Origin: Apostichopus japonicus
Lineage: Eukaryota; Echinodermata; Holothuroidea; Aspidochirotida; Stichopodidae
Length of the DNA stretch: 64,000 nt
Reading direction: 5' to 3'
Assembly: GCF_037975245.1 (NCBI RefSeq)
Contig: NC_092574.1
Coordinates: forward strand, 8,122,213 to 8,186,212
Below are positions 1 through 64,000 of this stretch, one piece after another (position 1 is the first letter of the stretch; every line of letters begins with the position of its first letter). Made by a program: the position numbers and the translations under genes. A model generated the notes under the pieces. The model did no database searches. It saw only the letters and a list, made by a program, of their open reading frames with translations, and was not told where the DNA came from.

Positions 1-961
1 AATTGACAATGAGTTTGATTTCATTTCTCAGTATTGACATCATAAAGTCGCATTAGAAGTCGAACTGAAAAAAAGCAACCTCCTCTTTTGACTCCTTCAC
101 TGTTGCTTGTTTTTTTGTAATTGATTCTCTAAAAGACAAGAAGAGAACCAGAGGGTAAATGAAGTGAGATTCCCAGGAAAATTATCTAATGTGGTTTTAG
201 TGTCACATCTTGTTTTAGTGCAAAGAAACCAGTGCAAACAGAATCTTGTTATGGGTGGCCATTACTGCAAAATATAATATAAATTTATTAAATGTCTGTT
301 ATGAAATATTAATGCCAAATTTTACCAACTATCCGACTTACAAGGAAACATTATTTTTGACAGCAAAATCAGCATCATCAGAGTGTGAAATGTTAATTCA
401 ATAACAAATGAAGCGATACTGATATTGATAGCAATTTCAAAGAAACAAGCCACACAGATTAAATATCAATTAGAACAATCTTTGAAGACTAAAACTTTCT
501 GGGCTAGAAGCAAAATGACTAGATGCAAGCTGTGAAGATGGTGATTAATAATTTGATCTTCTCCATTTTATTCTCTGTAGATTCAGCCTTAGATTTTGGC
601 ACTCTGTTAATCTACAGCTGCAGTCAAAGTTGTTGGTCCGATGGTTGTACAGTCAGAGAGGAATATGCCGTTTTACAGAAAGATCCAGACCATGATGTCA
701 TCGGACATTTATGACAAGAAATAAATGTTACTGTCAAAGCCGTCAGCTTAATATTTCATGGTTTAACACAAGATATAATAATATTATATATAACATAACT
801 TCCAATGTGATAAAAATAAAAAAAAACAAATAGATATACATAAGTGGATGCTTTTTATTTGCGCATGTCAACTTCATTCTCAAGGTTGACAATCCAACTC
901 TAAACGCCTGCCTCTGTCCGTTATACGGCTCCTCCCTTCGGATTTGCTAGCTACCTCAATA
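1..961. other. No gene recognised
   Basis: AT-rich sequence beyond the 3' end of gene A. Nothing beyond short chance frames was seen. Confidence 0.5.
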
Positions 962-1217
962 GGTGCTCATGGTAGCTATCTCACCAGGTGTTCATGACAG
1001 CTATGTTCATGGCAGCTACCTCACCAGGTGTATGTGGCGGCTACCTCACCAGGTGTATGTGGTGGCTACCTCACCAGTTGTTCATGGTGGCTACCTCACC
1101 AGGTGTATATGGTGGCTACCTCACCAGTTTTTTCATGGCAACTACCTCACCAGGTGTTCATGGTGGCTACCTTACCAGGTGTTCAAGCCGGCTACCTCAC
1201 CAGGTGTTCATGGCAGA
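962..1217. repeat. 25-bp minisatellite
   Basis: About ten units of roughly GGTGGCTACCTCACCAGGTG plus five variable bases, mostly 25 bp apart (for example ctacctcacc at 1041, 1066, 1091). All three plus-strand frames are open through it, which is a by-product of the repeat, not coding. Confidence 0.9.
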
Positions 1218-1846
1218 CAAAGACAATAGGAGAATTTGAAAGAAGGTTTGTGAAAGCAATAAAGGGGGATTCTTTGAGTTGGACAGGAGTCTGATCAAAC
1301 ATCACGTTATGTGAGATTGACCTCAAGGGACGTTGAGGAAAATGATGCAGTAGACACTTTTAATGAGTTTAAGGTTAAGTTACCTGTGTTCATCTGTTAC
1401 AAATTCCTTTTTTACTGCATCGTCGAGAGAATGCTCTTTCTGCATCATGTCAAAAACATAGCCCACAATGGAGAAAGTTCAATACCATGGAAATATTTCT
1501 GGTATATAGAAAACATATCGATCGTGATATTTGAAAGAAGTCAATATGTTTCTATTAAATTTTGCATTGTTTTTGAGGTACTGACCTTGTGACATATTCT
1601 GTTTTCTTGAAACTATATATTAAAGTGCACCATGCAATGATAGTTTTAATGGCTTGTTTTAAACCAACATATATTTTTGACCATGAATCATCTTTAACTT
1701 GTACTTGTTTTCTTGTCAATTATATCAGGCTGAAATCACAGTCATCTATTAGATGTTTGTACTTTTTTAATATTCACTCCATAATCGTACTTCTTGGTTA
1801 AACAGCTGCCTGGTCTTTACCTCCAAAAGGAATGCTTTATTTATAG

Positions 1847-2165
1847 CAGGGATGAGACTGAGCCGGGGGAAAAAAATCTGAAATTTATCGATAGCCGTCC
1901 TGGGGGAGGGGTTTAAGGGGAGGGGGTGTCCCCCTCCCCTTTAGAAATTTTTTGTCAGGTAAGGAGGGCTTAGATGCAAAATGGTGGACTCTAGATGGAA
2001 TCTATCACATCACGTAAATCGCCAAAAAAGTGTGGAATTTCTGCTTGTATAATTTATCCATTAGCTTTTTTGAACCAAAAAAAGGCTTTTTTGCTTGCTT
2101 TGTGCTACTTGATTCCACCACTGGTCAAATTCGGTGTTTCTTCCATTCACAGTCCAGCATGTTCG

Positions 2166-2200
<35 letters not shown>

Positions 2201-2322
2201 TTAAATAAAAAAAAAAAATTAAATCAAAAAAATAATAAAAAACGCGAATTACGAGAAAAAACGCGAAAATGAGAAGATAAAAAATCAGAAATCCGCGTTT
2301 CCGCGGAAGAGTCTCATGCCTG
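1847..2322. mobile_element. Second MITE family with CAGG-type inverted ends
   Basis: 476 bp bounded by CAGGGATGAGACT and its near-complement AGTCTCATGCCTG. TTATAG is repeated directly outside both ends (1841-1846, 2323-2328). Inside are a 'gggggaggggtttaagggga' GC-rich hairpin and a poly(A) run. The ends suggest another hAT-like family. Confidence 0.65.
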
Positions 2323-4734
2323 TTATAGAAAGTGGTATTTTAGGCTCGCACAAATTTGCAACCAGAAATATTTTCAGCACTACACATGATTCTCACATCC
2401 TCCCAAAATGGACTAGATACATTCCTTCACATCAGATTTTCAATTGCAATTTCAAAAGGAAGAAATACAAACATTATATACTGTAAATATTTCATATTTA
2501 TTTCAAACCTCCGAAGTGACCAGCACCTCCAACCATGATAGAAATACTCACACATGATATTCAATAAATATTATTATATTTTGTGCATCAACAGTTGTGC
2601 ATCATTATTTTCCGACTCAATATTTCCACACACAAATTTGCAGCCTTTGGCTTCTATGTTGGTGAATAATAGTTTACCCACAATGCATTTCACTTTACCA
2701 AGCCTTAAAAGAAGTCATCATCTTTTGGCAGCTTTACATAATATGCTGGTATGACATAAACAGAAACAAGGATGAATGACAACCACATTAAGAGACTACA
2801 TGTGAAATAACCTCTAGAAACAAAACACTCATATGTCAATATTTGACTTCGTAATTTTGCATAGATGTGATAAACAACAGTTTGTATTTAACCCAAAAAG
2901 GTGGTTTGTAGAACTGCATCCCAAAAGTGGGTTTTCGTATAGCAATGTGCATGGTATTTGCCGTCTCATTGGCTGGACCTCTGTGACCCCCTCCCGACAC
3001 TTCTCTCCACCTTTACCCCACCCTAAGCCCCTCCTTTTAATCAACAAGTTAAAGGGTGCAATAAAGAAAACAGGAAAGAAAGACAAAATAAATCTAGTGA
3101 GAGAGAAGTGCAATAAACCTCATTTGATAACACATCTGACATCAAAAACTTCAGTTGTGTGCAGACTATCTTCCTCTCCACATAACCCAGCCCTAGTCTG
3201 TATGATAAGTGTTGTTTGGACACCTATATATGCTATTCACCTCACCCACCCTTCTCTCTACAAGTCTCTCCCACCCCCCCCTTTTGCTCCCCCTCAACTT
3301 CAACCTCTCCTTTACCATTTACTCTCTCTCCCTGCCTCAGCTTCACTATCCCACCCCCCCCTCATTCCCCTCCCCCAAAATCACCTGTTCCACCACATCA
3401 TGCTATCGGAAGTGTCACATGGTTCATGATCATACTATTCCTTTAAAACCATAGTTTCAAGAATCTGCTGCTTTTACATCACGGTTTGTTCACTGTCACT
3501 GATCAGTTAACGATCTACAGCGATTCTTTACACAGACGACCAATAACAGATATTCTGTGTTTTTTGGCCAGATGAAAGCAACATCATACACGCATGCCCT
3601 AAGGAATTGTATAAAACCTTGGGAATGCTTTCAGCAGAACAGCTCATTTCATGACAATTCCAAAACTGACTTCAAAGTATGCCATAAGTATAAAACATGA
3701 ATGTAACTACCATGAACAGTAGAACAATGACATTATGTTACATGGAAATGTTATAGAATTAAGGAACACTGATGGATACTCATAGCAATTTGATATTTAA
3801 TGCTCATTATCAAGTGATATTACATTTAAAACCTTTTGGATAAAATAGAACCAGGACAGACTCTCGAATGGGATATAGCTACAAAGAAAACTTAAAGCCA
3901 TTACACCCTATGAAGTCAGGCCAGTACAATAACCGACGTGACAAAACCCTTTGTGCAATTATGTGGAATGTCCGTCTAGCAGCTAAGTACACTTTCTCTC
4001 TTTCTTCCACGATTACATTTCAAGTCCTCAACGACCAGAAGTTACACCGTTCGACCCTCAGCGGTACAACTGACAGAAAATATAAATTATAACTTATGTC
4101 CTCATTGACAATCCTGTACTCTTTTTCCATGGATTTGAGTGCCTGCCAGTTTCTAGATATCTTGTGCAACTGAACCCAACCCTCTATTACCCTGTCGTGC
4201 TTATACTGGTATTACATAATCGCATGGATACCACAAAAGCGAAAATTTAAAAGCTTGACAACACAAAAGATAAAGCTACTAGATGTCAACATCTGCATAC
4301 GTGCATAGTTACATTGTACTTTCGTTTGACTACTTAACAGCTTAGACATGTTGTACCATTGACAAAACAAAACATAAACTGGTAGATGTCGACATATGCA
4401 TACTTGCATAGATATCTTATCAGATAGCTTTCCTTAACAACTTAGAGACTTAGTATTTTTTTCCAAAATAAAATTGCTTGTTTGACAATGAGAGTTGAAA
4501 GACTCAAACAAGTACAGATGTAAAACAAAATGATACAGAACATGAAAAGGATACTGTACTATGAGGGAAATTTTACATTTCAAATTTGAGAAACAAATTC
4601 TAAGCATTCTGGTGAAGTTTACAATAAATCCTATGTTCTGTTTTCTGATACCAGCATTTGGTAAAAACCAGTATATACCATATGACCTTACTAAAAAAAA
4701 CCTTAAAGTACTTTAGAGCTTGCTGAGTTAATCT
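2323..4734. other. No gene recognised
   Basis: AT-rich, with the pyrimidine-rich tract at 3235-3375 and a loosely repeated pair (agatgtcaacatctgcat near 4281, agatgtcgacatatgcat near 4386). No exon-like segment was found. Confidence 0.5.
3235..3375. repeat. Pyrimidine-rich tract
   Basis: C/T-rich plus strand with several C runs. Proline/serine-rich frames here (for example 2833-3429) are composition artefacts with no recognisable domain. Confidence 0.6.
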
Positions 4735-5255
4735 TGGCAAATATTTTTAAATGAATCTAAAGTACTCATCTAAATGGTTAAAAATTAAAAGCCCTTTGCC
4801 AGATGAGATATTGAAGTTGTAAAGTCGTGTGAGATGGCCATGGCCATGAACAAGACTGAAAACCATAATTAAATAATATATAATAATGATAAAATATCTT
4901 GATTAATATCTTGATCAAATATTAAATCAAGTTCTTTCTGTGTAATTATATGAAATTAATAAATAGAAGGCAGGGTATTTCATTTTCCCCTCAACCAGTG
5001 ACAGTTGAAAAACGCCAAACATTTCATTTTTTTGGCATTTAAAGCACCTAACCTTAACCTCACCGCTACTCGGTGAATGAAGAATTCCAATTTGTTCTGG
5101 TGCACCAAAGTACAAGAACGTGGGAAGATGGGTATTAAACATTCACTTATCTAGAGACTTCAATACCCCATCTGGCAAACTTGGGTATACAAATGAAATT
5201 TCAGCAAAATTTTTAACCATTTAGATGATAAGTTTAGATTCGTTTAAATAATGTG
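4735..5255. repeat. Foldback: inverted repeat of about 90-100 bp around a 330-bp loop
   Basis: The left arm (4731-4826: gaatctaaag, ctaaatggttaaaaatt, ttgccagatgag) recurs as reverse complement at 5153-5255. Mismatches and a small insertion show it is old. It may be a palindromic MITE. Confidence 0.7.
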
Positions 5256-6711
5256 TATCAAAATTTTTTACAATGAATACATTTTGTTCGTAATAAATTT
5301 CATTTTGATTTTCTGTTCTTAAAAAAAATATAAAAAAAAAATCAATTTTTTTCTCCAGCTTCTTTTCTTTCTTATTTACAATATGGTTTAGAAAATAAAA
5401 ATTTATTGCATAGTTTTGTGTCGTTTTCTAAACACTCAATTCAAGTCAGGAAAAATATGATAACAATGTCTTTGTACAACTCTGCCCAATGTTCTTGCTT
5501 GTATCCTAATTCGGATCCATCCTGTAAGGAACGGAGTAATCACCACAATAACCATTAGTTTGTTCAACACTGTTGTGCTGCTTGGCACTCTCTAAACAGT
5601 GCTTCTGTGACTCTACCTCCTTTAAAGGTTGCCCCTCCCACCTCTAAAAGTTACCCTCTAATTCTTACGTCAATAAAATAACGACATTTGAAACAATTCC
5701 CGTTCTGTTTAATTAAACCCACAATATTGTTGAGAAATATGTAACTTGATGATCTGTCAGACAAATAAAGAAGACATTTCCATCTTGCTATAAAGGGAAT
5801 GCAAAAATGTTGAATGTAACAGAAACTCATTAAGCCTGAAATAAACAGAAAGTTCTACTTGTTTCTTCCAAGACACACCTGTAAGCCAAAATATGAAATT
5901 CACTCATTCATAGGTTCAACCAATAATATTCTGAAAAATATATATTTTTATTTACATTGATTTTCTGTTGTTGCTCGAATATGTGTCATTTTTGTTTGCT
6001 TCGATCAAATAGCACAATAATTTGGTATTAAACGTTAACAGAGGTTTCATTTGTAATGTCGTCAAGCACTTGAACATATGACAAGTATCTCTGAGAAGAA
6101 TTTGTTAAATTGAATTGTTATAAAAAAAAAATATCAAAAAAAAAGTTAAATTGAATAGTTTTCAATGAAAGACATTGGTATCACAGCGTTATGACAAAAA
6201 GACTAAAAGACAGTTGCATTTCATTAACCAATTTGCATATCTAGTACTGCTACCGCTACAACATTAATGTTGTCTCCTCACGTCCCTCTGTGCCCCCCAC
6301 TCCATATGGGGGTACATTATTACACTGTATGCCTCAATGGTGTACTTCATCTACTGTGAAACATAAATAACTCATACACCCATTTGTAGGGTTTCGTTAC
6401 TTATGTTTGGCTTTCCGGCGAGTAAATCTCACAAATTTTTGCTCACTAGAATAACCCATCTTAAACAAACTGTACATTCCCGTCGGATATTAAGTCAAAG
6501 AGATCTTTAACCCCCGAGGTCAAACTATCTACCACCAAGCATTAAAAATTATTTTTGTATTTCAGATGGCGAGAACGCTGACAAATTTCTCCGTTCGATA
6601 GGACTTCAACGAGAACATTTCTACATTTGCTGACAGAGGATTTTTTACATTCAGTGTGATGTCATAGAATGCACAAACTTAATATTTCCTAAAAACGTTT
6701 ATCTACCTCAT
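5256..6711 (-). other. Probable gene A 3' untranslated region and flank
   Basis: Lies just past the gene A stop codon. AT-rich, with no further exon needed for the model. A candidate AATAAA is at 5952-5947. Confidence 0.4.
5947..5952 (-). terminator. Candidate poly(A) signal of gene A
   Basis: An AATAAA hexamer on the minus strand, about 760 nt past the gene A stop codon. I found no nearer one, so it is the best candidate cleavage signal, but single hexamers are common in AT-rich DNA. Confidence 0.25.
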
Positions 6712-7019
6712 TCAGCTTTCACCACCGGCTATGTGCGTTAACCGATCTTTCACTTTTTCGTAGAGTAACTTCACTGCTGCTACCCTCTTGTGCTTGTAAA
6801 GCACTTTTGCTAGTTCAACGACCTTGAGGTCAGGCTTGGTCATTTCAAGAATATTTTGCATGGATTTATAGCGTTTCAGCTTATGAGCAATAGTATCATC
6901 CACTCCAAGGTCCTTGGCAATTTCGTAGAGATCCCCGCAGTGTTTAACGTCCTTCTCCACTAACTTTTCTAAGTCTGGCATATTTTGAAGTTGGCTATTC
7001 CTCATGTCCAAAATGTTGT
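6712..7019 (-). CDS. Gene A exon 10: death-domain-like fold and stop codon
   Basis: The acceptor is tttgcacatcag; the exon runs 308 nt to a TGA at 6714-6712. It fits a death domain: LEKLVEKDVKHCGDLYEIAK, then DLGVDDTIAHKLKRY (the usual W-x2-LA-x2-LG-x5-I stretch with Leu-Tyr in place of Trp), then KPDLKVVELAKVLYKHKRV and AAVKLLYEKVKDRL (the A-T-V-x2-L helix). The fold is called from hydrophobic spacing, so DD against another death-fold subclass needs a profile search. Confidence 0.75.
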
Positions 7020-10000
7020 CTGATGTGCAAAACAAAAATGAGGCACTTGCTATTAACCTTTGTATTCATTAATCTATGTATGGTGAATCCATGAAACAAA
7101 TCGTATATTAATGATCGGCATGTCGCACACTACACCCCCCCCCTCCCTCTCCCACCAACACACCTCCCCCTTCCTCCATCACCTCATGGCTTCAAGTGCA
7201 AAAAACCAAAGTGCATTGTGGTTTCGATGATGTATTAAACATGAGCTGTTTTCTTCATAAATCTGATGTGAGTGCGGGTGTGCGACATACTTGATCTTAA
7301 AAACATACAGTGAAAAGCAGTGACAAACAATAAATTCACAATCGCACAGGCTGTCATGAAATGATCATTGACCTCAACATCAGGCTTCTTGTACTAAATG
7401 TGATACATCAACATACTAAATACAACATCCATCCGTGTTGAAATATTGTGTAAAACATGATTTTCACAATTTGACCCATGGTGAACTCACACAACCATTG
7501 ACCACTGCCCACATTAAGGCTTCTTGTACTCAACGTGGTACAATTAGATACCAAATGTGGCATCTGTTCAATCTTCCCTTGCCATATTATGGTTAGGAAG
7601 GTGCGTTGGGGTAGAAAGACAAGTAAGAAGGAGTGAAGCAAATGTTTGTTTTTTTTAACTTCAAATGACCTTTGACCTACACCAAAAGCAATAAAAGGCT
7701 CCTTAAATTTGATATGGTACATCTACAAACCAAATATTCCCTGCTAGCAATATCATATTTACAAGCTTTTCACAATTTGACCCCTGGTCACCCTAAATTA
7801 CCTTTGACCTCCACTAAAACAATAGCATTCTGGTACTCAATGTGGCACTTCTACACACCAAACATGAAATTGGTGCGACATTCCCTTCTTCAGATATTGT
7901 GTTTACAAGCTGGGCTTGTCAATGCATTTAATCATAAAATTGTGGGTACTACACTTTCATAAAGAGGAAGGGAGGGGATTGGGCGCAGTATTTCTTTAAC
8001 ATGTTACGGGAGATTGTGAAATATTTCCATAAATGGCCCACATCTACGTGGAACTAAAATGGCCCTTTCTTGAAAAGTTTGTCTTCTATTTCCCATCAGT
8101 GAAGTGGTGTGAAGGGGTGGTCTTCACTGTTTAATGGGTACCCCATCTCATTGGTAGGACTTGGTAGAAAAAGAAAATTATGGACTCACTTTCTCTCAAG
8201 AGTCTCTGTAGCCTCCCCAAGTAATAATCTTCTTCTTCACCCGATGCCATGCATTGCTGATTCTGTTATACAAAGAAAAGAAGGCAAGGAAAATAGAACA
8301 TAAAATCAACTTGAAACCACATAAGAATTGTACTGGTGGGGTTTCACTTCAAGTGCTAGCAGGTTTTTTTTTTGTTTCTTTGAAAGTTCTAAAGGCCAAA
8401 TAAATGAACTTATAGGTTAGGTGAGAGGCAAAGAGAAGCAGAAAGAAAAGAAGGGGGAAAAGATGTGTTCGAGAATCTCAAGGTTGTTTTTTCCCCCCCC
8501 CCTTTTTTTTTGCAAATGTTCCCATGAGCCAGCTATCTTCAAAGGCAACAACCTTTTACTGAATTATATATGACAACTTAAAAACTATAAATATAAATTA
8601 AAATACAACCCTCTAATAAATCAGGATTACAAGCTTGACTTTCACAAGAAATATGAAGTGATCCAACTAGGTACGTATATTATAGTTTTGTCTGCAGAAA
8701 GTAGCCTGACATGTTGTCACAGGGTTTGGGGAAGCGGGGGGAGGGGTCTATTTGAAATATGGTACAACATCATTTAATATACATGTGCAAATTCAATGTA
8801 ATACCACCAAGACAAAATTTAATGCTACAGGGAGCAAAAATTGCCACAGGAGAAAGCAGCCAGACTTGATTTCCTCGTCAATTTGCATAAGGAGAAGAAA
8901 TGCCTTAAGGAATTCCTTTCACTTCATGACATCATCATGGCTAAATTAACTAACGAACTAACGCTATAAAATACACTGGTCAGGCGGTTTGGGGGGGGAG
9001 GGGAGAATGAAAATTGTAAGATCTCTGAGGAAGCGATCAATCAATCAATCAGTCTATCAATATGAGTATTTACCTCGGCCGGAACGGCAAAGTCTGGATG
9101 TGAAGATTCTATTATGCTGCATACACGTGCCATCTTCCTTATCTTAGCGGCTTTGAACACCCTTTTCATCACATCAAATTCCGAAAAGATATTCTGATCC
9201 ATAACAGTTGTCACAAAAACAGCAAGAGTGCCTATGCTGTCGGCAGAATTAGGGGTCAGTTCTTCGGCAAGGATGAAATATTGTTTGAGAGATTTGAGAA
9301 AGTCATCGTCCGTTTCTTCCTGAAGCTGCAACACCAAATCTGCAAAGCGACCTAAAATTGTAAGAAAAAAGTGGTCACCAAAACTATACGCCAATATTTG
9401 TTGACGGGGTTTACTTCTCTTAAGCACTATTCCGATTGCCACATTCAAAACGACTGTCCAGTGTCGAGACAAAGGATTAGAAAGCATTTTCAGCAACTTG
9501 ATCCAGATTTGAAAACAGTTTCTAGAAATGATTATTGTTGCATGAATTTTAACTTTGTAACACTGCTTAAACCTGCATTATGAAGTCAAAAAGACACAAA
9601 TTTCAGAATTGATAAGATATTCTTAGCGTAATTATTACTATGTTTTTTCATCTCCACAGTTAATGTGATCCTTAATCTTGTATACCTGCAATGTTCAACA
9701 CTAACTGGCCCCTTCACCCCCTTCGTGATATTGTTCGCTATCTCCCTCTTTCCCTGTAAAACACCGTTCACCATGATTCTTCCACATTATGACATACATT
9801 TGTCACACATCACACATAGCTTCCATTCATTCTGAGCATCGCCTGTGTAGGGTGGGCGAGGGGGAGGGGGGTGGGGGTCTGGACGGCAGCTCGGATGTAG
9901 GCCCCTTGTTTATTCTTTTATATTTTCTTTATAGCTCACTGAACAATTTGCTGTTATGTTTCCATACACAGTAATCTCAAAAGCTCACTTGTGACAGAAT

Positions 10001-13000
10001 TGCACATTTGTACAGCAAACGCATAAATGGATAGGTTTGGACGACAATCTGTCTCAGCTAGAGCTCGCACACAATTAATGGCTTTGTTTAATTGAATTCT
10101 AACCTGCTGGGTTAGGCACGTTATTGCCCTGAAGTCCGCCGTTAGGAACGTTATTGCCCTGAAGTTCGCCGTTAGGAACGTTATTGCCCTGAAGTCCGCC
10201 GTTAGGAACGTCATTGCCCTGAAGTCCGCCGTTAAGAACGTTATTGCCCTGAAGATCGCCAGGAACTGCAATGAAATCAAGAAAGACAAAAGTTCAAACT
10301 TGGTAACATTTTGGATGACAGACAAAAATGTCTTTCTTATTGACTAATGTTACTCTCGTTGCCTCCCCTAGGTACCCTAACATGATTCCCCCCACCACCT
10401 TATCTATTATTCTATTCTCTAGCCTGGCATACCCCTATTCAAACTCCTTGTTCAATAAGTCATTCATCTTCACATTCCCCTCTGCTGCCCTCCTTATTCT
10501 TCAATTATCCCTCAGCAACACATCTTCATTCTCTTCATCCTATTATTCTCCCACTCCCTACTCCACCACCCCCTCCACCCCACCCGCACCCCACACACCC
10601 TCCTGTGAGTATAATTCTTCTCTACCCACGCATGGTCTCTCAGCTTCACACGTTTCACAATCTACAGCGTAAATTTATTCAAAATTCACAGTTGTGAGTA
10701 GTGACCAGGTTACTTTGAGCAGGAGGATCGTATACAAACATGTTTTCTTTTCCATATCCTACATGGAAATGTTTTTGTATCCAAATAGAAAAAGTTTGGG
10801 GAACTAGATACTGAACTTGAGTACCTATGTGCAGTGGTATAACACTGTAGTGAATAGTAGCAGATTGACCTGTACAGAAAGGTCACAGACAGGAGCAATG
10901 CATGATGGGCAGCAGTCATCTTCTGACTATCTTATTGGACCACTAGAATGGGTGTATCTTTTACCCTCCCCCCCACCCCCTTCCCTCCCCCAAACAAAAC
11001 TGCATTAATGAAGTTACCTTGCAGCATTTCCATGGTCTCTCCATCGAATGTATCTGCAACACAGAAATTGGAAATGAACATACATTATTCATACCGAAAA
11101 AACAGACAAGAAGTCCTTTTTTTTTCGGTCGATACCATAATACACAAGGTTTCAAACATGACTGCAGACACACAGAATTTAATATTCTATTCACATGATT
11201 ATTGTCACATTTTGCGGTTATCAGCAGGCAGTCTTTCTAGCCACTGAGTCGTAAAGTTCCAAGAGCAGTCGGTTCACAGCTCACCGCTCATTGACTGAGA
11301 CCACCCATGCATCGATAACTGCATAGTTTAGGTATAGTCTTAGGTGAGTGCTGGGTACTTGAATGTGACCTCTTGAGATTAATCATCACACAGGAATAAA
11401 GGTGAGTCATAATAGTGGTAATGACACAACAAATTTAGCAGAAAATGAACAAAACAATTAGAAACTCCAATCTACAGTAAGAAACCTCAGTTTAATGACC
11501 AAGGTTCAGGGCGGGAGGATGGGATAGCGAGCATTCCTACATCCTCCGACCATCCCCCCCTCCCCCCTGCACCCCCATGCCCTTTATATTTTTTACACCA
11601 CCCCTTGTAGTAATGTTTAGTTTAGTAGAAGAAAGGATCAGGAAGGACATCTAAGTCCCCATTAAGGACCCTATAAGCATTCCTTATAGGGTCCTTATAG
11701 GGTAATGTATATAATAGCCACATACCACCATCTTCGCTGGTCATAGAGGCATTGCCTGACTTTCTTCTTTTGCTCCAAACCCCTGCAGATGAAGACAAAA
11801 AGAGCAAAAATAAGTGAGCAGAATGCTAGAAGTGTTGGAGTCATTACTAAGGACAGAATTATACATATATATGTGGAGAGCTGTATATGTTGCTAACCAA
11901 TCTCTGTTATAATTAGAATGCAAGAGACATACATAACCTTTAAAAATTTATACGAATCATATAATCTTTACCAAATGATCTTTCTCTCCCCTTAAAAGGA
12001 TTTTTTTTTTTTTTCATATTGAAGAAAATAATATTCCACATTGTTAGCTGAAAACGCCATCTCAAAATCTGGACCCTAACTTGAGAATTGGTCAATTTAA
12101 TGTAACCTATTTTGATTGGCTAACCCTCCAACTACTCCAGGAAGCTGGATCACAGTAAGGGCTCTAATGGTGTCATCTAGGAGAAATTTCTTCAGATGCT
12201 TTCCTTAGGCTGTTATAATCTTCTTGTTCATTTTATCGTTGAAAATTGATACCATTGAAATCTTTGTTTAGCTGTCAAAGTTCTCTGTAGTATTTTTTAT
12301 AGAGAACTTCACCTATGTGGATAAACGGTTGACAAATTATACAAAGAAAAGGAAAGACATTTTCATCTGAAATGACATTATCCATTCTGCTGTTACAAAG
12401 CTGCATTTACAAAATAAGCACAAAAATTGAACAATTCGTTATCTTTTACGATGCAAAATGCTACCAGGATGTGGTTTTTCCGCCGAAAAGATACTGAAAA
12501 GTTTCCGCATTTAGTCACAAGTGAGGCGTGGTATCATAGAATTCATTATGATTGATATTTAATGAATTTGCATGTCTGTCAGTTGAAACCGAGAAACCTA
12601 GCAGGTCAAACTTTGTTCAATGGATAAGTTCAATTTGTATCCATGAGAGAGTAAAGTCAGATTGATAGGATGTCATGTAGCACTGAATAAACTCACCCCT
12701 GCACTGCAGTGATATGTGATGATAAAGGCACTTTATGGCACAGCAAATGGTCACTACCAAGACAAGTACACCAGCAATCGCTGCAGAACCCATCGAGAAA
12801 ATGTTAGGCCCATTGGGCATTGGCCATGTGACGATTTCATTGGAAGGATTCACGGAGGATTCATCTGTATCTACCTCAGGCAAACTGACATCAAAAGCTT
12901 TCGTGACAGTGGGCAGTTTTGTGATGGTAGTTGGAGGCTGCGATGCTAAATCGGTGGCCTGTGTCGGTGATGTGGGGTCGTCATTCTCACGGCTCACAGT

Positions 13001-15284
13001 GGCCGACTGTGCTATGTACTCTTCCAGGACTGGAGGTGGCGACGTCATTTTCGGCTTTGGTTTGCAAGCTTCTGGTTTCTTACCGCGACTCGTAGAGCAA
13101 CGTCGACACGCACCAAGCTTTTCAAAATAGCTGCGGAAGGAGACGGGACGAGATTTGGAATGAAAGCAGCGGAAAGTGCATCAGATGCTATCAAAACATT
13201 TCTCAGTCGCAGTCGTAATTCGACGCACAGACTCTCGCAACTTGAGCAGACCATGCGAGTACGGGTTTAACAAAACCGTTTAAACGATTAACGCCACTTT
13301 TAATGGCCATGTTAAGAAATCGAGCCAGTTAATATGTCACTTGTAGAGAGCCATATAACTCCCCCAAATTTACCGGTTTGGATATATATACCATATGAGT
13401 ACAGTAACAAGACTGGTAATTGTCTCTGTGCATCATACTCAAGTGCTTTCCCATCTGCCCGACCTACTGAATGGGTAACGATTAAGTAGCGCGCCGTGCT
13501 TGGCGACCAAGTGATTTTTATTGGATGAAGAGTTCGGTGAAATACACGTAGATCAACATCTGAATGGGGAAAGTGGGCAGGGTTCCGTATATGGGATTTG
13601 AGGGTGAAGTGATAAGTGTTACAATGTTCAGACATGTAAGGTAGTTGGGAAAATTCAGTGCATAAGTAAACTAGGCATGGACAAGAAAGAGGAACAGAGT
13701 CATAAGTATTAAACCAATTCACACATATATAAGACAAGCATGCAAGCTATCAAATTTCAAATACAGACAGACAAACCAACAAAAAGTAGATTTTTGTTTG
13801 CTGTTGTTTTTTCACTCCAATTATATTCTGAGCGTGGGTATGGGAGCTGGCCAAATTGACATTCTCCTAACTGGATGCAGTAAATGTAAAAGCCTACACG
13901 ATACAACAACCAAAAAGTACTTCATTCACATTCTGTTGAATCCACACACTATTGAGAAATAACAATTGCATTCGATACAACCAAAAAGTACTTCATTCAC
14001 ATTCTGTTGAATCCATGCACTATTGAGAAATAACAATAGCATTCGACTTCATTGTTTGAATTCTTGAATTATGAACCGCAAAGCTATCGACTTTCAGTTT
14101 CTTGGTAAAACAGTCAGAAAATCAACAAAATGAATAAAGAATAAGGGAGGACTCACTCGATGTTCTACAAACCATGGGCAAAGACCCCCTAAGTGCAGAT
14201 CTGAAATTTGTTTTGGTTGGGTTGCTGGATTTTTTCCAGACGTAGCCAAATGTCTTTTTCGCAGCTTATCGACAGAGATCGATTAAGGCATTTTTGTTTA
14301 TCGTCGAGTCGTAGACAGAATGAGTTTTCTTAATGCTATTTTGAATATTGATTCTTAGGGGTGGGTTTGGTTGGTGGGGGGGGGGGGGCAGAGGGATCTC
14401 ACCGAGTGTGGCTCAATCCTGATGGAAAATGGAAAATTTTGCGGATCACTGCTTATGCCAGATCTAGTCAACAAAATATAACGCCTACTCAACGAAAATA
14501 AACGGTACATACCCCGGTCGACAGCCCCCACACACGGTGTCACTTATCCGGGTGCACCTGCTGATTACCACTCTATTCAGACAGTGCTGACACTGTTTAC
14601 ACGATGGCTCCACGTAATGCTCTTCATCTTGGTACCATCCCGCATCACACGCCCTACAGCTCCCTGGCCCGATGGACTCTTCGCAGTACTGTACGGTGGA
14701 AATGCATCAGTTTATTAAGTTCATCAAGTTTATTAATTATTAAAGACTTAATAGTCAGATGAAACGAGAACCCAAACGGGCACACTAAGATATGGTTCCT
14801 TGCTTTAATAGTGGAATATTAAAGTATTCTATACTGTCTTACAAATTCATGATGCCCATACGATGGCCAGCCAAAGGTTAAGAGATGCGAGTAGCGCATG
14901 CCCCCACGAGAGGTTGTACCTCCATCGTGGCTTTTCCTGAGTTTTGATTATTAACTATCAATGTGCACGTTTATTACTCTATATGATCAGAGAGGAGACG
15001 TTCGCCGAGAAATATTCAAAGGTCCATCACTAGATGAACTACAAGTCTAGTTTCAGAAACTTGGAGGTGCCTTACGTCTACTGCAGTTCCCTTTCCACAC
15101 GGCGTACACGAGTGGCATGCCTGTTGGTCGTTGTTGTAGAATCTTCCTACAGGACAATTCAAAATGCTTCGAGGATACACGAGCTGAAAAGAGGAGAGAA
15201 TCAGAGTATGGTGGAAAGAGTATATATGTCCATCCACATGTTGCAATCATGAGATTTTCACCCAAAAAAGAAACATAAAGGACA

Positions 15285-15356
<72 letters not shown>

Positions 15357-16531
15357 GATGCTGGTGTGAGTAACTCATTACTCCTTGATAGATATTCCCT
15401 TCTTTTATTGACAAAAGACACATCTTCAAAGAGAAAAGAAGGAGGGGAAAAAAACTGGTCACAAAACTGCTTATCATCTGCAAATGGCCTGTGTAGGTTA
15501 AGTTATAGGTGGTGATGGATGGTAGAGGTGGGGGTGGGGGATGGGAGAGAATGGGGGGAGCTCACATTTCAATCTCAGCCGGATTTTTTTCTTAGGGAAA
15601 TGAAATGATTAAAGGTACGACTTAATCAAGGACACATTTAAGATAATTGGTGTGGATAATTAAGATTAGGCACAACAGAAGGGTTGGGAAATGAAAAGGA
15701 AATCAAATCAACCCCAAGTGAAAAAAATTTATTTCAACATAACATTGACTGATTCGATTGCAACTGATTTACACATTGAAGGAAAACAACAGCACAATGA
15801 ACTTATACATATTTATGAAAACCTGGTACACAAAACAAATACATGATGAAGGAGAGCATGTACTGTCAGATTGTCTTTAAAAACAATTAATCATAATTAA
15901 TTAGTTGTTTTGTTTTCAAGCTCCCACCCACCATAAAAACATTGGCAACCAGGCCTAGAATATACAAACTTTTAGCTACTAGCTGATGAATGCCATTTGC
16001 AATAAAAAGAGCTACTGGCAAAAATATCTAGTTCTCAGTGTCTTTGTCCTGAATAATAACACACATCAGATTAAATATACATGCTGTATGGCCTTTGGGG
16101 GGGGGGGGTGGGGGGAGTTGTTACAGTAAGTACAAAAATCATGCCATTCTTTAATTGATGATTGTTAACCCAGTCACCATGAGTTGAAAAATTAATTTTT
16201 AATACATTTTCAGACAGAGAGTTGTCATGGGCCCATTTTTGTTTTTCTTACTGGTAAATGATAACATCCAACTGGCAATTAATTAACCCAGCAAAGACAA
16301 TGAGTCCAGATTTAAAGGGTCTGACGACTCGGTTACAACCCATCGTTTGGAAGATTGGATCTAAATCACAGAGGCAAAAAAAAAAAAAATCCTGCAAATT
16401 ATGTATCGGCAGCTGTTTGACCAACCTTCTTAGATTCCTGCAAGGGGTAAGAGTTGACGGCCAATGGCACAATGATGGCAGTGAGGATAAAAAGGTCCAC
16501 CCCTCTCATTACCACATCTGACATCTTCACC
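6712..16531 (-). CDS. Gene A: TNF-receptor-like type I receptor with cytoplasmic DED and death domain (10 coding exons)
   Basis: Joined coding exons are 16524-16426, 15183-15076, 14688-14513, 13130-12697, 11782-11726, 11053-11018, 10265-10104, 9351-9074, 8262-8190 and 7019-6712. They sum to 1731 nt, exactly 577 codons with the stop, and every junction keeps phase. The predicted 576-residue protein has a signal peptide (about 1-25), TNFR cysteine-rich repeats (about 40-150), a Thr/Pro-rich stalk, a transmembrane helix (about 243-264), five 11-residue repeats (about 305-357), a death effector domain (about 361-442) and a death-domain-like fold (about 490-570). TNFR ectodomains bind TNF-like ligands outside the cell; DED and DD folds assemble caspase-8-type or related complexes by homotypic contact. 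Inferred role: a plasma-membrane receptor signalling to apoptosis or NF-kB with a built-in FADD-like DED-DD tail. The order of folds is read from the sequence; function is inference. Ligand and partners are unknown. Confidence 0.83.
8190..8262 (-). CDS. Gene A exon 9: DED-DD linker
   Basis: This 73-nt exon is needed to reconcile phases: exon 8 ends in phase 0 and exon 10 starts in phase 1, and this exon is exactly phase 0 in, 1 out. It has a good acceptor (tttctttgtataacag) and donor (gtgagt). It encodes a charged helix including EEEDYYLGRLQRLLREN. Confidence 0.72.
9074..9351 (-). CDS. Gene A exon 8: death effector domain
   Basis: The acceptor is cttacaattttag and the donor gtaaat; 278 nt, phase 1 in and 0 out. 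The sequence follows the DED pattern: an opening helix (FADLVLQLQEE), a second helix (DDFLKSLKQYFI), a middle helix pair (GTLAVFVTTVMDQNIFSEFD) and a last segment (VMKRVFKAAKIRKMARVCSI). The usual R-x-D-L in the final helix is replaced by RKMA, so the charge triad is incomplete. The assignment is by eye; another death-fold subclass is possible. Confidence 0.7.
10104..10265 (-). CDS. Gene A exon 7: five 11-residue coding repeats
   Basis: The acceptor is gatttcattgcag and the donor gttaga; 162 nt, phase 1 to 1. In the spliced frame it holds five near-identical 33-bp units, each reading roughly GLQGNNVPNG plus one variable residue (D, G or E). Changes between copies are few (N/D, P/L, G/E). No known domain; it is a flexible hydrophilic spacer between membrane and DED. 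A different frame is also open here and gives a misleading translation. Confidence 0.8.
11018..11053 (-). CDS. Gene A exon 6: 36-nt microexon
   Basis: The microexon lies between acceptor tctgtgttgcag and donor gtaact, phase 1 to 1. It adds DTFDGETMEMLQ, an acidic stretch of the cytoplasmic linker. Since it is phase-symmetric it could be skipped without shifting the frame. Confidence 0.7.
11726..11782 (-). CDS. Gene A exon 5: juxtamembrane cytoplasmic exon
   Basis: This 57-nt exon lies between the acceptor cttcatctgcag and the donor gtatgt, phase 1 to 1. It encodes VWSKRRKSGNASMTSEDG, whose KRRK cluster is the expected positive stop-transfer charge just inside the membrane. Confidence 0.78.
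12697..13130 (-). CDS. Gene A exon 4: partial third CRD, mucin-like stalk, transmembrane helix
   Basis: The acceptor is cgtctccttccgcag and the donor gtgagt; 434 nt, phase 2 in and 1 out. The start (YFEKLGACRRC) completes a partial third cysteine-rich repeat. A Thr/Ser/Pro-rich stalk of roughly 85 residues follows, then the helix AAIAGVLVLVVTICCAIKC (about residues 244-262) with a short basic and cysteine-containing cytoplasmic flank. The ORF continues past 12697 only as read-through into the intron. Confidence 0.85.
13907..14047. repeat. 71-bp tandem duplication
   Basis: Two adjacent copies of a block containing caaccaaaaagtacttcatt and ctattgagaaataacaat, in the gene A intron between exons 3 and 4, with very few differences. 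Confidence 0.88.
14513..14688 (-). CDS. Gene A exon 3: second TNFR cysteine-rich domain
   Basis: The acceptor is ccaccgtacag and the donor gtatgt; length is 176 nt, phase 0 in and 2 out. It encodes CRACDAGWYQ, then C-x2-C-x2-C (CKQCQHC) and TVCGGCRPG, the classical spacing of a TNFR repeat. Its end (CGGCRPG, continued by YF in exon 4) resembles the CGDCLPxF join of the EDAR/XEDAR/TROY group and of gene B. Confidence 0.87.
15076..15183 (-). CDS. Gene A exon 2: first TNFR cysteine-rich domain
   Basis: The exon lies between a pyrimidine-rich acceptor (cctcttttcag) and the donor gtaagg and encodes 36 codons, phase 0 to 0. The residues CPVGRFYNNDQQACHSCTPC fit the opening of a TNFR repeat (C, Pro-x-Gly-x-Phe/Tyr, then C-x2-C-x2-C). 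The next cysteine of the repeat is supplied by exon 3 (YCEES). Confidence 0.85.
15288..15352. repeat. (TA)n microsatellite
   Basis: About 60 bp of uninterrupted TA in the gene A intron just upstream of exon 2. Confidence 0.95.
16426..16531 (-). CDS. Gene A exon 1 (first coding): signal peptide
   Basis: A strong acceptor (gcctgcag) sits just above 16531, so a noncoding 5' exon must lie further upstream; I did not locate it. Translation can start at the ATG at 16524-16522 or the in-frame ATG at 16509-16507. The second places a basic residue before the hydrophobic core FILTAIIVPLAV and makes the more typical signal peptide. The exon ends in phase 0 at the weak donor AAG|gttggt, which is the least certain boundary of this gene. 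Confidence 0.65.
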
Positions 16532-18560
16532 CTGCAGGCTGGCTAGAGAATGGAAAGAATATCTCCAAGGTTATCACCTTTACAAACAAAAACAAAAAAC
16601 CAACGGAAAATATCGATATCGTCGAGAAAAACAAAGTTGAAAGTTGTAAATTTTTCCACTTGAATGCCAAAATTTGAAGTAAGATTTGAATAGATAAGCT
16701 AGTTTATGTATGTCATTACGGCATCGTGGAATCAGTGAGGTTGAGAAATACCATAGAAAAGGACGCAAAACGCTGCTTTGACAAGTGACCTCACACAAAA
16801 CAATTCCATTTGATTTCAACCTGTTGACATGGCATTTTCCACTGTATAGTTTGTATGGAAACACACCCCCCAGGAGGTCTGTAAACAACTCCGTACAGGA
16901 TATGTTGCAATAACCTTACTTTTCTGTGAATGGACCCCTCCAGCATGTGATCAATGAAGCAAGGAGAGAATTGGCAGAATGCCAACACCGGATGCAAAAC
17001 AAACTGCTGATAAGGTTGTGTAGGTATGTCTATTGAAGTGTTCAAAATACCATCTATTGTCATTCAACATTTTTTCAAAGGTTCAATAAACATATAAATA
17101 TTAGTGTGCTTAAAAACTTCCTTCCCAATAAAAAAAAAATCCTCAAGGTTCTGACCCTCCAAATTTTTCCAAGAGGTTCAACTAGACAATTAAATTTCTA
17201 AGAGAAGAACAAAAAAAGGCACTAAAATGACATGTTTAAGTTTGAAAAAAGAGTGACTATTATATGACTTCTAGAATCTTTGGGGGGTCTCATAAAGACC
17301 ATTAAATTGTTTCAAAGTTTACAGAAATGCATTCGATAGAAAGTGGAAAGCTGAAGACCACTCGAATGCCGCGGTATTGAGTCCCATCCAAAGCTTATGA
17401 TGTCATTGGCCCTACTGTAATCTCAAGATACAGAGCAGTTTATGAGACTGTTTACACTACGTTCGTTCCGGAGCTTTCAGCATGTTCACAAAACCACATA
17501 GAAATACAAGTTCAAGATAAATGAATAGTTTTGTATTGCTTTACAGTTCTTCATCTACATCCAATACAATATGAATAGATAGTCCCCATTTAACCAAAAA
17601 AAACATAGTTTCTTGTTTATGATCGCTTTCTACCAATTTACCAGACCTACAGAGAATTAGTCAAATAACATTACTACTGTTTAAAGTTGAGTTCAAGTGA
17701 TTTAAATGAGTCTTATAAATTTTGCTCAGTTTATTAATGATATGTGAAGTCTACTTCTAGAACAATAAATAGGTTTGATTAGTCCGTCTCACTTCCAATA
17801 ATCAGTGAGAAACTTTTTGAATCTTGTTTCACTTCCTTTTTTCATGCAAATTTGGTAAATATTAATTACAAAAAGAGTTTGGTTACAAAATATTGACAAT
17901 GGCATGGATTCATAAATATAACTTGCTCTTAACAGTTTCTTTGGTGGAAAAACTCTTCCAAGATGCATTAATTTGATGAATTTCAATCTTCTTAATTTGG
18001 GGTATTAACAGTTGATAATTCCAAAGAAATATATATATCCAAATATAAATATGTGCCTACGACATATTGAAACATTAATAAATCAATTGAAGGAAATACA
18101 GCAAGTTGGTTAGGCCCCAAATAATTATTTCATTTCGATTCTAACAAAACTTGATGCACACTCACTTTTTCAACTTATTCTTTATTCTTCAAAAGGAAAT
18201 TTTAAGTCAAAAAGTTTGAAGCTAAGAAATTGCCCAAAAAACCATTTGCAAAAGGCTGTATTTAAAAAACTTCAGAAGCCTTGCAAATTTATGACTAAAA
18301 CTAAAATATCAAGTATTATAAATGGTATAACAAATTGCCAAATAATAATGGCCTCAGAGTACTGTATATAGTAGAGTGATAGGTTAGTGTGTTTTTCTGC
18401 CCTTCTGATATGCGCTAGAATGGCCGTAAATTATCATACAAATAACATACAAATTACAGACGTGTAATTCTCTTCATCTTCTGCTTATTTGATTGGTTTT
18501 GGGGCATTTAAACTGTCCAACAATTCGGTATTAGTTTAGAATCCGTACCATTTGACCCTT

Positions 18561-18650
18561 CTTCCAAACCCCTAACCCTATTCCCTACTTCCTAACCCTA
18601 CTTCCTAACCCTACTCCCTAACCCTACTTCCTTAACCCTAACCTTATTCT
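18561..18650. repeat. Degenerate telomere-like repeat
   Basis: Repeated CCCTAACCCTA interrupted by CTTCCT and CTCCC. Units are 13-14 bp rather than a strict hexamer, so it is a minisatellite containing the telomere-type hexamer. Confidence 0.75.
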
Positions 18651-20958
18651 GCCTATTCGAAGTAAGCTTTCCCATTCATATGACCAGTACGGATTCTAAA
18701 GTTAGGCCAACAATTCATTTCTTTCCATTGAAGAAATAATTTGCAAAGGATTACCAACAACACCTAACAAGGGCATGCCTAGTTGGATCTGTACCATCTC
18801 AAAAACTAGGGGTCAACCTCATAAATAAAGAACAAAAATCCTCCAGAAAATTCTTCAAGAGGGAATACTACAGTACGACAACTTAGCGAAACTGGAGAGA
18901 GAGCTAAGTCGATGAAATGTAACTTCTGAAGTAATGTTATTTAGAGCTGACAATGATATCGCATACCATTTATGAAGAACCAAGAACATATATATATGTC
19001 ACCTAATCACTATCCAGGGAAGGGTACTTGGAAACTGCTATGACCTTGAGCACCTTCGTATACATTACTAATGTGTATATTAACAGTCCTGAGGTTTTAA
19101 TATGAACATATTACTATGGTCATCTGCTGTTAGGCCTACTTCTATAGTATGTTGAACTGTTTCGTATGCTATATCGTGACGTCACTGTAGCATGGTGGGC
19201 TCATAATTGACCCACTTAAAGGGTGTGAAGACTCGCGCAAAAAGAAACGTCTAATGCCGGTAATTTGACCTTGTTTCGAATGAGGTGTAACAGAAATGTT
19301 TAGCACCTCCATCGATCCCAGAAAATACACACACAGCTTGCTAATGTTGGTAATTAGACACTAGTGTACAGTCAGTACATACAGCTGCGATCAATACCCA
19401 CACTCACACAGCACAGCAAACAAACAATACTGCGATGGACACCTCAGGTCCAGCTAAAGATAACAATTAAGGTATCACGTTTCATTATTGTCTGCATTTC
19501 GTAGCGACAAGAACAAAACTTCACTTGCAAGCAACAGAAGGTTAACTTTTTCAGATGACCGCACGCGGTTTGGGGCGAGTCTTCAATGCCTTTAAGGATT
19601 TGATCAACAGCATCTATCACGGAAAATCCAAATCACTCAATTGTATGTGTTTTTCATATGTGTGGTTCCTCAGAAATGTTATTATCTCAAAATGTTTATT
19701 GTTCTGTGCATATATATGCAACATACAATTGAGCAGAATTTGACCACAAAATGTCTGCTGTGTCAAGTTCTTTCATACCCCTAAATTTACACATACCTCG
19801 ATAAGCTAACTGTAACTTTTGTGTAAGTATACATCGATCGACTCTGAATGCTGTTTACTATGCTCTAAGCTCAGACAGGTCAGGTACCAGAGAGTAGTGG
19901 TATCATGCTGAGGTAATGTTGGTTATTTTTGGGAGTGAGATTTCCAAATCCCAAAAATACGTGCAAAACTGGGGAGGGGGCGGGGGGTGTTAAAAGCTTA
20001 AAAAAACACAAATTGATCAGCACATAGCTGAAATGGATTCAAACTCATGAAATATGTAACTCTGCTTCGCTGCAAAGTTTAGGTTGTATCGTTGCTGTAA
20101 CTTTGCAGTGCGTCAAATACGAAGGTACGTCAATTATGAAGCATTTACTATTTGTACCAACCTCACTGTGCGAATGCAGCAAGCATAACGATATAACAGG
20201 GATACGGTTTAACATTAGCCTAACGTTACAAATATCAACTTTGCGATTGAAAACTTCAGATACCATTTATGTGATGTGTAACAATTGGAAACCGTGTTTT
20301 ATATCTTACCTTGGCGGTGACGCAACCAAACTTTATCGATGACTCGAATTCATGGGAAACGCAATTACTAAGTTGGGCTATCCTACGATTCGTAGGCTAG
20401 AGTTACTGTTTTGCTGTATCACTGTAAAAGTATACTAGTGATACAGTAGCTTACACATCATGCATCGACGTTATGCAGATACAACTATGTATTCATAATT
20501 CTATAAATAAAATTACGTACTACGATAGCCTGTAAGTGCCAACTAATGGACAATGAACTTTTTAGAATCATGCTGAAAGTCACCTCCAAAAAAATTAAAA
20601 GGATTGTATATTGGCCCCAAATATGCCAGATATTCAAATATGATCACATTTGGTCGAAATTCTAAAACTGTTTTTATTACCACCTTGGAAGAAATGTACC
20701 TCACTGGGACACTCAGTCATCTCGTGTGTTCATTTAGAATGTCTGGGAATAATTTGGAGAACATATAGACCCCCAGGAAAGTACTTTTAGAGAACTATTA
20801 TCAATTACAGCGTGCTATAATTTGGGGCCTATACATGCAACCTTTAAAGCCCAACAAACTATATGGAAGGACATATGATTGACAATTTGCACCGAAAATT
20901 GGTAACTAGAGGGTGGGGGGGGGGGGAGGTTCAAAGGATACCGTTGACATGTTGTCAG

Positions 20959-21690
20959 CAGTGGCGTCGCCAGACATTCCAATTTTGGGGGGGGGGGGGG
21001 CAACGAGGTAAATGAATCTGGAGGATTCATGTCAATTGGGTGCGCGCGTACCATGTATGGAGGGTCATGTGATGTGTTCCAGGGTGGTACTATACTGATA
21101 TTTCTCTGTAGCAGTTCGAGAACAGTGTTAGTGACTTCGTGAAAGATTGGTAGGTTCGGACATGGGAAATAACGGCATAAGAAGGTACTGGTACTTCAGG
21201 CCTACGAAAAAGTGCTAATATGCTAACGTTCAACCTTATTCTCTTGAATGAAGGCAGGCCTTCTACATAATAGATCTTACTTATTAATACAGCTCTAGGG
21301 GCAAGCTTTGTCTCATATAGCCTAACGTTATTACAACACGCTATAAGTGAATGAAATGTGGGGAAATGTTTAGTTCAGTGCAACCACGGAATTCTCCATG
21401 GAACAGAGCCTAATGCTGCTCGACGGGAATATAGCTATCACGTTAGGCTACAGGCACGGTTATTGCTAGGTAACGGGTGTCGTCTGCTGCCCTAAGCACG
21501 CAAACACATTTACGTACTAGTTGGGTGAAATCATCATGCGTAATAGGGAGAGTAGTATATTAGTACCACCCTGGAACACATCACATGACCCTCCATACAT
21601 GGTACGCGCGTACGCGCGTATTTACTGTGTGATAGTTTCTCCAGATTCATTTACCTCGTTGGGGGGGGGGGGGGGGGCACAGGGGGCACA
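20959..21690. repeat. Inverted repeat pair near G tracts
   Basis: About 130 bp at 21001-21110 (aacgaggtaaatgaatctgg, then ggagggtcatgtgatgtgtt) recurs as its reverse complement at 21548-21661. A hAT-like end CAGTGGCGTCGCCAG starts at 20959, and long G runs adjoin both arms. Confidence 0.7.
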
Positions 21691-22649
21691 GCACTTATTT
21701 AGGGGGCATAATGTTTTTGTGAATGCCGTCCTGGGGGGAGGGGGTGATTTGTGTAATATTACTTTAGGATCCTTAGATGCAATCTAGTGCTATATTTTGC
21801 AACTTGAAGTAACTTTACGTTCAAGAATTTTCGGGCCTAGGCATAGTCGGTCAGATATTTATGTTTTTCAATGAGGCAGATAAAGTTTTTGTTCGAGTAT
21901 ATTTTTTCAACACCAAATATAACATCTGGGGGGGGGCACTATTTTTTAAATAAGTAAATATGATAATAAACTTATTTATTTAATAACTATATAGATATGA
22001 ATTTATTAGTTAATAGAAACAAACGTTATTCTAGCATATTTCGGGTCAATATATACTAATGGTCTTTACGTGCACCACATAAACAAGTAAGGGACTATTT
22101 GTGTGTATGTGTGTAATTGGTATAGGACATGAGGTTAAACTCCACACGGGTTAACCGATTGTAGATAAACATGACATAATAATATATTAAAACTAGTGTA
22201 CGTGGTGCTTAGCAAGGTATCATACACTACTCAGCCAAAGAATTAACACAAAGCCTCGTACATAATAGTATAATGGTATATATGCATGTAAAACTGTGTT
22301 TTTGTGATGTCGTGTATAGTCAACAACTAGACTGAAATTACGACAAATTTTGTTGTAAGCTATAGCAGTACAAACTCGATACTGAATCAGCGTACTGTAT
22401 ACTTTCATTAAGTTGGGGCATAAATTAAACATTTGTACTAACATTAAATTTGTCAGGTGCGATGGTCTATTATAGGGAAATGGTAAACATACAAATAATA
22501 AACAAAAATTAAATAAAAAAGGCGGAATTATTTATTTTCGTTTCGTTTTTATTTTATTCTTGAAGTTTAGTTATTTAAATTAACTTATACAAAATTGTCC
22601 TGTTCGCGAATAACGAATTCTCCTGAACCATTTGCTTCAATTAAAGTTT

Positions 22650-22716
22650 ATTACCAAATATTACAAACTTATCACCAAATATCACAAACTTATCACCAAA
22701 TATTACAAACTTATCA
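22650..22716. repeat. 21-bp tandem repeat, three copies
   Basis: Three copies of accaaatattacaaacttatc with one or two differences. The 7-residue periodic frame over it is not thought to be coding. Confidence 0.85.
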
Positions 22717-22736
22717 TTCACTGATGGTATATACCG

Positions 22737-22945
22737 CAGGGGCGTCGGAAGCTATTTGGAATTGGTACGGCAGATCAGAGTGTGGCCACCTATCATATTT
22801 ATCGGGGAGAAGTTTGGTAAGTCAAACTATACGCTACGCGCCACCATGGTTGGCGCGTAGCGTAATGGAGAACATTTTGAAAAAAATGCCTCCCAGATTG
22901 CAGGAAATGGCACTTCCCGAGCCTGAAAACAAGACCCCTGCCATG
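22737..22945 (+). repeat. Interspersed repeat beginning CAGGGGCGTCGGAAGC
   Basis: hAT-like left end followed by the shared core gcctcccagattgcaggaaa. It contains a short hairpin around ctacgcgccaccatggttgg and its complement. The right end is not clear. Confidence 0.5.
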
Positions 22946-23958
22946 CCAGAGTAGTCACTTTTAGCCTACTTGCTTGGTTTCATTTTGGTTCTTTATTTTT
23001 TGCCTTTTTTTTTTAGTTTTTTTTTCGCCGTGAATGGCTCCGACGCAACTGTACCAATGATGGAGTATGGAATCGTTAAAACTATAATGATATTATATTA
23101 TACACTAACCCGCCCACCTGAATACGAACGTATGACGTCAATTCTTTATTTACTGATCTAGTCAACCATGCACTACTAAAACAGACGGTTCAATGTGATA
23201 AAGTATATAATACAAAGTACACGCATAAGGGATTTCCCCTGTATTTCGAAAGACCGCAAAGCAGGCATCGGCTTTACCAAACTTCAATGGGGGTCAAACT
23301 TAATAGAGCTCGGATTGAAAGGATATAAAGAATACTTTACACTGACTTAAGTCTATTTATCAAATATTGACTATATTTTCAATGCAAAAAATGAGTGACG
23401 ATAAAATTTTATATGAAAGACAAAATTTAAAAAGAAATGTGATTCTTATTTAGTACTGCACAATTCTTAACTTATGAAAGACTTAGTATAAATGCATATA
23501 TCAAGTCATTCCGAACTGAAAGTGACTTTCGTTAATGATAATAAAGTACGACATGAACATATATTTTCGTTTATGCCTATCTCATCGTGTAACAGATACT
23601 ATTATTATTACCGTATATATTTTACTGTTTTATCTTGAATTAAAAAGTGACAATACAAACGGGCAAATCACGGTTTTGATTTGTATCTATGGCCCTTAAA
23701 GTAACATAGACTAGATAATTTGCAATGGAAATTTAAAATTATCCATTTTTTCCATTCTTCACTGATTGATTTAGTGCTCTCGTGTGCGTCGGTACAACTA
23801 CGACACATCAGTGGCAAATTAATACTGACTTCTCATGTTGGTAAACCAACGACGAGTCCCACGAAATCCTCTAATTACCAACAAACTTACAAGAAAGTAA
23901 CGCTTGTATGTCGACTCGTGCAAACCTGTTTGATGGTTTCCATTCATAGCAATGATAT

Positions 23959-24263
23959 TCAGCCATGATGGCACATCGCAGACTGATGCTTTTGACAACG
24001 TGTATTCCGATAGAGGTCATTCGCTAAGTCCTTGCGTCCGACTGTGCAAAGGCCTAACACTAGGACGCATGGTTTCTCTATAGAATATTGGTCAAGCTGT
24101 TCGAGTGTTGTAGAAATTTCACTAAACGTTGAACATTCTTCTCTGTGACGTTCTTTGAAATCTTCTAACCCAAGAGAGAGATACGTGATAAGGAGTTTCA
24201 TTTGTTTCGTCTTAATGGCACCATTAATGCGAATAATCGCGGAGGCGTGCTTGAGATTGTTAT
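23959..24263 (-). CDS. Gene B exon 13: death effector domain and stop codon
   Basis: Acceptor ctctatctcctgcag, 305 nt, phase 1 in, ending in TGA. It follows a DED well: KHASAIIRINGAIKTKQMKL, LLITYLSLGLEDFKERH, EISTTLEQLDQYSIE and PCVLVLGLCTVGRKDLAND. The last contains the R-x-D-L motif typical of DEDs. About 20 residues follow the domain. Death effector domains pair with DEDs of FADD, caspase-8/10 and c-FLIP in known systems; the partner here is unknown. Confidence 0.82.
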
Positions 24264-27200
24264 CTGCAGGAGATAGAGAAAGAGGAGGAAATATGATATA
24301 ACGTAAATCCAATTGAACGGCAAACAAAACCAGAACACACACACACATGCCCGAGCAACAATAACAACAACGCCATAAACGTAACATCATTATCAACAAT
24401 AGCAATGCCACAATAACCGTCATGCAACAATGTCAAATACACATATGAACGAACACCAATAATAACGAAAACAAAATAACACAAATAACAACAACACCCT
24501 TACTAACAACGCCATCATATAACACAATCATCAATGTTATGAGACTGCACACATGAAACAAAAGTAACAACAGCTACCACACCCACGAATACGGTAAACC
24601 AGCGAAGGCTCCATTCGTTGGATATGTCATTTCGGGAATCAGTGGAATATCGAGATATTGTCTGACTGCTTCCGATATTTGAAGAAATAGAAGGACTTTA
24701 CAACGAAAAACGAGGGAACTCTGTGTTATTACGTAGTCATCAATATGGTCATTCGACAATGAGAACACACCACTATTAATATCAGTTGACACCCCACTTG
24801 CTCCCGTAATCTTTACCATCTTGACGTAATTTTAAGTATTTCAGAGGGCTCTTGTAGCTTTTGAGGGCTATACATAGTTGCCCTTATGTCTGGATTCATT
24901 ACTTCTACTGTTTACTCATTTTCCTTTAGTACATGTATCACAATCGCAGTTCGACTACTAATCGATATTAATTCCCCTGATAGATACCGTCGACTACATG
25001 TTCTTGCTAATTTTTATTACGTCTTCCAAATTACAGTGCCCCAAGATTTCATGCCGCCTGTGGACAGAATGCACATGTAGGAAAGCCTGTTTCTATTATC
25101 ATCCTTATAATCTTCATTTACAGTGTTGATATGCATTGTTCAAGTAGTTTAGCCTAATAGTAATACGGAGTGGGTTTTTTTTTGGACGTTTCTAGGTACT
25201 GTGACAGCGTTCTCTGCCATAATTACACAGTCAGTAACACCTCCCCCTGGACATTTCTTGAGTAAGGTTAATTCGTATTCATTTTCGTCCCTGCTAAAGT
25301 GAAGTCTTTCGCTTCACTACCTACCCCCCCCCCCCCACCTGGACCCTTAACCTGTTGGATCTTTCCTTCGGGATGGAATATCGGTAGATTTTATCTGATT
25401 GCTTCCGATTTTGAAGAAAAAAAAATGATAACACGTAACAACGAACACTATTGACATGTGACAAAGAGAGCACTGAACTAGTAACAGTGAACATCGTTAT
25501 GACACAACCTTCAATAATATGAAACTACACACATGAACCAAAAGCACCAACATCATTAAAAAAAAAACGCCGTAAAGATAATACAATCTTCAAAAACATG
25601 ATAAAACACAAATGAACAAACAGCAATGACAAGACACACCATTAACATTATCAGTCACAACGCCATACTGACACAATCATCAATAATATGAAAAACACAT
25701 GAACCAACATCAATGCCACCAAGAGCAACACCACTAACACCAGCATCAGTAACATGATAATGCTCAATCTAAGGACATTCCATGGACCCCAGTCGAGGGC
25801 CCGATTTCTAAGAGAGATCCTAATTAACCTACCCTGTCCTCCTTCGGTCAACGGTGGGTTACCACATTCCTAGAAAGGAAAACAGAGTAAAGTAATGATT
25901 ATTCAAGCGCACAGAACAGGCATAATTTAATAGCATAACATTCACCAACTTCGAGTAATGTTTGCTGTTGTCTTTTTGGCCATTCCTTAGGGACAAACCA
26001 TTACATTGGTTCCTCCCAGGTTCCTCCCTATCAGATATGTTGACAGTGTTCTAGGCAGCCCTTTCAATGAATTGGTCATAATGTTACTAGTATGTAGAAA
26101 GGAAGCATATCCCTAACACTGACAAACCGAATATTTGGTTCTTTACCAAATATATAATGCTAATATTTTAAACCAGTTTTACTCTGAGTCCGATACAGGG
26201 GAAGGTGTACAGTGCGAGGTGTAGAATTGGAAAGTGTTTATAGGTGATGTGTACTTATCAAAGACGATGCACCCTCCCCCTCCCCGAGGGTATGCATGTA
26301 CCTTCCCCACAAGGGTTGCTAAACAACCCCTTTTAAACTTTAAACATTCTCGTGAATACTTTCCAAATGTTATTTATGATGAATCTCTTTGTAGGACAAT
26401 GAGAAAAATTACTTACGTTCCCGGGGTTCTGAAAATGATCGTCACCGCTGTAACGGAAAAGAAGGGGAATAAACAGTAGGTGGCCAGCGTTTAAAACTTT
26501 CTTCAATGGACATTTCTACTCATTGTTGCGGAGGGTGCGGGCGGAGGGGGGCAGATACTGTGAACGGTACGGGGTTGTAGTTTGAACCAAATGTCCCAAG
26601 AATACCAGTAAAATTAGTGTCCCACAACCCTATAAATTAAGGTTTCAACACGAAATGGGCCCATTCCTTTCCCACTCCTCGTCCAAAACTTATGGGAAGG
26701 GGAGGGGGAGGGGGCACGTCCACTCATTTACCCTCAAAATATATTCGACTGTAAATGAGGCTCTAGGTTTGGGTATTGCTCATGCATTCAGGCATTTATT
26801 ATTCCGAAGTTTGTTCTATTTTATGTAAGCGTCCACTTCGTGCCCATAATTTTTTTTTTTTATAAAGGTTGCTTGTTCCTATATGTTGTATTCTTGGGGA
26901 AAGGCGGGGTGGGAGGGGGGTGGGTGGAGGGTGTATCACACAAAGTATTGGTAACTCATATAACATAATATGCATATACCGGTACCCTTTATAGACTAGG
27001 AATAAAACCCTTACCTTACGAATGACCTCACACTGTTGGTACTTGTTGTGTCTAGCAAGGCAGAACTAGTGTCACTTGTGCCGGTACTTCCCATATTATC
27101 TGCAAAATTGGAAAAAAAGTAACACAAAATCATATGCAGCCGCCCATGGTCGGTGGTTAGAAGAGCATGTTGTCAATATCCTCTGATATCAAGATCGGAA

Positions 27201-30200
27201 GAGAGTCATGCATTTAGGATTTATAATTTATTGCAAGACACTATATCACAATCTGACAGATAGATAAATCCAAGAACACGCCATCTAAGTATGTTGTATT
27301 TATATGGACATTCCTCCTCCTCCCCTCCCCACCCCCCCATCTTCACAACCCCAGGCACCAGATCTTCCTTCCATCATGGTCCGGCATACAACAAATTCTA
27401 TGTATTTTAAGGAGAGTGAGCAGATATCAATCAGCACTTCATTGGAAATACAGGCCGTCGGGAGGATGGGTTGATTTTCATACATACCTTTATACTATAA
27501 TACAAATCATAACGAAAGCCAACTTTGTACAATATGCATTTCACGAGAACAGACAACTTATCCAGTTGGAAATATTGCTTATATAACTTGTACTTTCAGG
27601 TCTCTCTGCAAAAAACACTGGTGCTTACTTTCTAACAGGTTCCGACCTGTTCATACTGTCAATACTAGTGCTTTGAAACATGACATGAACATACAGTTTA
27701 GAGTGGCACTAGCAACACTATAGCAAAATGTTCCCATCTGGACGCACAACCATGCACGAATGTAGTGAACAAATGAACAGCTAACCTCTAATTACCACTA
27801 CCACCCCCACTCCCCATTCCCACCCACCCCATCCCGCCTCCCGACTCCAATGTATAACAGGAGTCATATCGTGTCATTACAGACACGACCGAGCTTAAAA
27901 GGTTTCCTCCATTCTAAGATGTACATGGGTGTGTCCACTTTATATACATCAAAGTGAATGCACAGAAATCCCCACCTTTATATTACCAGGAATGTGCCAA
28001 CGCTGGGCGGCACTGGGCGGCCCCGCCCAGCACTAAATATTACTAAAAATTGTCTTAAAAATCGTGAATCCCGCCCAGCACTATTTACATCTAAAATCCC
28101 GACATTCCTAACCATATATTCACAAAAACTATAAAAAAAAAAAGTAAATTGTTAGCAAAACTAGTACTTGTGTATGTGCTTAAAATGCTACACAAGTGCC
28201 AGCATTTTGGCATCTGAGCACCTTCAAAAATCGAAAATTTTCTCAAAGGGGAGGGGGCCGCCCCTCCCCCCTTAGACCCCTCCCCCATGACGGCGATCAA
28301 TATACCCAGCACTCAGGACATCCTGGGCACATTCTTGTATAACTGTGTCCAATGTATGGTTTATCATTCTATACGCGATAGACAATAAATGGCTACGCTG
28401 GTTAACAACAGTTACGTAATTGACTTACGTAGTTCAATATCATTTGTTGATGGATCCATTTGATCGGTTCTGCCATTCCCTGCAGGGTAAAAATGTATAT
28501 GAACAAGTATCAATGCGCTGAAATGGTTACTTTTAAATACCTGTGTGAAAGTTAATAGGTTTAATGAAAGGTGTATGTATGTATGTATGTATGTATATGT
28601 GATCTTCCCGCAAGCAGGAACTCGCGAAAGAAGCCATGAAGGCTTGTAGACTCGCAAGCTGACCGAAGCCAATCTCTCGGCACACATCCATTTAACGTCC
28701 AGTGTTGACATGCATTGTTCAAGTAGTTTAGCCTAATAGTAATACGGAGTGTTGTTTTTTGACGTTTCTAGGAACTGTGACAGCTTTCTCTGCCATAACT
28801 ACATCGTCAGTAACACCTTCCCATTGACATTTCTTGAGTAAGGTTAATTCGTATTCATTTTCGTCCCTGCTAAAGTGAAGTCTTTCGCTTCACTACCTAA
28901 CCCCCCCCCCCCCCCCCACCTGGACCCTTAACCTGTTGGATCTTTCATTCGGGATGGAATATCGGTAGATTTTATCTGATTGCTTCCGATTTTGAAGAAA
29001 AAAATGATAACACGTAACAACGAACACTATTGACATGTGACAAAGAGAGCACTGAACTAGTAACAGTGAACATCGTTATGACATAACCTCAATAATATGA
29101 AACTACACACATGAACCAAAAGCACCAACATCATTAAAAGAAAAAACGCCGTAAAGATAATACAATCTTCAAAAACATGATAAACACAAATGAACAAACA
29201 GCAATGACAAAACACACCATTAACATTATCAGTCACAACGCCATACTGACACAATCATCAATAATATGAAAAACACATGCACCAACATCAATGCCACCAA
29301 GAGCAACACCACTAACACCAGCTGCAGTAACATGATAATGCTCAATCTAAGGACATTCCATGGACCCCAGTCGAGGGCCCGATTTCTAAGAGAGATCCTA
29401 ATTAACCTACCCTGTCCTCCTTCGGCCAACGGTGGGTTACCACATTCCTAGAAAGGAAAACAGAGTAAAGTAATGATTATTCAAGCGCACAGAACAGGCA
29501 TAATTTAATAACATAACATTCACCAACTTCGAGTAATGTTTGCTGTTGTCTTTTTGGCCGTTCCTTAGGGTCGAGCCATTACATTGGTTCCTTCCAGGCT
29601 CCTCCCTATCAGATATATTGACAGTGTTCTAGACAGCCCTTTCAATGAATTGGTCATAATGTTACTAGTATGTAGAAAGGAAGCATATCCCTAACACTGA
29701 CAAACCGAATATTCGGTTCTTTACCAAATATATAATGTTAATATTTTAAACCAGTTTTACTCTGAGTCGATACAGGGGAAGGTGTACAGTGCGAGGTGTA
29801 GAATTGGAAAGTGTTTAAAGGTGATTTCTACTTATCAAAGACGATGCACCCCCCTCCCCAGGGTATGCATGTACCTTCCCCACAAGGGTTGCTAAACAAC
29901 CCCTTTTAAACTTTAAACATTCTCGTGAATACTTTCCAAATGTTATTTATGATGAATCTCTTTGTAGGACAATGAGAAAAATTACTTACGTTCCCGGGGT
30001 TCTGTAAATGATCGTCACCACTGTAACGGAAAAGAAGAGGAAAAAACAGTAGGTGGCCATCGTTTAAAACTTTCTTCAATGGACGGTCATTTCTACTCAT
30101 TGTTGCGGAGGGTGCGGGGGGCAGGTAGTACGGACGGTACGGGGTTGTGGTTTGAACCAAATGTCCCAAAATACCAGTAAAATTAGTGTCCCACAACCCT

Positions 30201-33200
30201 ATAAATTAAGGTTTTAAAACGAAATGGGCCCATTCCTTTCCCACTCCTCGTCCAAAACTTATGGGAAGGGGAGGGGGAGGGGGCACGTCCACTCATTTAC
30301 CCTCAAAATATATTCGACTGTTAATGAGTCTCTAGGTTTGAGTATTGCTCATGCATTCAGGCATTTATTATTCCGAAGTTTTTTCTATCGTATGTAAGCG
30401 TTCTCTTCGTGCCCATAATTTTTATTATAAAGGTTGCTTGTTCCTTTATGTTGTATTCTTGGGGAAAGGCGGGGTGGGAGGGGGTGGGTGGAGGGTGTAT
30501 CACACAAAGTATTGGTAACTCATATAACATAATATGCATATACCGGTACTCTTTATAGACTAGGAATAAAACCCTTACCTTACGAATGACCTCACACTGT
30601 TGGTACTTGTTGTGTCTAGCAAGGCAGAACTAGTGTCACTTGTGCCGGGAATTCCTATAGTATCTGCAAAATTGGAAAAAAGTAACACAAAATCATATGC
30701 AGCCGCGCATGGTCGGTGGTTAGAAGAGCATGTTGTCAATATCCTCTGATATCAAGATCGGAAGAGAGTCATGCATTTAGGATTTATAATTTATTGCAAG
30801 ACACTATATCACAATCTGACAGATAGATAAATCCGAGAACACGCCATCTAAGTATGTTGTATTTATATGGACATTCCTCCTCCTCCCCTCCCCACCCCCC
30901 CCCCCCCATCTTCACAACCCCAGGCACCAGATCTTCCTTCCATCATGGTCCGGCATACAACAAATTCTATGTATTTTCAGGAGAGTGAGCAGAAGTCAAT
31001 CAGCACTTCACTGGAAATGCAGGCCGTGGAGGATGGGTTGATTTTCATACATACCTATATACTATAATACAAATCATAACGAAAACAAAGTTTGTATTAT
31101 ATGCATTTCACGAGAACAGACAACTTATCCAGTTGGAAATATTGCTTATATAACTTGTACTTTCAGGTCTCTCTGCATAGCACTGGTGCTTACTTTCTAA
31201 CGGGTTCCGACCTGTTCATACTGTCAATACTAGTGATTTGAAACATGACATGAACATACAGTTTAGAGTGGCATTAGCAACAATAGAAAAAGGTTCCCAT
31301 CTGGACGCACAACCATGCACGAATGTAGTGAACAAATGAACAGCTAACCTCTAATTACCACTACCACCCCCACTCCCCATTCCCACCCACCCCATCCCGC
31401 CTCCCGACTCCAATGTATAACAGGAGTCATATCGTGTCATTACAGACACGACCGAGCTTAAAAGGTTTCCTCCATTCTAAGATGTACATGGGTGTGTCCA
31501 CTTTATATACATCAAAGTGAATGCACAGAAATCCCCACCTTTATATTACCACGGATGTGCCAACGCTGGGCGGCACTGGGCGGCCCCGCCCAGCACTAAA
31601 AATTACTAAAAATTGTCTTAAAAATCGTGAATCCCGCCCAGCACTATTTACATCTAAAATCCCGACATTCCTAACAATATATTCACATAAATTTAAAAAA
31701 AAAAGTAAATTGTTAGCAAAACTAGTACTTGTGTATGTGCTTAAAATGCTACACAAGTGCCAGCATTTTGGCATCTGAGCACCTTCAAAAATCGAAAATT
31801 TTCTCAAAGGGGAGGGGGCCGCCCCTCCCCCCTTAGACCCCTCCCCCATGACGGCGATCAATATACTCAGCACTCAGGAAATCCTGGGCACATCCCTGTA
31901 TAACTGTGTCCAATGTATGGTTTATCATTCTATACGCGATAGACAATAAATGGCTACGCTGGTTAACAACAGTTACGTAATTGACTTACGTAGTTCAATA
32001 TCATTTGTTGATGGATCCCTTTGATCGGTTCTGCCATTCCCTGCAGGGTAAAAATGTATATGAACAAGTATCAATGCGCTGAAATGGTTACTTTTAAATA
32101 CCTGTGTGAAAGTTAATAGGTTTAATGAAAGGTGTAGAGGTCCAGATGATACATGACAGGGGTCCGAGTCAATTTAGGGGCCAGGGACAATTTGCAAAAT
32201 GGGAAATGTATTCACAATTTCCTAATATATTTAAGGACAAAATGAGGAATGCAAAAAAAAGGGGGGGTTAGGGGGTTACGTGCGATAGTGGTTTTGGTTA
32301 TAACGGCATAAATGTTCATAATTGTGGGCGGTTGCAATGAAACGAGTGGTAACAGGAGATGCAAACACGAAGCTCGCCCCAGAAAAATCCGTTAGGGCTA
32401 TCAGCCCCTCCCCCATCGGCAGACAGCATCTTAGACTAATCCCCTGGACGACTTAACATCTCCCTTCCCAAGCAGTACAACAAGTGTGATGCGTCCCTGG
32501 TGATATGTAACGATACACTGTTTGGGGAATACTTGCAATGTTGGCATAATTATTTACTGTTTGCAGTGACGGGTGTGATGCATGATTGTGATAGTGATGG
32601 TTGTGAAGCAGTAACTGTCCGAGTGGTGACTGTGATGTAATCTTTCTTGGTTTTGGTGGTGGTAACAGTGAACCGAGTGCGACGGTAACAGTTGTAAGTG
32701 TTGAAAGTGTGGTGTGTGAGGTTGTCCAAAGTGTGGTGTTGAGGTTGTTGAAAGTGTGGTGGGTGAGGTTCATCTTGGTTCTGGTGGAGGTTGTGATGAA
32801 ACGAGTGTGTTGGTGATGGTGGTGATGATATGAGTGTATTGGTAGTGGTGATTTTGATAATGTGAGTGTGGGAAGATGGTTGTGCAAATGTTTCTTGGTT
32901 GTGGTGATTGATAGGATGATATGATTGTGGTGTTGATGGTTGTGGTGATATAAGTGTGTTGGTATAGTGGCGATGTTGATGTTAGCATGCATGGGTGATG
33001 GTTGTACATGTGTTTGTAGGTTTTGCTGATTGTTAGGATGAGATGATTGTGGTGGTAATTGTCGTGATGACATAAGTGTGGTGGTGATGGCTGTGATGAT
33101 ATATATGTGGTGTTTAAGTGGGGATTGTGATGTTAGCATGGGGTGATGACTGTCAATGTGTTTCTTGGTTGTGGTGATTGTTGGGATGATATGATTGTGG

Positions 33201-36200
33201 TGCTCATGGTTGTGATGACATAAATGTGGTGGTGGTGATTGCGATAGTGGTGTTACTATGGGGGGATGGTCGTACATGTTTAGTGATGTATGAGTCTGAC
33301 AGCCGTGATGGTGGTGGTTTTAACTTGGCCAAATCGTCTCTTAATTTTAGTGGTTACTGCTATGTATGAGTCTTATTGTGCTAGTTATGATGATATCAAT
33401 GTTTCGTTCATGGGTGTGTTGCTATATGTTGAACATGTGTGGTGTTTGCTATGATGTAAGTGTGGTGACGCGGGTCGCAAATTCTGATGGTAGTTCTGAT
33501 GTTATGATTTCAATGGTGATGGCTGGCTCTGTGGTGATGTGGTAGTGGTGATTATGACGTCACAAACTATCACGATTTCCCAAAACTAAAACGAAAACTA
33601 CAGGTACGTATATGCACCCAATGACCTTACGACCTTGAAAACCTTGCAGATAATAAACATGTGCGTGCACTTGAGATTAAGTGGTTGTTCGGAACTTCTT
33701 ATCCAAAACGTTGAACTTACTTTTGACGATGACCAGTGCCACCATGGTTCCTAGTAATGCTACCACGAGCACACTAACTATAACAATCATGACAGAAGTG
33801 GATGATATTTGCCATGGCGAATATGACATGCCCGGAGGTACTTTGTTGTTTCCATTGCCTTGATTAAAACGACGGGAGGCTTGGGTGTTATTGGACATTT
33901 CAGATGGAGAGGATTCTTGAAGGGTAGGAGTATTTGATGGCGTCACCGTTGGTGTAGTGGTGGGACAGTCAGTGGTACATGGCTGACACATTCCTAAATT
34001 CATGTTAAAAGTGAACCTAAATTGGAGATGAGAACGAAAATGAAATATGTTTTTAATTTTTTAATTTTTTTTATATAAAGAACGGGTGAAACACTGGTAG
34101 TGGGGGAGGCTTTTAAGAGGCCAAATGGTGGATTCTGATGCATATTTTAGACCACAAATGAAGCGTTTCAGAGTGGGCAAATGAAGCCCTCAATATGATC
34201 CCAATGGACAGCATACATGGTTGGTTGACTTAAAAAATCTGTGCTAACAATTACGTTCACATATCTGTGTAGTTGTTTCCAACCACCACCCCTATTACCC
34301 CGTACCAACCCCCCCCCCCCACCGCTGATCCTCGACAGGGTTCTCGCCTGCTGCTGAGTAATATTACTTAAAACAGTAAGTTGAGACGATACAGCCAGTT
34401 TATAATTAACTATTTTGATAAGATATGCAAATTACAAGTATGATAATGGATATAATTCATAAATTCAGTTTGTTTGCCAGGAATGTGCATCACAGTTCTC
34501 TCTCGATTTGACTCAAATTATTCTAACTTGATTTTACGAAGACATTGTTAGTGTTTCTACTTTGTTCACGATTTGATTTATTCATGAATGTAACTTTTCA
34601 TTCTTAAACAACAAGCCTTATCTGGTGTAATTTACAATTTCGCAAATTCAAAACACGAATATACCAAGTACGGTACCGTAGGCCTTAGTAAGTGGGGAGT
34701 ATACTTAGTATTCTCAAAAGAATAATTTAGTTGGCAAACAGTCCAGTTTTTTATCGGGCAAATTGAAATGGTCCATGAAAATGCGTTGGTTACTCACTTC
34801 GGCAAGCAGTCTCCACACTCTGTATCTTGTTTTGCTGAACATTCTTGTATAACGTGCCTATCTTTACAGTAGCTGCATGTACTACAATACATGTCGTTGC
34901 CACTTTGGAATGTTCCTGGTTCACACGGTTGACAAACACCGCCCTCACCATCTCCCCAACCACAGTCCTGGAAGACAAAAGATTTAGAAAAAAAAGAAAA
35001 ACAAATTTTAGTTGAGTTTGACAAATTGAAATATTCGAGTAGATGATGAGAAATCTTAATTTTCTTTCCTTCAATATTCCTTATTCGTATGTTTGCATAT
35101 ATTTGATGTTAACTAGTATGAAAAGTTACCGGTTGATTGACGACATTTGAAAATATATAATCAAATTAATTAATTGCTCGTTCAGGAAACCCTCGCTTGG
35201 TGGAAAATATATAGACTGCCTTAGTTTGAGCAATTGTTATCGTGTAACGTTATGTGGTGTCCAATGTAACTACAACCCAATTCCCCACAAGCGGTTTTGA
35301 TTAAATTTAACAGAGCCTTCAAGAAATGTTTTTCTCTCCTCTCCTTGCGTTCCCTTGAAGTCAAGGGCGTAGGAACCGGGGGGCTGGGGGCGCCAGCCCC
35401 CCAGTGAAAAATGTGGAGGGGCGGAAATATCATTCCGCCCCCCCCCTCTTCGCAAGTCAGGAAACCCCTTTTTCATTTCCAAATGAGAAAAAAATCTCAT
35501 TTGGAGCACCAAATTGCATCTAAGGCCTGGTGAAAATACAAAATTAAGTTTACAAAATGGAGTGGGTTTTGAAGTGTACTATATTGCACCAAATTGCATC
35601 TGAGGCTACCTGGAAATGTAAAAAATTCCAAAGGGGAGGGGGACACCCCCTCCCCTTAGACCCCTCCCCCAGGCCCGCCATCAGTCTTCAGCCCCCCCAC
35701 TCAAAAATTCACCACCGCCCCCTCCCCAACCCCCTACTACTTGACAAAACTGTTTACTTCATATTATTGTAAGTGGTCTCGTTCCAACCTATGGATAGGT
35801 TCTTACGACGGAAAAGTTCAAGGTCATCACAGTGACGTCATTCACTGACATGGGTGCTGCTCAAGATCGTTGCAGTGTTTCAAAATTCCTAAATTCGCAT
35901 CAATTACGTCGGAGAAGAATAAACGATGTTTTTATTCTCCCTTTTCATACCTTCCCTGTGTGCTATTTGAAAACTATGACATATAAACTAAACGATGTAT
36001 GAAAAGGAGAGATTTTTTATATATAGGGTGTTCCGAAAGTTCTCTCTCTATTTAAAAAAAAAGAAAAGATTTTTAAAGATACTCTAAACACCATGCATAC
36101 GGTAATTGTTATTGTTTTATATAGGCTACATATATATTTATAGATGTAGTAGAGTCAGTTTCCTTATTTGTTTTCCCTTTCTTCCGCTATTACATAGCAA

Positions 36201-38687
36201 GTTCCCACTCCTTTTCCAAGCCACTGTTTTTTCCCTTAGGCGCCATATTGTTATGCGTTGAGGTTTGTTTACCTATTCAATTCACCAAGTGTGCGTTGTG
36301 TGTCCGTACAAGAAAAGTTAATAACTCACTGAGTTCGTTACAGTGTGTGTTCCGTAGGCAATTCGTACGAGTATCACAGATGGTTTGAAATTGAGGGGGC
36401 TATTGTAGTACGGCTGAGATGCTGAAGGGAAGATGGGCGCTAGAGCGGAACGAACTTTCGGAATACCCTATATCAGTACCGTTCATCTTCAATGCTTACA
36501 AAGCATGCTCACTGCCATAAAGAAATACATCTATACAATTTGCTTACAAAACAAAACTCTGTCCGCCCAAACCCTTAAACAATGCGATTGCATACCGCAG
36601 CACTGCTGAACTACTGAATAAGAATTGGCATGATGTAATCCAAAGCAAAAATAGTTCATTACGGAATAGACAAATATTTCCACGTAGATTCCTTAGACTA
36701 ACAATTATTCCATTACAAGTGAATAGCTCACATGACTAGGTTAAGTCGATTATAATATCACCAACTAACACACACCCCACAGCTAAAGTGAAAGAGTCCA
36801 CGGTTGGAATTGGGTATACATATCCGTTGATGTGAAACAAAATCCTATTTTTTGGGTCAGGTTTTTCGATAGCTTCGACGATATGAGAGTAGAGGTTACC
36901 GATGGAGGGGAACTTAGTGTTTCTAGAGTGGTGGTTGGATGGTTGGATTGTTGGGGGTTGGGGTTGGATGGTTGGGGGTTGGGGGTTGGGGGTTGGATGG
37001 TTGGGGGTTGGGGGTTGGGGGGTTGGGGAGGAGATGATTAATATATAGGGGATGGCGGTAGTGGTATCGAGGTTGGATGTTAAGAACCACGACATTGTCC
37101 ACTAGTTCTAAAGAAACCAAAATATCAAAGTTCTATAACTATATTGGAAACCATTTACGTGTTCCAGTGACCACGGACCAGCTAGGGTGTCTCAGAAGCG
37201 GGGTTAGGAGAGATACAAACACTGGATAGATAGATACCCAAGTAGCGCTGCATACAGTAGTACATCGAGAAGACAAGTATAAGGAATGCCCGCGAGCAAA
37301 GCATGCTCATTTTACCAATATTGTATTCCTTGTTGTGAGTAAGGTTATATTTGTAGGTTATCTTTTGGGGCAAAATACAGTTTCATAGAAGGAGGGGTTG
37401 GGGGGGGGGGGACACCTCTCTATTCACCTATACAGTTAAACGATTTAATTAACTTATTACTTAACGGTGATTTTCTTCACGACACCACTCCTCGATGTCT
37501 GGTGGGAGGGCCTACAGCAAAAAGTGCATTAAAAGCTTCCAGCGATATAAGTATGCTAAAATCAGGAACGGGTCCATTATTCTCTAAAAGGAGGGGGAAG
37601 GGGGTGGGGGTCACCGAGGACGTTTAAGATCCGAAATGGTACACTCTGAGATTAATTAAAGCTATCAATTAGCTTTATGGTTGTGCTGATAACTACTTTT
37701 GCATTTTTGTGTGAGAATAAAAAAAGGGGGAGGGGGAACGGTTAAGGAGGGGTAGTACATTCCCACCCTTCTGGATCCGCCCCTGAAAAAGTGGATGATG
37801 AAAGTTAATGGGTTTTTTTTAACGAAGAGATAATTTGTAACTCACCAAACTCAATTCTAGTCCAGCGCGGCACTTTGGGCATTCCTGACAGGCGCTGGTC
37901 TCGTTGTCGTAGTACTGGGTCTCACCGCATTCTGCCGAACTCTGTCGACATGATACAATATACAATAGAGAAATATAGATAATACCAACAAATAGTCACA
38001 TCTCTTTATTGTCGTCCTCGATGTGGTTATGCAGGAATTTGTGTGACTCATTTTGCCAGATCGGGCTCCAAATCAATAGACACAGGCTGTATGTTTAGAG
38101 GGAGGGGGAGGGGTGGGAGTGGAGTCGGTTATGGAAGGGGTGAGGACTACCAAGCAGTGGCTCGAAGAGGGTAAGTGAGGAGTGGCTTTCTATCTTGGAC
38201 AAGCATAGCTGCAACTGTATGGAAGCTGTGTAACTTTTGGTGTCGGACCTTTAACATGTATAGGTTTATTATTATTATTAGCTCTCGTTTGAAAAAAAAA
38301 TGGTGCACTTCATACCTAGCCTTTTCTCTTACTAGCCAATTCCCTGTCTCGTACCCCTGCCCGCCCCCTCCTTACTCTCGACCAAATTTCCCAATGGCCT
38401 GCCACTCCAAAGAACAATTTGATAGGAGTTTGCTAACAAGTCTTTAGAGTGAGAACAGATATACATCACACTTGCAGCAGCTTTGTGGAGAGGTACACGA
38501 AAGGAATAATAAATGACGCATGTATAGCGACGCCTTGTCAACCATGACTATTCATGATCCGGAAAGGCTTGTCTTTCGAACAAGAAATGTAACTTTTTTT
38601 TTCCTTCTAATTCTTACTTACCATTACACGGGAATAAAATACTCCGAAGAGTAAGATGAGCATAATGTTAATCGTCTCTTGGTCCAT
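23959..38687 (-). CDS. Gene B: TNF-receptor-like receptor (XEDAR/EDAR-type ectodomain) with duplicated linker and C-terminal DED (13 coding exons)
   Basis: Coding exons are 38687-38622, 37941-37846, 34967-34798, 34016-33721, then two sets of four small exons (32040-31990, 30663-30579, 30020-29990, 29447-29411; 28479-28429, 27099-27015, 26447-26417, 25869-25833), then 24263-23959. They sum to 1341 nt: 446 residues plus stop, with every phase matching. The order is signal peptide (1-22), two cysteine-rich domains plus part of a third (about 26-128), Thr/Pro/Ser-rich stalk, transmembrane helix (about 185-208), two copies of a 68-residue linker (about 210-345) and a DED (about 350-430). The cysteine pattern, including GLELSLDCGWGDG and CGDCLPK, resembles the XEDAR/EDAR/TROY group. 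Inferred role: a plasma-membrane receptor that engages DED proteins such as initiator caspases directly. It is a paralog of gene A by domain order and shared phases (0, 0, 2, 1), but lacks A's terminal death domain. Confidence 0.83.
24420..24740. repeat. Diverged older relative of the duplicated gene B block
   Basis: The segment containing gactgcttccgatatttgaa and actgcacacatgaaacaaaa matches, with many differences, 25365-25700 and 28935-29290 in both units of the recent duplication. It lies in the intron before the DED exon. Confidence 0.55.
25833..25869 (-). CDS. Gene B exon 12 (linker module copy 1, exon d), 37-nt microexon
   Basis: Duplicate of exon 8; encodes ECGNPPLTEGGQ (Thr for Ala) and ends in phase 1, which fits the DED exon at 24263. 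Confidence 0.75.
26417..26447 (-). CDS. Gene B exon 11 (linker module copy 1, exon c), 31-nt microexon
   Basis: Duplicate of exon 7 with both splice sites kept; encodes SGDDHFQNPGN (Phe for Leu). Confidence 0.75.
27015..27099 (-). CDS. Gene B exon 10 (linker module copy 1, exon b)
   Basis: 85 nt, phase 1 in and 2 out, duplicate of exon 6. It begins NMGSTGTSDTSS where the other copy has TIGIPGTSDTSS; the Ser/Thr-rich remainder is unchanged. Confidence 0.75.
28429..28479 (-). CDS. Gene B exon 9 (linker module copy 1, exon a)
   Basis: 51 nt, phase 1 to 1, same splice sites as exon 5; encodes NGRTDQMDPSTNDIEL. It joins in frame after exon 8 because the four-exon module is phase 1-1 overall. Confidence 0.77.
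28576..28700 (-). mobile_element. SINE body fragment at the duplication junction
   Basis: The stretch with gcaagcaggaactcgcga, then gcaagctgaccgaag and tttaacgtcca matches the body of the SINE at 45462-45690. The tRNA-like head is missing. A (TGTA)n run flanks it as a SINE tail would. Confidence 0.7.
29411..29447 (-). CDS. Gene B exon 8 (linker module copy 2, exon d), 37-nt microexon
   Basis: Acceptor tcctttctag, donor gtaggt; phase 0 in and 1 out. It encodes ECGNPPLAEGGQ. The ORF that runs on past the donor reads intron. Confidence 0.75.
29990..30020 (-). CDS. Gene B exon 7 (linker module copy 2, exon c), 31-nt microexon
   Basis: Acceptor ttccgttacag, donor gtaagt; phase 2 in and 0 out. 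It encodes SGDDHLQNPGN including the split first codon. Confidence 0.75.
30579..30663 (-). CDS. Gene B exon 6 (linker module copy 2, exon b)
   Basis: 85 nt, phase 1 in and 2 out, acceptor ccaattttgcag and donor gtaagg. It encodes a Ser/Thr-rich stretch containing GTSDTSSALLDTTSTNSVRS. The donor lies in GTAAGGTAAGG; the downstream GT is the one that keeps the frame open into the next exon. Confidence 0.75.
31990..32040 (-). CDS. Gene B exon 5 (linker module copy 2, exon a)
   Basis: 51 nt between acceptor taccctgcag and donor gtaagt, phase 1 to 1. It encodes NGRTDQRDPSTNDIEL. It differs from its duplicate at 28429-28479 by R for M. First exon of the first-translated linker copy. Confidence 0.78.
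32560..33330. repeat. GT/GA-rich simple-sequence tract in gene B intron
   Basis: Dense ggtggtgatggttgtgatg-like units of irregular length. A 274-codon minus-strand frame (His/Thr/Pro rich) is open only because of the repeat composition. Confidence 0.8.
33721..34016 (-). CDS. Gene B exon 4: CRD3 remnant, stalk, transmembrane helix
   Basis: The acceptor catctccaatttag is chosen because it gives phase 2 and keeps the frame; a nearer AG (gaatttag before GAATGTG) would cause a stop. The exon reads FTFNMNLGMCQPC, a Thr/Pro/Ser-rich stalk, and the helix SVMIVIVSVLVVALLG through VALVIVK. It is 296 nt and ends in phase 1 at donor gtaagt. Confidence 0.83.
34798..34967 (-). CDS. Gene B exon 3: second cysteine-rich domain
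   Basis: The acceptor is cttttgtcttccag and the donor gtgagt; 170 nt, phase 0 in and 2 out, matching gene A exon 3. It reads DCGWGDGEGGVCQPCEPGTF, then CSTCSYC and DTECGDCLPK. The DCGxGxG and CGDCLPxF motifs are shared with the EDAR/XEDAR group. Confidence 0.88.
35362..35708 (-). mobile_element. hAT-like MITE, truncated copy in gene B intron
   Basis: Starts with the CAAGGGCGTAGGAA end and matches the family in reverse orientation through the 'ctgatgg...gcccccactcaaaa' part, then diverges before the other terminal repeat. It lies in the intron between gene B exons 2 and 3. Confidence 0.78.
36026..36468. mobile_element. Mariner-like MITE with TA duplication
   Basis: 443 bp with inverted ends GGGTGTTCCGAAAGTTC and GAACTTTCGGAATACCC, flanked by TA on both sides (36024-36025, 36469-36470), as Tc1/mariner insertion requires. 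A short frame inside hints at a degraded DNA-binding helix, but there is no intact transposase. Confidence 0.75.
36925..37035. repeat. G-rich tandem tract (TTGGGGG-type)
   Basis: Repeated ggttgggggttggggg and ggttggatggttgg units, with more than four runs of four or more G close together, in the gene B intron between exons 2 and 3. Confidence 0.9.
37563..37785. mobile_element. Possible hAT-like MITE
   Basis: The right end CTGGATCCGCCCCTG is a common hAT-type terminus, and CAGGAACGGGTCCA at the left matches its complement imperfectly. No target duplication seen. It lies in a gene B intron. Confidence 0.35.
37846..37941 (-). CDS. Gene B exon 2: first cysteine-rich domain
   Basis: The acceptor is catgtcgacag and the donor gtgagt; 32 codons, phase 0 to 0, as in gene A exon 2. 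It encodes ECGETQYYDNETSACQECPK then CRAGLELSL. The pattern C-x-E-x-x-Y-Y/W, C-x2-C-x2-C, G-x-E-L-S is the opening repeat of XEDAR-type receptors. Confidence 0.85.
38622..38687 (-). CDS. Gene B exon 1 (first coding): signal peptide
   Basis: An ATG at 38687-38685 opens 22 codons with the hydrophobic core IMLILLFGVFY and ends in phase 0 at the strong donor gtaagt. Cleavage is expected near the SRVM-SSA junction with exon 2. A plausible acceptor (attcatccag) lies about 25 nt upstream of the ATG. Confidence 0.77.
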
Positions 38688-39934
38688 ATTTTATTGAAGA
38701 TTTGGTTTCCGATTTCTGGATGAATATTTTGATGAATTGTTTCTGTACATAAATTAAGTAGTAAAAAGTATAACAAATTAGATCTTTTCTTGTAATTGGA
38801 AATATAATTCAAGTCATTCATTTGTCGAAAGTATACCTATTACAAAAAAAAAACAAAAAAAAAACAAAAAAACGAAGGGGATATTAGTTCGTCCAGGTGT
38901 GCAGACGTTCATAGACTCAATAGGGTCGATACAAAGGTCGGGCCTGGTGACATGATGGTCCCTTGCACTCTTCATTTAACCTTAGGTATATTACGATACG
39001 AGAATACACGAGTTCTTTATCCTATACATTTTCCAGGGCCACATCTTTGCCTTTTTTCCTGGGCCCCCTATAACTGATCCTTGACCCTGGGCTGGATCTT
39101 CTTGACCCCCCCCCCATCCCGGCCCTCCTTTCCTCATGCCTGCATAGACTACCGTTGTAAGAGAAACTGGAAATATAATAGCCCTTTCAATAAAAGTCAC
39201 CCAAAATAGAACCTAGGCACGAACCCCCCCCCCCCCCCTATAAAAATTTTAACCCCAGTCCGCAGTCCCCAGTCATTGAAAATGTAACTGTGTAATCATG
39301 ACGATGTTACATGTAGTGACTATTACCAAATTATAAGATGTGGGGCGGTTCCGTCATCTATATAATACAGTAGCTGTTTTACAGCTGAATGTTTGGGTTT
39401 CGTTTGTATTGTTGTCGAGCGAATCAATGAAGATGACGTCACGATAGGCAATTTAGAGAACTCACATTTTTAACATTCCACGGCACAGTCCGCAGCGAAC
39501 GAGAAATTGTTATTCAGAGACTAGAATAATATAGAGCCGGGCTTATTCATTGTACCTATTCATCGGCAGTTTCTCATCACTGATCCTCGACCACGCCATA
39601 AGTTCTAAAGCGACAACTTCATTAAGCGTCATGTTATGTAGACACCACACAATGAACAATGCATGGAATAATCAGATGATCCATTGTTGATTTTATATAG
39701 GCCTACCTACTATAGTTCGTCGAAATTTCGAAATTTTCATTTCAAGAGCGAAATTTTGAGGCCGTGTAATTAAATAAAAACTTTCCAAATCGTCGATACA
39801 ACATGTGAGGACCACAAGATCCCCTTGGTATCCTAACCCTATAACCGTAGCCCAGGCTCACCCACGCCCCCCCCCCCCCCCCCATTTCTAGTACATATGA
39901 TTGATTTGAATTGTATTTAAAAACGTAGTCTTAC

Positions 39935-40052
39935 CTTTTCTTTTCTCTCGCGATTGACACTATATATCAGCCTGATATTATTTTACTCAGTCCTTTTTGA
40001 TGATACACACAGTTTTGACCGTTTAAGTCCTTGTAGGCTCTTTCAATATTAT
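39935..40052 (-). other. Candidate 5' noncoding exon of gene B
   Basis: A segment bounded by a pyrimidine-rich acceptor (ttctttcttacag) and a consensus donor (AAAG|gtaaga), about 1.25 kb upstream of the gene B start codon and with stops in its reading frames. It fits an internal 5' untranslated exon. It could be chance. Confidence 0.3.
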
Positions 40053-41968
40053 CTGTAAGAAAGAATGGGCACAGAAATTAGAGTCACCGCAAGTACCGCA
40101 TAACTAAACCAAACGAAATCAAATTCCCAACAAACTTCACGATTCTGCTGAACACATATACGGATGCTTTTGCTGGCCACTTGATATGATTTCAAGCAAT
40201 GAAGTCAACATTCTTAAAATAGCTAATTACCTAATGAAAACCAAGTTCAGTACAGTATACAAGCAGTATAAGAAGGGGGGGGGGGGGAAGGGAGTAGAAG
40301 GAGCACAATTTTATGGACAAGGGGATAAATTCGTTTTTAAATCTTCTACTGCTTTTCAGGAGAATAGGCTATGTAAAGTTTGTAATGAGATAGGCAAGGG
40401 CCGGACAAGGTGGGGTTAGGGGAGGGGATGTCCACTGGCTATGCCAATGTAATACGAGCGAGTAAAAACCGGAGTGTTTGTGTAGTATTTCATCATTTAA
40501 ATCAAACATACGATGAGACCGTGTAAAATTTATCCCCCCCCCCCCCAAAAAAAAGTAATATTTATTTCTTCAAAAACCATTTGTAATATTTTGTTAAAGT
40601 TGACTTAGAAAGTAACCACGGTACGTTCATTTGAGTATTCTAAACGTGAAAGATTTTTTATAATAAAGGGGAGGGATGGGGGATAGTGGAAGGATGATTT
40701 TGGAGGGAAGGGCATAAAGCTTGCAACTAACTTTGCGAGTGTCGAACGTGATAAGGATTTATCACAACAGGTTGCCAACACATCAATTGTAAAAAGGGTC
40801 GTTACAGGCATCCGTAATCAACGATTGCACAATCCAGGACGAAAATCCCCTTTTTTATTGCATAATGTCGCTTCAAAAAGCGAAACTTGACACACATGTA
40901 CAACATGTACATTCGAATTAATACGCGTATATATTCGAATTAATACGCGGATATATTATACGGTGTTTGTCCCACATGGTTTGCCATAAACGTGTTACCG
41001 GCATGGTATTATGATCGTATATTATTGCGGACAAAGTTTACCGGATACCGTTTTCCATAAAGTTAGTGGTTGAAGTTGTCACATTTGGCATCGCAACGTG
41101 AATTTGGAGCAAACTGATAAATGTTATGCAGAGTTTCTCTATTAATTTTCTACGTGGGTCAGGGTTACATTTTGGTTTGAGCAAAGGGCCCGGGTAAATC
41201 AAAATCTCACTATTCCTAGACTGAACAATACGCATGCATGCTATATACCGGTATAGGGCGTTCAAGCTTAACAGCCTAAGGCATTAAAAATAAATGTAAA
41301 ACAATTTTTTTTTGGGGGGGGGGGGCGTCGGCCAGATTGAAATCTTTTGCAGGACCGGATTTACGTGGATTGGGTTCAGTTCCAGCTTAATTCATGAATT
41401 AATCCTTTACACTCAAATGATTATAAATACGAGTTCTTTATGACTGATATCTAATTTTAATTCCTGTATGGATCCAGCCTCTCCTAAACACCAACCATAC
41501 CCCCCCCCCCCACCCCACACATTTCCCGCCTTCAAAATAAATTGTGGGCTCTATGTATACGGTCTCCCGACGTATTGAGTCTGTTGCACAAGTTCAACTC
41601 CAAGAAAAGAAGTAGCCCCACTAATCCCAGAATTATTTTTACACAGTCAAACTTGAAATCGTCTTTAACATTTCATTTTTTTTCTGCCTTCAATTCTTCC
41701 CATCACTAAGACCTGGCTTAATTCGACAGCTGAAGGGAATCTCAACTTTCCTGAACGGTCTAGTAATATAGACTGAATTTTACTAGTGTGAACTCCCATC
41801 ATACACCTAACTCATCCTACTCCTACTTGACGTAACACGATCGGAATGGGACAACGGTCATGCTAATACGAAGGCTGAAACAGAAGTCTGTTATAGTTCA
41901 GTCTGCTTCCGGCTGTATAATATATTATAAGACCTGCTATAGTTGAAGTAATAATGAAGTTTGAACAA

Positions 41969-42345
41969 CATTCATTCATTTATTTGTTTTATCGCCAATT
42001 TTGTACAATGGGAAAGGAAGTCTCCTATGAAGCCTTAAAAAGACTTATCAAGGTAGGAGACTCCCTGGCAGAAAAGAAAAGAAAAATGTACAAATATATA
42101 TAATACAAAATATCCCAATGGTGCTGAGATGGATACGTGAATATATTATATAATACTAGTACGAGTTAATAAAATTCCTTTTCAAATGTCTGGTGAATGT
42201 GGGTTTTGAAGTTATATAGACTAAAACTTTTTGGATAGATCATTCCAAATTTGTATTGCTCTATTACGGAGACCGAATTTCCCTATGTTACTATGGTAAC
42301 AAAATTGTAATGAGCGTTGTCGGCTCGTCTTGTCTGCATGGTTAT
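41969..42345 (-). mobile_element. 5'-truncated LINE, reverse transcriptase C-terminus and 3' tail
   Basis: On the minus strand a frame reads NIGKFGLRNRAIQIWNDLSK before a stop, matching the conserved W-N-x-L region near the C-terminus of non-LTR retrotransposon ORF2. An untranslated part and an AATAAATGAATGAATG tail follow. The rest of the ORF is absent, as in most dead-on-arrival LINE copies. Confidence 0.65.
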
Positions 42346-43239
42346 GTAGTTACTACATATAAAGTACTGTGAATATGAACGTGTATAAACAGCCAGTTAT
42401 GTAAAACCGCTGTGAGAGATTTTACACAGACGTTTAACTATTAATGTAGCAAAATTTAGACTCCCGATATATCTCAACTATATCTTTCTCTCTTATCCTC
42501 TCGTTATCATTTATTCATCTCGTCTCGTCAAAATAATCTCATTTTCTGTGACTTTACTAAGTCTCAAGGATCATGACGACACTATACTGATACAACATGC
42601 CCGTATGTATAGGCCAATTCATCCTATCACGATCCGCGAACAACAGCTCCGTACCTCGAGGGACGGGCATGCAGATTAGTGGGAGATTTTTTTTTCTGAT
42701 TGTGGCGTCGACGGTTGCGATTATTAACTTAATATTTACTTCTGTCTGACTGAAGAAAATAAAAATAAAAATCCACGAAAACTCCATTTTCGTGACCTAT
42801 AATTAAGTTTATCGATATAGCCTATTCGTGAAGATCCGCAGTCGTATGGTATACAACTGAATCCCTCACATATAGTAACTTACACCCCCCCCCCCCCCCC
42901 CGTGATTGGTTACTAAAGTATCGTGTATCTTAATTATCCGAAGTCACAAATTAGTTGTAACACACGGGGAGAGCATTGGACTAACACAAATCTCGATCTA
43001 AAATTAGCTTCATTTCTGTTTCATATCTTTTGTATCTTTAATGGTACGCACGCCTTGTGGTAACACCATGGTACTCGGGTAAAACCGGAAGTATTCGATA
43101 GCTTCAAGGTTCTTGTGTACTTACACTTGTACTTTTGTACAAGTGCGACCTTCCGGCAAACGGAGCGTGACACGGGTGACACAAACGATTGCGCAAGGAA
43201 GGGATTTATCCCACATTGCATTATTTGTTTATATTGAAT

Positions 43240-43870
43240 GAGGGAGGGAAGTGAAAAGGTGACGGAGAGGGAGGGACAGGGAGGGGAGGCGAAGTGTAAT
43301 CGTAGTGGAGTGGGGAGCGTAAATAGGACGGAAGAAGTTGATAGGAGCCGGGAGGTGGAGCGAGAGTGTGGAGGGGTGGAGAAGGAGAAAGAGAATAAAG
43401 AGGAGTGAAGGGGAAATAATAGGGGCAGGGGATGGGAGGTAGTGGATTCAGAGGGGTGGGGGAAGGGTTGGGATGGGATCGTGGATGTTCAATAGGGAAA
43501 GAGAGGGAGAGTGGGCGGGAAAGGAGGATATGTAGAGGGTAGTGGGAGGGGGAGGGTGTTTAGAAATAAATTTCCTGTCTTTTCTGTAAGCGGGGAATAG
43601 GAAGAGGAGCGTAATGGGGGAGGGGGTGGATCAGGGAGGTGGTACAGGGAGGTGGGGCAAAGGGGTGGGGAAGCAGCTATAGGGGTAGTGTAAATCAGGG
43701 AGGTGGAGCGGGAGGGGGGCGGGTGGAAGAGAGAGGAGGTGGTGTAAAAGGTTGGGGAGAGGAGATGAAAATGAGAGGACAACGTGGAACAAGATTGGGG
43801 AAGGGGAGGGGAATGGAGAGCAGAGAGACCGGGAATTTGGGAGAGAGAGAGGAATTGAGAAACTGGGGTA
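43240..43870. repeat. Purine-rich tract
   Basis: About 630 bp of strongly G/A-biased plus strand (gaggggagggg, ggtggagcgggagggg and similar). Open frames on both strands here are composition artefacts. Confidence 0.85.
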
Positions 43871-44527
43871 ACAATATCTTTTTATCTTCTTTTCCATCTT
43901 TAACGATCTGTTTACCTTACAGCTCTACTATCCATAAGGCAAAATCGTTGTGAGTTTCTGTTTGAGCAGCAGAGCCTAACCTTAATAGTTGCACACAACC
44001 AGATTGCCAATTCTTCAATTTAGTTTTAAATTATATATACCGCATAATACTTGATATCTTGGAGAAATATGTACTACAAAATCTATTGGATATTATACAC
44101 ACGTATAAAACAAAAATCTGTCTACAAATGTAACATAACTTCTCAGACTGTCTTATTAAATCGCACGTCGGGCCCCCACAACAGTAACAGTCTTCCGGTG
44201 ACTGAAGGGCCTCAAAACACTCCAGCCCCATTCCAATGCAGGAAGTTTTCATCTACGCGGCCATATTGCTTTGTCTTTTCATTATGTGTATTTTCATTAT
44301 GTCCGTACTCCTGGGAATTCTAAAGTATCCTCATTACCTTTTGGGTCCCTTCGTCTATAATCAGCCGAGTTTTCTAGGTTTGTAACGGTAAAGTATCCGT
44401 CCTGTCTTGTTCGAGCTCTCCTTTAAATTGGCATTCGTTGGCAATATTCCTTCTATACTCGTCCGGTACAAGTTCTAATTAAACGCCCAACTCTCGACAC
44501 GTCTGCCTGACACTTAAACACAGTAAG

Positions 44528-44600
44528 AACAAAAAAAAAAACAAAAAAAAAAACAGTAAGAACCAAAAAAAAAAACAAACAAACACACACATACACACCC
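44528..44600. repeat. A-rich (CA8-10)n simple repeat
   Basis: Runs of A broken by single C and by cagtaagaac, then a short CA/CACA stretch. Confidence 0.9.
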
Positions 44601-45207
44601 TAGTGTACATACAAAGAAGTCTGCGGTGTGACCTGGTACAGGGCGGTACCTATCACACACCCTAACCAACTATGTTACAAAACAAAGTATATATCGTTCT
44701 TCAATGCAAATAGAGTTATGCAGGCTTACTTTAATATTAATGTCAATCATGGTAAACCACTGCAAAATGGTTGATTTCGTAAAATTCTAAAGGTGTTTTA
44801 ATATAGACTCCAAGCTCAATTGGCGTGAGCACATTAGCCATATTAGTTTCCTCTCTTGTTGGCAAAAGGCGTAGGCATCTTGTCAAAACTTAAACACACC
44901 CTTCCTATGAAAGTTCTAAAGGTCTCTTTATCAAACACTAGTACTACTATACTTGACTTATTGTTATATCATTTGGTCTGGCACAAGTAAGCTAACTATT
45001 TTTACAGAAAAGAGCGATCTGACATAATACTCTTTCTCTCTCCTAATGGATCACACGTGTGACTCAACAGTTATGGGAAATTCCCATAGTTGCGCAATAA
45101 CTGACATCACTGTATCTTGCACCCGTTATGAAGTGTACAATTTATGTGTAATTGACGTGATCTATTCAGTGGTAAGTTCATATCATTTTGTTACAAATTG
45201 TTGGAAT

Positions 45208-45438
45208 CAGTGACGTAGGAAGGTACCTTTGAGTGGGGGGGGGGGGGGGCTGAAGACTGATGGCCGGCCTGGGGGAGGGGTCTAAGGGGATGGTCGTCCC
45301 TGGAATTTTTTTTGCATTTCCAAGTTGCCTCAGATGCAATTTGGTGCAATATAGCACACTTCAACACCCACTCCATTTTGTAAATAATTTTGCATTTTCA
45401 CCTGGCCTTAGATGCAATTTGGGGCTCCAAATGAGATA
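45208..45438 (+). mobile_element. hAT-like MITE, 3'-truncated copy
   Basis: Begins CAGTGACGTAGGAAGG and follows the family until about the ctccaaatgaga motif, where a different sequence leading to the SINE starts. The right terminal repeat is absent. Confidence 0.8.
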
Positions 45439-45461
45439 AGCATAAAGGACCAACAAGTATA

Positions 45462-45690
45462 TATATTTGATCCTTCTGCAAGCAGGAACTCGCGAAGAAG
45501 CCTCATTGGCTTATCAAAGCCGCAAGCTGACCGAAGTCAGTCTCTTACATTCATATTTAACGTCCATGATTATGAATTGTTAATTGTCAACAACTCTGTA
45601 ACTGGACGACATACATTAATCTGGGAGTGACTCGAACCGGGGACCTTATGATTGAAAGGCACCGGCGTTAACCACTGAGCTAACACTCCA
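45462..45690 (-). mobile_element. tRNA-derived SINE with head and body
   Basis: On the minus strand the head has an A box (TTAGCTCAGTGG, near 45684-45672) and a B box (GGTTCGAGTC), the internal RNA polymerase III promoter of tRNAs. It is followed by a body shared with 28576-28700 and a (TA)n tail near 45462. It abuts a truncated hAT-type MITE on one side and the CACTAACACTC run on the other. Confidence 0.78.
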
Positions 45691-45710
45691 CACTAACACT
45701 CCACACTAAC

Positions 45711-46080
45711 CAGTGGCGTAGGAAGGTACTTTTGAGTGGGAGGGGGGCTGAAGACTGATGGCCGGCCTGGGGGAGGGGTCTAAGGGGAGGGGGTGTCCCC
45801 CTCCCCTTTGGAATTTTTTTGGATTTCCAGGTGGCCTCAGATGCAATTTGGTGCAATATAGCACACTTCAACTCCCACTCCATTTTGTAAAGAATTTTGC
45901 ATTTTCACCTGGCCTTAAATGCAATTTGGTGCTCCAAATGAGATTTTTTTCTCATTTGGAAATGAAAAAGGGGTTTTCTGACTTGCGGAGTGGGGGGGGG
46001 GGGCGGAATGATACTTCCGCCCCCCATATTTTTCACTGGGGGGCTGGCGCCCCCCAGCCCCCCCGGTTCCTACGCCCTTG
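45711..46080 (+). mobile_element. hAT-like MITE, full copy in repeat DNA
   Basis: 370 bp, same family as 47719-48085. Flanked by ACACTAAC on both sides (45703-45710 and 46081-46088), though the flank is itself repetitive so the duplication is less decisive here. Confidence 0.85.
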
Positions 46081-46323
46081 ACACTAACACTCCACACTGA
46101 GCTAACATGCCCACATGCTTTGATCAGTTGGCGAGAAGTACAATGGGTCGTCAGCTCCAGTGGGGGAAAGTGCACATTCGAAGGTTCTGAAGTCCCTGGA
46201 GCTTACTTTTTCCGCTTCAGATCGGACCAAGGGGGCAGTCGGATGGTGGTGAGGGATGAAGGGTATACGGGTAAGAAGAAGCGTGAGAGGATGGAGTGAG
46301 AGGGTAGGGGTTAGAGGATAAGG

Positions 46324-46639
46324 CAAGGGCGTAGGAACCGGGGGGCGGGGGGGGGGGCGCCGGCCCCCCTCCCCCAGTGAAAAATGTGGAGGGGCGGAAG
46401 TATCATTCCGTCCCCCCCCCCCGGTTCGCAGGTCAGAAAACCCCTTTTTCATTTCCAAATGAGAAAAAAAATCTCATTTGGAGCACCAAATTGCATCTAA
46501 GGCCAGTTGAAAATACAAAATTAAGTTTACAAAATGGAGTGGGTGTTGAAGTGTGCTATATTGCACCAAATTGCATCTGAGGCCACCTGGAAATGCAAAA
46601 AATTCCAAAGGGGAGGGGGACACCCTTCCTACGCCACTG
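46324..46639 (-). mobile_element. hAT-like MITE, inverted copy with 8-bp target duplication
   Basis: 316 bp in reverse orientation with the same ends, flanked by perfect GGATAAGG repeats (46316-46323 and 46640-46647). A GC-rich internal part is shortened compared with the 367-370 bp copies. Confidence 0.87.
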
Positions 46640-47161
46640 GGATAAGGAGTGGGTCTCCCACAAATAAAATAAAATAAACTTGCTTCTAAAATTGCTAGAC
46701 AATGCACATAACGACAAGCATTCAACTTTGGTGAAATATGTTTAAGAATTTTGTTTACGTTCCGCATAATCATGTACCGAATAGTTAATACACGATACAA
46801 TATTCGTGCTAAAATGATTCGTTCATGAACGAAAGCATAAAACTATCCATCGCGAGACAGATGGCAAACAAGTTTGATATTTTGTTCATGCCAGTCAAAC
46901 TTACGTTTTGGTTCACAGTAACGAAAAGAGCGAATAAGTATAGCAGTCCCACTATAGGGTGTGTCTCTAAGTTAAACATAAAAAGAACGACACCATATTA
47001 TGAACTTCATTGTTGAATCTTCTCTTGAGCTATGTTGCTTTTGTTTTGATGGGGGTAGCTCCTGTTGGTGTATTCTTTTAGCTGAACTCATTTCGCAACG
47101 AGGTATCCGGTGTTTTTTATTGTTTTTTTATTTTTTATATTATTGCCAATCTGAGGGTAGT

Positions 47162-47375
47162 CAGGCGCGTAGCGTGGAATTTGCCAAGGAAGGGCGTACC
47201 TGTAGACAAATTATCAGAGCCGTAGATTCGGCATTGGAAACTATATCAGAGCCGTATATCTAAGCGTAAGCGCTAACATGATTAGCGCGAAGCGTACAAC
47301 AAAATTTTGGCCGAAAATGCCTCCCAGATCGCTGGAAATGGCACTTGCCAGGCCTTGCAATTGCATCTAAGCATT
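47162..47375 (+). repeat. Interspersed repeat fragment related to 48431-48755
   Basis: Contains 'ggcgcgtagcg', then gcctcccagatcgctggaaa and a ggccttg end, shared with the repeats at 22737-22945 and 48431-48620. Termini not defined. Confidence 0.5.
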
Positions 47376-47718
47376 TTCTATTTGAAATAACTAGCGATAT
47401 CATAAAAAAGTACAAAATAAATACGCTCTAGCCCTCAAGCATCTGTGTTCATTGCGAGCTTCAGTCTAGTTTGTGTCTAGTTTGGTGTAGGTCAGAGTAC
47501 GGTGACTCTATAGGACACAAGTTAGCTAACCTGGAACCCGATCCATGTGATGATCGTGGACAAATATCCACCTTAAATTAGCAACAGATTGAGCCAGGTC
47601 GGAAGCCCGGGACAATTACGTCACCCCCTTGTAGTCCCCTGTTAGTTGCACTGTCTAATTTTGATTTTAAAGTTATATATGCAAAATGAGTACACTATTG
47701 TTCATGTAATATTTAAAA

Positions 47719-48085
47719 CAGTGGCGTAGGAAGGTACTTTTGAGTGGGAGGGGGGGGGGGGCTGAAGACTGATGGCCGGCCTGGGGGAGGGGTCTAAGGG
47801 GAGGGGGTGTCCCCCTCCCCTTTGGAATTTTTTTGCATTTCCAGGTGGCCTCAGATGCAATTTGGTGCAATATAGCACACTTCAACACCCACTCCATTTT
47901 GTAAATAATTTTGCATTTTCACCTGGCCTTAGATGCAATTTGGTGCTTCAAATGAGATTTTTTTCTCATTTGGAAATGAAAAAGGGGTTTTCTGACTTGC
48001 GGAGCGGGGGGGGGGGCGGAACGATACTTCCGCCCCCCATATTTTTCACTGGGGGGGCTGGCGCACCCCGGTTCCTACGCCCTTG
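47719..48085 (+). mobile_element. hAT-like MITE, full copy with 8-bp target duplication
   Basis: 367 bp with imperfect terminal inverted repeats CAGTGGCGTAGGAA and TTCCTACGCCCTTG. It is flanked by a perfect 8-bp direct repeat ATTTAAAA (47711-47718 and 48086-48093). An 8-bp duplication with CAG-type ends is typical of the hAT superfamily. No transposase is encoded. Confidence 0.88.
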
Positions 48086-48430
48086 ATTTAAAATGAGGGT
48101 ACGTAAAGGGAACCGCCCACCTAATCAAACTCAATAACCTGATCAGTAGGCTAGAACAAAAAAACTCAAAAAGAAGTTTTACTGATAAACTCTATTCCCC
48201 CTTCTCCCTCCCCTCCCCCAAGCTTTACATATTATAGATTTGACAACTGTAAGCTCGCTTCCACTCTTAAAAAAAAAACTAAGACACTTCTAAACAACTA
48301 TTGATATTTGTATTATGTCATGTACCTTTTTCAGACATAAGTTTCAACAGTTGTTGGGTGAGGGTAGGGATGGAAGGTTTTTGGGTGGATGGGTGGGTTT
48401 TTAGCTGGGAGTTATGGGCGGGGAAACAGT

Positions 48431-48755
48431 CAGTGGCGGAGCTGGGGGTATTGGTCGGGGGCACGAGAATGGTCTGTAGGGGCGCTTTCGACACTATCTA
48501 AGCGGAGCGCCACCACAGGTTGGTGCGGAACGTACAGAAATTTTTTGAGTAAAGATACTCCCTAGATCTCCGGAAATGACCCTTTCGGGCCTTGCTAATT
48601 TGCAGATGTGACAAATGTCAATAGGTAGATGAGAGCGCAATAAAAAAAGTCAATAATCGCGAATAAGTAAAAAGCTGAAAAGTGCGTCAGTAGTCCATTT
48701 GAGTCCGTCAGGAGGGGCATCCGCCTCCCCTGACTGTATGGACGCTCCACCACTG
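48431..48755 (+). mobile_element. hAT-like MITE, CAGTGGYGGAGC family
   Basis: Inverted ends CAGTGGCGGAGC and GCTCCACCACTG bound about 325 bp. Its core (cccta-gatctccggaaatg-cc, then cgggcctt) is related to cores at 22820-22945 and 47300-47360. I see no clean 8-bp duplication. Confidence 0.55.
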
Positions 48756-48964
48756 TGGGGAAAGGTGGGAAAGGAGGGTATGAGTGGGGTCAGGGACAGG
48801 GTCATGGTTTTTCTTTTATTTCTCTTCGTTTTTGTTTGTTTCTTGTTTAGAGACATATTTTCATTGTTAAGTATAGGGAGTGCTCTAGTCGTTAAGCCAT
48901 AAAGGATTTTTAGAGCATTTCCTTTCACAACTGTTTGTATCTTTGTTACTTTATATGTATTATT

Positions 48965-49020
48965 ATCAACAGAATGTTGTGAGAAAACAAATAAATAAAT
49001 GCAATGAAATGAAATATGAC
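48965..49020 (+). repeat. Possible LINE 3' tail
   Basis: The end gaaaacaaataaataaatgc and then aatgaaatgaaat resembles the tail of a non-LTR element. No coding part was recognised upstream. Confidence 0.3.
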
Positions 49021-50775
49021 ATCGCTGATCAAGGAATTTGTTGTTGTTGAAAATATTGGTATGATTGGGAATGGTTTTCAGACACTTGTCAAGATAACAC
49101 TTAACTGAACACAGCAAAAACAAAAAAGAACACTACACACATTATCTATTTACATCAAAGTATTGATCAGTTTAGTTCAAACTGCAATTATTTCGGCTTC
49201 CTTCAATTAAAGAAGACGTTTACAAAATACCGATTCATATTAGGTATACATCATGGTCATTATAAGTTCTTTCATTTACGCATTAAGCATAGATACACAT
49301 CCCGATGGAACGCGAGACGAAACTACAAAAGTGATCAATATCCCATGGTACGTACCAAACATGCAGAATTTACAATGTACACACGTTTTCTTCCTTTCCC
49401 TTCCTCCATCCCCCACCCCCTCTCCCCCACCCCCCTCTTCACCATCTTTCTCAATGGTCACTAATCCAAGCAATAAATATCGTAAAACTGAGAAAGTAAG
49501 ATAAATGTGGTTTTTTAACTTGGGGTCGAAAGATGGTTGTGTGGGGTTAAACAAGACCTGACAAAAACAATCGGGGACATCAGCTTAACTCGAGTCCTTC
49601 TCAGGGCCCAAGAACTGCAATTTGGAATTATCCCATCGATGTCTGCTGTATGGAGCAATCCGACCCACCGTTACAGTGTATACTCACCGTTAAAGTGCAC
49701 GTTGTTTAGAAACAACGAGTACAGTCGCATTAAGTACAAGGATGCGAGTTGAAAGAGTTACCAGTAGCAGTAACAGTACATATATCTTGTACTGGTATAT
49801 CTACACACTCTAGAGATATACAGAATGACTTGCTTAGGAGTAAAAATCCGTTAGGGTGAGTAAAAAGGTATAAACATAGGAGATCTATAGAACCTCAGTA
49901 TTCACTATAAGCCTGTTAAAGCCAACATCAATTTAAAAACCTAAGTATTCAGTTTAATTCAACTAAATCCCTGAAAATATTCTCATGAAAATTTCAATCA
50001 TGATTGAAAACTTGTGAGTTGCATAAGTGGATTGGAACACTCGGTCCCAAAAGAACATAAAAATTATTATCAATTCGTCGAGATCAACAATACTCTTTTT
50101 GACATCCGCAAATCAGATATCTCTCTCTTCCTCTTCTCAATCTTGTCCCTCTTACCCTCCCCCACCCCTCCTCCCCCACCCACACCCCTCCTTCTCTCAA
50201 GATGCTGACATTTCCTCATAAATAAATTTGACACAAAATGTTTGCTTTCATATATTGTCCTAAAGTTCTGAACTTCTGTTTTAAGATAAAGAGTTTGTAA
50301 TTATCCAAACAACATCAACAATGTTACAACTTATCATTCAAAGCAGACAACTAACTTAACCCATTGACATTGAAAAAGCCACGATTGCGTTTGAAGCTAT
50401 TCTGTAGCAAGCTGCCAAAAATGGTATATAAAAAAATCCGACCCCCCACAATTTTTTTTTTTTACAAAAATAGAGGCAGCGTGTGAACATGAATTATAGA
50501 TGTACATTAAACAGGCTAAGCAACAAGATATAAAACTTTCTATACACACAACTGTTGCAAAACCATTTCTCATGACCCCCCCCCCCCCCCTAATATCACT
50601 GGTTACCACTCTATCATACAACTGTTAATCTCTTTTCACACAATTTTGGTTTTCATATCTTGGCCCAAATACATATGTTACTTTTTTTTTATGTAGGGTT
50701 TACCCACTTCTAAGTAATATGTGTGACATTCTGGTTCTTTCACAGTGGCTAACCGAGAAAATTTTTAAATGAGAA

Positions 50776-51003
50776 TGTTGACATTAACTGGTGGATTTGC
50801 TGACTACTATTGACTACAAGTCACATTTTGTTGTATTGTACAGATGCAATATATATATGGTCTGTTGACTACTACCGATGAGTATAAATGTTAACATAAA
50901 CTGGTAGGCTTGTTGACTACTATTGACTACAAGTCACATTTTGTTGTATTGTACAGATGCAATATATATATGGTCTGTTGACTACTACGGATGAGTAATG
51001 TTG
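50776..51003. repeat. 113-bp tandem duplication
   Basis: Two copies of a block containing gactactattgactacaagt and gtacagatgcaatatatata, 113 bp apart and nearly identical. Confidence 0.88.
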
Positions 51004-53136
51004 GCTTTTATTTTTTTTCTTTCAAAATTAACAAGATGACAAAATGGTCTCACAATAATAGCTACAGATTAAAACTCAGGGCTGTTTCAAGGATTTTATC
51101 CCAAAAAAGTTGGGTAAATTAGGAGGTCAAGCAGTCAAAAAAAATAAAAAAATAAGAGATATAGTTTGAACAGGGAATGTTTCCCAACTTACAAGCTGAC
51201 AGAATAATTCTAATAGCAACTATATAGATGTCATACTACATGATTTTTATGTAACAAACAGAATTGAATTAAAACAGAAAAAAAGTCAACAAAATATGGC
51301 ATGATATATCATTTTAACAACAACATTAACTATTACATCATTTCACAACCTTCCATTATTGTTTCTCTAATTAACAGACACTGTCGTTCACAACTACATA
51401 GATGAAAAGAAAGTTGAAATTCTAAATTTGATTTTGGTCTAAAGTGACTCTTAGTATCTTTGCATATTTGGTCCAAATTTAACCAACGGCATAATTCGAC
51501 AATTTCTCCATCTTCGTCTTTACAATCTACCGATGTTGGTTCAAATTGCCTAAATTATTATTTTTTTTGTTACATCAATATTTTACTGTGATCTGATGTG
51601 GTGACAAATTGATCACTCGCACACCAAAAATGGTATCACCGAAAAACAGTTCTTTTCTTTTAGTGGGTAAAATTGGGAGAAAACAATGCATTTGATCAGC
51701 TGCATATAATTAATTAGGTGCATAAAGGTTTCGGTGATCATTTCTTCTTATGTTGCCAAAAAAAAAAACGAAGAATATTAAAAGAAAGAAAAAAATAAAA
51801 ATTGGCAATATATAGATACCAAAAAAACACGACACAAGCCAAAAATCTGTAATCTCAGCTTTGGCTCTTTTGAAATTAAGATATTTCCCGAAGACTGATT
51901 GATGTAAAGTCTCACAAACGAAAAATTAAAATAAAAAATGGAATTTCCTTTGCTTGAAACGAGTAAGATTCTGTTTTCAAATTTTAACTGTAGAAGTAAG
52001 GCAAATGTCACCCTATTAGTGACTGCCAGAACTTGCAAAAGAAGGCTAAAATATTGAACTTTCAAACCGATATTTGTCCCCAAAGCCCCAGATCCCCATC
52101 AGTCCACCCCTGTCCACGAGGGCTCACCGCCCTTGCAATTTCAAACCTTGAACAAAAACTATCAATAGTATTTGACATGTGAATTCCCACAAAATAGGCA
52201 AATTTGACAGTGCAAGTTATCTCACAATACTTTTCTGGTGTTTAGATTTGACACCCCTTTCGATACTTTAAAGGAGCATCCCTGCTTTCAATTATCGTTC
52301 TGGGTTCATCCCAACAAAAGTCATATGCAGCACTGGTTATTAGACAAGACGAAAACACAGTCCATTCTAAAATTACTGCATTCTTGTGGGAAATGAACGG
52401 AACTCTGTGGGCAAGACTTTGGAATGATTTGACTATACAACGATAATTCATGTCTGACCGGCAAGAAATCCAAAATAGACCTTATTTCCCTTCTAATCTA
52501 TTCTGAGAAACAAAATGTCGTCAATGTGATATTTTCAATCAAAGCCGAAACTGCTACTTTAAAAGTACTCCTTTTCCCCTCTCGTTACCATATCTCCTGT
52601 CTCCAGAGAATCAATTCAAGGTATTTTAATAGAGTGTTCTCTACACGGTCTTCTTCGTCAAGAATTTTAAGAAATATTAGCCGCTGGTCTGAATGGCATA
52701 AATAAAGCATTCAGCCCCCTGACCCTTATCTGCAAAATAGCAAATCTGTGACAACTTTGAAAAATGGTGCCAAAATATTATTTCGGTTCATTTTTCTTTA
52801 TCCCCCATTTCTATTTGCAGATGGCTACAAGCTGAAGCTTCGCTGTGATTTGTATGTTTTCACGATTAGCCTTTATGGTTGGTTTCAGAGCAAAATCTTC
52901 AAGAAAAAAAAAAAAAAAAAAGGGTATTGAAATGCAATCTGCATTAACAAATGGTTTTTTGATATGACCAAATGACTATCTCTCCGCTGAGAGTCATCCT
53001 TTAAACACTCCATTACTTTGACACATGACCCTATCGATGGTCCGTACTGGAAGTATGCAAAACACAACAACTCCATCTCCTTTCCTCCGAGGTATAAATG
53101 ATGAGAACTTCCAAGAAGAGTCCCGTCCTTCCGTAT

Positions 53137-63413
<10,277 letters not shown>

Positions 63414-63639
63414 CTGGTAGAATGGGAGGAAGAAGAAGAAGAAAAAATACCAGATCAGTCTCAATCAGATACTTCTCATGAGGACATTTCATGCTCTGTA
63501 CATGGTAGTATTAGCATTGTGAAATAGCAGTACACCATAATAAAAAAAACATGCTCTATAACATGTTACAATATTAATACTACGAAACATATGCAAGTGT
63601 TATACTATGGAAACATGTAATACAATATGTTACAGTAAC

Positions 63640-64000
63640 TGATGTTGCATTTACCTACAATAGACATACTACAGTCATACTATGGACACCTGCCAAAGCA
63701 TATACTGTAGTAACAGTACGCTGATGTAGTAGCACTCTACATTAGCAAACTACATTAGCACACTACTGTAGCATGATACAGTAGAATACTAGAGTAGAAT
63801 ACTAGAGTAGAATACTACAGTAGCATACAACAGTAAAATACAAGACTAGCACAATACATCATCACACCAAAGTAGAATACTACAGTTGCACACTACAGTA
63901 GCACCTTACAGTAGCACATTGTAGTAGCACACTACATTAGCATACTACAGTAGAATACTAGAGTAGCATACTACAGCAGCACACTACACTAGCACACTAC
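63640..64000. repeat. Degenerate minisatellite (AGTAGCACACTAC type), running off the end
   Basis: Irregular 13-15 bp units such as agtagcacactac and agtagaatactac, growing more regular toward the window end. It lies in a gene C intron, since more 5' exons are expected beyond. Confidence 0.85.

Follow-up and report, generated by a model that had tools for sequence, protein, structure and literature searches.

A tandem TNF-receptor-type gene of the sea cucumber Apostichopus japonicus with a helical tail that may hold diverged DED-like and death-domain-like segments

Can a TNF receptor carry the architecture of its own adaptor? The question is raised by a minus-strand gene of Apostichopus japonicus, here called gene A, that lies in a stretch of 64,000 nucleotides (C14:8122213-8186212, hereafter the window). 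A preliminary description proposed that this gene joins TNFR cysteine repeats, a transmembrane helix, a DED and a death domain (DD) in one frame, as a receptor fused to FADD would, and that it could nucleate a caspase platform without FADD. Death folds of this sort usually sit on adaptor proteins separate from the receptor. A DED-DD tail would mean that extrinsic apoptosis can run through a shorter receptor-adaptor-caspase chain, with receptor and adaptor fused. Our search of the open-licence PMC literature found no description of a DED-bearing TNF receptor, which is not proof of absence. We examined the gene model, its neighbour in the window and the two tail exons, using profiles, structure models and searches of the whole genome (671.6 Mb).

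A receptor and its tandem neighbour

Gene A comprises ten exons running from 16524 to 6712, with AG/GT junctions and compatible phases (Table 1). Recomputing the junctions and the frame gave a coding length of 1731 nt, that is 577 codons including the stop and 576 amino acids, so that the frame length first reported is exact. The span first given, 6712..16531, agrees with the gene model except for the start codon, which sits at 16524 and not at 16531. NCBI had previously annotated gene A as a single gene with no named function: its A. japonicus product P0001 ('uncharacterized protein isoform X2', 566 aa) covers gene A in full at 98% identity, and is the same protein apart from one missing 10-aa copy of the exon 7 repeat. 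This coding repeat has a 30-nt unit present in 4.8 copies (window 10111-10254), and the one-copy difference may reflect a polymorphism in length among transcripts.

Table 1. Exons of gene A and main features of gene B (window positions)
Feature	Position	Strand	Basis or remark
Gene A exon 1: start codon and hydrophobic, signal peptide-like leader	16426..16524	-	hydropathy; P0001 match
Gene A exon 2: first TNFR cysteine-rich repeat	15076..15183	-	PF00020, below cut-off
Gene A exon 3: second TNFR cysteine-rich repeat	14513..14688	-	PF00020, above cut-off
Gene A exon 4: last part of the cysteine-rich region, then stalk and transmembrane helix (about 12781-12725)	12697..13130	-	hydropathy
Gene A exon 5: juxtamembrane	11726..11782	-	gene model; P0001
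Gene A exon 6: spacer	11018..11053	-	gene model; P0001
Gene A exon 7: spacer containing a tandem repeat of 30 nt (10 aa)	10104..10265	-	gene model; P0001
Gene A exon 8: DED-like domain, unproven	9074..9351	-	residues 358-450
Gene A exon 9: linker	8190..8262	-	gene model; P0001
Gene A exon 10: DD-like domain, unproven, and stop	6712..7019	-	residues 476-576
Gene B, tandem paralogue: leader, TNFR repeats, transmembrane helix, spacer, C-terminal death-fold-like exon	23959..38687	-	
Gene B last exon: death-fold-like	23959..24263	-	305 nt; letters RKDL

In the receptor part, exon 3 alone scores 29.6 bits against PF00020 (TNFR_c6), over the Pfam cut-off of 29.4; exon 2 (window 15079-15156, 22.4 bits) and the whole protein (27.4 bits, E 4.4e-6) fall under it. 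The ectodomain also matches TNFR1 chains with an E-value of about 2e-5. Genome-wide, TNFR_c6 has 16 matches at E<=1, of which eight, spread over five loci including gene A, pass the cut-off; among 14 control genomes, one had a match at E<=1 and none had one over the cut-off. The peak of 19-residue hydrophobicity falls at residues 245-263 (mean hydropathy 2.6) and corresponds to the membrane helix, and the second-ranked stretch, residues 5-23, to the leader. Both the cysteine repeats and the transmembrane helix proposed at the outset are confirmed. Gene A is a TNF-receptor-superfamily receptor and a member of a tandem pair. Its single gene model encodes a signal peptide-like leader, the cysteine-rich repeats, one passage through the membrane, a spacer that contains the repeat array and, in exons 8-10, a tail that is mostly helical; its ligand is putatively of TNF type.

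The other member of the pair is gene B. The eight-exon frame that we assembled for it, leader aside, is borne out by the NCBI protein P0002 (446 aa), which adds a leader, one of the candidates found here, and a second copy of the gene B spacer exons. Another annotated protein, P0003 ('putative TNFRSF member EDAR-like'), matches gene B with its membrane helix absent or not in frame. From the leader through the third exon after it, the exon ends have phases 0, 0, 2 and 1 in both genes, and the last exon of gene B has a phase-1 start in common with exons 8 and 10 of gene A. The TNFR_c6 exon of gene B scores 28.9 bits, just under the cut-off. We also observed that some 3.57 kb of gene B are tandemly duplicated (window about 25.8-32.1 kb, minus strand), which doubles the small spacer exons; P0002 retains both copies and P0003 one.

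Tail exons compared with death folds

Conventional searches gave the tail no family. At E<=10, neither PF01335 (DED) nor PF00531 (DD) matched the gene A protein, whether searched in full or as exon 8 or exon 10 alone, and the weak Pfam rows belonged to unrelated families: IcmF-related_N (E 0.023) and Transposase_28 (E 0.21) for exon 8, Clathrin (E 0.047) and Sep15_SelM (E 0.082) for exon 10. A six-frame genome search with both exons returned self-matches only, with no second copy of either, and at E<=10 the protein collection contained no relative of the tail other than P0001. Protein searches, whose reach is relatives sharing exact five-residue words, found none outside A. japonicus; for the full-length protein, scoring was limited to the 8000 candidates with most shared words. 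Sequence searches of the PDB with exon 8, exon 10 and the last exon of gene B returned three sequences each at E<=10, none of them a death fold; the lowest E-value overall, 6e-5 with exon 8, belonged to a designed repeat protein of which no individual stretch passed.

We then compared the tail with profiles built from 40 DED exons and 28 DD exons of the A. japonicus genome itself. The genome holds 106 PF01335 matches at E<=10, of which 32 pass the cut-off, and at least 150 PF00531 matches (all 150 that were scored, out of 204 candidates); 20 of the 106 and 8 of the 150 had been obtained as loci, and 20 more of each were fetched. Plain HMMER runs on the tail with first, smaller profiles gave 2-3 bits. 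Aligned end to end with the DED profile, exon 8 scored 23.6 (z 4.39), a value reached by 2 of 5000 full shuffles and by 46 of 5000 shuffles that keep the hydrophobic pattern, and was at chance level on the DD profile (z 0.58; 1297 of 5000 shuffles). On the scale of the DED profile, this score lies above 17.4, the top value among the 28 DD members, and below 56, the minimum among the 40 DED members. Local hhalign comparison leans the same way, with E 0.005 for DED against 0.32 for DD (probability at most 7%).

For exon 10, the score of 16.5 on the DD profile was reached by 186 of 5000 shuffles and 339 of 5000 pattern-keeping shuffles, and its score of 20.7 on the DED profile by 254 and 793 of 5000, respectively; its reversed sequence scored 23.4 on the DED profile. 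As the lowest DD member reaches 78 on the DD profile and DEDs of the same genome up to 29.6, exon 10 is unsupported by this test taken alone. In hhalign it sides with DD (E 0.008 global, 0.02 local) over DED (0.25 and 0.07), again with a probability of at most 7%.

Decoys provided a second scale: 113 pieces of 100 aa cut from open reading frames in the window and in loci longer than 2000 bases, leaving out both gene regions of the window, the middles of short loci (the matched death exons), L029, L082, and X-containing or low-complexity pieces. A z of 3.5 was reached by one of the 113 for DED and by two for DD, and the top rows were, by their letters, true death exons: L075, a DED exon present in both lists, and L078, the DD exon of a receptor on C23. 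No non-death decoy among the 113 pieces attained that value on the DED profile. One further decoy exceeded the raw DED score of exon 8 (24.2 against 23.6), at z 2.74. For exon 10, 9 of the 113 decoys equalled or exceeded its z on the DD profile.

The single-sequence structure model of exon 8 has five helices (pLDDT 73) and aligns best with other helical chains, resembling MA3-type helical hairpins; among the best 50 of 112 Foldseek matches the sole death fold was the PEA-15 DED (rank 30, E 5.3), and a second fold comparison had no death fold among the 50 entries listed. For exon 10, the low-confidence model (pLDDT 53) has seven predicted helices, six of them at 16-97, and the top two of nine ranked Foldseek chains were death-domain entries, Fas/FADD (3ezq_B) and p75NTR (2n80).

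The last exon of gene B offers a further point of reference. Taken alone, its only Pfam match at E<=10 was PF01335 (18 bits, E 0.0034, cut-off 35.9), weakening to E 0.065 in the full gene B protein; against the own-genome profiles it was nearer DD (z 3.58, 4 of 5000 shuffles) than DED (z 2.46, 64 of 5000). An RxDL-type charge motif is a feature of DEDs, and the corresponding position, aligned by eye, reads RKDL in this exon and RKMA in exon 8. BLASTP detected no similarity between it and exons 8 or 10. In PAM250 local alignment, exon 10 reached z 4.0 against it (0.4% of 2000 shuffles) and exon 8 was matched by 2.9% of shuffles; the same pairs gave 10-49% with BLOSUM45/62 local alignment and 6-95% of 3000 shuffles with global alignment. 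Since this pairwise similarity is inconsistent and depends on the matrix, we make no claim of descent among the three exons.

The domain assignments of the preliminary description are partly supported. Exon 8 is DED-like by own-genome profiles and hhalign, and exon 10 weakly DD-like by profile comparison and a low-confidence model, both under the Pfam thresholds. The profile tests lean towards the DED-then-DD order of FADD, with neither domain passing a curated threshold; from sequence comparison we infer this order as a fair, unproven reading.

Readings of the tail

Our tentative preference, somewhat less likely than not, is that the tail consists of a strongly diverged DED-like domain (exon 8) followed by a strongly diverged DD-like domain (exon 10), in FADD order, and that it would nucleate a death-fold assembly. 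Ligand-driven trimerisation of the receptor would then cluster the tails, and the clustered tails would nucleate such an assembly: the distal DD-like domain could pair with other death domains or with FADD itself, while the proximal DED-like domain would present a DED surface at the membrane to DED-bearing caspases or adaptors. This route would run beside the conventional FADD route, not necessarily replacing it, and its output could be either death or NF-kB-type signalling. A bolder version, which we consider doubtful, places a whole FADD-like DED-DD adaptor in the receptor tail, so that a bound ligand could by itself seed a caspase-activating DED filament at the membrane; gene B would represent the single-domain step in a series from death receptor to receptor-adaptor fusion, and would allow the gain of the second tail domain to be traced.

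On C16, between 1864920 and 1908188, a single strand carries five DED exons and three DD exons (L011, L012, L025, L075), arranged as three DED-then-DD exon pairs plus two more DEDs; the pairs look like tandem FADD-like genes. At C23:16.81 Mb, TNFR repeats are found 3 kb away from an ordinary death domain. With ordinary FADD-like and TNFR/DD parts in the same genome, signalling without FADD, as initially put forward, does not follow from the sequence. Two other groupings were observed. Closely similar DED exons cluster at C16:10.24-11.09 Mb (L010, L013-L020, L022, L023, L026-L028) in what looks like a recent expansion, and a large cluster of death-domain exons at C12:19.4-34.2 Mb holds, by an eye count, roughly half of all scored PF00531 matches (150).

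A third reading, which we regard as unlikely, is that the tail contains a single true death fold, either DED-like exon 8 or DD-like exon 10, the other exon being an unrelated helical segment; the receptor would then resemble gene B or p75NTR and not a fused FADD. In its favour, exon 8 has support from profiles and none from its model, exon 10 a hint from its model with poor profile support, and gene B has just one such exon. Against it, hhalign assigns the two exons to different death families, in the order of FADD.

Still less likely is a tail with no death fold at all, a lineage-specific helical structure in which the profile leanings arise by chance from a helical, leucine-rich composition. 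Speaking for it are the absence of Pfam death matches to the tail and of death-fold chains in the PDB sequence lists, the MA3-like model of exon 8 and the low pLDDT of exon 10. Composition accounts less readily for the rarity with which pattern-keeping shuffles reach the DED score of exon 8, for the failure of non-death decoys to do as well on the DED profile, and for PF01335 being the only family matched by the last exon of the tandem paralogue. Finally, a model that wrongly joins a TNFR ectodomain gene to a separate DED/DD gene is judged highly improbable, for although P0001 is itself an annotated model, the junction phases agree in one 577-codon frame, NCBI annotates a single protein end to end, and two annotated proteins, P0002 and P0003 (the latter with a defective membrane helix), each represent gene B, which has the same order, as one product.

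Comparison with known systems

The death receptors TNFR1 and p75NTR follow a plan of TNFR repeats, transmembrane helix and death domain. Gene A differs from them by an additional DED-like domain between the membrane and the C-terminal domain, and by tail domains that both stay under the Pfam threshold. P0002 and the EDAR-like P0003 belong to the same family as gene B, the tandem paralogue; unlike gene A, they have a single C-terminal death-fold-like exon, with a weak Pfam DED match.

Compared with FADD, a DED-DD adaptor, the tail of gene A is attached to a membrane receptor, has a linker exon between its two putative domains and shows very low sequence similarity; separate FADD-like DED/DD exon pairs are also present on C16. 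FADD has been cloned in another sea cucumber, Holothuria leucospilota, according to PMC7161275, in which sea cucumber caspase-8 appears in the title of a reference; overexpression of this FADD is said, in PMC10923776, to induce apoptosis in HEK293 cells. With FADD and caspase-8 cloned in a relative, as PMC7161275 indicates, the fusion reading is testable.

The nearest precedent for such a short cut is provided by the 'shortcut' receptors of amphioxus, TNFR-caspase fusions described in PMC2575513. As proposed for gene A, a TNFR ectodomain is fused directly to a downstream part of the cell-death machinery and the adaptor is skipped. The fused part is a caspase in amphioxus, whereas in gene A it would be a pair of adaptor-like domains; the amphioxus genes show this kind of shortening at the next step of the chain.
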